This document shows positions 1 to 64,000 of a stretch of 64,000 nt of DNA, piece by piece. The notes beneath the pieces were generated by a model, which made no database searches, had not been told where the DNA came from, and was given only the letters and a program-made list of their open reading frames with translations. The translations under genes and the position numbers were made by a program. The stretch lies in assembly GCA_028583405.1 (NCBI GenBank), contig CM053260.1, forward strand, positions 11,616,660 through 11,680,659. The letters are read 5' to 3'. The DNA comes from Pogonophryne albipinna (lineage: Eukaryota > Chordata > Actinopteri > Perciformes > Artedidraconidae). The first letter of the stretch is position 1. Each line of letters begins with the position of its first letter.

Positions 1-1031
1 GTTGGTAATGGAAGCAAGGCCCTGAATAATCTCTACAATACACGAGTCACAAGGGTAATTTATCATTCCTGCTGGTTTTACATCAGATGCAATACAGATA
101 CTATATACACAGGTTTAATGTTGTCTGATGTGTTTCAGGATTACACGTTGGAGGGGGAATTTGGGACTGCAACAGATGATTTCTCTCACACAGGCAGGAT
201 TGTGGAAAGATCAACATACGGTAGGATAACTTAATTGTTCCTGTACGGTTTCAGTTTCAATAGTAAATGTACGTTACATACCGGAATAGATTTAAGATCA
301 TTACAAGTGAGAAGGTGTTGAATACAATTTTCCATCAGCCAATAGCCCTGTAGTATGTTACTGTGAAGCATTTTATGATCACCAGTTGATATATATCTGA
401 CTCTAAAATATTGTTGCTTTCAACAGGTCACATCACAAAGGATAAGCTGGAAAGAGTCTTGGCGATGCTGCAGGGAGCCAATCAAAAGTCCTTGTTATTG
501 TATTCAAACGTAGACATGCGTTCACAGGAAGCCTATGAGATGGCTGTGCAAGGTTTACTTGGTCCAGATGGGAAATCGCTGCCTATTCTCACAGGCTTAC
601 GCTGCATTCACTTCGAGCCCCCCAACTTCACTTTAGGTAAATGCCATTTAATTTGACACACAACAAATCTAATTTCACAATTGTAAATATGCAAATAATT
701 AAAATACTAACTAATAGTTTTCCCTGTTCTTACAGAGGTGCAGTGTATTAATGAAACTCAGAAATATTTGCGCAAAGTTGTGCATGAGATAGGACTGGAG
801 CTGCGCAGCACAGCACTGTGTAGGGGAGTTAGGCGGACCAGAGACGGCCCCTTCACCCTGCAGGATGCTTTGACCCGGGACCACTGGGCGGCTTCTGATG
901 TTATACAGGCCATCGGGAAAAAACGCTCCTCTAAAAAAAAATCTAAAACACAGACCAAGGACTCGCCGTTGCAACCATCAGAAGAGAGTACGACAGTCAA
1001 CCAAATGAAACCAGTGAGGGAGCAACAGTAG
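1..1031 (+). CDS. trub2: TruB pseudouridine synthase family member 2, 3' part (four exons)
   Basis: Partial gene; the 5' exons lie before the window. Exons read 1-54, 139-220, 427-636 and 736-1031, all with GT-AG borders, joining in one frame for 213 residues and ending at TAG (1029-1031). The joined protein matches what I recall of vertebrate TRUB2: a DYT start to the second exon, then TDDFS, QEAYEMAV, and an EVQC...ETQK...HEIGLEL...VRRTRDGPF block. The family puts pseudouridine into RNA; TRUB2 acts in mitochondria on mitochondrial mRNA and supports mitoribosome function. The catalytic aspartate region should lie upstream of the window, so activity cannot be judged. The C-terminal tail after about residue 170 of this fragment is lysine- and serine-rich and probably species-specific. 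The retained exons show no frameshift or stop. Confidence is high for the family and good for the TRUB2 assignment over TRUB1. Confidence 0.9.
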
Positions 1032-1570
1032 AAGACTGCAAATAACCTGTTGCTGTGAGCAGCAGGTTATATAAGTCAAATAACTGCTTCACTGTGACTC
1101 TATGAGCCTGGCCTTCAGTAGGAAAGAGATATGAAAGACCACAGATCCTGGTTCCTAAAAGAAGTAGTAAATTGGACATAATAACTCATTACACTATGCT
1201 TTTGTTTAACATTCAAAAGTCCATCCATCTACAGACACACTTGCTGGATCTCAAATATGAACTGTCTAATGTTTTCACCATTGTTAAGTGTAAGTTATTC
1301 CCAAATCATTTGCTTTATTTTTGTCATGAAATAAATAATAAAAATAATTATTTGACTAACATTTTTAAAAGATGTTGTTCGGTTATGATATTATTTGATA
1401 ACTTGAGCTTATGTCTGTAGACGAGATATACAACTTTGTATTTTTACAAAGTCGTTGGTGCCATGAAAATATGCATTTTTATAACAAGTGAAGTTAAAAA
1501 GACACTCATGATCAGAACACAATGTCATTCCTATTATTTTAAATCAGCTTAAGGCAGATGTTGACACAAC
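1032..1570 (+). other. trub2 3' UTR and downstream flank
   Basis: AT-rich noncoding DNA after the trub2 stop. AATAAA-type hexamers sit at about 1329-1342 and are the likely polyadenylation region. No other gene is seen up to the first inverted-repeat element. Confidence 0.55.
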
Positions 1571-1573
1571 CTG

Positions 1574-2628
1574 GGTTGCGTTCCGAGAATCCAAAAATCA
1601 GCTCCTAAATTCTAACCCTATCTCCTATTCCTTGACCTCTGAGTGAAACGTCACGGGGTTAAGGGATAGTGGATAGGAGAATTCAAAAGGACTTAGGAGA
1701 AGAGACTGCGGTACTTTAGAGAATCCGAATGCACTTTCACTATCCGACGTGTTTATGATGCGCCAGCGGACGTCATGAATGTGCGTCTGCTGCTGCTGTG
1801 GGGAAACTATGGAAACTACAGTTTTCTATAGCGGACTACAACATGGATGTTCAATAAGAAGGAGGTACTACTGTAAACTCATCTAGAGACTCTGCACCGT
1901 GCTCTGATGCTGTTGCTTTATGAACGTGGACAACAGAGAAACATATTCTTCATGACCAAAGTTGGAATTGAAATAAATAAGGAAAGTGAAACTTATGCTC
2001 GTCACCCTCTCCCTCCGGTCCACATTAATACAAATGATCCCAGTATGATTGTATGAACTATGAAAATATCTTAAAATCAATACAAATGTATTTATTATAA
2101 ACGTTAGTCCTTAACATCTATCACTGTGTATATCACCATTCAAACCTCTTTTAAAAGTTGAACAAACCCCACACAGCTCAGTAAAGACTGTGAAATGTTG
2201 ACTTTATTTGATCATTTCAGTAAAAACTAACGTTCATATTTCTCTTTTTGATTATAATACTGATGAACGTTCAGAACAAAGCACTTTGGAAACTTACCAC
2301 ATACGTTTTAAAATGCTTAATAAGCACCGTAACGTTCATGATATAATTTCTCGGTCATAATCGGTTGTTTCCGTGAACGGCCGACTGTTGAGTGACGGCA
2401 AATGCTGCGGCTGCAATGCATTGTGGGGCAGCATTTTCTCCTCTCCTTTCGTCAAGGGAGGTCCAGTGGTTCCTAAGCTAAAGGAGGTTATAAAGGAAGT
2501 TTGAAACCTCCTTTCCGTTCATTTAGAGAATTGGAACGGCACTTAACATGGCTGCCACTGACGTACTTCCGGGTCATTTCACTTGGTTAGGAAGGTTCCT
2601 AAGCTAAATGGACTATTGGAACGCAACC
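1574..2628. mobile_element. Non-autonomous inverted-repeat DNA element, copy 1
   Basis: The element begins GGTTGCGTTCC and ends GGAACGCAACC, so it has terminal inverted repeats of at least 11 bp. It is flanked by CTG (1571-1573 and 2629-2631). A 5-bp duplication CCTGG with a one-base-shorter repeat fits equally well. It is about 1055 bp long and I see no convincing coding region. A second, inverted copy lies at 4057-9565. The 3-bp reading would suit PIF/Harbinger-type elements; the superfamily is not certain. This copy retains an unoccupied TTAA near 2113-2116, where the other copy carries a piggyBac insertion. Confidence 0.85.
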
Positions 2629-2631
2629 CTG

Positions 2632-3471
2632 GTCATATCCTGATCTCATTTTGAACAACCTCCTGCTGTGGTTGAGTGTCTCCGAAAAACAATGTAAAAT
2701 CAACAGGCAACTACCAGCCGACTTTCCCAATGTCAACAATATTTCATCTGTAGTAAAGGAGAAAGAAAGGATGACCCCAATAGCAACTTTAACAGTTCAC
2801 GAGGCCGGTTTAAAATACAAAATCTACATGTGGCATTTGTTTTTGTCCATAACCTCCCCATAACATTTTGGTGGTTTACTGGATTTTCTTATTTTTATTA
2901 AATAAAATCAAAATAGGTATAGGTTTTCTTGAAGAAAGTTGAAATTCAATTATAATTATAGTATTCTTCATTTCTGTTCTGCAGTTACATATTTAGCTTG
3001 TTAAGCTGACCTGCTTGGCAATCAAAGGTTTGTTACTTGCAGAAAACATAACCTGTGAGGTCAAAACCAATTACTAATATCGGATTTGGTGCTGGCTCAG
3101 CATTTGTTTCCTACAAAAACGCTCTTTTGGGTTGTTATGAGGTTATTGCAGTGGCGCCATTGTTGGCATGTTCTTCACACCAAAGAAGGACTTGTTGTTC
3201 CTGCAGGAACAGTGTTGTCATTGTCAGCCTGGAAACACAAAATGTATCCTGAGGACACAAATGAACTACGTGAACATGCGGTCCTCATTCTGGGGATTTC
3301 ATTATGCACGAGGCATGACATAAGCACATATTGATTTAAGATATTAAGCCATGCACATTTTAGGGAGAAACAAAAACACTATACAAAATAATAACATCTG
3401 TTTTTAATTATAGAGGCATTACATGTATTTTTGGTTATCTGGAAGCTGTGCCTAATGCAATGCTGCCAACA
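2632..3471. other. Intergenic DNA, no gene recognised
   Basis: This stretch lies between the first inverted-repeat element and the target duplication of the BEL element. It has short open frames only, none with recognisable protein similarity. I see nothing specific in it. Confidence 0.4.
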
Positions 3472-3476
3472 AAGTG

Positions 3477-3909
3477 TGTGGAAGCTATTCAGTATTTTTC
3501 ACATTTATTTAATGTATTTATTTGTTAGTTTTTGTTTTGTAGAATTAATTGATTTACAGCCATATTATTTAAGTTAAGTTGTGTTCCAGCTAAAATGCTT
3601 TTATTTTGAAGGTGATGGGTCAATTTGGGCACACATCTGGGTTTATTTAAGGCAATCAGGGCACAGCAGCAGTCAGTGGGCACCGGGAAGGTAGATGGTT
3701 TTTTACCAGTGTCAGGGCTGAGTTCAGCAAACATTTAAACACCTTTTGCTGTATTGTTCCCGCAAGGTGAAACTAATAAATACCACGAAAACGTCGATGC
3801 CTTGTCTGGACAATGGATTAATTACCGGCTCCTGATCTGCGTAAGATCTGCTAACTGGTGCCTCAGTGGCCTTTTTAAACTTTGGTGTTGTTGACAAATA
3901 GCCACTACA
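3477..3909 (+). repeat. 5' LTR of the BEL/Pao element
   Basis: This 433-bp sequence starts TGTGG and ends ACTACA. Its last ~270 bp (from 3638) recur almost identically at the 3' end of the element (13492-13506 plus 14614-14870). The start is set by the AAGTG target duplication immediately before it. The first ~160 bp have no partner in the truncated 3' LTR. Confidence 0.85.
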
Positions 3910-4764
3910 TAAAGTAAAAAAACCTTCCTTATTGAAGCGGACACTTTTATTGTTTTATTTTTTATTTTTTGCACTGCATGGACGTTTGGACTACACACCA
4001 CCCGTGTGAACTCAATCAGACAATATGGAGCAGCTGGTTGAGACAAACGAGACAATGGTTGCGTTCCAATAGTCCATTTAGCTTAGGAACCTTCCTAACG
4101 GTGTGAAATGACCCGGAAGTACGTCACTGGCAGCCATGATAAGTGCCGTTCCAATTCTCCAAATGAAAGGAAAGGAGGTTTCAAACTTCCTTTATAACCT
4201 CCTTTAGCTTAGGAACCACTGGACCTCCCTAACCGAAAGGAGAAGAGAAAATGCTGCCCCACAATGCATTGCAGCCGCAGCATTTGCCGTCACTCAACAG
4301 TCGGCCGTTCACGGAAACAACCGATTATGACGGAGAAATGATATCATGAAAGTTACGGTGCTTATTAAGCTTTTTTAAACGTATGTGGTAAGTTGCCAAA
4401 GTGCTTTGTTTTGAACGTTCATCAGTATTATAATCAAAGAGAGAAATATGAACGTTAGTTATTACTGAAATTATCAAATAAAGTCAACATCTCGCAGTCT
4501 TTACTGAGCTGTGTGGTGTTTGTTCAACTTTTAAAAGATGTTTGAATGGTGATATACACAGTGATAGATGTTAACCCTCCGGTATCACTGTGGACGTTTT
4601 TGTCCATATGGGTCATTTTTCACTTTTCATTTTGCAATAACTTTGGTTGTGTTGGTGCAAATGGCCTGATTTTTTGTAACAAGGCTATTTTCTCGATCTA
4701 TTTTGGAATTTCAATTTCAATTTTTGAAATCGGTCTTTAATTCACTGTGTAACAGATCGACTAC

Positions 4765-5485
4765 GCAAATGAGTCATTCGAGACAAAAATGTCCACTGCA
4801 AAATGCTTTGATAAAAACATTATATTAAAAGGTTTTTTTTCACAACCTTTTTGGGTTCAATCTTTAAAGCAACTTCCACCCTAATAGAAAATATCAAAAA
4901 TGTAATCATTTTCAGGATTTTAACCCTTTAAATGCCATTTTGAGTACATGAACCCGCTGTTTTTTTTCATGATGAAAACAGAAAATGTGTTATTTTCAAA
5001 AAAATACATATGGCTCTTTTTTTTTTTATAACAGTCTTGGATATGTCAAAGATTAGCGACAAAATGGATTTTTTTGCATTATTAGTTTTTGCACAAAATC
5101 AGATTGAACAAAAAAGTTACAAATTAGTCATTCGGGACAAAAATGTCCACTTCCAAAAACTGCTCTAAAATGACAACAGATTAATATTTTTAAAACTTTT
5201 TGGGGTTAAATCTTTCAATCAACTTCAGTCCTGATCAAAAATACCAAATGTTAAATGATGTTCAGGATTTTAACCCTTGAACTGCCAGTTTGAAAACATG
5301 AATTTGCGTTTTCTATGAAAAACATGCACAAAAAGGCAGTTATTTTCCATATGATAAATGTTGGGGGGGTCAGCTTTTTTTTTTTAACACAGTCTTGGAT
5401 ATGTCAAAGATTAGCAACAACATTGATTTTGGTTGATTATTAGTTTTTGCACAGAATCAGATTAAACAAAAAACTCACACATTAG
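4765..5485 (+). repeat. Tandem ~360-bp subterminal repeat of the piggyBac-type element
   Basis: Two head-to-tail copies (about 4765-5124 and 5125-5485). Each carries a GACAAAAATGTCC core, a 'tcaggattttaaccct' block and a 'cagtcttggatatgtcaaag' block. The right arm holds only one copy (about 8600-8970). The GGACAAAAATGTCC core is itself a palindrome apart from its centre. Confidence 0.7.
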
Positions 5486-5713
5486 CCACTCACGGACAAA
5501 AATGTCCCATCCACTCCCATTATAACCACATATTTTGATCTCTCCGCCATACCGGTATAAAATCATGCATTTTGTAATGTCAGGGTTTTATATTGGAGGA
5601 AAATAGTTACATTTGTCCTTTTTACTGTAAAAACCAGATGTGACATTTTACCATTGAATTACATGCTTGTCATTTCTGGTTTCTTTGCCTGTTGTATAAT
5701 GGGGCCCTGACAG

Positions 5714-5929
<216 letters not shown>

Positions 5930-6529
5930 AGAGAGACAACAATATACAGTAGATTTGGTTTACAGTAAGTCGCAGTTATCACCTCATATCTCTCTCTTTT
6001 TCTCTCACTCCCTCATTCCCAAACTCATACACACTCTTACATATTATACCTTGTGTGAGTGATTGTGTGTGAGAATGAGACAGGAGTAAGTGTGCTCTCA
6101 TGGCGTTTTGTTTTTCATTTGTGCTGTTTCATGTGTCTTTGAGGTAAACAGATGTATGATCTTGACCCAGCTTGACCTCGATGTTTTGAATTGTTTGAAC
6201 TTCAAAGTCCTTTGATAATGTCAAGCAGACATACACAGCGATACATACACTCCTTGAAGTAAATAAAAACACCTGGCTGCAAAGCCAAAGCTTCAAATAT
6301 GTGTAGTTTGGCTGGCTGGTCATTTCATTCCTGTGATACGCAACAAGCAGTAAGATGAAGAGGAGCTTCTCTGTGGGACAAGAGGTCTCTGCTCATGCAG
6401 CCCCTAACTTCAGCTGCAGGACTCATCCTCTGAAACAGAAACACCCTGAGAAGGAGAATCTGGTGTGGATCTGAACTGTGCTTGAAAGGAGTCAGCACAA
6501 AGATAAAACACTTTTTTGCCAAACATGAG

Positions 6530-7480
6530 AAGGAGAATCTGATGTGGAGTTTGTAGTGGAGTCTGATCCTTCTTCGTCCGACCCTTCCCCTGAAAGTGGA
6601 GAGGACACAGAGGATCCCATCCCGTAGCTGCGCTACATTCCTCTGCACTATCCTATCCGGAGGATTGTGTCCATCGTGGCAGTGGGTGGACATCAAAACA
6701 TTTTCAAATCTGGTTTCCCTCTCACGAGGAAACGTCGCGCTACATTCCTGCTGCCAGAGGTTTGGTTTCAGGGCCCACGCGTTATGCCATTACGAGTGGC
6801 ATAAATAAGAATTCATGACGTGGAATCCTTCTTTGATTTATTCTTTACCCCTGAGATCATCAGCAGTATTGTCGACATGACACACCTGCATGGGGGACGT
6901 TCGGTGGAAACTGGAGGGATGTTGATGCCACAGATGTTTGAGCAAACATTGGATAGGATAGTGTCCGTCATGGCAGTGGGTGGACATCAAAACATTTTCA
7001 AATCTGGTTTCCCTCTCACGAGGAAACGCCGCGCTACATTCCTGCTGCCAGAGGTTTGGTTTCAGGGCCCACGCGTTATGCCATTACGACTGGCATAAAT
7101 AAGAATTCATGACGTGGAATCCTTCTTTGATTTATTCTTTACCCCTGAGATCATCAGCAGTATTGTCGACATGACACACCTGCATGGGGGACGTTCGGTG
7201 ACAAACTGGAGGGATGTAGATGCCACAGATGTTTGAGCAAACATTGGATAGGATAGTGCAGAGGAATGTAGCGCAGCTACGGGATGGGATCCTCTGTGTC
7301 CTCTCCACTTTCAGGGGAAGGGTCAGACGAAGAACGATCAGACTCCACCACAAGCATCTGATCATTTCTCTAAGCATGGCTTCACGTGGCGGCGCAACGA
7401 ATATTCTTGTTACTCCTGTGGCAATCTCTGGTGCTATCATCCCCTTTGTGGTGTGATTGAGGAGGGGATCACTAAGCACT
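6530..7480 (+). pseudogene. Scrambled piggyBac transposase fragments
   Basis: An acidic stretch (FVVESDPSSSDPSPESGED, about 6545-6620) looks like the N-terminal region of a piggyBac transposase. A following piece containing FFDLFFTPEIISSIVD (about 6828-6880) matches the start of the family's DDE domain. The latter block occurs twice in tandem (about 6820-6960 and 7110-7250), and related N-terminal sequence recurs inverted at 7255-7330. Stops and rearrangements interrupt all frames. No aspartate catalytic triad can be traced. This is what remains of a transposase inside a palindromic non-autonomous element. Confidence 0.6.
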
Positions 7481-9566
7481 TTAGTGAACATCAGGCTTTT
7501 TTCATCCAAAAGGTTTTGTAGTCCTTCATACATCTCAACCTCATCACCATCTTGTTGTTCCTCAGCAGCTCCTCAACCTCCTCAGCAAAGGACCTCATCG
7601 ATTCCTCTGTAACAACGTGGGATTCGGGGCAGAATTGTTCCTTCTTCTCTGCCCCCATCTGATAAATGAACTATGTTTTATCCTTGTGCTGACTCCTTTC
7701 AAGCACAGTTCAGATCCACACCAGATTCTCCTTCTCAGGGTGTTTCTGTTTCAGAGGATGAGTCCTGCAGCTGAAGTTACGGGCTGCATGAGACCTCTTG
7801 TCCCACAGAGAAGCTCCTCTTCATCTTACTGCTTGTTGCATATCACAGGAATGAAATGACCATCCAGCCAAACGACACATATTTGAAGCTTTGGCTTTGC
7901 AGCCAGGTGTTTTTATTTACTTCAAGGAGTATATGTATGGCTGTTTGCTAAAGAGACATTATCAAAGGACTTTGAAGTTCTAAACTATTCAAAACATCGA
8001 GGTCAAGCTGGGTCAAGATCATACATCTGTTTACCTCAAAGACACACGAAACAGCACAAATGAAAAACAAAACGCCATGAGAGCACACTTACTCCTGTCT
8101 CATTCTCACACACATTCACTCACACACATACAAGGTATAAGGAGGTTTAATATGTAAGAGTGTGTGTATGAGTTTGGGAATGAGGGAGTGAGATAAAGAG
8201 AGAGAAAGAAAGATATGAGGCGAAAACTGCAACTCGCTGTAAACCAAATCTACTGTATATTGTTGTCTCTGCACACACACTGTACATCCACACACACACA
8301 CACATTTCTCAGCTGATACCACTCTTCCACATCCATACCAACACACCTACATCATATTAGTTGCATACATGTATTCCAATGGCTGTCAGGGCCCCATTAT
8401 ACAACAGGCAAAGAAACCAAGAAATGACAAGCATGTAATTCAATGGTAAAATGTCACATCTGGTGATATAGAGTAAAAAGGACAAATTTAACTATTTTCC
8501 TCCAATATAAAACCCTGACATTACAAAATGCATGATTTTATACCGGTATGGCGGAGAGATCAAAAGATGTGGTTATAATGGGAGTGGATGGGACATTTTT
8601 GTCCGCGAGTGGCTAATGTGTGACTTTTTTGTTCAATCTGATTTTGTGCAAAAACTAATAATGCAAAAAAATCCATTTTGTTGCTAATCTTTGACATATC
8701 CAAGACTGTTATAAAAAAAAAAGAGCCAGTCCCCAGATATGTATTTTTTGGAAAATAACTCATTTTCTCTGTTTTCATCATGAAAAAAAACAGCGGTTTC
8801 ATGTATTCAAAATGGCATTTAAAGGGTTAAAATCCTGAAAATGATTACATTTTTGGTATTTTCTATTAGGACGGAAGTTGCTTTAAAGATTGAACCCAAA
8901 AAGGTTGTGAAAAAAACCTTTTAATATAATGTTTTTATCAAAGCATTTTGCAGTGGACATTTTTGTCTCGAATGACTAATTTGCGTAGTCCAATCGAATG
9001 ATACCAGAGGGTTAAGGACTAACGTTTATAATAAATACATTTGTATTTATTTTAAGATCTTTTCATAGTTCATACAATCATACGTATTGGGATCATTTGT
9101 ATTAATGTGGACCGGAGGGAGAGGGTGACGAGCATAAGTTTCACTTTCCTTTTTTATTTCAATTCCAACTTTGGTCATGAAGAATATGTTTCTCTGTTGT
9201 CCCCGTTCATAAAGCATAAAGCAACAGCATCCGAGCATGGTGCAGAGTCTCTAGATGAGTTTACAGTAGTCCCTCGTTCTTATTAAACATCCATGTTGTA
9301 GTCCGCTGTATAGAAAACTGTAGTTTCCATAGTTTCCCCACAGCAGCAGCAGACGCACATTCATGACGTCCGCTGGCGCATCATAAACACGTCAGATAGT
9401 GAAAGTGCATTCGTATTCTCTAAAGTACCGCAGTCTCTTCTCCTAAGTCCTTTTGAATTCTCCTATCCACTATCCCTTAACCCCGTGACGTTTCACTCAG
9501 AGGTCAAGGAATAGGAGATAGGGTTAGAACTTAGGAGCTGATTTTTGGATAATCGGAACGCAACCA

Positions 9567-11551
9567 ATGCCTGTGGTTGATTCAAACGTTTCAAGTGTGG
9601 AGAATGTTGCTCCGCCCGAGCCCTCTGTAAAACGGAGCCTCAAGTTTACCCCAAAAGGCTTGGCGTTTTACATAGAAACGTGCCAAGAAAAGAGATCGGC
9701 AAAAATCAAGCAGGCCAAGAAATACATTGAACCAATACGCGTCTGGATGAAATCTACTGACAATGTGAAGTCTGTGCTAGCTCATTTGTGCAACTTCATC
9801 AAGTGTTATGAGGACGCTAAGAACATGCATGAGTCTTTCATAGATATGGATTTGCCCGAGGAGGAGATCAAAAGGCAAAATACATATTTCAATGCAATAA
9901 TGATGACATTTTGTAATTTCACTGAGTCTGTAAAGGATTGGTTGTCTGCTGCTGGGCACCCTCATGTGGAATCAAATGAAAATGTTGACAATGAAGTTGA
10001 AAATAATGACAATGATGTGAGCAATGTTGATGTTGAGACTAAAACTAAACAAAGTGCTGTTATTGATGATATCAATCCGGAGGACAGTGCCTCTAACATT
10101 TCAGGTCCAAAGGAAAGGCAACACAAAACACACTCTAATGTATCTAAAACATCATCCACCGCATCTGCCAGGCTAAAAGCAGAGGCTGATAAAGCAGCAA
10201 TTGTGGAGCGCATGAAGGCTTTAAAAAGGAAACATCAGTTGGAAGCAAAGGAGGAGGAACTAAGAAAAGAAAAGGAACAGTTTGCTCTGGAGACCGAGCT
10301 AGCTGCAACTAATACCAAAATCAATGTTCTGGAAACTAGCTCAAAATGCGGCTCCAAAAGGGATGGAATGAACTCTTATCTTGAAAGGAACAAGGCTCAG
10401 AGTACAAGGCAACTCAATCCTCAGGCTAATCAATTTGTCCCACAGAGAAATGACAAAAATAACATGCAAAATGAATTTCACCCTAATGCCCAGGCTGTCA
10501 CTGTAAGACCAAAGGAAACCTCACAGACCATCAAGTTTAAAGACACATCACAAACTGTCAGGCCTAAACAAATGGCAGTGTTACAGACGGACATCAGACC
10601 ACTATACATTCAAGCACCAACACAGTTGGTTCATGATGCTCAACAGACAGGACGAGCATCCTCCTTGAATATGACATGCAATAATGACACCCAAAATGAC
10701 ATTGTGAATATCATGCAACGCCAAACTGACATCACTACAATGTTGGTACAGCAAAATTTAGCATCCTCCCTACCAGTGAGAAATATACCCACATTTGATG
10801 GTGATCCTCTTCAGTATCATTCTTTCATCAGATCCTTTGAAAATTGTGTTGAGGTTAAAACTGATAATGCAAGTGATTGTTTACATTTCTTGGAGCAGTT
10901 GACCAGGGGGCAACCAAGAGACCTGGTGAAAAGTTGTCAGCACCTACCCTCTGTTCAAGGATACCAAAGAGCCAAATCCCTGCTTGCTGAACATTTTGGA
11001 AATGAATACAAAATTGCTTCTGCTTTTATATGGACAAAATTGATAGCTGGCCTCTGGTTAAAGCAGAAGATGTCAAATCACTGAAATCCTTTTCTCTGTT
11101 CTTACGGGAATGCTCAAATTTAACACAGCGAATCATGCACATGAATGAGTTGGACATGCCATCAAACCTCAGAAACATCATGATGAAGCTTCCTTATAAG
11201 GTGAGGGAGAAGTGGAGGAGCCATGCATGTGATTTGCAGGAGAGACGTGGTTGCAGAGCACTATTCATTGACCTTGTGAGCTTTGTTGAAAAACAAGTTA
11301 GAATTGCCTCTGACCCACTGTTTGGAAATATTCAGGACTCAACATTTACCAGCTGCAACAAACACCTCACTGTCAGTGAACCAAGGCATAGGAAACAGGG
11401 CACCTTTGCCACCGGTGTCACTGCAATGAAAGAAAGAAACAAAGGCTACATAATAAGATCAAGTCCTTTTCTGCCCAAAGTCACAACAAATGCTGTTTAT
11501 TCTGCCAACAAACCAGCCACTCACTTGAAAAATGCTCACAGTTTAAGTTAA
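9567..11551 (+). pseudogene. BEL/Pao gag, frameshifted
   Basis: The first frame (9567-11084) gives 505 residues. It has an N-terminal block typical of BEL-type Gag (about residues 25-130), a lysine/glutamate-rich coiled-coil segment (about 200-255), and a DUF1759-like block starting near IPTFDGDPLQYHSF (about residue 412). A frameshift near 11030 moves the remainder into another frame, 11030-11551, which continues the same domain (FLRECSNLTQ, KVREKWRSHA). The start ATG at 9567 survives only because the target duplication of the inserted element regenerated it. Gag would form the particle core. It is not functional here because of the frameshift and the 5.5 kb insertion before it. Confidence 0.8.
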
Positions 11552-11554
11552 AGA

Positions 11555-12504
11555 CACAAAAGGACAAGATACATTTCATAAAGGAGCATGGATTTTGTTT
11601 TGGTTGCTTGAAACGGGGACACATAAGCAAAGACAGCAGGAGTCGATTGGATTGCAGTGTGTGTCAGCAAAAGCATCCTTCAGTCCTTCACATTGAGCAG
11701 AAGAGTATAAGTACACCTTTTAATGAAGCACAAGAACCTGTGAGCACTCTGAGTGTAACATCTGGTCAGTCTCAAACATGTGGCCATATAGGGGCCTGAG
11801 ATGAGTGCAATGCTGTGTTTTAGATTGTTGCAGTTCAAGTGAAAAGCCAAATGAGTGACAGAGTTATACAGACCTATGCATTTTTGGATCCGGGGAGTTC
11901 CGGTACCTTTTGCACTTATAGCCTTGCAAAGAGATTGGGGCTAAGTGGCAAGCCAGCCAGTATTCTATTGCAAACAATGGGGCAAAAGAAAATTGTGAGT
12001 ACCAATGTATTGTCTCACTTGGAAGTGTCTGGCATGGATACGGATGATTTTATTGAATTGCCCAATGTCTTAACCCAAAGAGTTATGCCAGTGTCACATG
12101 TGAACATTCCACGACAGGATGATGTGGAAAAATTGCCTTACTTGAGTAACCTAAAGCTGCACGACTTGAATGCAGATGTGGATTTGCTCATTGGAACTGA
12201 TGCAGCAAAAGTGATGGAACCATGGGAGCTGATCAACAGCCAAGATGAAGGCCCATACGCAGTCAGAACAAGAGTCGGCTGGGTCATTAATGGACCACTT
12301 AGGAGTGGAAGTAACGGCAGAGTTAAGACTGGCTGCTCTGTTGTCACAACAAACCGCATATCTGTGGAACATCTGGAAGAGATGCTCATTAAGCAATACA
12401 ACCATGATTTTAATGAAAAAACATCAGAGGGGCAATTGGAAATGTCAAGAGAGGACATTAAATTCATGAATATATTGAGAAGTACTACAGAACTGAAAAA
12501 TTGA
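11555..12504 (+). pseudogene. BEL/Pao zinc knuckle and aspartic protease region
   Basis: At about 11594-11700 a cysteine-rich block (CFGCLKRGH, then CSVCQQKHPSVLH) matches the BEL zinc-binding segment; one expected cysteine is replaced (KDSRSR). From 11839 to 12504 a 221-residue frame resembles the family A17 protease. FLDPGSSGTF carries the D-x-G-S active-site pattern, and DLLIGTDAAKVM, PYAVRTRVGWV and INGPL follow. The protease would cut the Gag-Pol polyprotein. A stop near 12502 separates it from the reverse transcriptase. Confidence 0.75.
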
Positions 12505-12546
12505 CATTATTACATTGACTTACCTTTCAGAGAAGAGGAACCGGTC

Positions 12547-13491
12547 TTGCCAAATAACCGCTGTGTTGCAGAGCAGCGACTTCAAGGCCTGAAGAGGAAA
12601 TTTGAAAAGAACATCAAGTTTAAAGAGGAGTACACCTCATTCATCAATGATATGCTGGTTCAAGGTTATGCTGAAGTTGTACCCGTTGAACAGCTGGAAC
12701 AAGATGAGGGAAAAGTGTGGTACATTCCCCACCATGGAGTACATCACCCCACCAAAGGAAAGCTGAGGGTTGTATATGACTGTGGAGCCTCATACAAAGG
12801 AACATCTCTGAACTGTCAGCTCTTGCAGGGCCCCGATCTCACCAACACTCTTATGGGGGTCCTCATTCGCTTCAGAAAAGAGCCTGTCGCAGTCATGGCT
12901 GACATCCAGGCCATGTTTCATCAGGTGCGGGTGCCTGATAAGCATGTGAACTTTCTTCGCTTTCTTTGGTGGCCTCAGGGCAACACTGACCAGGAACCAG
13001 CAGAATATCGAATGAGGGTACACTTGTTTGGAGCTGCGCCAATTACGCCTTGAGGCGAACTGCAGAGGACAATGCAGCTCACTTCCCTCCTGAAGTGATC
13101 AAAACAGTCAATCACAACTTTTATGTAGACGACTGCCTGAAGTCTACAGCCTCGGAGGGAGATGCAATTAAGCTTGTAAAGGATTTGACTCTGCTCTGTA
13201 GTCAGGGAGGATTCAACCTCCAAAAATGGGTGACAACCAGCCGTTGTGTCTTGACGTCAATCCCAGGTGACATCAGAGCAACAGAGATGAAAGAGCTGGA
13301 TTTGGACACAGATCACCTGTCTATGGAAAGAGCACTTGGACTGCAATGGTGCGTGGAGTCCGACCAGTTCAGCATTAGGACTTCATTACAGCCACGCCCA
13401 CAGACCAGGAGAGGTATATTGCCGGTGGTCAGCTCTCTGTATGACCCTATAGGATTTTTGGCTCCTTTTACAATGCCAGCCAAGTTACTGT
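12547..13491 (+). pseudogene. BEL/Pao reverse transcriptase, truncated
   Basis: Two overlapping frames, 12547-13053 and 13050-13491, cover the reverse transcriptase. Visible blocks are LRVVYDCGASYKGTSLN, MADIQAMFHQVRV, FLRFLWWPQ and NFYVDDCLKS with the YVDD catalytic core, then the BEL linker SLYDPIGFLAPF. The frame changes near 13050, where a few codons of the FGA...CANYAL block are lost. After AKLLL the sequence runs directly into the internal LTR position matching 3638, so RNase H and integrase have been deleted. Confidence 0.82.
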
Positions 13492-13506
13492 TGGGTTTAT
13501 TTAAGG

Positions 13507-14605
13507 CAGGGGTGGGGAACCTCCGGCCCCGGGCCGTATACGGCCCGCGAGACCATTTGGTATGGCCCTCGAGGTAATTTATAAACATACGCAAAAAAGA
13601 AAAAAATTAAAGAAATCTAGACCGCAAAATAATTAAACAAGCGAGTGCCTGTTTTTCCTGGCAACGGTCATGGTCCTTGAACACAACACGAGCCTAACGT
13701 GGTATATGTCTCGTCTGACAGGGGTGCAATTCTGACAGAGAGCACCAGAACGCCGCTCCGGGACTTAAAAAAATTGCAGTACCCATAAGTCCGTACACAT
13801 GCTGCAGTTTTTGCGTGGCTGTGTCTTTAGTTGTAAGCCCAGTGGTGATCTGTTCATCTGTCAGTTGTAAGCCCAGTGGCGATCTGTTCATCTGTCATAC
13901 TGATCATACAGTCAATAACTTTGTTGTTATTAGCATCTGGTTAGCTAGCTATGCTAACGAATATAAGAAGCTTTTTCTCCAACCAGTGAGGTAAAGACAC
14001 ATCTTTATATGATCATTATAGTTATCAAAAAACAAGAGAATAAAGTAAACAGGTATAAAATACTATATGACAGTAAAAAAAAGTTGTTATTAATAAACAA
14101 GAATACAGTTTGAAAGGAGAGTGATTTGTAAAATATCCATAAAGAAAAAGTAAATCTGCTTACAGTTCTGTTTCAAATGGGTGTTGAGAGATGTTTCCAT
14201 AGATCTCTTAATTTTGCTCTCAAAGTGCACCAGATTGATGCTTTCAACTTCAATATTTAAAAAAAATCATCCCGGGGGAGCATGCCCCCCTGGACCGCCC
14301 TAGAGGAGGTTAGGTCCCCCCCACTTAAATCATGTTCACATGGATACGAAACTAAATACATTTGCACACATCTTGTGTCCATATCTTTCTGTTTGGTGGT
14401 CATGCCACAACCGTGCACGTGAATGCATGCGCGAGTCATGGCAAGATATCTGGATTAAGAGGTTGCTTTTTCTTTGCACAGCATGAAAGAAAGGCCAAAT
14501 GAATGGGCTGTGATTTTTAAGCAGAGGTCAATAATTTGTACGGCCCTCGGAGGATGTTGAAAAAATTGAAATGGCCCTTGAGAGGAAAAAGGTTCCCCAC
14601 CCCTG
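13507..14605. mobile_element. Non-autonomous hAT element inside the BEL 3' LTR
   Basis: Ends are CAGGGGTGGGGAACC and GGTTCCCCACCCCTG, flanked by a perfect 8-bp duplication ATTTAAGG (13499-13506 and 14606-14613). This is the hAT signature. The uninterrupted LTR at 3643-3650 shows the single pre-insertion copy. It is 1099 bp with no open transposase. Its internal blocks (near 13930 and 14175-14240) resemble parts of the larger hAT at 19659-22721. Confidence 0.92.
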
Positions 14606-14870
14606 ATTTAAGGCAATCAGGGCACAGCAGCAGTCAGTGGGCACCGGGAAGGTATATGGTTTTTTACCAGTGTCAGGGCTGAGTTCAGCAAACATTTAAA
14701 CACCTTTTGCTTTATTGTTCCCGCAAGGTGAAACTAATAAATACCACGAAAACGTTGATGCCTTGTCTGGACAATGGATTAATTACCGGCTCCTGATCTG
14801 CGTAAGATCTGCTAACTGGTGCCTCAGTGGCCTTTTGAAACTTTGGTGATGTTGACAAATAGCCACTACA
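14606..14870 (+). repeat. 3' LTR (distal part) of the BEL/Pao element
   Basis: Nearly identical to 3643-3909. Together with 13492-13506 it is the 3' LTR, lacking its first ~160 bp. It is followed by the target duplication AAGTG at 14871-14875. Confidence 0.85.
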
Positions 14871-14875
14871 AAGTG

Positions 14876-16540
14876 TATGTACACATAAAATCAATCATCC
14901 ACCATAACCTTAATGTAATCATTAAATAACACTGTTATATTATTACAGCTACAACGATGAAGAAACTCAGGCAAGTTGCTTAACACTGTAATACTTGACA
15001 AAATGTATAAAAGTAATCCTAATTTTAGTGGATGCTTATTTGTTAATATCAATAACCTATTTGTAACTTAAAGTGGTAAATTGGCTGTAAATCAGGAAGT
15101 ACTGGGTTTTTATGAGCAGTATCCTAACCATGAACTAAACACGACTCCCATAGTTTGCTGTGGGAAACAAACAAAGAACAGTGAAACTAAGCAAGAATCT
15201 GAAAGTACAAACGGACGCAGGTGAAAACCTCAACTTCAAACCACTGAGAGCTTAACACAGAGGCTGTTAGGACGGGTTTCTCTCTGGTTTCCTTCACACA
15301 ACCCAGTCGCATGGCATTTCGTGTTATAGTCACGACATTTAATCTATTGATTCGTGTTCACCAACACGACTTTCCCCTTTTTTTCGTGTCACAGAACGAT
15401 TTTAAAAGCAATGCATTTCTATTGGTAGTATGTTTCTTTTTGTCCGTTCGGGTCTTGGAAGACCGGAAGCTGTGGGGTTCATAAAAACATGTTTTTACTC
15501 CATATCAAGCCACGATTATTGTTTTTATTTTAAATCGTATAACGTCGGACTTTTTTTGTCGTCTGTGAGGAAAAGAAATGGGGCTCAGAGCCTCAGAATA
15601 CTGAAATCTGTATTTTTTTTAAATCTTTTTTTCCTTTTAATTTGTTATTCTTTTCTAAATAACACACTGTTATTTACTCACCAATAACACACAATTATCC
15701 TTGTTTTTATTTATTTGTTTAATTCCATAATCTCGGGCTTTTTTGGCGTCCGTCAGGAACTGAATTTCAAAATAAAAATAACCGGAAACAGACGTAGGCC
15801 TATAAGGGACATTTCGAGCATCATTGCGATTGTCAACATTTCTGAGTTTAGGATGGCCGAAGACACTACACTACCCATAATCCCCGTGATTAATCTTCAA
15901 GCTCTGGGATTGGATTTTGGAGTGGCAGTGCGCCAAGGTTACGCCGAGCGTCAAACAGCTCTTTGAAATGGAACGAAACCACGCCAGACTATCCAAAACT
16001 GGAATCGAACGCCCCCCCCAGAACTACACATGCTGGCTATTGTGTTTCGCAAAATGTTCTATGGGACGTCTCTACTGAACGTTTTCGTTTTTCCCACAAT
16101 TAGAAGTTGCCAGTATTAAACACATTGGTGTTATCAAATGTAAAACATATAACTAATAAATGGGTGAAAATTGCTTGTGTCCACAATGCGCAGCATTAAT
16201 ATACCCACATGACAGCTCATTGTTACTTTGTAATTCTACTCCACTACAATTCAGTGGTTAACCTGGTATTTTTACTCCACTACACTTATTTGAGTTACTT
16301 TGCAGATTCTGATTAATGATGTGAAATATAAAGAACCCTTAAATCAGACTTTAGTTACACCTGAGTAAAATTCAGGTAAGGTGATTGTCAAGTGCCAAAA
16401 ATCAGGAGAGATATTTGATAGTTGGTGCTTGAGAAGACTAAACATTTATCTGCAATTGACATGAATGGAAACGAGTAATAAAGTATATTCATTACTCGTT
16501 ATTCTCTACCAATAGTTAATTAAAGACTGTGTATAATGGC
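14876..16540. other. Intergenic DNA with an unclassified repeat-like stretch
   Basis: No gene is recognised. From about 15290 to 16110 the sequence has the look of an old mobile element. Two related segments (about 15515-15600 and 15700-15765) share a T-rich run followed by GTCGTCTGTGAGGA or GCGTCCGTCAGGA. A motif near 16236-16320 (TTTTTACTCCACTACA type) resembles a frequent fish miniature element. No ends or target duplications could be fixed. Confidence 0.35.
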
Positions 16541-16557
16541 TATTTTGCAAATCCCTT

Positions 16558-16700
16558 TCAAGATTTCAAGATTTTCTAAGGTTTATTGACATATCATATA
16601 CACAACTACAGTTATGCAATGAATGAAAAACTTGGGTCGCAGCTGAGGTTCCTCAACAGTGCATTACAAGACATCTATCAATATGTGTGTATACCTCCAC
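16558..16700 (+). repeat. LINE-like 3' tail fragment
   Basis: A TTCAAGATTTCAAGATTTTC start followed by TTTATTGACATATCATATAC and GAGGTTCCTCAACAGTGCA resembles a common fish retroposon tail ('tcaagattctttattgtcatat'). Family assignment is by recall only. Confidence 0.4.
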
Positions 16701-17666
16701 CATTAAACTGTTATATTCTGCACATTTCTTATACTATCTACATACATAAGAGTATAATTCATATGTATAATATCAGTTAAAATAAGTGCTTCAACATAGT
16801 TAACATTGCAGGAAAGCAATATATTAGACGTTAAGTACTTTGTCAGGCTTAATATTTATCTCTAGATACCCCCAAAGTTTTTTTCTTATTTAAAAGAAGA
16901 CCTTAATCTAAAGTATTATTTAACCTCTTAAGCCCCTAGCCTGTTTTTCAGGTTTCAGGCTCGAAAATGACATGCCCAAAACAAAGGACTATAACTTAAC
17001 TTCTAAAAGGGTTATATGAATAATTTCTTTTATCAAAGTAAGGTCACATCTGTGAGTTGGATGTAGAAGTGTCAGAATCAATAAAGATGTTTCAGTGTCA
17101 GAGTAAATCCAATGGAACATAGTCAAAAAGTGTAAATTCATGTCGCCGCCCAAATAAAACCCATTACTTAAAGTGAAAACCACCCTTGAATGATGGGTTA
17201 GTAGCCTCAAAGCTTTAGGAATCCAAAGTATAACATATAATAAGTACCCTGTATCAAGATTGAGGCAAAACAAGTGAGAATTGACCTTTTTAGAGAGATT
17301 TAGCAAAAACAAGTCCAAGCGGACTAAGCTTTGGGCACATTTGGTTCCATCAGTGCCATTTAACCTTTTTCAGGTACCAGACTGTAAAAATCATTGTATA
17401 ACATTTCATTATCACCATAGGTATTCATTCCATTAAAAAAAATTAAGTGTGGGTGTGTGTCTGTGTGTGGTGTGTGTGGGAAGTTCCCTCTTTGCATGAG
17501 ATGCATGTTACTTGCACAATAAAAATTAGGAAACTTAGGAAACATTTGACTCCAACTGGAGCAGATTTATTTAAAAAAAAATAGCAACACATTATACAAC
17601 AAGCATTTTTTGGGTAAAAAAAATAAACTTTATACAAACCCTGAATGTTATAGTATTACTCCAGTA

Positions 17667-17870
17667 AGTCATGCCATGCCCTGTAACAGTTCTTTTTGGT
17701 AGTGAAGCACAGCGGGACCTGACACTTCCTGCAGTACACAGGTGTCTTCACCCTTCTGTTGCCAGCATCAGAGCACCTCCTGCAGTACCTCCTGACCTTG
17801 GTGGCATCTTCCCCATAATACTGAGGCATCCAGAAGCCATATCATCATCGCCTTCCTCACTGTGAAAACA
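17667..17870 (-). pseudogene. piggyBac transposase C-terminal cysteine-rich domain
   Basis: On the minus strand this reads as a cysteine-rich tail: RRYCRRCSDAG, then VYCRKCQVPLCFTTKKNCY and a final AWHDLLE before a stop. CxxC pairs followed by a spaced cysteine are the zinc-binding C-terminal domain of piggyBac transposases, which contacts the transposon ends. It lies inside the TTAA-flanked element, on the same strand as the N-terminal remnant at 18.6 kb. Confidence 0.8.
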
Positions 17871-18162
17871 AATGTGGAAAAAACAAATAGATTAATTCTC
17901 TGGCTTGTACTTTCAAAAATGTAACTCAAATCAGAAATAATTTCTCTACAACAACAGCAGAACATCAATTTTGAGTGTGTGAAATAACATTATATCACTC
18001 AAAATGTATACCGTGTAAATTATGTGAGACAGGGTTCATATCATCTGTTCAATATTTAATAATATTCCGTCTGTCATATATTTATATTTTATATATATGC
18101 ATGTTTGTATATATATATACAATAATTACAATTATTACATATATATATATATATAAGTAATA

Positions 18163-18212
18163 ATTGTAAGTTGCTTTGGATAAAAGCGTCAGCTAAATGT
18201 AATGTAATACCG
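18163..18212 (+). repeat. SINE-like 3' tail (fish TTGTAAGTTGCTTTGG type)
   Basis: TTGTAAGTTGCTTTGGATAA followed by AAGCGTCAGCTAAATG matches a retroposon tail that is very common in teleost genomes. A second copy lies at 20474-20520. Here it sits within the piggyBac-family element. Confidence 0.6.
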
Positions 18213-18469
18213 TGTTAAATTCAACATGTATATGTCTTGTTTATTTCAACAACAAGAACAAGAAACGGCATCCATCTTCTTTGTTTGTTGTTGAGTGTGT
18301 GAAAGAACATTATATCACAAGATGGATGCCGTCGTGTTATTGTCACGTGTGTGAAATTAATATAGATGAATACACTCTTACACCAAATAAATAACAAAAA
18401 GATAAAAACAGATGAATACTCTTACACCAAATAAATAAGTAATACATACAAACAGAGAGATTACATACC

Positions 18470-18609
18470 TTTCCGGTGACGGAGGTTCATAATCAGTCAT
18501 TACTGTCCCCTTTATGCGTGACGAGATCACTATCTTCCGAAGGAGAGTCCTGAAATACGATGTCCAATGCCTCCTCTACGGACAAAAAAGTCTTCTTTCT
18601 GGCTGCCAT
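18470..18609 (-). pseudogene. piggyBac transposase N-terminal remnant
   Basis: Starting at ATG 18607-18609, the minus strand reads MAARKKTFLSVEEALDIVF and then an acidic DSPSEDSD segment before a stop near 18493. Shifting the frame by one base gives DYEPPSPER ahead of a GTATGT donor-like site, so a single-base change probably broke the frame. N-terminal acidic segments of this kind are typical of piggyBac transposases. No DDE domain follows. Confidence 0.65.
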
Positions 18610-19751
18610 TATTACAATGAAGACAAAGAAAACAAATCCTGCTGATCGATCAGCTGTTCTCTGCGCTCCTGTCGCCGCGGGACATGCTGGGACATGCTGG
18701 GACATGCTATGCTATGCTATGTGTGTGGGGGTCTGCGTAAACCAGCTATTCTGCCTTTACTTATACTTAAGCAAGATCCTATCTCTGGAACCCATAGGTC
18801 GATTTGGGTGATTGACACCTTTTTTGAATCGTTAGAGCCAATCGAATCGAGTTCAAAATACGTAAATACGTATACATAAATATACATCCATGCTGCGGAG
18901 GGGGAGCTATGCGTAAACTGCATCTCCCGCAGCTGAAGCCACAGACTGTTAATCGTTGGACCTACTCTTCTGCCGTGAATGAAAGGATTGATTATCAGTA
19001 ATCATTTTAAAGTGACAAGAGACATTGGATTAATCTAGAGCAGCGTTTTTATTCCTTTGAACACAACTTTTGATCACAAAACAGCCAAGGTAAGACCTAA
19101 TTATTGTCATGGATTTGAAAACTGATATTGTTTACTTGCTATGCTCTGGCTGCTAGCTCGGTTAATGTTGTGCCTGTAGTGATGGGGTGTATACCCATGG
19201 AATCTGTGGAATCGCAGCTTTCAGAATATGTGTTGTTTGTGCAGAAAGTATGAATTATAAATGATCGTTTTTGTGAGTTATGAGCAGAAATAGCAATTGC
19301 CCGTTTTTGCCATGGGCTCATTTAGAGGCTTCTTGTGAGACTTCTTTTTCGAAAAACTTTTTTTTTTTCGTATCGTCAGTTAGCCAAGTTTCCTCCGGTC
19401 AGATGGGTATGGAATATTAATAGTTTCATGAATGACACTTCAGATATAGCACTGTTGCTACATATATAGCATTTTCGGACCCGAGAAAAACAGGCTTTGG
19501 GCTTAAGAGGTTAAGGATGGCAGCTTCCTCATCGTTGCGCTCGGAGAGAAAGAGACGGAGACGGAGACGATTAACTGTTTAACCCTGCCTTGGGCATGGT
19601 TTATTTTCCTATGCACTGCAATCGGACATGCTGTGGAGTGAATCGAGTCACCTCTGAGTAGGGTTGGGTACCGAGAACCGGTTCCGGTTCGGAACCGGTT
19701 CCAACATTTCGATTCCAACGGCATCTTTTAGAAATGTGAATTTCGGTTCTT

Positions 19752-21390
19752 ATTACGGAATATCGTTGTTAATGTCCAAGTCCATCTGTGTATACCTTCA
19801 GACAGCCTCCAAGTGAAGCACACGGTGTTTACTCACAGTTTGAAAGCAGCGTGGAGAAGTCTTCATCTGTGAACTGTAAACTGTGATCCTCCAAGGGAAC
19901 TGGGACCCGCCCAGGTTAAAATGTGACACGCACAGGTTAAATTGTGTTACGATTTCTGTGGCTATCTACCAGCGATCATGTTTCATATGAAAGACTACCC
20001 ACACATGTATCCCTTATAAAAACGGTATTGTGCAGCACTCATCCAGATGAGATGTGACTGTTACCTCGTTTTGCAAAGATAGCAGCAGAAATGTCATTGG
20101 GGATATTTAGACTTTAAAATGCTGCTTGGTCGTGAATGTTGGTGTCGGCAAACAATATTACGAATCCTCTATTCAAACATAATATTCAATGTGCATCGAC
20201 ATGAAAATAACAAAAAAGTTCATGCTGGATTCAAACCCGAGTCCCAACAGTAAAAATCAATAATGCCCTGCAAGTTATGAGTGCGCCACGAATCAACATG
20301 TCCTAACAGATCACCACAGCTCATTTTGTTACATTAACATTGTCAACAACTTCTAGAAAAATGCAACCCGACATCATATTGATAATAATATATGATACAA
20401 ATGTAAGACTGACAACAATAATAGTTAGTAAAGGATTTATTGATGTGAATGTTTTGAACAGTGAATACTTATTGTAAATCGCTTTGGATAAAAGCGTCAG
20501 CTAAATGCAATGTAATGTAACGTGATGTAACAGGCATCAACACAGCGACTTGATTTATTGTTCTCTGGTGATCTGTTAGGACGTGTTGAATGGAGAAGTC
20601 TTCATCTGTGTTAGGGTTCAAATGTGCCCCGCCTAGATTAAACTGTGACGGCGCCCAGGTTAAACTGTTACGATTTCTGTGTTAAGTGTTCACTGTTCAA
20701 AACATTCACGTCAATAAATCCTTTACAAACTATTATTGTTGTCAGTCTTACATTTGTATCATATATTATTATCAATATGATGTCGGGTTGCATTTTTCTA
20801 GAAGTTGTTGACAATGTTAATGTAACAAAATGAGCTGTGGTGATCTGATAGGACGTGATGATTCGTGGCGCACTCATAACTTGCAGGGCATGATTGATTT
20901 TTACTGTTGGGACTCGGGTTTGAGTCCAGCATGAACTTTTTTGTTATTTTCATGTCGATGCACATTGAATATTATGTTTGAATAGAGGATTCGTAATATT
21001 GTTTGCCGACACCAACATTCACGACCAAGCAGCATTTTAAAGTCTAAATATCCCCAATGACATTTCTGCTGCTATCTTTGCAAAACGAGGTAACAGTCAT
21101 CTGGATGAGTGCTGCACAATACCGTTTTTATAAGGGATACATGTGTGGGTAGTCTTTCATATTAAACATGATCGCTGGTAGATAGCCACAGAAATCGTAA
21201 CACAATTTAACCTGTGAGGGTCACATTTTGACCTGGGCGGGTCCCAGTTCCCTTGGAGGATCACAGTTTAACACAGATGAAGACTTCTCCACGCTGCTTT
21301 CAAACTGTGAGTAAACACCGTGTGCTTCACTTGGAGGCTGTCTGAAGGTATACACAGATGGACTTGGACATTAACAACGATATTCCGTAT
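19752..21390. repeat. Long inverted repeat (fold-back), ~0.7 kb arms
   Basis: 19752-20470 is the near-perfect reverse complement of 20684-21390. The ~210-bp spacer holds a SINE-like tail and a partial second copy of sequence found near 19870-19965. Transcribed, it would form a very long hairpin. Confidence 0.88.
20474..20522 (+). repeat. SINE-like 3' tail in the fold-back spacer
   Basis: TTGTAAATCGCTTTGGATAA then AAGCGTCAGCTAAATGCAAT, nearly the same as 18171-18210. Confidence 0.6.
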
Positions 21391-22839
21391 TAAGTCTGGC
21401 AACAATAGCTGGTTTAAATGATTTATTCGAGCAACTCGTTTGTCTTGTTGTAGTCCTCGCTGTTCGCGTCCGGATATCGCCATCGTAATCACAACCTCAC
21501 ACACTGGTACTGGATGTGCATCAACGTGTTCCTAAGAAGCCAAATATACCAAAAGATGTATGTAAACGACAGAAGAAAGCGATCAAAATGTGTATTTCAG
21601 TCGAAAGCCACGCACCCCACGGAAACGAGTTGATCGGGAAACAAGTTGATCGGGAAACAAGTTAATCCGGAACACCGGCCCGTTGCACTGGCATTATAGA
21701 TGTTCGCCTAGGGCGCCAGATCTGGGAGGCGCTGCGCTGACAGCTCTGGGAGGGAAAACAAATGTTTTGACCGTTGGTGCTCATCCTAATTTTCGGCCTT
21801 GATGTAACAACATTCATAATTAAGTAAATGTAACACCCTTTTTCACCCCGGTTACACGTTTCATTCGCCCTGTACGATGGGCGCTGCAAGTGATGAAAAT
21901 GGGGGATGTTGGCTTATCTGGCACCCGCAGCTCACAGCCAAAGTGCGAGTGAGCGAGGGAGAAAGGGAGGGTGCACTGGAACCGGCGCTGTTGTTATTAG
22001 CATCTGGTGCTAGCTGCTCTAACGGAAGAAGATGTTTCTACAATGATGTGGAGGGAGAGTCCTCTCCAGTCAGACTGAGGCTGATAACTACAGCTCAGTG
22101 AGGTAAAGGACTCTGAGTGTTTAGATAGTTCACTTTAGTCTAAGTTATCTCAGTGGGTCTCAAACGTTTTGATCACAATTTATGTAAACACATATTTCCA
22201 AGGCACTCCTTTATAATTATTGGGATAAAACAGGTTTGAAATCATTCCAATGTATATATATAGGACAGTAAACCAGACATATCGTTTTAAACTGGAGAGA
22301 TACAAAAATATGCATAAATAAAATAGTAAAATAAGATATGAATGAACAACAAAAATAAAATACGTTACATGTATTTGTTATTGGCTATGGGTTATTGGTT
22401 ATGCTCACATACTTATTTAATTATTCAAATGTAAACCGATCTTTTTCATATGGGTGTTTAGAGTTGTACCCCCTAGATCTAGTCTCTAGTAATTCTGCTT
22501 AAAGTGCACCAGATTGAAGCATTTTGCTTTAAAATGTTCAAACATTTCTTCCTGGTATGCCTGAGAAGGCAGATATGCTTGTTTTTCTCAACAAGAACTT
22601 AATCATTTTTTTTACCCTGCCCCTCAAAAAATCGGAATTGAGAACCGTTAAGAACCGGAATCGAAAAGTAGAATCGGAATCAGAATCAGAATCGTGGAAA
22701 TTCAAACGATACCCAACCCTACCTCTGAGAGGGAGTTGGTTGACAGCAAAAAAAGCTATAATATTAACAACAGCTGACACGTAATAATGGTTCCGTGCCA
22801 GCTGATCTGCACCAAAGTACTAATTTCCTTATTTGTTTC

Positions 22840-23285
22840 CTCGCGTATCTGTCTCTCTCTCTCTCCACAAACGCTCACATGAAATGTGCTCTTTTGATGC
22901 GGCATGCCTTAGCAGTCCTTTATCAGTCTGTAATGCGTGTTTCCAGTCGCAAAAACATTTGACAGTAAAAGCTGCATCAGATGAAGACGTATTTACTTTA
23001 AACTGTCTACAGGGGAAACAAAAGGCTGCGTCTGCTTTTAACGAATATTCAAGCCATGGTCTGTTGTTGTTGAACCATGCAGTGGCAAAAGTGCGCCTCT
23101 TTGAAGCACTTTGAATTGCCTTGTGTTGAAAAGTGCTATATAAATAAACTTGCCTTGCCTTCTTTCCTGAAAACAATCTCCCTGGATAACGATCCAGTTT
23201 CACCTGTTGGGTTTATTAACCCCATCATCTGGGGCTGTTGGTCTTTGAGCGGTTACTGGCCCAATAATACCTGTTGATGTGCTGC
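22840..23285 (-). pseudogene. hAT-type transposase fragment with TTF-type zinc finger
   Basis: On the minus strand a block reads KLDRYPGRLFSGKK, is broken by a ~50-bp retroposon tail, then resumes KRRTFATAWFNNNRPWLEYS, AAFCFPCRQF and DWKHALQTDKGLLRHAASKE. The order (basic leader, PWLEYS, CxxC, DWKxA, H-x-S-x-x-H) is that of the TTF zinc finger at the start of ZMYM/hAT-like transposases. Nothing of the RNase H-like catalytic region follows on the minus strand. It is a dead fragment. Confidence 0.7.
23106..23160 (+). repeat. Retroposon tail inserted in the TTF transposase fragment
   Basis: AAAGTGCTATATAAATAAAC followed by TTGCCTTGCCTT is a familiar fish SINE/LINE 3' tail. Removing it reconnects the two pieces of the minus-strand transposase fragment. 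Confidence 0.55.
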
Positions 23286-23289
23286 AAGG

Positions 23290-24590
23290 TAGCGTCTGTA
23301 GTGGAGGCACCGGCACGGAGGAGGAGGATGCTGCGGGTGTGGTGCAGGGTGTGGCAACGCAGGTGGTGATGGTAGGGGCACAAGGAGCTGTGTCTCGGAG
23401 GACAGCGTTGGTGGCGGCCGCCTTGATGAGTCAAGGCTTCGGCTCGCTAACTCAGCCCCGGGGTTTGCCGAGGTCAAGCTTGTGACATTGGCGTGCTGCT
23501 GCAACGGCAGGTGCAGGGTCGCCAGCAGCAGCATCGTTTTAATAAATCCTGAGAGCTTTTAAGCCAATTTCTGATGTCCATTTTGTAATTCAAACAGAAA
23601 TGGGAGTCTACAGAATGCACAATAAACAAATCCAGAATAGGCGGCAGAGTGTGACGCTGTGATTGGTCTAAATGACGAATCACAAATCACAACAGACACA
23701 TGCATTTATTTGAGGTAGCTGCGATTTATTTACTTTTTTTACTATCTGACATCACATACATCGCAGCATAAAAGTTCACAGTTTATTTATAATTAAAAAA
23801 ATTAAATATATATATTTTTTAATTTTTATAAATAATAAAAAACGTGTTTATTGGGGGAGGGCAGGAATGTCAAATGGGAGGGCCTGGCCCTCCCACGGCG
23901 CCGGGCATGTAGGACTGATGTGCGATCTCTATTTTTCAAAAAGATTATACATTATCATTTCTATTCAATTTTACTTGGAGCATGGTTTGGTAAAATAAAC
24001 AAACGTGCTATATTTATGATGAAATATTGGCGAGTGAGGGTTGCAACACCCTTGGCCATTGTCGCTTCTTGTTTCCACTGCTTGCTACGATAAACCAGGT
24101 GTATTATGACTAATAAAGACAAATAATTCACAAATAAATATCTGTATTGACACAGCAACGTGTACACTGGTGTTATTAGACTTGGCTACAGACGTTGGGC
24201 AGCTGTAACTGATTGCAGTTGCCACTGCTAGTGAGATGCTAAGGTTTACTTTATAAATTAGGCAAAGGACAGTTATATTTGCCCCATGCCTTCAGCAGCA
24301 GCTGGCCATTCACTTTGATGTTATCCCGTTATGAAATGTCATCATTTCGACAATAAAGAAATGCTACATAAACGTTATCTTGCACGTTTTATCGAACCAT
24401 CTACGTTTCTAACTTTCAATATATTTAAAAAGAGATCTCTCTCTCATCTGCGTGCGGGGACGGGGGCCTCACAGACATGCTGCTGCGCTGTGCACACAGT
24501 TCTGCCGGTAATGAATATTACATTTTGTGAGGAAACTTTTCCACCAATAATTCCAATAAGTATTCCAAAATGTATTCACTTCAGGTTTAC
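23290..24590. other. Intergenic DNA, no gene recognised
   Basis: GC-rich to 23540, then AT-rich. Minus-strand frames at 23253-23534 are proline/histidine-rich and could be an upstream extension of the hAT fragment, but no family motif is seen. Nothing else stands out. Confidence 0.35.
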
Positions 24591-24707
24591 GAAAGTAACT
24601 GTAATCAGATTAGTTGTTTTTCAAATGTAACGCGAGCTGAATACAGTTAGGCTACTTGATTTTTGTAATCTGATTACGTTACATGTATTCCGTTACAACC
24701 CAACCCT
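24590..24707 (+). mobile_element. End of a hAT-like miniature element
   Basis: The GTAATCTGATTACGTTACAT...CCGTTACAACCCAACCCTG segment matches a widespread fish element end (its complement begins CAGGGTTGGGTAGTAACGG in recalled copies). Its other end was not located. Confidence 0.45.
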
Positions 24708-24896
24708 GTGTACAGATCATCAGTCCTGTGTACAAATCAGTTCGATAAAGTCATGCCTAAACAGCGACATTTTACACGATAAATACGGGTTTAAATAGCA
24801 GCATTTGCCGCGGAAGGCAAGTGGCAGCTACAGTAAACCTTCTCTTACTCTGGCATCTTGTGGCAACTCCCGTTGAGCAGCGGCAGATTCCTCGGC

Positions 24897-24982
24897 AAGT
24901 TGTGGCATATGCCGGAAGTACTTGCCACAGATACCACAGAGTAGCGGCCTCTGTGGCATATGCCGGAAGTACTTGCCACTGC
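24897..24982 (+). repeat. Short direct repeat, two ~29-bp copies
   Basis: TGTGGCATATGCCGGAAGTA followed by CTTGCCAC occurs at about 24900-24927 and again at about 24953-24980. The function is unknown. Confidence 0.75.
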
Positions 24983-25299
24983 CTGCAGATGCCACGAAAT
25001 GCGTTTGCTGTCTCTCCGCTGTTCTGATGAAGGTAAACAGCGAAGACGGTGCGTAAAAAGGCACAGCTCTCGGCGCGCTGGTGCTGCACTTCTCAGAAGC
25101 GGAGTTACACGTCCCGCTGCCTCCTGATGCTGCCTGCAGCCATTTCATGAAGTGAAGGAGGTTTTCCTTCTATAAAACAGCTGCGGGCAGCAGATACCGT
25201 GAGAGTCCCTGACATGAATTCATAGATCAAGGCAGACTGGTTTACTCTCCTGTAGAAAATGGCATTTAAAATCAGTCATTAAAAAGAAAAGCTAATAAA

Positions 25300-25753
25300 A
25301 TAAACACATAGCTCTACACCCCTGGCCGACATGTCCTTAAAATGAAGTCCGAGTTTGAAATATATCTCAAATAATGTATGCACTGCCATTTCCCCACATA
25401 AACATAACAGTCTGCAATTAAACGGTTGTCTCCTGCGCTCCTCTTCCTACTTGGCGCACCGGTAACTTTCTCGTGCGCACAAGAGGCTGAGACCAGGCTG
25501 AGCCACCAAATCCCTCGGAACATCATATAAGCCATTTTCAACGGTTATCTGGTGAAAGATTAACTAGGTTACTGGATGAAATAATATGACTGGTATAGGT
25601 GCGAACATTAAACACTTTTTGAAAAAAATATTATGATAAAATATTTTTATATATTTATAATTCTGCAAATATTACGATAAACTCACAGCTATTTCGCGGC
25701 CCGGCAGTAACACCTCCGCGGCCCGGTACCGGTCCGGGGGTTGGGAACCCCTG
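25300..25753 (+). mobile_element. 3' part of a hAT-type element
   Basis: It ends in GGGGGTTGGGAACCCCTG, the terminal sequence of a common hAT family (complement CAGGGGTTCCCAACCCCC). GC-rich 'cgcggcccgg' repeats lie just inside. No matching left end or 8-bp partner of the right flank (GTCTAGAG) was found, so the start given is only where similarity in style begins. It abuts the DIRS fragment. Confidence 0.5.
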
Positions 25754-26572
25754 GTCTAGAGCCTCTGTCATGCATGCTGGGCTCTATTCTTACCTTACAG
25801 CCGGCTCATTCCACAATTAAGGTGTATGCAGCAGCCATTTCGTCCTGCCATGAGGGATTTGGAGGCAGGTCAGCCTTCAGTCAGCCGCTTATGGCGCGGT
25901 TTTTGCAGGGGGTCAGGAGGCAGCGCCCAGTGCACGCCTCTGCCCCACAGTTGGACCTGCCGTTGGTGCTCGAGGCTCTGGTCACAGAACCATTTGAACC
26001 CCGGAAGCTCCCCGTCCTGAAAACACTGTCATGGAAGACAGCATTGCTACTTGCCTTGACTTTGGCCAAAAGAGTGTCCGAGCTGACCGCTCTGTCGGTG
26101 CACCCAAGCTGCCTTTTGATCCGGGGTGACCCTAGCGGGGCGACACTCAGACCGAACCCCTCCTTTACTCCTAAGAGCCTAAGGAGTTTGTTCAGGTCAA
26201 GGGCTATTCAGTTAGGTGGCTTTAATCTTCCACCCCATATTGAGGCCAGGGAGGCTAAATTGCACCTCCTCTGCCCAGTGCGTGCGCTAGCATGTTATGT
26301 AGAGCGCACGGCTGCCATTAAGCGCCTAACAGGATGGCTATGCGGGTGCATTATACACGCCTATGGACGGGCGGGGAGAGCCCTCCCCACTGGGGTCCGT
26401 GCACATTCTACACGGGATGTGTCAAACAGCCTTATTCAGCAGCGTGAGTGTAGAAGATATATGCACGGCGGCGTCTTGGTCTATGCCAGGCTCCTTCATA
26501 AAATGTTATCTCCTGGACATGTCTGGCTCCTTCTCGTCGTCTGTGCTTGCAGAGGCAATGCATGACTGGTGA
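25754..26572 (+). pseudogene. DIRS-type tyrosine recombinase, truncated and frameshifted
   Basis: The frame through 26435 reads HSTIKVYAAAISSCH, LMARFLQGVRR, SWKTALLLALTLAKRVSEL, then HLLCPVRALACYVERT and VRAHSTRDVSNS. These are the landmarks of the fish DIRS1-like tyrosine recombinase, which integrates circular cDNA. Expected catalytic positions are visible: R in AKRVSEL and the H-x-x-R of HSTRD. The last part (SVEDICTAASWSMPGSFIKC, to 26572) lies in another frame, so there is one frameshift near 26440. A block between RLTG (about 26340) and TGVRAHS is shorter than in intact relatives. The upstream gag and reverse transcriptase are absent, cut off by the neighbouring hAT. Confidence 0.82.
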
Positions 26573-26629
26573 GAGGGGGGGTGGCTGTGGGTCAGCAGGT
26601 GTCTGCCCCCCCCCCCCCCTGGACACAAA

Positions 26630-26860
26630 GCACTTGTGTTTTCCCATGCTCCTGAGGGACTCGGGAGACATGGTGCGCAATCAGCCCCATACAGGGCTGG
26701 AGGCAGGCTGGGAGAGCCTTCCTTACTATTGTCCATGCCCACTCTACACGGAGCGTGTGTGAGTGTGGGGGACGTGGTGCACTTATGTTTTCCCATGCTC
26801 CTGAGGGACCTGGGGAACATGGTGCGCGGTAGGCTCCAGACGGAGTCTCCGCACAGATCT
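26630..26860 (+). repeat. Imperfect direct repeats downstream of the DIRS recombinase
   Basis: A block TTTTCCCATGCTCCTGAGGG continuing with GAC..GGG.ACATGGTGCGC occurs at about 26638-26680 and 26788-26830. The associated block 'ctctacacgga(g/a)' occurs near 26740 and 26874. Spacing is about 150 bp. Confidence 0.75.
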
Positions 26861-27089
26861 TTTCCATGCACACTCTACACGAAGTAAGCGTGTGTGAGTG
26901 TGCCTTATCCAAATTGCGGCCCCGACTTCTCTACGGTTACAACCGGATGGGAGGAAGTGGGGATGCAATGGATGTTAGCCAAAAGCCGGTCAGGGACGGT
27001 GTGGTGGGTCGATGTTGTTGGATGACAGGGCGTGTATACATCAGGGCTCCGCCCACTGTACCCATAGAGTCCAGTAGAGGGCGGAGCCT

Positions 27090-27655
27090 GTGTGAAATAT
27101 AACAGGGGGTTACGTATTGTAACCCTAGTTATATAAGCACAGGCGGAGCCCTCTACCTGGGGGCCCTGTCTTTCCTAGTCCGCTCGCTGAAGAGTGTATA
27201 GGATAGTGGGCGGCGGGGGTAGCCGCCTTATATACTGTGGGCCTGCGCGCGCATTCAGGTAGGCTCGCCCCGATTGGCCGGCTACGTTTACGTAAACTCA
27301 GTAGGTGAAAGCACGCACAGCATGATAGAGAGTAGTACCCATAGAGTCCAGTAGAGGGCTCCGCCTGTGCTTATATAACTAGGGTTACAATACGTAACCC
27401 CCTGTCTTTCCTAGTCCGCTCGCTGATGAGTGTATAGGATAGTGGGCGGCGGGGGTAGCCGCCTTATATACTGTGGGCCTGCGCGCGCATTCAGGTAGGC
27501 TCGCCCCGATTGGCCGGCTAGCCCCGAATGGCCGGCTACGTTTACGTAAACTCAGTAGGTGAAAGCACGCACAGAATGATAGAGAGTAGTACCCATAGAG
27601 TCCAGTAGAGGGCTCCGCCTGTGCTTATATAACTAGGGTTACAATACGTAACCCC
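27090..27655. repeat. DIRS terminal/internal complementary region, tandemly duplicated
   Basis: A ~47-bp segment (GGGGTTACGTATTGTAACCC, AGTTATATAAGCACAGGCGG) at 27105-27153 appears as its reverse complement at 27353-27400 and again at 27606-27654. Between them a ~236-bp unit beginning CCTGTCTTTCCTAGTCCGCT occurs twice (27165-27400 and 27401-27654), the second with a short internal duplication of GATTGGCCGGCTAGCCCC type. Inverted terminal repeats and an internal complementary region are known features of DIRS elements. Confidence 0.75.
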
Positions 27656-27964
27656 CTGTATAGCGACAGCAGGAAACAAACTAAGTCGCTGAGAGGCTGA
27701 GGCCGGGCCTGTTTGCTGTTGTATGACACGCTAAAAAAGTACTTGCTGATATCCAAATCTCTGTTTCGTAGTATGGTAGTTTAATGAAAAAACTCTGTTC
27801 TCAGACATATACATTGTTATAATCGAAGCAATTGTAATCTTGCGGTCAACAAAAAAGTACAACGGCCCCGTGTCTCCCTCTCTTCCACACACCCCCACCT
27901 CACACAGGTGAACAGGATTATAATGAGTGCCACCCATACCCATGTGACCCAAGCCAACCAATCA
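27656..27964. other. Spacer, no gene recognised
   Basis: It lies between the DIRS repeats and the solo LTR. No coding or repeat structure was identified. Confidence 0.35.
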
Positions 27965-27968
27965 ACAG

Positions 27969-28276
27969 TGTCATGGCTTGGCTCTCAGCCACAACAAACG
28001 CGCGACAGAAAACGAGGGCGTGAATAGAAAAAGAGAGTTTATTCCCTGCTGCTGAAGGACACAAACAGGCGAAACAAACGACGAAACAAGAGGTTAGCTG
28101 GTCGTGGCTGCTCTTCGCGTTACGTCCTCCTGCCAGAGAGAGATTGCAGGTCTCACTCAGGCCCTTTAACCCTCTGGTACCGGCCGCCAGGTGTCCTCAA
28201 TCCCAGCTGATAGACCAAAGGGAAAACCTTAAAGGAACATACACACACCAGAGATAACAAGGCAGGGGTCGTCACA
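27969..28276 (-). mobile_element. Solo LTR (minus orientation)
   Basis: The minus strand begins TGTGACGACCCCTGCC and ends CCAAGCCATGACA (TG...CA), with an AATAAA signal inside (GGGAATAAACTC). It is flanked by ACAG on both sides (27965-27968 and 28277-28280). It is 308 bp with no internal retroelement sequence next to it, so it was left by LTR-LTR recombination. Probably Gypsy type, by length and style only. Confidence 0.78.
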
Positions 28277-28303
28277 ACAGTGATCATGGCTCCTACACCC
28301 TGT

Positions 28304-28365
28304 TATGCATACATCATTAATAATCCCATGTGTGGAGCCGAAGTGCGGAAGGAATAGACATGTAG
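28304..28365 (+). repeat. Inverted repeat flanking the choline transporter gene, left copy
   Basis: CATCATTAATAATCCCATGT and the following ~40 bp recur as a reverse complement at 33691-33754, about 90% identical by eye over ~62 bp. Confidence 0.85.
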
Positions 28366-29070
28366 GAATTTATAAATTCTTCGTTTACTTAACTTATCTT
28401 TTTTGTAAAAGAGTTTGAAACACATTGCTTTTTACATTGCTGTTTTTAAATTCGAAATAACGTTAAAAAAAACAACAAGAAATTAAATGAGCATTTTTTT
28501 CATGGCATTGTTTTTTAGCTTTGTGTCTAAAGCCTCTGTTGTACAGATTTATAACTTACCCTATCTCATTTGTTCCGTGTGTTTGACACATAGAAGGACG
28601 ATTTTGGAAGTAGCAAACTGAGTTTCACAGATGTCAGAAAGTCTACCGCCCTAATTTGAATGAAGACAAGATGACTACATTGAGTCATCACAGAAGAATT
28701 TCAACAACACTTTTGTATGCCAGAAAGGATGCATGTACCAGCATAACATTTTTTATTTATCTGCATAATAAGAGGAAAACCTATCTCCAAAAATCAAGAC
28801 AATTATCATCTGTAGTTTTTGGCGTTGGGTTTGAGTTGTTCTGGTTCCACATTTTAATCTTAAATTACCTTTTTCTATCTGGTCTTGACTGTAAAAGGGA
28901 GGTTTAGTACAAGACGTCAACGATGACCTTGACTATAGCTGCCTGTGACTTTTTAAATGTATCATATCCCATTACAGTTCTCTGTTTAATTTACTGCATG
29001 CATCCCCTCATTCCTTGTCTTCAGCTTGTACGCTTTCCCCGAGTTTGTCGCCACCAGAAAACCCTCCACC
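28366..29070 (+). promoter_or_regulatory. Upstream region and probable 5' UTR of the choline transporter gene
   Basis: No other gene is seen. A pyrimidine-rich CCTTGTCTTCAG before 29023 could be a splice acceptor for a 5' UTR exon that carries the start codon. No TATA box is convincingly placed. Confidence 0.35.
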
Positions 29071-32000
29071 ATGGCCGTCCATATACCAGGCCTGATAATG
29101 ATGTTCCTCTTCTACCTTCTGGTGTTGGGAATCGGTATCTGGGCATCCATTAAATCAAAGAAAATGGAGAAAAACACACACAGTGGACAGCTGGAAGTTT
29201 CTTTTCTGGCTAACCGGAAGGTAGGCTTGGCAATGGGAGTCTTCACAATGACGGGTGAGTTTTGAAAGAGCAGACACATAATTTACTATTCAAACTAGAT
29301 CTTCATGAATAGATTACCCAAATGTATGGAAGTTCTGTGATGTTTATTCCCTCCTGCAGCTACTTGGGTTGGAGGTGCGTTTATCATTGGAGTTGCAGAG
29401 TCGGTTTATGACCCCACAAAGGGACTCATCTGGGCTCTTATTCCTCTGCAAATGTCAGTTTCCTTTATTATTGGTAAGATCTTAAAAATATCATTAAAAT
29501 CCCCAATTCAAGAGCTTATAAAAAAAGACTATGGGTCTGATGGCTTTTCTAAAATATCTTAACCTTGGCCTTACTCAAGATACTGTATTATGCAATACAG
29601 AAAAACCTAAAATTGTCTTAATATTAACAAACTCCTAAATGTAAATGTTCTTACAGTTTTTTGTAAACAATAAAGGAAGGAATCATTTAATATTCCATAA
29701 TAATATCATACTTTCAAAACAGCCATGGCTCATGATGGGTACTTTTCCATTTGATACTTTAAGTACATTTAAGTGGCAATACTTCTATACTTCTACTTAA
29801 GTAACATTTTGAATTCAGGACTTTCACTTGTAATTAAGTATTTCAGACCAAAGTATTTCTACTTTTACTTAAGTAAAGGAACTTCTTCCACAAAAAAATA
29901 AAGACAAAGAAGTATCAGGCACAAAATACTAAAAGCAAGATTTTTGAACTAAATGATAACTGTTTGCACCACTATGCTTGCTGTGTCTTTTTAAAGGTGG
30001 ACTGTTCTTTGCAAAGCCAATGCGGGAAAATAACTACATCACCATGATGGATCCATTTCAGAGGAAGTATGGGAAAACTCTGACCGCAGTTCTTGCCATT
30101 ATTCCTTTAATCAGTGAATTGATGTGGGTTCCAGTCACATTGATCTCCTTGGGTAACATGAACACATTTATATCCAAAGGTTCTAATCAAGTGTTGTCAA
30201 ATTTGAAGGTCACCTATTATACAAAATCTAATTTTTCATGCATTTAAACATAAACATGTGTCCCCACTGTGTTAAGAGATTCTGAACGTTTCAGGACAAA
30301 AACTATTCTCTCTCTTTTTGTCCTGATACATCTTTTATAAAAACCTGTCTGAAAATGAGCTGATAAGATTTTGGCCACTTTGTGATGTCACAATGTTTGG
30401 TGAAAAGAATGAGTTGTGTGCATCCATTGGCCAATAACCAACCAAGGTACCTTATCACCTGAATCTCCTCCTAGAGCACCATTCAGTTTTTTCAAACCAA
30501 ACATCTCTCAGAGGGGCGTTGGGAGTGGCTCCTTATTTTCATTTAAAGCTACGGATACAGAATCAGCACTTTTGAAACAGGGCTGAAACAGAGGGGATTA
30601 TGGGATGCTACAATGCATGATCCCTTGATATTTCAAGCGAAACACTTCAGATACATGTTTTGTATATATCTGAGGCCTATAATATATTGATGAAAAAGAG
30701 TATAATTGGGGACCTTTAATGTTTAAAGAAGTGTGTTTTGTGTGCCTCCAACAGGGGTCAGTGTTAGCATTTTCTCCGATCTACCTTTAAGTCTTTGCAT
30801 CTGGATCTCCGCTGCAGTAGCCATCACCTACACTCTTCTTGGAGGTCTCTATTCCGTTGTTTTCACCGATGTCGTCCAGCTGTCATTGGTATTTTGTAGC
30901 TTGGTGAGTTCAACACTAACACAGCAGTTTTTTCCAATACAATGAATGTTTTTCTCTTCAAGGTTTTACTGTATAATTTCCTCTTTTCACAGTGGCTGTG
31001 TACCCCCTTTGTTCTGGCTAGTGATGTTTATACTGACATCACTAAAACAGCTTTCAACAACACATCTCAGGCCTCCTGGATTGGCCACATTGAACCTGAT
31101 GACGTGTGGAGATGGATTGATAATTTCCTAGCAATGGTAAGGTATATTATATATGTACTTAGTCATACATTCTGGAGTTATAAATGAGCTACATAAAATA
31201 AAGAGAATTTGAAAAACCATCAGATAGATATTATTTTTCAAACAAAGTATTTTTTAATGTTTTAAATAATGTCTAGCAGCACTCTTTAAGAACGCACCTT
31301 TTTTTACTTAGTTTAAGCCCAAATAATAAAGTAATTGATTTGATCAAGATATAGACATGAAATAAGTGCATTAGAAGTATGTATGAAGGATGTAGGCGCA
31401 GATAGAATAATGCATGTAATAAAATAAGACAGTATACCTCTGACTCTGCATTGTTGATTTGCACAAAGAAATGAAGATAACTCATTGTTTCTTCCAGAGT
31501 GTTGGAAATCTGGCATTTCAAGACTTCCACCAAAGGATCCTTTCCTCCAGCTCCACGTCTACAGCCAGGATGATCTGTTTTATAGCGGCAGGTGTCGTCC
31601 TCATTATTGGAATTCCACCTGTGCTGATCGGTGCTGTTGCAGCCTCAACAGGTAAATCTCACACACTGGACAGCAGCAGCGCAGTGTTGAATGGGACCAT
31701 TAATAGGCAGCAATTGACCAATATCTGGGAAAGGGTCAGGAAAAACAACCCTGAAAATGAATTGGTCATTGGTAGAAATAACAATACAAGTAAAAATTGG
31801 CAAGCATACTCACAATACCAATACATCTTCACACAAATATAACTGCACAAAGATAAAGAATGTTGGGGAGAGAAACTCCCTCTGGAGGGAACTTTTGGAT
31901 TTGAGCCTTTGTAGACCATTTAAATGCACCAAGACCTTTGTAACACACTGAACCCCAACAAGCATATTTGGGCCCCTTTTTAAACAGCTACTTCCTATAA

Positions 32001-33580
32001 ATATGAACTTATTGGGATGTTCTTAAACTCTTGCTTAATGTGTTAATAGTATTTGTAGAATGTTGTTATGCAGAATGATGCATTAATAAGGGTTTTATGA
32101 GGACTAATAAAGAGCTAAAATGCTACTTGTTGGGAAAATACTGAATGTACTCTTCCAATATCAGAGTAGCACATGATAACAAAGGCCCTACGTAGCTGTG
32201 TACGTAACCGGATGTATGATTACATAGAAGAAGCTCACGAGACACTGTGTTGAACATACGATAGCTATGTTCCTACGATTAACATGATGACACAGTCCCT
32301 AGGGAGATAGGCATATGACTGTCATGTTTATTGCTCACGCAGGCCTTAGCTAATCTGAACTAAGAACACAATACTGCTTTGAACCGGTATTCTGCATATT
32401 GTGACTGTAACACCCTCTCTTATATATAAACATGTGAAGGGTCTGGGAACTATTTTGTCCCATGCAGCTCTGTATGTGATCATTACTTCCATTCTTGCAA
32501 GGATAATAAATACATGTATCCTGATATTGAAGCGCAAGCCGGTGACGAGTGATATTTTTCCTAACACTACTAATATGCATGCTATTTAGCAAATACTTTA
32601 TGATTTACATGTGTATCCTAAAATGTTGCCATACAATGTACCGGTAAGTATACTTTAGCATTTAGTCACTTTAGTTAAATAGTAAATCATACCAAGATAC
32701 ACTTAAGTGAACCTTCTCAATAGCTTTACAACATCTCTATCTTATGTTGCAGACTGGAACTCCACCACATATGGTTCTCCTTCTCCGTATGAGCGAGGAG
32801 AGGTGGCCATGGTGTTGCCCATCATCCTTCTGCATCTTACCCCAACGACCATTTTTGTTGTTGGTATGGGAGCCATCGCCGGTGCTGCAATGTCATCCAC
32901 CGACTCGTGCCTGTTGGCAGCAACCTCCATCTTCACCACCAACATCTACAAGATCATCAGACATAAGGTACTAAAAAAAAGATGGAGAGAAAAGTGTGGT
33001 CATTCAACATTTTTAACAAAATTAAAAATGTGCTTTTCTTCTTCTCCAGGCATCACACAGAGAGCTGCAGTGGGTGATTCGCGTCTCCATAGCGGTGGTA
33101 GGGATTGTGGGAACTTCCCTCACCCACCTGGACAGCAGCATCTTGGCGTTCTGGATCCTGAGCTCAGACCTGACTTACACCATAATGCTCCCTCAACTCA
33201 TCTGCATCCTCTTCATCAGGGTTTCCAACGGCTACGGGGCCATTACAGGCTATGTCGTTTCTTTTGTGATGAGAGTTCTGTGTGGAGAACCCGTGTTCAA
33301 TCTTCCTGTCATCCTGCATTTCCCAGGTTGCACATTGAAGGACGGGGTTTACATTCAGCACTGGCCTTTTAAGACTATTTGCATGCTGTCCACCTTGATC
33401 TCCATTGTGATGATTTCCTATGTGGCTTCATTCCTGTTCAACAAGGATATCCTTCCTGAGAGGTGGGACGTGTTCAAGGTGAAACACCAGAAAACACCAA
33501 CAGATGGCGCCAAAGGGTGCGATGGAGAAAAGGCTGCTGCTACTAATGAAAATGAGCCAATGTTTGAAACAGATTGCTAA
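29071..33580 (+). CDS. slc5a7: High-affinity choline transporter 1-like (SLC5 family)
   Basis: Eight coding exons: 29071-29254, 29360-29473, 29997-30152, 30755-30903, 30993-31136, 31498-31651, 32753-32967 and 33050-33580. All have GT-AG borders and together give 548 residues. The product is a sodium/choline symporter homologue of the plasma membrane with the many hydrophobic helices of the SLC5 fold. Landmarks shared with SLC5A7 are FTMTATWVGG, GGLFFAKPMR, MMDPFQ..YGK, TLLGGLYSVV.TDVVQL, RILSSSS, IGAVAASTDWN, AAMSSTDSCLLAA and the GEPV...LP block. SLC5A7 recovers choline for acetylcholine synthesis in cholinergic neurons. The start was chosen because MAVHIPGLI aligns with the family N-terminus; an in-frame ATG 45 bp upstream is less likely. 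The tail is short and lacks a dileucine-type signal (see findings). It may be a fish-specific paralogue rather than the canonical neuronal gene. Confidence 0.92.
29736..29901. repeat. Miniature element fragment in intron 2 of the transporter gene
   Basis: Repeated ACTTAAGTA motifs, ending in TTTACTTAAGTAAAGGAACT then TCTTCCAC, match a very common fish miniature element. Its ends are not certain. Confidence 0.5.
30203..30719. mobile_element. Miniature inverted-repeat element in intron 3
   Basis: The left end TTGAAGGTCACCTATTATAC and the reverse complement of the right end TTAAAGGTCCCCAATTATAC form imperfect terminal repeats over about 20 bp. About 517 bp, no coding potential. The family is not assigned. 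Confidence 0.55.
32128..32566 (+). mobile_element. Solo LTR in intron 6 of the transporter gene
   Basis: Starts TGTTGGGAAAATA and ends ATATTTTTCCTAACA (short inverted ends, TG...CA), with a perfect 5-bp duplication CTACT on each side (32123-32127 and 32567-32571). A TATATATAAA box (about 32421) and an AATAAA signal (about 32506) lie inside in the expected order. 439 bp. Confidence 0.85.
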
Positions 33581-34549
33581 TTTTCAATTTCTATTGACTT
33601 TATGTCTTGTTTTATTTTTGTAACATTGTTTTTGGCGTAAAAGTATCATAATCAAACACCAATCACTTTTTAAGTATGTTTCAGTAATGACTACATTTCT
33701 ATTCCTTCTGCCCTTCGGCTTCCACACATGGGATTATTAATGATGTGTGCATAATTCTGATACACAATAGAGATGCTTTGTATCTGATTTACAAATAATT
33801 GTTATGGTATTATTTCGTTATGTTAAATACAATACAAAAAAGTCACAGATCAAAAACATTTTCCAATTGATTGCAGGGTCACAAAATGTGCATAAATCAC
33901 ATAATAGAATAATTATAGTTACAAAATACCTACAAAAGATATCAATCACATTTTTTTTATCAATTTAATTTCAAATGATTTTCAACTTGTATTCCCAAAA
34001 TGGGGGAAAAAATAAAATTGCATAATTAACAGAAGCATCACAACTCACACAGGTAGTTAAGTTAGAAATGATTTGAAATAAGAAAGCAAGTCATGGAAAG
34101 AAATCAACCTAAACCAGTTATCATATAAAAAAGCAAACATTTTTTTAAATAAATTGTTCATGTGATAAATTACAACTGTTCATTGAGCTGCCTCTCAAGA
34201 AATACCACAACAGCTATGCAGTGTAGTATATACATAAAGTAAACATTGAACATTAATAAGCTTATCTGAAAATGCTATATTTTCAGTATATTTTATGTAA
34301 CAACAGGATTGTATGTTTACTCTTCAATTAACCTCTTAAACAATAATGTACTTTAAGGCTTGGTAGACATAATAAAACAGCTGAAGATAGTTGTGAAAAG
34401 GAAACACAACATGTATATAAATCAATACAGTTTGGAATACAACTGAAAAAATCATTAAATATGTTTTAGTTGTGAAAAACCCTTTAAAGAGCCAGTCTAG
34501 AGTTTCCACTGTGTGCAGGATCCCTCCTCTCTGCAGACGCACATCTTGT
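33581..34549. other. Convergent 3' region between the transporter and rab44 genes
   Basis: AT-rich 3' UTR sequence of both genes. AATAAA at 34011-34016 (+) is a possible polyadenylation signal for the transporter. The reverse-complement repeat at 33691-33754 is annotated separately. No further gene is seen. Confidence 0.45.
33691..33754 (-). repeat. Inverted repeat flanking the choline transporter gene, right copy
   Basis: Reverse complement of 28304-28365 with a few differences. It lies about 110 bp after the transporter stop codon, probably within its 3' UTR. Confidence 0.85.
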
Positions 34550-37500
34550 TCAGCAACATCCTGAGGATTTTTTCTGCGGGGGCTCTTTGTGTAACACCAT
34601 GGCTTCCTCTCTCGTGTCATGCTTTTGACTCAACATCCTGTCAGCAACAACACAATCAGTTTCATGGAGGGCAATCAACATTAAAGGACATGTTTTTAAT
34701 ACAGGTGTGGTAAACGGGAAAGTGAAATGTGTTACCTGGCCACAGTTTCCAAACCCTGAACCACATTTTCCCCTGTGGCAGCGCTGCACTCCATGAATTC
34801 AAAGTTATATTCCTGTGAAAGCAATCCTGCTGTTTTAATGTGAATGTTTAATGATTAAAGCAACCACAGTATTTTATTTTTATCTGAGCTAAAAGTGTAT
34901 GAAGATGTAATGCCACAGATCCAAACCTTAGCAAGATTCTCCGCCTCCTGAATTTTAATCTGCCGCTCTGCACGATCACTCTTATTGCCCACAAGTAAAA
35001 TATTCACGTCCTCGTCAGCTCCTTCCTGCATAACAAAGATTGGATCTATTATTGTTTGGATTTCAATTAAACTCTTAAAAGTCTCTCTACAAACTACCAA
35101 TCTGACTTTTATTGCTATACATCCAATAAATAATCTTTACTAAACCAAGTTTTAACTAGTTTGCGCTCACATAAATAACTACATACTGATATGAAAACCA
35201 TTTTCAAATATCAATATTGGAAGACAAAGAATTGTTCATGCATATTTGACATTTTTCTAACATGGATGTCATCAACGTGGGTATTGTTTGTTGTTCCTGT
35301 AAGTATGTGCTGCTGTTTTAAATACAGAATCCACCATGTTTGTAATTTTCTAGTTTAAGACAACATTTAAGATTTTGAATTTATATAATATATAAGCGGA
35401 TAATGATTTAATTATAGACTGGGTATCAAATTTAAATTCTGTCATGCGGCTCTAGTAGTAGAGTAGTAGTTTTTCTTTCTTTTGATATTTGTTAAGGCAA
35501 CACATTCTGCCTTCAAGTGAGTGGCTTTAAAAAATACTTCACACTTTTATCAGTGTGAAGAAAAGTATCAGTGTGAAAAAAAGTATGCCTGGCCTTGAAT
35601 ACAAATGTAACGTTTCCACATCTGTAAAAAAGAAACATTATGAACAAAGCGAGTATTACAACATACCTGAATACAGTTTGCCCAGTAGCTAACTGCAGAA
35701 AAAGTCTCAGAGGAAGTGATGTCATACATCAACAGAAATGCGTGGGCTTTGTGGAAAATCTGCCTCGTGATGCTGTGAAACCTTTAAAATCAGAAAGCTT
35801 GTAATCAGACACAGACAACTTTTTAAATTAGGCCACTCAGAGCGAGAAACACCAATCTGTGACTGAACAGCCCTAAGGTGTTTGGGAGTGGGCCTCTGAC
35901 AGTTTAATGACACTTGTCAGTTGAGTTTTCAGAGACTTTCCTCAAAACATTCTGCACATTTTTATTTGAAAAACAGTGGTTGCACAACTACTACCTCAAT
36001 GAAACACACAATGCAAGTGTCAATCTCTTTCCCAGACAACCTTATCACAGTCACCATTAGTGTTTAGCTAATTCCTCCCAACTAAACACTGCGGAAATGT
36101 GTGAAACCAGTTCAGAAACAAGTTACAACCTGGCCTGAGGGAGACTTGTCGGGTTTTGCCTGTGGTAACTTAGATTTACAGTTTCCGTTCCTGCTCTACA
36201 ATAGCAAGTGCTCATCAAAAGTCTTGGCCTACAGCCAAGGTATCTGACAACACTTTCCAACATTTGGGCCGTCATAAACCACAAAATTATACTCTGCACC
36301 TTTGACAGTGATGCCTCCCTCTCAGATAATGATGTCTAGCTTTCCTAGCAAAGAGCAGATACAGTGCGTACCCGCAGCAGACATCTGGAGGAGCTCATAA
36401 AGTATGGTTTATACTCGCTGCAGTGTCCCCTCTCCTCGTGAGGGTGACAGAAGTAACATCATCACAAATTGTGCGTATCGTGTGAAGGCTCTACAATTTT
36501 CCGTATACCTAGGCATGACAAAAAAAGCCTACTGATAAAAGAAAATTACTTTCATTAAGAAAAAAAATGATGTATTCCTTTTTACTATTCTCCTGAGTCT
36601 ATTAAGAATAGTCTCAGGAGAATAGTAGAAATCAATAAAAACATGTTTTAATCGATAACCCATTCATTTCAATTGCTTGAGAAACATGTGGTCCTACACT
36701 TTTACATTTGAATACAAATGTCCAGTAAAATCGAAATATTTACAATATATTTAAACTTTTAAGCGTTATATATTATAAAACATGTATTGTTAAGGCGGAT
36801 GTAATTGACAGTGTACCTCATCATATGGTCATGGAAATTATAACTCCTCACAGACATCTCTCAGCTAGACCAGGGTCATCGTCATTAGACAAAATATGTT
36901 TGTCCAACAACAAACGTTATACTTCAAATGTATTCTTATGCATATTGCAAGTGAGTGTTCCCAGCCACGTCACGGTTTGTGACAAACACACTGAGTCCCT
37001 TGCTTCTTTTTGATCTCTTCTTCAAACTGCTATTTATGAAAGCTTGGAAATGCCAGCCAATAAATAGTTTTCTTTTTTTAGAGCAGCTTCAGAATGCAAC
37101 CACATCTACCTTAACAGGGAAAGACTGACGCACCTGTATAGGTATTATTAATGCTGGCTGTAGTTAGTGGTAACAATTCCACACCTCAATGATTTTCTTA
37201 TAGTAGATGTATTATTTATTATGAAACATGCATTCTTTGCGATTTAAAAGTGAGTGCATATTTATGATTACTTGGTACAAGTTCCTCAGAAATGTACTGT
37301 TAAGAAAAACATACCTTTCTTGTCCTGCTGTATCCCACAGCTGTAGCACCACGGGCTTTCCTTCCACTACCACAGTCCACATGCAGGAATCAAGACCTAC
37401 AAAATGTGTATATGTTACATTATTATGTATATTTACACACATTCATGTTATTAAAGTAGTGTGAAGATCAGATCTTACCAACTGAGGCGGGTAAATCTAA

Positions 37501-40500
37501 AGAAAACTTTCCACTCTGAGCTCTTTTCATGAAGGAGGTTTTTCCCACGCTGCTGTCTCCAACCATCATCACATTGTAAGCATTTGCTTTATGATCTGCT
37601 ATTCTGGAATTACCCTCTGAAAACAAAAACATTATTGGTCACACATTATATTTATTTATCTCCATATTAAACTTCCCTCTCTCATTATCTTTAGCAGCTG
37701 TGTGTAAGTATTAATGCTCTGTTCACCCAGAGAAAACTTCTGTTGGCTCAGCCCGACTTCAGCATAAAGATGTTGAACCGTCTTCTCACTGTTGAACAGA
37801 TAACAATAACGACTTTAAACAACACACAGAAAAAGATCAGCATACAAAAAGTTATTCACATTTTAAATGTTCAGACATCAGCATCCCCAAATGAATCATC
37901 ACATTGACTAATATTAGAAGTGGATACACTACAAGGATGTGGTCAAGGTTTCTTTCATTGTCATAGGAAACTATCTTGGATTGAAGGAATTTGAGCAAAA
38001 CATTAGGCAAATCACAAAAGAAACGCAAATAGCAGACATGTTAGAAGCAGTAGCAGACATGTTAAAAATGCATCCCTCCAGGATAAGCATACTTGAATAA
38101 TTGACAAGCCTAGAAAACCGACTTCTCAATTTACATGCCTACAACTGAACACACAATAATAACATTCCACCCTACATTATACTCCTGAGCCCTATCCTTG
38201 TGTCTGTCCTCCATTAGCTGGCTTTCAAAAAGTACATCTGTAACTTATGTGCTTGCTTTTCCTTTTATTCTTATTACTCCCTCCAGACTTCTGCCTGTTA
38301 TGAAGATAAATGCAAATCAACAATGTTGCCACTGTACTGATGACTCAAACCTGCTCGTATGGAGTTTGTGGCCTACTGCAGATTCTCTATGCATGAGGAT
38401 CAGTTTAGATGATTCAGAGGAAACACGACTTCAACAGTTCAATTTTAGGTTTCATTTTGAATTGATAACAGGATACTGATTATGTGTCTTTGTTCTGAAT
38501 GCTAACTGCTTACAATTCAACTCTATGGTCTCACAATGTTTTTACTGGGAAAGGAAAATGTTAGTGTAACAGAATTAAACTGATCTTGTTCAGTAACGTT
38601 TGGAAAACTCTTACAATGATATATTTTAGGTTATAGGTTAGGTTATACCACCCATGGTGGTGGCGGGGTTATGGTATGGGCAAGCGTATGTTATGGACGA
38701 CGAACACAGGCCACTCGATTCACAACATTACCCTAACCCTAACCCTACCCCTACCCCTCACACTAGATACTAACTGGTTTTCGGACCCCCCCAGACCCCC
38801 CCAATAAAGCAAAACTGCACGTTTCAGAGTGGCCTTTTATTGTGGGCAGCCTAAGGCACACCTGTGCAATAATCATGCTGTCTAATCAGCATCTTGATAT
38901 GCCACACCTGTGAGGTGGGATGGATTATCTCGGCAAAGGAGAAGTGCTCACTATCACAGAACTTTTCAGATTTGTGAACAATATTTGAGAGAAATGGTTA
39001 TTTTGTGTATATAGAAAATGTTTTAGATCTTTGAGTTCATCTCATGAAAAATGGGAGCAAAAACAAAAGTGTTGCGTTCATATTTTTGTTCAGTGTATCT
39101 CTGTTCCTCAGCGCCACTTACCTCACAGTCCTTGGGGCAATTTCTTCCTTTGAGATGCTGATGTTCGATGGTTTCTTCTCACTTTTACCTGCCTGCACAG
39201 ACAAAAGCATCCCAATCACAAGGTGACAGCAGGGCAGATTTTATTTTGAATGTCGATCTCATATTCAATATATGGCATTTTGATAATAAGTACATGTCAT
39301 GTTTTCTGTTTTGTTTCACAAAGACAAAAGAGAATCTTCATTTGTAATTATAATATCCGCTCATCCAAACGTTTTTGACAGGTTTTCGAGAAATAATCCT
39401 CTCGCTCACAGAAAGTGAAGCATGAAGTTTTACAGGATATTTTAAGAATGTGTGGAATTTATATTATTTGTCCAACAATGTAATGATACAAATAGGAGAA
39501 TTACATTTTATAGAAAGGAACAATAACAGGGCTTTTATATATATGCATTTTTCATAAATGTGACGTACAAGTAAGATCTTTTTTATGAGGCCTCTATATT
39601 GTTAGAAGTCAATAAAAAGCAACTAAATGCTTTATAGAGTACACCCCACCATTAAGATCAAGGCACATGATACAGCTTTATGTTCTCCTTTTCAGAATGT
39701 GAAACATGTCGTGTAGACCGCATGTTCCTCGTTTTATTTCACTGTGTGTGAAACAACATGACCAGTGTGCAAGAGGATTTATGCAAACATGAGTAACAGC
39801 ACGACATACAATAACTGTGCCAAATAACAAATGTCCATTAATTCACTTCAAGATAAAGGCCCAACGTAAAAAAATACATGATAATGCAATGTTTAGAAAG
39901 TACACTAAGGAACGGATGATAACTTGTAAACACTCAAAGCTAAAGATAAAAATGACTCTGCTGCTTACCTCTGATATTTGGACCAGGCTCAAAGATTCTT
40001 CTCTCAGCTCTTCAGGTGTATTGATGGCACTTCCATCTGTATTACTTCTGACATCTCTCTCATGTTGTGTATCTTGCATTTTGTCTCCACTTGCGGTTTG
40101 GTTTTCATATCTTTTGAGTCCATGTGACTTCCTGCTGGATCCCATTTTTCTTCTTCTCCCACCAGAAGCTGTTTCTGACATTAAATCTTCTTTTGGGGAA
40201 GTGGAAGGTATTGCAGCAAGAGAATTGGGAGTACGTTGATGTTCTGTTTCTATGAGTTGACCAGGAGGAACAGGATTATCTTCCAATGGCTGGTGAGCTT
40301 TAATGTGAGAGTCACCAATATGGCTGTACTCCACTGTTTCAAATATATTTTCTTTCCTTTGCTCAGAGCCCGTGTCTTTGTGTTTTAAGTTAAGCTGAAG
40401 CTCATCTTCTGTGATGTTGGAGAAAAGTTCAGTCTTTACATCTCCAACATTGGATGCAGTCTCTGTTGCTTCATCATCCACATCCTGTTCTTGATGCAAG

Positions 40501-43500
40501 TCTTCCCTTTTGTGTCTTGATCCAAAATTCCTGCGGGTTGAGCCCATCTTTTTCCTCCTGTTTGGACTTGGATTCTTCATCTCTATATTTGTATCGTGAA
40601 CTACTTCAGTGGGGTTGTCCAACTGTTGTTTACTAAACTGGGCACTGATATGTTGATGTTCTGCTCCTTCTCTTACCACATATGTCAATATTTCCAAATC
40701 TGCCACAACAGGCGCTTCGGCTGATTTCAAAGTTTGGTCCTCAATTATGCTTACACTTTCCTCATCATTTTGCATACTCTGTGTGATCTCACATAAAGAC
40801 ACAAATCTCTCTCCTATGATAACTGTGTTTCTATTCTCTTCAGTATTTTCAGACAGTAAAGGACTGGGGATTTGCCTCTCAGTGGTTGTAAAATCATCTA
40901 TCTGTGGTGGTTCCACACAAACATTTAAATTCCTCTCACTCTCCCTTTCATCAGCTACATGAACAAATATAGCAGGATTAACAACTTGCAAGTCAGAGCT
41001 TGGTATGTTTTGTCTGTTGTTGTGCACTGTGCTGGTTTCATTGGCTTCTTGTTCGTTATTCATAGGACTTTGTGATGCTTTTGCATGTTCACTCTGTGAT
41101 ACCTCTACAGTCATAAGCATAGGTAACTCTTCCAGTCCTTCTATCTTTTCAAGATGTCTCATGTCAGCTTCTGTTTTAAAGTCACTTTCTCTTTCATCAC
41201 TCTTTTCCTCTGGTTTCCTATTGAGTTGAGACCGGCGAGTAGAGCCCATCTTTCTCCTCTTCTGTTTCGATGTTCCCTGCACATTTTCACTGTTGTCTGA
41301 ATGAGATTCTTCTTGTTCCTTTAGATGGCTGGAAATGTCACTTTCCTCAAACATATCTGGCTCTGCTCTGAAGTTTTCCTTAAGACCTGTGTGAAATGGA
41401 GCCAAGCTGTCTGATACGTTCTTTTTAATCTTTTCTGAAATATTAATTTCTTGGGCTTTGTGTTCCGACTTCAAAGGATCCTCTGATTGTTCTCCATCTG
41501 CATCCTGGTTAGAAACTTGCATATACATTGAACTCTCCGGTCCTGATTTAAAGTATTTTACTGTGACATCGCCCACAGTTGGTGATGTATCATTTGTCTG
41601 TTGCACATTAATGTCTTTGTCAAAAGATAAAGCTTCAGAGCTTTGGAATTGAAAAGTCTCTTCTTGCTCAAGAACATCAAAACCAATTGGTCGTGAGGAG
41701 ACATTGTCACCATGATATGAGATAGTTTGTATGTCTGAATCAGCTTTCCAAACTGAGACTTCTGGTGGTTGCGAGTCTGTTTTAACTGTGTCACGTCCTC
41801 CAAGCTGGCATACATTTTCAGTCTCTTTTTTTTGTTTATTTTTTTCCTCATCAACATCTTTGACAAATACATCATTGCTAGGGCTTAAATGAATGTCTGT
41901 TTTCATAATTGCACTGTTGTCCTTCTCATTCTGTGACAACATGATGCCTTCCTCCAAGAAAATGTCTGTGTTTTCTTCGTCACTTACGTTTGAACTTAAG
42001 TCTAGGTCGGACTTCTTTTTTAATTCTTCCTGCTTTATTGTCTCTGTTACTAATGACATTCTTGTAGTGTCCTTGATGTGCAGTGGTCCTTTGTTTCTTC
42101 TGCTTGATCCAAATTTCCGTCTGTTCCCTGTGGGGTTTGTGGTGCATTCAGGTTCTGAGTTCTCTCTGAGGTCTTGTTCTTCTGTGGTTATCTCTGATGT
42201 GATAGAGGACTCATTCTTTTCTGTTGTTATCTGAGACTCACTCATCAAATAGTTGGTCTGTACATTTTCAGCATGCCTGAACATTTCTGTGACATTGTCC
42301 TTTTCCATGCTTTCTTTTTCTGTTACGGTACAAACATTTGGGAATTCTTCCTCTGGCATCTCCCCAACATTTGATTGGACATTTGTATTTTGATCTTCTG
42401 TTAAACGTGCATGTACATTTGAACCAGTAAGCTCAGAGATGCCAACAAGTGCATTTTCTTTAACAAGCTCACCAACATATTCAGTTGGAGCAGTGTCAAA
42501 TATTTCCATTCCCATCAACATGGTTTCCTTCGTTTGTTCCTGCACTACTGGTTCTACTGGTAATGACAATTCTGTTTCAAGAGATTTATTTCCCCTGGTG
42601 TTTCCAGAATCTTCCCCTGCAGGTTCATGGTACGATTCAGCAACAGAGTCCTTGACATGCTGTCTTCCTTTATTTCTACGGCTAGACCCCAGTTTTCTTC
42701 TCTTCCCAATGGGGTTAAAGTCAATGTTTTGTTGTGGTTGGGAGTCAGAAGTCACAGTTATTCCTGATTGCACAGCTTGTGAAGAGGATTCACCCTCCTC
42801 AATTTCAGAGAAAAGTCCTTCCTCATGACCCTTTGGTTCAGCACTGGGTTTCATATCATACTGTACTTGGCCTTCAATCTCCTTCACCTGACCTAGAGCA
42901 GAGTCTACTCCTTCAATGTAGCTGATCGGTGGTTCCTTGGTATCATAGAAATGATGATCCTCATTTTTCTGCTCTAAATCCTCAAAAATGCTTTCTTCAT
43001 TAAGATACTCTTCCTGCTTGTTGTCAGGAACTGACATTTTCTGACTGGTAGGAGAATCATCAGGTATTTTCACAACCATCTCAAATGGGTTTGTCTCTCT
43101 GATTTCAGCTTGGTCCATTGTGTTACCAGAAATTATTTGAGAATTTTCTGTGGCAGCGTGAATCGCATGGTCAGATGATAAATCTATTTGAGGTATTTCT
43201 TGAATTTCTGTTGGCTTACCCTCCTGTTCATGGAGTTTGTTCTCACCATCATCTGACCGATGAGCCCCTTTGACTTCAGATACATTGAACAACTCATGTG
43301 TTTCCTCATTTGTTGTAGACTCTTCTTTTGATGATGCAAATGCTTCTTCTTCAACACTGCATTCAGGTTCTGAGTTCTCTCTGAGGTCTTGTTCTTCTGT
43401 GGTTATCTCTGATGTGATAGAGGACTCATTATTTTCTGTTGTTATCTGAGACTCACTCATCAAATAGTTGGTCTGTACATTTTCAGCATGCCTGAACATT

Positions 43501-46500
43501 TCTGTGACATTGTCCTTTTCCATGCTTTCTTTTTCTGTTACGGTACAAACATTTGGGAATTCTTCCTCTGGCATCTCCCCAACATTTGATTGGACATTTG
43601 TCTTTTGATCTTCTCTTAAATGTGCATGTACATTTGAACCAGTAAGCTCAGAGATGCCAACAAGTGCATTTTCTTTAACAAGCTCACCAACATATTCAGT
43701 TGGAGCAGTGTCAAATATTTCCATTCCCATCAACATGGTTTCCTTCGTTTGTTCCTGCACTACTGGCTCTACTGGTAATGACAATTCTGTTTCAAGAGAT
43801 TTATTTTCCCTGGTGTTTCCAGAATCTTCCCCTGCAGGTTCATGGTACGATTCAGCAACAGAGTCCTTGACATGCTGTCTTCCTTTATTTCTACGGCTAG
43901 ACCCTAGTTTTCTTCTCTTCCCAATGGGGTTAAAGTCAATGTTTTGTTGTGGTTGGGAGTCAGAAGTCACAGTTATTCCTGATTGCACAGCTTGTGAAGA
44001 GGATTCACCCTCCTCAATTTCAGAGAAAAGTCCTTCCTCATGACCCTTTGGTTCAGCACTGGGTTTCATATCATACTGTACTTGGCCTTCAATCTCCTTC
44101 ACCTGACCTAGAGCAGAGTCTACTCCTTCAATGTAGCTGATCGGTGGTTCCTTGGTATCATAGAAATGATGATCCTCATTTTTCTGCTCTAAATCCTCAA
44201 AAATGCTTTCTTCATTAAGATACTCTTCCTGCTTGTTGTCAGGAACTGACATTTTCTGACTGGTAGGAGAATCATCAGGTATTTTCACAACAATCTCAAA
44301 TGGGTTTGTCTCTCTGATTTCAGCTTGGTCCATTGTGTTACCAGAAATTATTTGAGAATTTTCTGTGGCAGCGTGAATCGCATGGTCAGATGATAAATCT
44401 ATTTGAGGTATTTCTTGAATTTCTGTTGGCTTACCCTCCTGTTCATGGAGTTTGTTATCACCATCATCTGACCGATGAGCCCCTTTGACTTCAGATACAT
44501 TGAACAACTCATGTGTTTCCTCAATTGTTGCAGACTCCTCTTTTGATGATGCAAATGCTTCTTGTTCAACACTGCATTCAGGTTCTGAGTTCTCTCTGAG
44601 GTCTTGTTCTTCTGTGGTTATCTCTGATGTGATAGAGGACTCATTCTTTTCTGTTGTTATCTGAGACTCACTCATCAAATAGTTGGTCTGTACATTTTCA
44701 GCATGCCTGAACATTTCTGTGACATTGTCCTTTTCCATGCTTTCTTTTTCTGTTACGGTACAAACATTTGGGAATTCTTCCTCTGGCATCTCCCCAACAT
44801 TTGATTGGACATTTGTATTTTGATCTTCTGTTAAACGTGCATGTACATTTGAACCAGTAAGCTCAGAGATGCCAACAAGTGCATTTTCTTTAACAAGCTC
44901 ACCAACATATTCAGTTGGAGCAGTGTCAAATATTTCCATTCCCATCAACATGGTTTCCTTCGTTTGTTCCTGCACTACTGGCTCTACTGGTAATGACAAT
45001 TCTGTTTCAAGAGATTTATTTCCCCTGGTGTTTCCAGAATCTTCCCCTGCAGGTTCATGGTACGATTCAGCAACAGAGTCCTTGACATGCTGTCTTCCTT
45101 TATTTCTACGGCTAGACCCCAGTTTTCTTCTCTTCCCAATGGGGTTAAAGTCAATGTTTTGTTGTGGTTGGGAGTCAGAAGTCACAGTTATTCCTGATTG
45201 CACAGCTTGTGAAGAGGATTCACCCTCCTCAATTTCAGAGAAAAGTCCTTCCTCATGACCCTTTGGTTCAGCACTGGGTTTCATATCATACTGTACTTGG
45301 CCTTCAATCTCCTTCACCTGACCTAGAGCAGAGTCTACTCCTTCAATGTAGCTGATCGGTGGTTCCTTGGTATCATAGAAATGATGATCCTCATTTTTCT
45401 GCTCTAAATCCTCAAAAATGCTTTCTTCATTAAGATACTCTTCCTGCTTGTTGTCAGGAACTGACATTTTCTGACTGGTAGGAGAATCATCAGGTATTTT
45501 CACAACCATCTCAAATGGGTTTGTCTCTCTGATTTCAGCTTGGTCCATTGTGTTACCAGAAATTATTTGAGAATTTTCTGTGGCAGCGTGAATCGCATGG
45601 TCAGATGATAAATCTATTTGAGGTATTTCTTGAATTTCTGTTGGCTTACCCTCCTGTTCATGGAGTTTGTTATCACCATCATCTGACCGATGAGCCCCTT
45701 TGACTTCAGATACATTGAACAACTCATGTGTTTCCTCATTTGTTGTAGACTCTTCTTTTGATGATGCAAATGCTTCTTCTTCAACACTGCATTCAGGTTC
45801 TGAGTTCTCTCTGAGGTCTTGGTCTTCTGTGGTTATCTCTGATGTGATAGAGGACTCATTATTTTCTGTTGTTATCTGAGACACACTCATCAAATAGTTG
45901 GTCTGTACATTTTCAGCGTGCCTGAACATTTCTGTGACATTGTCCTTTTCCATGCTTTCTTTTTCTGTTACGGTACAAACATTTGGGAATTCTTCCTCTG
46001 GCATCTCCCCAACATTTGATTGGACATTTGTCTTTTGATCTTCTCTTAAATGTGCATGTACATTTGAACCAGTAAGCTCAGAGATGCCAACAAGTGCATT
46101 TTCTTTAACAAGCTCACCAACATATTCAGTTGGAGCAGTGTCAAATATTTCCATTCCCATCAACATGGTTTCCTTCGTTTGTTCCTGCACTACTGGCTCT
46201 ACTGGTAATGACAATTCTGTTTCAAGAGATTTATTTTCCCTGGTGTTTCCAGAATCTTCCCCTGCAGGTTCATGGTACGATTCAGCAACAGAGTCCTTGA
46301 CATGCTGTCTTCCTTTATTTCTACGGCTAGACCCTAGTTTTCTTCTCTTCCCAATGGGGTTAAAGTCAATGTTTTGTTGTGGTTGGGAGTCAGAAGTCAC
46401 AGTTATTCCTGATTGCACAGCTTGTGAAGAGGATTCACCCTCCTCAATTTCAGAGAAAAGTCCTTCCTCATGACCCTTTGGTTCAGCACTGGGTTTCATA

Positions 46501-49500
46501 TCATACTGTACTTGGCCTTCAATCTCCTTCACCTGACCTAGAGCAGAGTCTACTCCTTCAATGTAGCTGATCGGTGGTTCCTTGGTATCATAGAAATGAT
46601 GATCCTCATTTTTCTGCTCTAAATCCTCAAAAATGCTTTCTTCATTAAGATACTCTTCCTGCTTGTTGTCAGGAACTGACATTTTCTGACTGGTAGGAGA
46701 ATCATCAGGTATTTTCACAACAATCTCAAATGGGTTTGTCTCTCTGATTTCAGCTTGGTCCATTGTGTTACCAGAAATTATTTGAGAATTTTCTGTGGCA
46801 GCGTGAATCGCATGGTCAGATGATAAATCTATTTGAGGTATTTCTTGAATTTCTGTTGGCTTACCCTCCTGTTCATGGAGTTTGTTATCACCATCATCTG
46901 ACCGATGAGCCCCTTTGACTTCAGATACATTGAACAACTCATGTGTTTCCTCAATTGTTGCAGACTCCTCTTTTGATGATGCAAATGCTTCTTGTTCAAC
47001 ACTGCATTCAGGTTCTGAGTTCTCTCTGAGGTCTTGTTCTTCTGTGGTTATCTCTGATGTGATAGAGGACTCATTCTTTTCTGTTGTTATCTGAGACTCA
47101 CTCATCAAATAGTTGGTCTGTACATTTTCAGCATGCCTGAACATTTCTGTGACATTGTCCTTTTCCATGCTTTCTTTTTCTGTTACGGTACAAACATTTG
47201 GGAATTCTTCCTCTGGCATCTCCCCAACATTTGATTGGACATTTGTATTTTGATCTTCTGTTAAACGTGCATGTACATTTGAACCAGTAAGCTCAGAGAT
47301 GCCAACAAGTGCATTTTCTTTAACAAGCTCACCAACATATTCAGTTGGAGCAGTGTCAAATATTTCCATTCCCATCAACATGGTTTCCTTCGTTTGTTCC
47401 TGCACTACTGGCTCTACTGGTAATGACAATTCTGTTTCAAGAGATTTATTTCCCCTGGTGTTTCCAGAATCTTCCCCTGCAGGTTCATGGTACGATTCAG
47501 CAACAGAGTCCTTGACATGCTGTCTTCCTTTATTTCGACGGCTAGACCCCAGTTTTCTTCTCTTCCCAATGGGGTTAAAGTCAATGTTTTGTTGTGGTTG
47601 GGAGTCAGAAGTCACAGTTATTCCTGATTGCACAGCTTGTGAAGAGGATTCACCCTCCTCAATTTCAGAGAAAAGTCCTTCCTCATGACCCTTTGGTTCA
47701 GCACTGGGTTTCATATCATACTGTACTTGGCCTTCAATCTCCTTCACCTGACCTAGAGCAGAGTCTACTCCTTCAATGTAGCTGATCGGTGGTTCCTTGG
47801 TATCATAGAAATGATGATCCTCATTTTTCTGCTCTAAATCCTCAAAAATGCTTTCTTCATTAAGATACTCTTCCTGCTTGTTGTCAGGAACTGACATTTT
47901 CTGACTGGTAGGAGAATCATCAGGTATTTTCACAACCATCTCAAATGGGTTTGTCTCTCTGATTTCAGCTTGGTCCATTGTGTTACCAGAAATTATTTGA
48001 GAATTTTCTGTGGCAGCGTGAATCGCATGGTCAGATGATAAATCTATTTGAGGTATTTCTTGAATTTCTGTTGGCTTACCCTCCTGTTCATGGAGTTTAT
48101 CACCATCATCTGACCGATGAGCCCCTTTGACTTCAGATACATTGAACAACTCATGTGTTTCCTCAATTGTTGTAGACTCCTCTTTTGATGATGCAAATGC
48201 TTCTTCTTCAACACTGCATTCAGGTTCTGAGTTCTCTCTGAGGTCTTGTTCTTCTGTGGTTATCTCTGATGTGATAGAGGACTCATTATTTTCTGTTGTT
48301 ATCTGAGACTCACTCATCAAATAGTTGGTCTGTACATTTTCAGCGTGCCTGAACATTTCTGTGACATTGTCCTTTTCCATGCTTTCTTTTTCTGTTACGG
48401 TACAAACATTTGGGAATTCTTCCTCTGGCATCTCCCCAACATTTGATTGGACATTTGTCTTTTGATCTTCTGTTAAACGTGCATGTACATTTGAACCAGT
48501 AAGCTCAGAGATGCCAAAAAGTGCATTTTCTTTAACAAGCTCACCAACATATTCAGTTGGAGCAGTGTCAAATATTTCCATTCCCATCAACATGGTTTCC
48601 TTCGTTTGTTCCTGCACTACTGGTTCTACTGGTAATGACAATTCTGTTTCAAGAGATTTATTTCCCCTGGTGTTTCCAGAATCTTCCCCTGCAGGTTCAT
48701 GGTACGATTCAGCAACAGAGTCCTTGACATGCTGTCTTCCTTTATTTCTACGGCTAGACCCCAGTTTTCTTCTCTTCCCAATGGGGTTAAAGTCAATGTT
48801 TTGTTGTGGTTGGGAGTCAGAAGTCACAGTTATTCCTGATTGCACAGCTTGTGAAGAGGATTCACCCTCCTCAATTTCAGAGAAAAGTCCTTCCTCATGA
48901 CCCTTTGGTTCAGCACTGGGTTTCATATCATACTGTACTTGGCCTTCAATCTCCTTCACCTGACCTAGAGCAGAGTCTACTCCTTCAATGTAGCTGATCG
49001 GTGGTTCCTTGGTATCATAGAAATGATGATCCTCATTTTTCTGCTCTAAATCCTCAAAAATGCTTTCTTCATTAAGATACTCTTCCTGCTTGTTGTCAGG
49101 AACTGACATTTTCTGACTGGTAGGAGAATCATCAGGTATTTTCACAACCATCTCAAATGGATTTGTCTCTCTGATTTCAGCTTGGTCCATTGTGTTACCA
49201 GAAATTATTTGAGAATTTTCTGTGGCAGCGTGAATCGCATGGTCAGATGATAAATCTATTTGAGGTATTTCTTGAATTTCTGTTGGCTTACCCTCCTGTT
49301 CATGGAGTTTGTTATCACCATCATCTGACCGATGAGCCCCTTTGACTTCAGATACATTGAACAACTCATGTGTTTCCTCAATTGTTGTAGACTCCTCTTT
49401 TGATGATGCAAATGCTTCTTCTTCAACACTGCATTCAGGTTCTGAGTTCTCTCTGAGGTCTTGTTCTTCTGTGGTTATCTCTGATGTGATAGAGGACTCA

Positions 49501-51785
49501 TTATTTTCTGTTGTTATTTGAGACTCACTCATCAAATAGTTGGTCTGTACATTTTCAGCGTGCCTGAACATTTCTGTGACATTGTCCTTTTCCATGCTTT
49601 CTTTTTCTGTTACGGTACAAACATTTGGGAATTCTTCCTCTGGCATCTCCCCAACATTTGATTGGACATTTGTCTTTTGATCTTCTGTTAAACGTGCATG
49701 TACATTTGAACCAGTAAGCTCAGAGATGCCAAAAAGTGCATTTTCTTTAACAAGCTCACCAACATATTCAGTTGGAGCAGTGTCAAATATTTCAATTCCC
49801 ATCAACATGGTTTCCTTCGTTTGTTCCTGCACTACTGGCTCTACTGGTAATAACAATTCTGTTTCAAGAGATTTATTTTCCCTGGTGTTTCCAGAATCTT
49901 CCCCTGCAGGTTCATGGTACGATTCAGCAACAGAGTCCTTGACATGCTGTCTTCCTTTATTTCTACGGCTAGACCCCAGTTTTCTTCTCTTCCCAATGGG
50001 GTTAAAGTCAATGTTTTGTTGTGGTTGGGAGTCAGAAGTCACAGTTATTCCTGATTGCACAGCTTGTGAAGAGGATTCACCCTCCTCCATTTCAGAGAAA
50101 AGTCCTTCCTCATGACCCTTTGGTTCAGCACTGGGTTTCATATCATACTGTACTTGGCCTTCAATCTCCTTCACCTTACCTAGAGCAGAGTCTACTCCTT
50201 CAATGTCGCTGATCGGTGGTTCCTTGGTATCATAGAAATAATGATCCTCATTTTTCTGCTCTAAATCCTCAAAAATGCTTTCTTCATTAAGATACTCATC
50301 CTGCTTGTTGCCAGGAATTGAAATGTCCTGATAGGTAGGAGAATCATAAGTTATTTTCACAACATTCTCACATTGGTTTGTGTCTCTGATTTCATATGGG
50401 TCCATTGGGTTACAAAAAATTATTTCAGACTTTTCTGTGGCAGCATGAATCACACTGACAGATGTATTATCTTGTTGCGGCAGATCTTCAATTTCAGTTG
50501 GCTTTTGTTTCTGTTCATGCCGTTTGTTTACACCATCCTCTGATTGATGAGAACCTTTGACTTCAGGATTTGACATTTCCTGATTGATTGGAGAGTATCC
50601 ACTTCTTTTTACATTCAATTCTGATTGGTATGTGTCTCTGACTTCAGTTTGGTCCATCAGATTTTCAGAGTGAGTTTTAGGTGAGTGGTCAATTTTATGC
50701 ATTTTGGCTGGCTTAAAGTCCTGTTCATGCTGTTTGCTTGAGGCATCCTCTATTATATAAGCACATTTGCGTTCTGACAAACTGAAAGGTTCATTTTGTT
50801 CCTCATCTGTAAGCATTTCCTCTCTTGGTGATGACATTGTAGCTGGCTCATCATTGGACTCATTTTCAGTATTTTCTCTTCGAATAGTTTCTTCTGTGGT
50901 TATCTCGGGTGTGGTGGCAAATGGCAAAACTACTGACTCACTAACCAAATAATTGCCCTGTGAGTTTCCATCCTTCCTTAACAACTCTGTCTCATCATCT
51001 ATTTCTTTGCATTCTTTTTCTCTTTCAGTACACACATCAGGAAGCTTTTGTTCTGACATTTCCCTAACATTTGTGTGATCTACACTTGGAAGTGAAGCAA
51101 GACTTAACCTTGTTAACTCAGAGTTGCTTACACAGTGTGCACTTTCCTTGTCTTCCTCGCAGTAAAGAGTTTCAGATGTGTTGACTCTTTCCTCCATGGT
51201 TTGCACAAATGTAAAGGAGTCTGATACCATTTTAGAGTTTGTCACATTTTCATAAAGGCTTGTTTGCAGATTTTCGCTTTTGGGAATACCACTGTCCAGG
51301 TCAGCCTCTGGATAGTTTGTTATAGTAGCATTCTGAAGTTCAGGAAAATAATCATGTTCAGAAGCTGAATACAGATAACTCTCATGTGTTGCAGACATAT
51401 TGTCACTCTCTTGAATCAATACTTCCTGTGTGACATGTTGCATTGTAAGTGACATTTGTTTTGTTGCAATGGTTTCCTTAACTTCCTCTTTAGTTTCATG
51501 GCAAGATTCAGTTGCATATTCCCTTACATGGTGTCCTTTATTTTTGCGACTCGACCCCAGTTTCCTTCTGTTACCTGAAAATGCTGGTGGACTCTGAGTT
51601 TCATATAGTGAATTATCAGGTTCAGCTAATACTTTCAATGATTCAGTATTATCTACGGTCAAGTGGCGTTGATCTTCAGAGGTACTGTCCGTTACTTGGA
51701 ACTCATCAGCCTTAGTTTTTTCATTTTGGTTTGCTCCTCTGCGGCGTGAGCCAAGCCTTTTCTTCTTTGCGCTTTGAGCAGACAT
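34550..51785 (-). CDS. rab44: Giant Rab44-like GTPase with a tandem-repeat N-terminal region
   Basis: Nine coding exons on the minus strand: 51785-39969, 39192-39122, 37788-37727, 37616-37479, 37396-37315, 35781-35667, 35025-34927, 34812-34736 and 34637-34550. They join in frame for 4182 residues. The first exon alone encodes 3939 residues, acidic and low in hydrophobics, with about seven 405-residue repeats and a recurrent basic motif of RRKLGSSRR type. The last ~190 residues are a Rab GTPase: P-loop GDSSVGKTS, WDTAGQER, GNKSD, ECSAATG, and a C-terminal KKSSGCC for double geranylgeranylation. Large Rabs (RAB44, RASEF, CRACR2A) carry long N-terminal extensions and act in granule or lysosome-related traffic, mainly in immune cells for RAB44. 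No EF-hand is visible here. The identification rests on the Rab domain and the srsf3 neighbour. The start is the first ATG of the open exon; an upstream coding exon cannot be excluded. Confidence 0.88.
36583..36627. other. Near-perfect 21-bp stem hairpin in a rab44 intron
   Basis: TACTATTCTCCTGAGTCTATT pairs with the segment ending CTCAGGAGAATAGTA across a 3-base AAG loop, with one mismatch. The function is unknown; it is too short for a typical pre-microRNA. Confidence 0.7.
38640..39097 (+). mobile_element. Tc1-like transposon remnant in a rab44 intron
   Basis: A short transposase piece (HGGGGVMVWASVCYGRRTQ, about 38651-38712) is joined by a deletion to the element's 3' noncoding end. That end finishes TTTTTGTTCAGTGTA at a TA, as in a familiar fish Tc1 family whose ends read TACACTGAACAAAAA. 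The segment from about 38765 (ACTAGATACTAACTGGTTTT) to 39097 is close to the recalled consensus. The remnant ends about 24 bp from the splice donor of the exon at 39122-39192. Confidence 0.75.
42140..50310 (-). repeat. Tandem array of 1215-bp coding repeats in rab44 (about 6.7 copies)
   Basis: Corresponding points recur at 42439, 43654, 44869, 46084, 47299, 48511 and 49726. Spacing is 1215 bp (405 codons) except one interval of 1212, where one asparagine codon is lost. Copies differ at only a few codons each. Landmarks per unit are NPIGKRRKLGSSRRNKG, MLMGMEIFDTAPTEYVGELV, EMPEEEFPNVCTVTEKESM, SSDHAIHAATENSQII and EESIFEDLEQKNEDHHFYD. A clearly related but older, more divergent unit precedes the array at about 50310-51600. 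Confidence 0.97.
50311..51600 (-). repeat. Divergent founder-like unit of the rab44 repeat
   Basis: It encodes GNRRKLGSSRKNKG, MSEQKLPDVCTEREKE, HEQKQKPTEIEDLPQQD, VSVIHAATEKSEIIF and MDPYEIRDTNQ, in the same order as the array units but with many substitutions and spacing differences. It looks like the older copy from which the array expanded. Confidence 0.75.
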
Positions 51786-52331
51786 ACCTTCCTTTCTTCC
51801 CTCTTAAATCATGAAGCATTTAGACATGCAAATTGTCAGTATATCAACATATATACCCTTAAATATAAACAAGTTCATCAAAACGCATATTGATTTAGGA
51901 TCTTAACTACCATAATTCAAACAGCCAATTAGTTTATTTTAAACAGAAAATCTGCAGAAATACATTTTATTTGTTTATTTTGATCAATAACCTCAATCTA
52001 CTTCATTGTCATGACGCCACATGTACTCACCACCCAAATCTGGCACCTGTCGTCTCTCAACGCGAGCTGCTTTGTAAAGTCAAGTCATGAGTGTATGCTG
52101 CACAGTTAATATATTTCACTCGATGAGGGGGGGGGGGGGGGTGTTTCCTTCCTGTGTGGGTTGCACTTGCAGCATGCCATAAGGCAACGGAAACGGTATT
52201 TCCTGATCTGAATAAAGCTTATATTTTTTACATTTGCCAAATGTCATTTGATTATGGTACATAGTTAGTTTAATATAATACTTCCAAACAAAAAAAGGCA
52301 ACGGAGAAATAGGCTTCACCTTGGAAAACCA
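51786..52331 (-). promoter_or_regulatory. Gap between rab44 and srsf3, probable rab44 promoter and 5' UTR
   Basis: About 545 bp separate the rab44 ATG from the end of the srsf3 3' UTR. A run of ~14 G (about 52128-52141) is present. No other gene and no cdkn1a sequence are seen. Promoter elements cannot be fixed by eye. Confidence 0.4.
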
Positions 52332-52337
52332 TTTATT
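52332..52337 (-). terminator. Likely polyadenylation signal of srsf3
   Basis: TTTATT on the plus strand, AATAAA in the srsf3 sense direction, about 530 bp after the stop codon. Confidence 0.5.
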
Positions 52338-52868
52338 GAACACATTTTCTTAACTGCAGCACAAATTGTCAAGAGTCAAGCAAAGTTGAACAGAGCATTT
52401 TGTTGCAAAAATGACAAGTAAAATACAGAATTACAGATTATGTTTTTGGCTTCAAGGATAGCCTGCAAATAACAGCACCAGTATTTAACATTTTGTTGCC
52501 AGTCTGATTTCTGTCATAACATAAGCCCCTCTAATGGTATGTCTCACATTAACCCATTGCCAGTAATTAAAGAGTCAACCAAGAATAAAAAAAGGAAACA
52601 AAAACAAATAAAAACATCACATGAGTTTTAATTCAACAGTTAAAAAACAGGATGGCAATGTAAAAACTAAATCCAGTATTCCATAACATGCGTGGGAAGA
52701 GAATTTGCTTTAGGAGAAAAAGACATCAGACTGTTGTTAATTCAACAGACTGGTAGTACACAATAGGTAACTTGGCCAACCCTAGAGAAAAGAAAGACAT
52801 GACTATAAAAATTGGTATTTTCCCCAACCATAGCTAGATCCCGCACACGAACCATCGCCTTGGGGTCC

Positions 52869-55800
52869 TCATTTTCTGTCGTTAGACCTGGAACGACTGT
52901 AAAACAAACAAGTTAACAAAATGAGTCTCAAAAGTACAAAGTAATAAGTATAGTGATTTTTTTTTAACTTGCCTCCTTGACCGGGAGATTGATCTTGGGC
53001 CCTTCTTGTTGTCTCTGGACACAGAGCGCTGTCTGCCTCTATCTCTTGAAAGAGACCTGATGCAACAAAGCATAACAAAAATGAATATGATTATCATTGA
53101 TTATTAACTAAAGCAGAGTGTAAATAAAACTGTTGTTCCTCGCTTACCTGCTGCGACTGCGGCTCCTCCTCCTATAGTGTATGTGAAGTAAAAAATGAAG
53201 CAAAAAAACATTAGGGAAGAGATTTTTTCTAGTGAAACCTTTGGTATTCTTGATCCTTAGACACGGATTACACGTGGTTACACGTAGTTCCTTGTCTGTT
53301 AATAGAAGGATCATCTGCATCCATGAACTGCATCAAGATCAACTTGATAAAGAAGGAATCTTTGTCAAATGAGCACCAATAGGGGGGCCAGATTTCAGAA
53401 CAAAGCCAGGGCTCGACATTAAAGCTTTCCTTTGAAATAAACAAATAATATGTCACAATTTAACAATGGTCTGTCTGTTGCTACTGATTTGTGTTTCCAC
53501 CACACAGCTTGTGCACAATGACCTCCGAGGGTCCACACGGGACCTGAACAGAGACGGGTCATTTTCATTTTTAGTTTTAAAAAAACCCATTAAAAAAGTG
53601 TTTTTGTTTTTCTATTAAGACACACTAGGAGCGTGGATATTTTCATGGAAAAAAAGGGGGAACATTTACCTAAAAAAAGGTAGTGGTTTAATGTCGAGCC
53701 ATGAAAATGCCCTTGGTAGCCCAATTATATGGTGAACCTCTAATAACTGTAGTTAATATCGGCAAATATAAGTTAAAGACTGATGACAAAGTTCCTTGAC
53801 CACAACTTTTGATCTGTAGATTTTTGCAGCTCTGGACTGATCTTGCTCTAAGTTACATAACTGCTGAGAGCAAACGGTCAAGCACCTTTGAAAGTTAGAG
53901 TTAAGCATAAAAACTACAAAGAGCAGGATTAAAAGCAACTTACTATTTTGGGGGAATTGGACAAGATAGAAATGACGCAAGGAAGCCAGACTGATGGTGA
54001 GGGAAGTCGAATTGCAGAGAGGATTTGCCACATGATGCAAATGTTGGAGATATGAAGTTGCTTGGTGGCTGGTTGGAAGGGGTAGTTGTAGATTTTCCCT
54101 GCCTTTTTTGGGGGGGATGATGGGAAGGGATGTAAGCCATGGGCTGTTCCCGTTGATACAGTAGTTGTGTGGCAAATAGAGAGTAAAGATGCTGATTGGT
54201 TGATAATGTGAAGTGGGCCGCTGTCGATTGGATTAAGGTTGGAGGAAGAAGAGGAGGATGCTGGGAGCTGCATGCTCAGGAACCAATAGGTTGGTGGAAC
54301 CTGACGACTGGCGGTGCGCCTTGGTCATGTGACAACACCACCCAAGCTGATTGGGGCTCCCTGGTCAGCAGTCACATGATGCTGAAAGAAGACTAGTTGA
54401 CTGACTCAGATGGTGAGAAGCGTGGTGGTGACTCTGTAACGGGGTTCAGTTTTATTAATATATGGCAACTGAACTCAGAAAGAAAACAAAATGTAAACCT
54501 GCAAGAAAGTAATTCTAGAAAGTACCTATGAAAATGTTTGATGGAGTGCAAACTATGCCCCTTGAAGCAATATCACTCTGTTAGAGCTTGGTCTTTTACA
54601 AGACAACCCATTATTAGAGTTCATAAATAGTCAAGTGCTGACATAGGCTGCATTTGGAGTTGGATGTCAAACTAGGCAAAACTGGCAAAGATAAAAATAC
54701 TTTTGCAACAATTTCTTTTAAAAGCATCACTAGTGTAGATTTGTTTTTGAACACCTAAAAAGCAACATCAGTATGTTAAATCCTGAAGCAGGTCAATTCA
54801 CAGATTATCTATTTATGAACTCATTTTGTATATAAACTACATGATTTAAAGCACTAAGAGTGCTAACGATAACATTTAGGCCATTGTGACAAATGATCAG
54901 AAACTTACCCCTACTTGGTTTTGGCTTAAAAAGATTGACTACGCTTTAATTGGTCTATGATATAAAGATATGATTATTTGTCAGTGTGGGAGGTAAAAAT
55001 AATGGTTACAGTGTGTTGGGAATGTAAATATGCTTTTTCAGTTGTTTAAAAAATAAAACGCTGCAAATGAGACAGTAAATAAAAGAGTAAAGTGGTCCAA
55101 AAGAAAAACCATACCTGCGTCTGACTGGAGGACTACGTCGTCTAAAATCATCTCGAGGGCGTCTGCTACCGCCATGGGACGGAGGATGGCCACGGCTTCT
55201 TGAGCGCTTTTCCCCATTGGATAACTCGACACGCACTCGGCAGCCACACATAGTTCTAAAGAAAAAGTCATCACACGAGTGAGAAATTCTAACATGTAAT
55301 GCAAAAAGTACAACTGAAAACTGTGTTAAAGGATTTACCTTCCATCCAGTTCTTTCACAGCATCGGATGCATCTCTGGGGTCTTCAAACTCTACAAAAGC
55401 AAAGCCTGGGGGATTCCTGGCGACCCAAACACTTCTTAAAGGGCCATAGTACCCAAAGGAACTTTCCAACTCTGTCTTGTTTCCATTGTTTCCTAGATTC
55501 CCAACATAAACCTTGCAGTCAAGGGGAAACTGGTCACTTTGGCCTAAAAGAAAGGGCAAAACATAGGATGAGCGTTCAGACTTGTAAGAAGTATAGACAG
55601 TGAGTGTACCTCAGCTTTAATACAATTCCATAAACAATTAATTAATATTAACTCTTATTTTGGTGTCAAATACTTAATGCATATATATAGTGCAGACATA
55701 AATAAAACAAATACAAAAGCATTACGGTCCAGTAAATGCAAACTGTTAAGTTAAAATAATATAAAATTCAAATAAGAGTAAAGCTTTATCTGAGGGTGTT

Positions 55801-56019
55801 TATTTCACACACAAAATGCCATATTTGTTATGAGAATAACTCCTGCATGGGCAGTCATCTAGTCCCTTAACTAATAATGGAGCTGGGTGTGTCCAGATGT
55901 AGGTGGCTTGTCATCTCATCTAAAGAATGTCACCGTGGAAACAAACACCCGGTAGTGAAATAAGTTGGAGCCAAAAGTAGCACCAGGAACTCATTAGAAA
56001 ATATTCACAACTTACTCAT
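52869..56019 (-). CDS. srsf3: Serine/arginine-rich splicing factor 3
   Basis: Coding exons on the minus strand are 56019-56016, 55543-55339, 55255-55115, 53171-53148, 53056-52973 and 52896-52869, together 161 residues. An RNA-recognition motif ([18 protein letters not shown], the RNP1-like PPGFAFVEF, then [15 protein letters not shown]) is followed by an arginine-serine tail ending SRSRSNDRK. This matches mammalian SRSF3 closely; the absence of a CCHC zinc knuckle excludes SRSF7. It binds pyrimidine-rich exonic RNA in the nucleus and guides splicing, polyadenylation choice and mRNA export. The start codon lies alone with one further base in its exon (ATG A, then GTAAGT), giving [11 protein letters not shown]. 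The fourth coding exon is only 24 bp, and the last intron begins with GC. A probable poison exon lies in the large third intron. Confidence 0.93.
52965..52975 (-). promoter_or_regulatory. GC-AG splice donor of the last srsf3 intron
   Basis: In the sense direction the exon ends AAGGAG and the intron begins GCAAGTT. Splicing here restores [11 protein letters not shown] and the stop. The nearby GTTAAA would not keep the frame and fits the consensus poorly. Confidence 0.75.
53944..54433 (-). other. Candidate srsf3 poison (NMD) exon
   Basis: In the intron between coding exons 3 and 4, the sense strand has an acceptor-like CCCCGTTACAG and, about 490 bp later, a donor-like AATA|GTAAGTT. Spliced after coding exon 3, it would read R-V-T-T-T-L-L-T-I and stop. 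Mammalian SRSF3 has a conserved exon of about this size at the same place, used for autoregulation through nonsense-mediated decay. The segment is pyrimidine-rich and unusually free of repeats compared with its surroundings. Confidence 0.65.
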
Positions 56020-56071
56020 TTCACCAGATTTAAATCTGATCTTCTTTTTACAGTCAAACAATCAGATGTGC
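56016..56071 (-). other. srsf3 exon carrying the start codon
   Basis: The acceptor CTTTTCAG ends at 56072 and the donor ATGA|GTAAGT lies at 56016/56015. Most of the exon is 5' UTR; only the last four bases are coding. Confidence 0.7.
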
Positions 56072-56754
56072 CTGAAAAGAAAGATAGAAAGTGTTACAAC
56101 GACATACCTGGACATCTTGGTATCAGTGATTGGCTAACGTTATGGGGATAACATCGAGAGCATCAGGAAATGCTTGTGATTTTCTAAAACAACGACATGA
56201 GTCTAACTATATTTAAAATCACAAAATTAAAACACCCCGTGCTGTTGACCCTTTTAATCACTTGCATACAGTGGACGCCATTGTGTATTTTATCATTCTA
56301 CTTAAATGTTAACGTCGACTGCACATTATCAAGCTAATGCTAGCTAGCGCTAGCTAGCAACCACTAGCATTTGTGATTTGCTAGCTTGTGCGTAACAACC
56401 ACCGGGGTATAGTTACTCATATTTTCACCCCTTTGGATAGATCAAGACGAGTATCTGCGTGATTTACACAATCAGGTCGCATACTAAATCAGGTTTAGTG
56501 TAATTTGTCCACCAAATAGTAACGTTCACGGGATTCCCAACCCCCACAAATAGCCGTGCAAACATTAGCCGTTAGCACAATGTAGTTGTGATAGCATACA
56601 TATTTAGCATTTACCACGACGGGGAAAATATTTAGCCCATCCACATACTAATCACTATCACATGTAACAACAATGGAATCAACACAGGAGATAGATATAA
56701 ATGGAGATATATATATATATTTATATATATATATGGTATGCAACGTTGGCTCAC

Positions 56755-56860
56755 CTTTTCGTAGCTGCAGTTCGACAAATGTGTGGAGCAGAAAACACGC
56801 CGTCCGGTTCAGCTACTAGCTTAACATGTCCTCGACTTTTTCTTTGGTGTTTATTGGCGG
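56755..56860 (-). promoter_or_regulatory. srsf3 first noncoding exon and promoter region
   Basis: In the sense direction a stretch ends CTACGAAAAG|GTGAGCC, a good splice donor. The upstream boundary (transcription start) is a guess. Adjacent TA-rich repeats (56706-56735) lie in the first intron. Confidence 0.45.
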
Positions 56861-56939
56861 GTGGAAGCCCAGTGTCCAGAGGAATCACCGCCAGCGCCAC
56901 CACCTGGCCTGGCGTGTGAAATACAAAAGGATGCTGGAA

Positions 56940-57030
56940 TTATCAGAATCAGAATTCCTTTATTTGTCCAACAAATACAAAGGAAGTAGAGATTGTTATA
57001 GCAAAAGTAATGGTACAAAAATAAAACACT
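56940..57030 (+). repeat. Retroposon tail fragment
   Basis: ATCAGAATCAGAATTCCTTT followed by ATTTGTCCAACAAATACAAAG resembles a common fish LINE-type 3' tail. Confidence 0.5.
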
Positions 57031-57283
57031 CTTAGATAACTGGAATTCTAACTGGACATTTTACATTTATATTTAATGTAATTATGCCATTCCTTGCACA
57101 CTTCATGTAAATGATATACTTTGAAATTGTGTTAGCTGTAATTTGGACCTTCGAAGTGTATATTTGTAGGATATTCTACAGATATGTATCTTTCACAGTT
57201 AACTTGTATACATTTTTACTTTTTAGTTCTGTTTGATTATATATCAAGTGTAACATACGGTGGCCCTGAAGTGCAAGACACCA

Positions 57284-57635
57284 CAGCATTTCAGAAAACA
57301 CTACAGCATTTCAGAAAACACCACAGCATTTCACAAAACGCCGCAGTATTTCAGAAAACGCCACAGCATTTCAGAAAACGCCATAGCATTTCAGAAAACA
57401 CAACAGCATTTCAGAAAACGCCACAGCATTTCACAAAACGCCACAGCATTTCAGAAAACACCACAGCATTTCACAAAACGCCACAGCATTTCAGAAAACA
57501 CCACAGCATTTCACAAAACACTACAGCATTTCAGAAAACGCCGCAGTATTTCACAAAACACTACAGTATTTCACAAAACGCCACAGCATTTCAGAAAACA
57601 CAACAGCATTTCAGAAAACACCACAGCATTTCACA
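57284..57635 (+). repeat. 20-bp minisatellite, left arm (~17 units)
   Basis: Units read CAGCATTTCAGAAAACACCA with G/C, C/T and A/G variants (AGAAAAC versus ACAAAAC, ACC versus GCC). The regular 20-bp period lacks stops and so creates long false open frames. Confidence 0.97.
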
Positions 57636-58392
57636 TTGGACGGAAAGGGTATTCCTTTAGGGCAGGCATCCTCAAAGTCCGGACTCAGGTCCGGGTCCGG
57701 ACCGAAACACAACTGTCTCCGGACTCTGAGCAAATTATACTTTTCATATATATTATCTGTATTATCTGTGTTATCTGCGAGACATCGACACAAAACAACG
57801 AGTCAAAATTCTCCGCTATGTCCACTGCAAACAGCGCTCTGCATGTCCGACTGTTCCACTGTCTGTGTGTGTCTGTCAACGCATTGGTCCAATCACATTC
57901 AGCATCCCGTTAGCGTTTTTTCCCACCACCAACAGCCTGCGAATCAGAGGCACAGTAGGGCGAGTCTTCGCGGAATGCCGGTGGGAAAAATGCGTGTGTC
58001 GTCTCTTTCAACCTGTCTGATTTAGAGCGAGAGTTTTTTTTTTTTTTAAAGTCAGAGCGAGAGTTAACAGCTCATCTAGTTGCATCTGTACTGTAGCTAG
58101 TAGCCTATAGTTTCACCTACCGGGGTGGCAACTGCCACCCTAAAAATAGGCCTTGCCATCCCAGCTGCCACCCCAGTTGGCAGCTTTGTTTTGAAAGAAA
58201 AGTTGTGGCTCATGGGACATTTATGAGAGAAAGTCTCTAATGTCCGAGTGCAAGTGAATGCAGCACAATACGCACGTCTTGTGCTGGTAACCCCTCCCCC
58301 GGCCCTGGCGCGAGCATGGAAATATGATTGACGTCGATTTCATTTGAACGGGACGGTGCAAAACGAGAAGCATTCGGACCCAAGCACTGAAG

Positions 58393-58545
58393 GAATGAGG
58401 TATTTGCGGTCTACAATGACAGAGAAGAGACTGTCAGTTTGGCTGTACTCAGCATTGAATCAAAACGCACTAAAGCTGTTGATCTTAATACGTTTGTGAG
58501 GCGTTTTGCTGAACAAAATGGTAATCGCCGCATTCAGCTGTAATA
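58393..58545 (+). pseudogene. hAT transposase C-terminal fragment
   Basis: RYLRSTMTEKRLSV, then after a one-base frameshift LAVLSIESKR and TFVRRFAEQNGNRRIQL before a stop. This resembles the dimerisation tail of hAT transposases. It lies upstream of an N-terminal-side fragment, so the pieces are out of order. Confidence 0.6.
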
Positions 58546-58796
58546 GACATGTCAACTTGATGCTCTGCTCACGGATGAGCTGCATAACAAACTGTTAAAA
58601 TGATGAACTTACGTGTGTAAATACAAATTTTTATTTGTGGGGGTCTGCCCCCAAAAAACAGTTTTAAGTCCTGAGAAAGTCAAATAAGACGTGTGTAAAA
58701 CTACACTGCCCAGCCACAAAAAAGTAACCACTTTGATTTAACTAGGCCAGTAGGTAAGGACTTTCCACTGGATAATAACTGAAGTATAAAATAATG

Positions 58797-59168
58797 CATG
58801 ACTGAAGTGATGGAGACCATGTTTGAAGGCAAACAAAAAGAGGAAATAACAGGTAAAATCAAGCAAATCCCCCGCTCAGATTCCACAGCAACCAGAAGAA
58901 CATAAATACTGGCTGGTGATTTGATTAATCAGCTTTGTGATGGAATAGAAAATGCACAGTGCATTTCCTTAGCTGTGGGTGAGTCCACTGACACCACTGA
59001 CAATGCTCAGTTGCTGGTGTTTGTGAGTTTTTATGATGAGGCAAAGGGGGAGTTTGTTGAAGATGTGTTGGGCCTGACGAACCTCAGTGGACACACAAGG
59101 GGGCAAGACATTTATAAAGCAATAATGGGAATGCTGAATGAAAGAAGGTGCAGCTGCCTTTATTCATA
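58797..59168 (+). pseudogene. hAT transposase fragment (DUF4371-like)
   Basis: MTEVMETMFEGKQKEEITGK, an in-frame stop, then LINQLCDGIENAQCISLAVG, ESTDTTDNAQLLVFVSFYDE and GLTNLSGHTRGQDIYKAI. The DEST-like block, here ESTDTTDNAQL, is the first catalytic-aspartate region of GTF2IRD2/ZBED-like hAT transposases. The usual D at the start of 'DEST' is G here, and the sequence ends before the other catalytic residues. Not functional. Confidence 0.75.
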
Positions 59169-59385
59169 ACTGCAGCTCTTACACTGCGACTCTGAGGGAT
59201 CAAGCACAGACACAATAACAATGAAAACTGCTGCATACAGAGACTTTTTGTTTTTGCAACCTCGTGTTAAGAATCTTGTTGTAATTCTTTAAAGGGTTAA
59301 ATGACCGTAATAAACGGACCTTTGTCTTATTGAAACCATTTTTTTGGACCTTTAACATTTGTATTTGAGTACCCCTGCTTTAGGG

Positions 59386-60681
59386 AGAACACTTCTTGTT
59401 TGTGATTGGACAGAGCCAGCCAGAGAAGCACTGCTGTGATTGGTTGTTTTTGCTGCCAGTCAAGAAATGACGCTTCGTGATTGGTCAACAACCGACAGCG
59501 AAATATGTCCCAACACATCAGCCGTTAGCACCATGGATGTATAATAAGAATAAGAGTTTAGCCTGATGGGTCCGATTCCATTCAGAAAACACGCATTTTA
59601 AAAGCTTTTCGCCTGCCGTCTTATCTGCAGACTTGTCAAAGCGTTAATTCATGGTTTTTACTAACCGTTATCAGTATGTAGTTACTTCGGCATCACTTTG
59701 AAACGTGTATTACAATTAAATCACGGTCAAATATGTTCATTTTGTTGTAGTTGGTATCTCCCATAGGATTTACATGGAGATACGCCCCGCCCCCTCTCCA
59801 GCGCCTCTTGTTTGAATGACAGGAGAAAACACAGCTGACAGCCGCGGTGAAACCATAGACTGTATATATAAATGGACGTAGTGTCCGTGACGTCACCCAT
59901 AGGATTCTGCAGAGTTGCCGTGAAGCCCTTAGTAGGCGGAGTCGGCCACTAACGGCTCGACTGTGACGTCAGAGTCTAATCCCGCCTGCTCCAAATAAGG
60001 GCAAAGAGACAGAGCCGAGGCGGGACCTGCTGCCTCCGAACTGGAAGTAAACAGAGCTAGCTCAGGCTAAGAAGCTAAGCTAACATGAAATACATGCATA
60101 CCAAGTTACTGCTAACAGTGTAGTTCCCCTATATAAACGTTACATTCATAATCAAATGAGACAATCTGCAAGAGAATTAGCTATATTTTGTTATTCTTAA
60201 TGCTTGTCATTCACACGTTGAGAAAAGACGGACTCCACCGCCCGGACCTAACGGAGCCGCAGTGGGCTAGCTCCGGGACGCCGGCTGGAGCTAGCCCCCT
60301 GCGGCTCCGTTAGCTCCGGCGGCCACCACTGGGATAATTGGGTCCCCTATTAACATTTGCTCCCGTTTAGCATTATGGGCGTCATAGCCATAGACTATAA
60401 AAGTCTTACCCAAGGCTGAATCATAAACTAAAATGTATATGTATGCATAAAGGGTTACGTTCTTAGCTGGCTAATAAGTAACAAGCTAAGCTACCAAGCA
60501 CACAAACACCTGCGAACGGGGTTAACATGTATAATATTATCATTTTAGACTTCTTGGAAGTTCTGTTAGTACATTCAAGCGCACAGCACGACATTTTAAT
60601 TGTCTGGTATTTGTAACAATATTCCCTAAAAGGCACAATCACCACGAACACGGCTAAAGCTAAAGGGTCAAGTACAGTACT
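59386..60681. other. Interior of the inverted-repeat element
   Basis: CCAAT-rich arm sequence to about 59840, then a stretch with CATAGACTGTATATATAAAT and repeated GACGTCA motifs, and a local GC-rich palindrome around 60255-60315 (GGCTAGCTCC ... GGAGCTAGCC and GCGGCTCCGTTAGCTCCG). No gene is recognised. Confidence 0.5.
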
Positions 60682-60914
60682 ATGACTAATAGTGATGGGT
60701 CGTTCGCGAACGATTCGTTCTTTTTGAACGAATCTTTGAAGTGAACGAGATGAACTGATTCCTCCCACAAAACGATTTGTTTGTTTGTGTCGCCGCCTTC
60801 CGCCAAAAGCTAAAGAGAAGCTGTTCGCGAACGACGAACTTAAAGAACTGGCGGAAACCGTTCTGAACTGTTTCCTACAGTGTACTGTAATCAGAGCCCT
60901 CTCACCTGAGCTCT

Positions 60915-60978
<64 letters not shown>
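60915..60978 (+). repeat. (CA)n microsatellite
   Basis: About 31 uninterrupted CA units inside the hAT element. Confidence 0.97.
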
Positions 60979-60980
<2 letters not shown>

Positions 60981-61017
60981 CCTCAACCTGTCCGCAATAA
61001 AGCAGACGGATACCGGA

Positions 61018-61560
61018 ACCGTAGCGTCCAGCTAGCTTAGCGATAAATACACACATCGTTGTATTCTCCTCCCCCTGTCGGCACTTAAAGCTTCAGAGGG
61101 CGGATAGCTGGGCTCCGTAGCGTCCAGCTAGCTTAGCGATAAATACACACAGCGTTGTATTCTCCTCCCCCTGTCGGCCCTAAAAGCTTCAGATGGTGGA
61201 TACCTGAGCTCCATAGCGTCCCGCTAATGTGAAATACACACACACAGCGTTAGCGGGACATTCTCCTCTCCCTGTCGGCCCTAAAAGCTTCAGAGGGCGG
61301 ATAGCTGGGCTCCGTAGCGTCCAGCTAGCTTAGCCGCTAGCTTAGCGATAAATACACACAGCGTTGTATTCTCCTCCCCCTGTCGGCCCTAAAAGCTTCA
61401 GATGGCGGATACCTGAGCTCCATAGTGTCCCGCTAATGTGAAACACACACACACAGCGTTAGCGGGACATTCTCCTGTCCCTGTCGGCCCTAAAAGCTTC
61501 AGAGGGCGGATAGCTGGGCTCCGTAGCGTCCAGCTAGCTTAGCCGCTAGCTAAAGGTAAA
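61018..61560 (+). repeat. Tandem ~100-bp repeats, two alternating types
   Basis: Units start CCGTAGCGTCCAGCTAGCTT (about 61018, 61115, 61312, 61523) or CCATAGCGTCCCGCTAATGT (about 61211, 61419), and each runs through TCTCCTCCCCCTGTCGGC..TAAAAGCTTCAGA. The last A,B pairing (about 61312-61560) repeats the earlier one, so pairs were duplicated together. Confidence 0.88.
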
Positions 61561-62082
61561 CATAGATGGGTACATACTATAGAATATGAATAAATCGTCA
61601 CCGATGTAGAGGATATTTTTTTTTTATTCACTTTGAACTCGGCCAAATGGAGTTTAATGCTTTGGGATTTAAATTAGGCCACATAGTACGTGCATGGGTT
61701 TGAAAGTATAACGTGCTAGCCTGCTGTAATACATCGACATGGGGTCAGGCACACATTTATGAGAGATTTAACAATGGCCAATTATATTTCTTAAATAATA
61801 TGTAGCCTATTCCCAGAGCATAATTCATGGGGCAACAAGGTGAGGTGTAAAATGTGTTTTAATATAATACATGTTACGCCAGCAAACTTCTTGTACGGAC
61901 TTCGGCAGTAGTGAAGACTCACTGAACGAATTAAGTACAAAGACGAATCGTTCGCGAACGTGCAAATCACCAGAAGTCGTTCGCGAACCGGTGAACGAAT
62001 CAGTGAACGAATCTTTCAAGTGAACTGAATCAAAAGATTCGTGTCCCCGAAGGGAATCGGAATTCCCATCACTAATGACTAA

Positions 62083-62980
62083 CTAACGTTGTAGCCTCTA
62101 TGGTTGTAGCCTAGCAGAGTGGACAAGTTGCTGTTAGCTGACAGTGAGGCATGTACGTGTCCATCAAAGTGACCACGCCCTAATTTATGCTAAAACTTTA
62201 AGACCTAATATAAATAAAAGGGTCGTGTTAGAAAACAATTCACTCACAGATTCATAATCATGAAGGTGGAATCTAACTATATCGATAATAATATTTGTTG
62301 CATCCATTGGTAGAAACATGTTTTTTTCTGCTGGAAAGTTGGGCATTTTAACATGGGGGTCTATGGAAATTGCTCCTTTCTGCAGCCAGTCCCTAGCGGC
62401 CCATGTATGAACTGCAGTGTGTGGCACTTCCATATTGACGTCCCGGCTGTTCCCCAGAGTTTGCCGCTTGGGTGAAACTCGAGCGATTAGAGCGATGCGA
62501 ATATTGGGTGGTCTACCATATTATTTACATGGAGATAAGCCCCTTAAAAACCATGAATTAATAAAGCATTAATTCTGTGTTTACTCCTGTCTTTCAAACA
62601 AGACGCTGGAGAGGGGGCGGGCCGTATCTCCATGTAAATCCTATCGGAATCGGATCGATCAGGCTAAACTAACCTGTAGCTGCTCCGTCCACACTCACAA
62701 CAACGTCATACAGACATAAATAAAGCAGCGACTGTATTCGAAATGACATAGACAGTCTGTGTTTTGTATATGTTTAACTTTTGTCCAGTTTCTGAACAGA
62801 TATGAGGAGCTGTGAGCTCTGAGTGTGTGCTAACAGCTAATGGCTGATGTGTTGGGCCAATCACGCAGCGTCATTTCTTGACTGGCAGCAAAAACAACCA
62901 ATCACAGCAGTGCTTCTATGGCTGGCTCTGTCCAATCACAAACAAGAAGTGTTCTCCCTAAGGAATACCCTTTCCGTCCA
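62083..62980. other. Right-hand interior of the inverted-repeat element
   Basis: Noncoding. It contains the partner of the left arm (about 62575-62965) and an extra inverted copy of the ACATGGAGATA block (62528-62540). No gene is recognised. Confidence 0.5.
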
Positions 62981-62983
62981 ATG

Positions 62984-63717
62984 TGAAATGCTGTGGTGTT
63001 TTCTGAAATGCTGTTGTGTTTTCTGAAATGCTGTTGTGTTTTCTGAAATGCTGTGGTGTTTTCTGAAATGCTGTTGTGTTTTCTGAAATGCTGTGGCGTT
63101 TGGTGAAATGCTGTTGTGTTTTCTGAAATGCTGTGGCGTTTTCTGAAATGCTGTTGTGTTTTCTGAAATGCTGTTGTGTTTTGTGAAATGCTGTGGCGTT
63201 TTCTGAAATGCTGTTGTGTTTTCTGAAATGCTGTGGCGTTTTCTGAAATGCTGTTGTGTTTTCTGAAATGCTGTTGTGTTTTCTGAAATGCTGTGGCGTT
63301 TTCTGAAATGCTGTTGTGTTTTCTGAAATGCTGTTGTGTTTTCTGAAATGCTGTTGTGTTTTGTGAAATGCTGCGGCGTTTTGTGAAATGCTGCTGCGTT
63401 TTGTGAAATGCTGTTGTGTTTTCTGAAATGCTGTAGCGTTTTGTGAAATGCTGTGGCGTTTTGTGAAATGCTGTGGCGTTTTGTGAAATGCTGTTGTGTT
63501 TTCTGAAATGCTGTTGTGTTTTGTGAAATGCTGTGGCGTTTTGTGAAATGCTGTTGTGTTTTCTGAAATGCTGTTGTGTTTTGTGAAATGCTGTGGCGTT
63601 TTGTGAAATGCTGTTGTGTTTTCTGAAATGCTGTAGCGTTTTGTGAAATGCTGTTGTGTTTTCTGAAATGCTGTAGCGTTTTGTGAAATGCTGTTGTGTT
63701 TTCTGAAATGCTGTAGT
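62984..63717 (-). repeat. 20-bp minisatellite, right arm (~36 units)
   Basis: The same unit as at 57284-57635 in reverse complement (GAAATGCTGTGGTGTTTTCT type), about twice as many copies, with ordered runs of variants. Confidence 0.97.
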
Positions 63718-63747
63718 GTCTTGCACTTCAGGGCCACCGTAGTAACA

Positions 63748-64000
63748 TGTACAACGTAGTGTGATAGAAACTAGATACAAGTGTACAATTATATATGAGT
63801 GACTTATAGATTATTGTTACAATATTACAATTGTCAAACTTTTAAAATGGTCAAATTTGATTATTTTAGTTTAATCTGTTTCATTGAAAAATTACATCAA
63901 GTTGCCTGACATTTTCTATTAAAGGTGGGTAGGTAATTCACTTCAGAAACACTTTTTGTTATATTCCATGGAATGCTTAACATCCCGATAGCAATGAATA
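63748..64000. other. Flank after the inverted-repeat element
   Basis: AT-rich; nothing recognised. Confidence 0.35.

What the first reader, a model, noticed from the sequence alone, without database searches (positions are those of the whole stretch)
42140..50310. Giant rab44 exon built from ~7 near-identical 405-residue repeats
Seen directly: one uninterrupted 11.8 kb coding exon in which a 1215-bp unit recurs with exact multiples of three and only a handful of codon differences per copy. The one length change removes a whole codon. Family knowledge: Rab44-type proteins have long N-terminal extensions, but I know of no description of a 400-residue, nearly perfect tandem array in a Rab. Inference: recent expansion or ongoing homogenisation of a protein-coding macrosatellite, probably variable in copy number between individuals, giving Rab44 proteins of very different size.
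Basis: partly seen in the sequence, partly recalled or inferred. Interest (0 to 1): 0.88.

Follow-up and report, generated by a model that had tools for sequence, protein, structure and literature searches.

The report
Fish Rab44 with giant repeated arm
An Antarctic-type fish carries a cell-transport switch protein, Rab44, whose floppy arm has grown to nearly 4,000 residues by copying a 405-residue block about seven times; related fish have done the same with blocks of other lengths that nearly always carry the same short conserved motif.

Summary
On the minus strand one 11,817-bp coding exon of an intact Rab gene model (4,182 aa, ending SGCC) holds 6.7 copies of a 1,215-bp unit. Copies differ by 1-15 bases, with one whole-codon deletion; a two-unit block recurs. 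The gene is Rab44 by descent: next to SRSF3, outside the CRACR2A clade, 95% identical to Trematomus bernacchii rab44 outside the array. The habit is widespread: 53 of 74 long fish Rab44 records hold at least 400 residues of near-identical repeats, with dominant periods from 236 to 484 aa or multi-unit blocks.
Where it is single-copy it is as conserved as the GTPase domain, inside a fast-evolving, predicted-disordered arm. No EF-hand, a defining part of large Rabs, was found. I infer a multivalent, phosphorylation-switchable tether on granule or melanosome membranes; this function is not shown. Copy-number polymorphism is plausible (some same-species records differ by whole units) but untested in individuals.

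The parts
39969..51785 (-). Giant coding exon of rab44 (ATG at 51785, GT donor after 39969), 3,939 codons
   Evidence: same N-terminus as T. bernacchii rab44
49995..50300 (-). Left partial copy (102 codons) with an abrupt edge: no silent and 5 amino-acid-changing differences from c2 here, dS 0.67 just upstream
48780..49994 (-). Repeat unit c1, 405 codons
47568..48779 (-). Repeat unit c2, 404 codons (one codon deleted)
46353..47567 (-). Repeat unit c3 (1 difference from c5)
45138..46352 (-). Repeat unit c4 (4 differences from c6)
43923..45137 (-). Repeat unit c5
42708..43922 (-). Repeat unit c6
42144..42707 (-). Right partial unit c7 (188 codons; 1 difference from c5 over the 186 codons compared)
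50301..51575 (-). Older, degenerate copy of the unit upstream of the array (dN 0.40, dS 0.67 to c2 over 290 aligned codons)
51741..51767 (-). N-terminal motif KKKRLGSRR, in the place where other bony vertebrates have it
40128..42122 (-). Unique region after the array with four diverged motif copies (starting at 42122, 41261, 40559, 40157)
39122..39192 (-). rab44 exon 3
37727..37788 (-). rab44 exon 4
37479..37616 (-). rab44 exon 5, P-loop GDSSVGKTS
37315..37396 (-). rab44 exon 6, WDTAGQ
35667..35781 (-). rab44 exon 7
34927..35025 (-). rab44 exon 8, NKSD
34736..34812 (-). rab44 exon 9, CSAATG
34550..34637 (-). rab44 exon 10, C-terminal SGCC and stop
52872..55610 (-). SRSF3 gene just upstream of rab44 (synteny marker); outer limits approximate
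   Evidence: RRM matches SRSF3 at 1.1e-35 and SRSF7 at 1.4e-27; RS-rich exons seen by eye

Best explanation
This is the Rab44 gene of a notothenioid-type fish. Its first coding exon encodes an acidic arm of about 3,900 residues, predicted disordered, in front of an intact Rab domain with a prenylatable end. The arm descends from a short N-terminal segment carrying one basic motif, [RK][RK]K[LM]GS[ST]R[RK]. In ray-finned fish, segments with the motif were duplicated; in many lineages a long motif-bearing block was then amplified in tandem and kept uniform, most simply by unequal exchange and conversion (supported by comparison). No EF-hand is left. Most likely function (inferred): the C-terminal lipids hold Rab44 on granule or melanosome membrane while the arm presents 13 identical or similar basic sites that each bind a cytoskeletal or membrane partner weakly. 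Phosphorylation of the Ser/Thr in each site would switch the attachment, so unit number sets reach and avidity.
For: Intact gene model and Rab domain; outside the CRACR2A clade (100/99). In 49 fish proteins that I chose, the two single-copy motifs are the top of 282 windows in the last 292 residues before the GTPase (0.885 mean identity, rest 0.578, GTPase 0.868). Over 972 motif sites (related records and units, so not independent), positions the search pattern left free stay basic: +2 R 97%, +3 R/K 92%, -5 R/K 97%. One N-terminal copy in Latimeria, two turtles, Xenopus and other frogs; none in the 8 CRACR2A-clade rows. 53 of 74 long homologous records have near-identical arrays; all 59 arrays at 80% identity overlap at least two motifs. 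207 of 268 units are closer to a unit of their own protein than to any of another genus. Arm disordered by composition and in a model of a close relative. Mouse Rab44 acts in dynein-linked melanosome transport (PMC9586991, abstract and passages).
Against: No binding or expression data. Motifs are not enriched in arrays over the rest of the protein (54% of motifs in 56% of the length), so arrays may grow for unrelated reasons. 12 of 74 long records have almost no repeats, 101 of 119 shorter ones show none or little (a set capped near 1,620 aa by the search), and Chelmon's array mostly lacks the motif. dN/dS between the older copy and c2 is 0.60: weak overall constraint. The unrooted tree does not join fish Rab44 to tetrapod Rab44 specifically. 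The p150Glued-binding middle region of mouse Rab44 was not identified here (not searched by sequence).
Confidence: 0.65

Rival explanations
1. Selectively near-neutral arm: a disordered spacer tolerates in-frame tandem duplication, so unit number drifts by unequal exchange; only the few diverged motif copies near the N-terminus and before the GTPase matter.
For: dN/dS 0.60 for the older copy, and 15 amino-acid-changing against 7 silent codons among young copies; motifs not enriched in arrays; 12 of 74 long records and 101 of 119 shorter ones have little or no array.
Against: An 11.8-kb frame stays open; arrays arose with different unit lengths in many lineages, and all 59 overlap at least two motifs; all 7 young copies here keep the motif unchanged.
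Confidence: 0.4
2. Microtubule-binding, tau-like arm: the motif is a KXGS site that binds microtubules and is released by MARK kinases.
For: K at -3, G at -1, S, and a hydrophilic residue at -5 match the MAP site described in PMC6890249 (abstract and passages); Rab44 acts on microtubule transport in mice.
Against: That paper states that all KXGS sites of tau and MAP2/4 have Asn at +3; here +3 is R/K in 92% and Asn stands at +4 in 40% of sites. A profile of ten motif peptides found no PDB chain at E up to 10 (low power, and three rows had guessed flanks).
Confidence: 0.15
3. Assembly artefact: a single unit multiplied by the assembler.
For: Tandem repeats are reported to cause assembly errors (PMC6868369, listing and abstract start only).
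Against: 22 variable sites separate the units; comparable arrays in other species' assemblies, 8 copies in T. bernacchii. No reads were available.
Confidence: 0.04

Closest known systems
Mammalian Rab44 (large Rab GTPase)
   Same: C-terminal Rab domain with a cysteine end for prenylation; N-terminal RK[LI]GS[ST]R motif in the frog, turtle and coelacanth Rab44s seen here (the human one is recalled, no mammal was returned)
   Different: Mouse Rab44 is 924 or 725 aa with coiled coil, proline-rich region and, in the long form, an EF-hand (PMC8303950, sections 2 and 3); here no EF-hand found, an arm of about 3,900 aa and 13 motif copies
Trematomus bernacchii 'uncharacterized protein rab44' (P0002)
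   Same: 95% identical outside the array, same N- and C-termini, 8 motif-anchored copies
   Different: Spacings of 393-404 aa, not 405; closest 100-residue stretches between the species about 90% identical
Homogenised coding tandem repeats such as filaggrin or mucins (recalled)
   Same: Long in-frame units kept alike within one exon
   Different: No relation; there the repeats are the product itself, here they extend the arm of a switch GTPase
tau/MAP2/MAP4 KXGS microtubule-binding repeats
   Same: K-x-G-S core with a hydrophilic residue at -5
   Different: Asn at +3 absent, no sequence match found

Membership tests
Rab44 | C-terminal Rab GTPase domain with P-loop, WDTAGQ, NKxD | tested here: met
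   Pfam Ras E=4.5e-47; best PDB chain Rab26 2.3e-37, then RASEF
Rab44 | C-terminal cysteines for prenylation | tested here: met
   ends SGCC, stop; lipidation itself not tested
Rab44 | Lies outside the CRACR2A/Rab46 clade | tested here: met
   8-row clade 100/99 excludes it; six of the eight rows are named EFCAB4B (CRACR2A by recalled synonymy), two are unnamed; RASEF was not in the tree
Rab44 | Groups with tetrapod Rab44 to the exclusion of CRACR2A | tested here: inconclusive
   No outgroup. If rooted on CRACR2A, ray-finned Rab44s form one clade and lobe-finned/tetrapod ones stay unresolved; the midpoint drawing puts tetrapod Rab44 beside CRACR2A
Rab44 | N-terminal RK[LMI]GS[ST]R motif as in tetrapod Rab44 | tested here: met
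   KKKRLGSRR at residue 7 of the model; +1 is R, not S/T, in this copy
Rab44 | Neighbourhood with SRSF3 (human arrangement recalled) | tested here: met
   SRSF3 lies directly upstream on the same strand
Large Rab GTPase (published domain definition) | N-terminal EF-hand | tested here: not met
   none in the giant exon at E up to 1 (exons 3 and 4, 44 codons, not scanned); present above cut-off in Polyodon, Megalops, Latimeria, below it in Xenopus and Scleropages
Large Rab GTPase (published domain definition) | Coiled coil before the Rab domain | tested here: inconclusive
   no helix in the 900 low-confidence residues before the GTPase of the P. georgianus protein, 96% identical to the window's; the array part was not modelled
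MAP KXGS repeat | KXGS with Asn at +3 and mostly a hydrophobic +4 | tested here: not met
   +3 is R/K in 92% of 972 sites
Rab44 | Granule/lysosome/melanosome function | not testable with these tools
   no expression or cell data for this species

The most novel reading that the evidence does not exclude
Fish Rab44 has become a Rab GTPase and multivalent scaffold in one chain: a membrane-anchored disordered arm, over a micrometre in contour length, whose number of phospho-switchable KxGS sites is tuned, and polymorphic, by unequal exchange inside one exon. It would bind the cytoskeleton or an opposing membrane directly, in place of the calcium-gated EF-hand (and perhaps the dynein-binding coil) of other large Rabs.
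Probability: 0.22. Interest if true: 0.86.

Novelty: new variant of a known kind. Interest (0 to 1): 0.64.

Why it matters
Rabs are normally about 200 residues (general knowledge), and the mouse and human large Rabs whose lengths PMC8303950 gives are 395 to 924 residues. A vertebrate Rab of some 2,200-6,800 residues (range), whose length changes by whole blocks between related species, is an unusual natural experiment on tether length and valency in organelle transport. It also offers a specific handle: a basic motif kept from coelacanth to percomorphs, present once in the tetrapod Rab44s that have it here and up to 20 times in fish. I did not search the literature for the motif itself. If unit number varies among individuals, fish granulocytes or melanophores could test length and dose effects directly.

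Tried and rejected
TRF could not see a 1,215-bp period. Self-BLASTP of homologues gave no off-diagonal pieces and was replaced by a lag scan. Pfam hits TrbM and UBP8-like ubiquitin in the giant exon have no stretch passing on its own and were treated as composition artefacts. T. bernacchii isoform X7, 790 aa shorter than X3, is on the same contig and may be a false intron between identical units; the Channa pair is also one contig; neither was counted as polymorphism. Window = Pseudochaenichthys georgianus was rejected: 1,049 of 1,090 aligned residues identical. The PDB profile search with the motif gave nothing. The third homologue search, aimed at tetrapod N-termini, returned 4 proteins (the query itself, a second Latimeria record and two turtles), no mammal, so the human N-terminal motif is recalled. 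Of 310 proteins in the GTPase search only the best 120 were listed and surveyed. Some Rab44-side records show no motif: a bird, one turtle, Huso, the lungfish (RRLGASRR, one residue off) and frogs Nanorana and Hyla; several start late and may be incomplete. Paper searches: rab44 alone, 153 papers, 30 listed; with zebrafish, 15; tandem repeat, 3; teleost, 3; intrinsically disordered, 0; positive selection, fish and repeat, 3. No listed title or abstract start describes the array; most texts were not read. The icefish search listed 15 of 495 papers, none holding rab44. The search of the window's own assembly did not complete, so whether the unit occurs elsewhere in the genome is unknown.

Full report
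OBSERVATION. The minus strand of 39843-51803 is one open frame of 3,986 codons. A lag scan gives 1,215 bp as the dominant period and the repeat finder gives seven copies with spacings 1215,1215,1215,1215,1212,1215. Anchored on the peptide GKRRKLGSSRR, there are six full units and two partials, spanning 50300 to about 42144. Full units differ at 1 to 15 of 1,215 bases; there are 22 variable sites over all copies, 15 changing an amino acid and 7 silent (my count's table), and one whole-codon deletion.

GENE. Aligning to the T. bernacchii protein gave exons 51785-39969, 39192-39122, 37788-37727, 37616-37479, 37396-37315, 35781-35667, 35025-34927, 34812-34736 and 34637-34550, with GT/AG at each intron between them and one final stop: 4,182 residues. 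The GTPase is Ras-family by Pfam (4.5e-47) and nearest to Rab26 and RASEF among PDB chains. SRSF3 lies upstream on the same strand, a choline-transporter (SLC5A7) gene downstream on the other. Outside the array the protein is 95% identical to T. bernacchii rab44 (448/470 and 920/965 aligned residues; GTPase 184/188) and 96% (1,049/1,090) to the annotated part of P. georgianus rab44, so the window comes from a notothenioid-type fish, probably another species.

FAMILY. In a 41-row GTPase tree without outgroup, eight CRACR2A-type rows form a clade at 100/99 that excludes the window and all other rows. The teleost Rab44s form a 23-row clade at 100/99 with the window beside P. georgianus and T. bernacchii. 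Tetrapod, lungfish and coelacanth Rab44s share an unresolved 16-row group with CRACR2A, so the tree alone does not prove that fish and tetrapod Rab44 are orthologous; with CRACR2A taken as outgroup it is compatible. The N-terminal motif and SRSF3 carry that argument.

AGE AND MECHANISM OF THE ARRAY. Units c3 and c5 differ by 1 base and c4 and c6 by 4, while neighbours c3 and c4 differ by 15: a two-unit block of 2,430 bp was most likely duplicated. Eleven of 91 pairs of informative sites show all four combinations, which calls for exchange between units or repeated mutation. The left edge is abrupt: 102 codons with no silent and 5 amino-acid-changing differences from c2 sit beside 290 aligned codons with dS 0.67 and dN 0.40. 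The latter are an older copy of the same unit, so the array was re-amplified from one that already existed. Pairwise dN/dS among young copies scatters from 0 to 1.3 on few changes and proves nothing by itself.

COMPARISON. A search with the repeat region returned 74 records at E 0.01 or better, all fish where a name was given, many called 'uncharacterized protein rab44'; some species have several records. By lag scan, 53 of 74 have at least 400 residues in repeats of 95% identity or more, 59 of 74 at 80%, and 12 have almost none. The dominant period differs by lineage: 236 or 279 aa in cichlids, 324 Mastacembelus, 403 Cebidichthys, 482 Thunnus, 484 Takifugu, and blocks of alternating unit lengths of 718 in Acanthopagrus schlegelii, 727 in Trachinotus and Echeneis, about 616 in Nothobranchius and 483 in Pelmatolapia. 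Eighteen of 119 shorter records also show internal repeats, e.g. 78 aa in Umbra, 137 in Dallia and 136 in the paddlefish Polyodon. In 33 proteins, chosen mostly because they have arrays, 207 of 268 motif-anchored 100-residue stretches are closer to another unit of the same protein than to any unit of another genus (sum is mine). For the window this is 7 of 8, with median best identity 1.00 inside and 0.90 to Trematomus. Exceptions include the unique last motif of many proteins and close relatives (Maylandia 2 of 10, Astatotilapia 4 of 14). This is concerted evolution repeated in many lineages.

COPY NUMBER WITHIN SPECIES. Of eight record pairs compared, four are same-species pairs not known to be from one contig: N. 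furzeri differs by 615 aa, Acanthochromis by 362, Maylandia by 236, Pelmatolapia by a 204-aa gain and a 204-aa loss. I picked them because their spacings differed. Two pairs are one contig each (Channa, T. bernacchii) and two are between species. Assembly or prediction differences are not excluded.

THE MOTIF. Each unit starts with GKRRKLGSSRRNKG, and the full protein has 13 relatives of it. In an alignment of the last 480 residues of 49 fish proteins, where copies are single and orthologous, the two motifs are the top windows of 282 before the GTPase: mean identity 0.885, against 0.578 elsewhere there and 0.868 in the GTPase. Across 972 sites (not independent) the pattern is [RK][RK]K[ML]GS[ST]R[RK], with +2 R 97% and +3 R/K 92% although the search pattern did not ask for them. 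Coelacanth, two turtles, Xenopus and other frogs carry it once near the N-terminus (residues 7-11 in most; 47 in Pseudophryne and 76 in Pelodiscus, whose records start earlier); Polyodon has it there and four more times before its EF-hands; the eight CRACR2A-clade rows have none. The lungfish reads RRLGASRR, one residue off, and a few Rab44-side records have no motif (bird, one turtle, Huso, Nanorana, Hyla). Among the 74 long records 51 have the motif within the first 30 residues. So an ancient single N-terminal element appears to have been multiplied in ray-finned fish.

WHAT WAS LOST. EF-hands pass Pfam's cut-off in Polyodon, Megalops and Latimeria; Xenopus and Scleropages show only traces below it; Clupea, Garra and the window's giant exon show none. 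AlphaFold of the P. georgianus protein with 36 aligned sequences gives a folded Rab domain and only low-confidence coil before it (mean pLDDT 42.8). Charge and hydropathy of the unit are those of a disordered chain. By the published definition of large Rabs (EF-hand, coiled coil, Rab; PMC8303950, sections 2 and 3 read) this protein is therefore not a canonical member, though it is Rab44 by descent.

FUNCTION (INFERRED). Mouse Rab44 sits on melanosomes by its lipidated Rab domain, binds dynein-dynactin by its middle region and needs its N-terminal region for regulated transport; the authors note that fish melanophores depend on such transport, tuned by kinases including PKA (PMC9586991, abstract and passages). 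Zebrafish rab44 is reported in neutrophil subsets, immature ones in one study (PMC11505477, PMC10948150, passages). The conserved feature left in this arm is the basic Ser-containing motif. Its context K-x-G-S-[ST]-R would suit basophilic kinases (PKC/PKA type, from general knowledge), and resembles the KXGS site of tau and MAP2/4 in K-3, G-1, S and -5, but not in the Asn at +3 which PMC6890249 reports for all those sites. I commit to a multivalent, phosphorylation-switchable tether as most likely, with a near-neutral growing spacer as the serious rival.

NOVELTY. Automatic annotation already names these proteins, and coding arrays under concerted evolution are a known phenomenon. No listed title or abstract start in the searches describes the array or EF-hand loss in fish Rab44; these cover open-licence PMC papers only, most texts were not read, and the motif itself was not searched for.

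Noticed in passing
window 9528-13574 (+): ORFs of an LTR retrotransposon, BEL/Pao-like by appearance (DUF1759 below cut-off; aspartyl protease domain).
   Followed up: partly
window 25711-26562 (+): 284-codon ORF that looks like a tyrosine recombinase of a DIRS-type element (recalled resemblance; no relevant Pfam hit).
   Followed up: partly
window 28990-33577 (+): High-affinity choline transporter (SLC5A7) exons (PDB match 2.4e-34 for the last ORF), transcribed towards rab44.
   Followed up: partly
window 711-1028 (+): Exon with a TruB C-terminal match below cut-off, likely a TRUB pseudouridine synthase.
   Followed up: partly
window 57142-58022 (+) and 62902-63841 (-): Two stretches of a short repeat open in several frames (peptides like ISENTTAFQKTQQHFRKH), probably related minisatellites.
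   Followed up: no
window 37483-37485 (-), end of rab44 exon 5: Ser at the switch-I Thr position (SVG for TIG/TVG of other Rab44s); the column is Ser in all 49 proteins. Possible effect on effector binding or Mg2+ coordination.
   Followed up: partly
P0076, P0079, P0110 (Rotaria): Bdelloid rotifer proteins with two to four WDTAGQ GTPase domains in one chain turned up in the Rab search.
   Followed up: no
P0189 (Latimeria Rab44): Its own internal repeat with a 98-aa period although the KxGS motif is single.
   Followed up: no
P0077 (P. georgianus rab44): The annotated protein begins inside the last repeat unit, so arrays of this kind may truncate gene models.
   Followed up: partly
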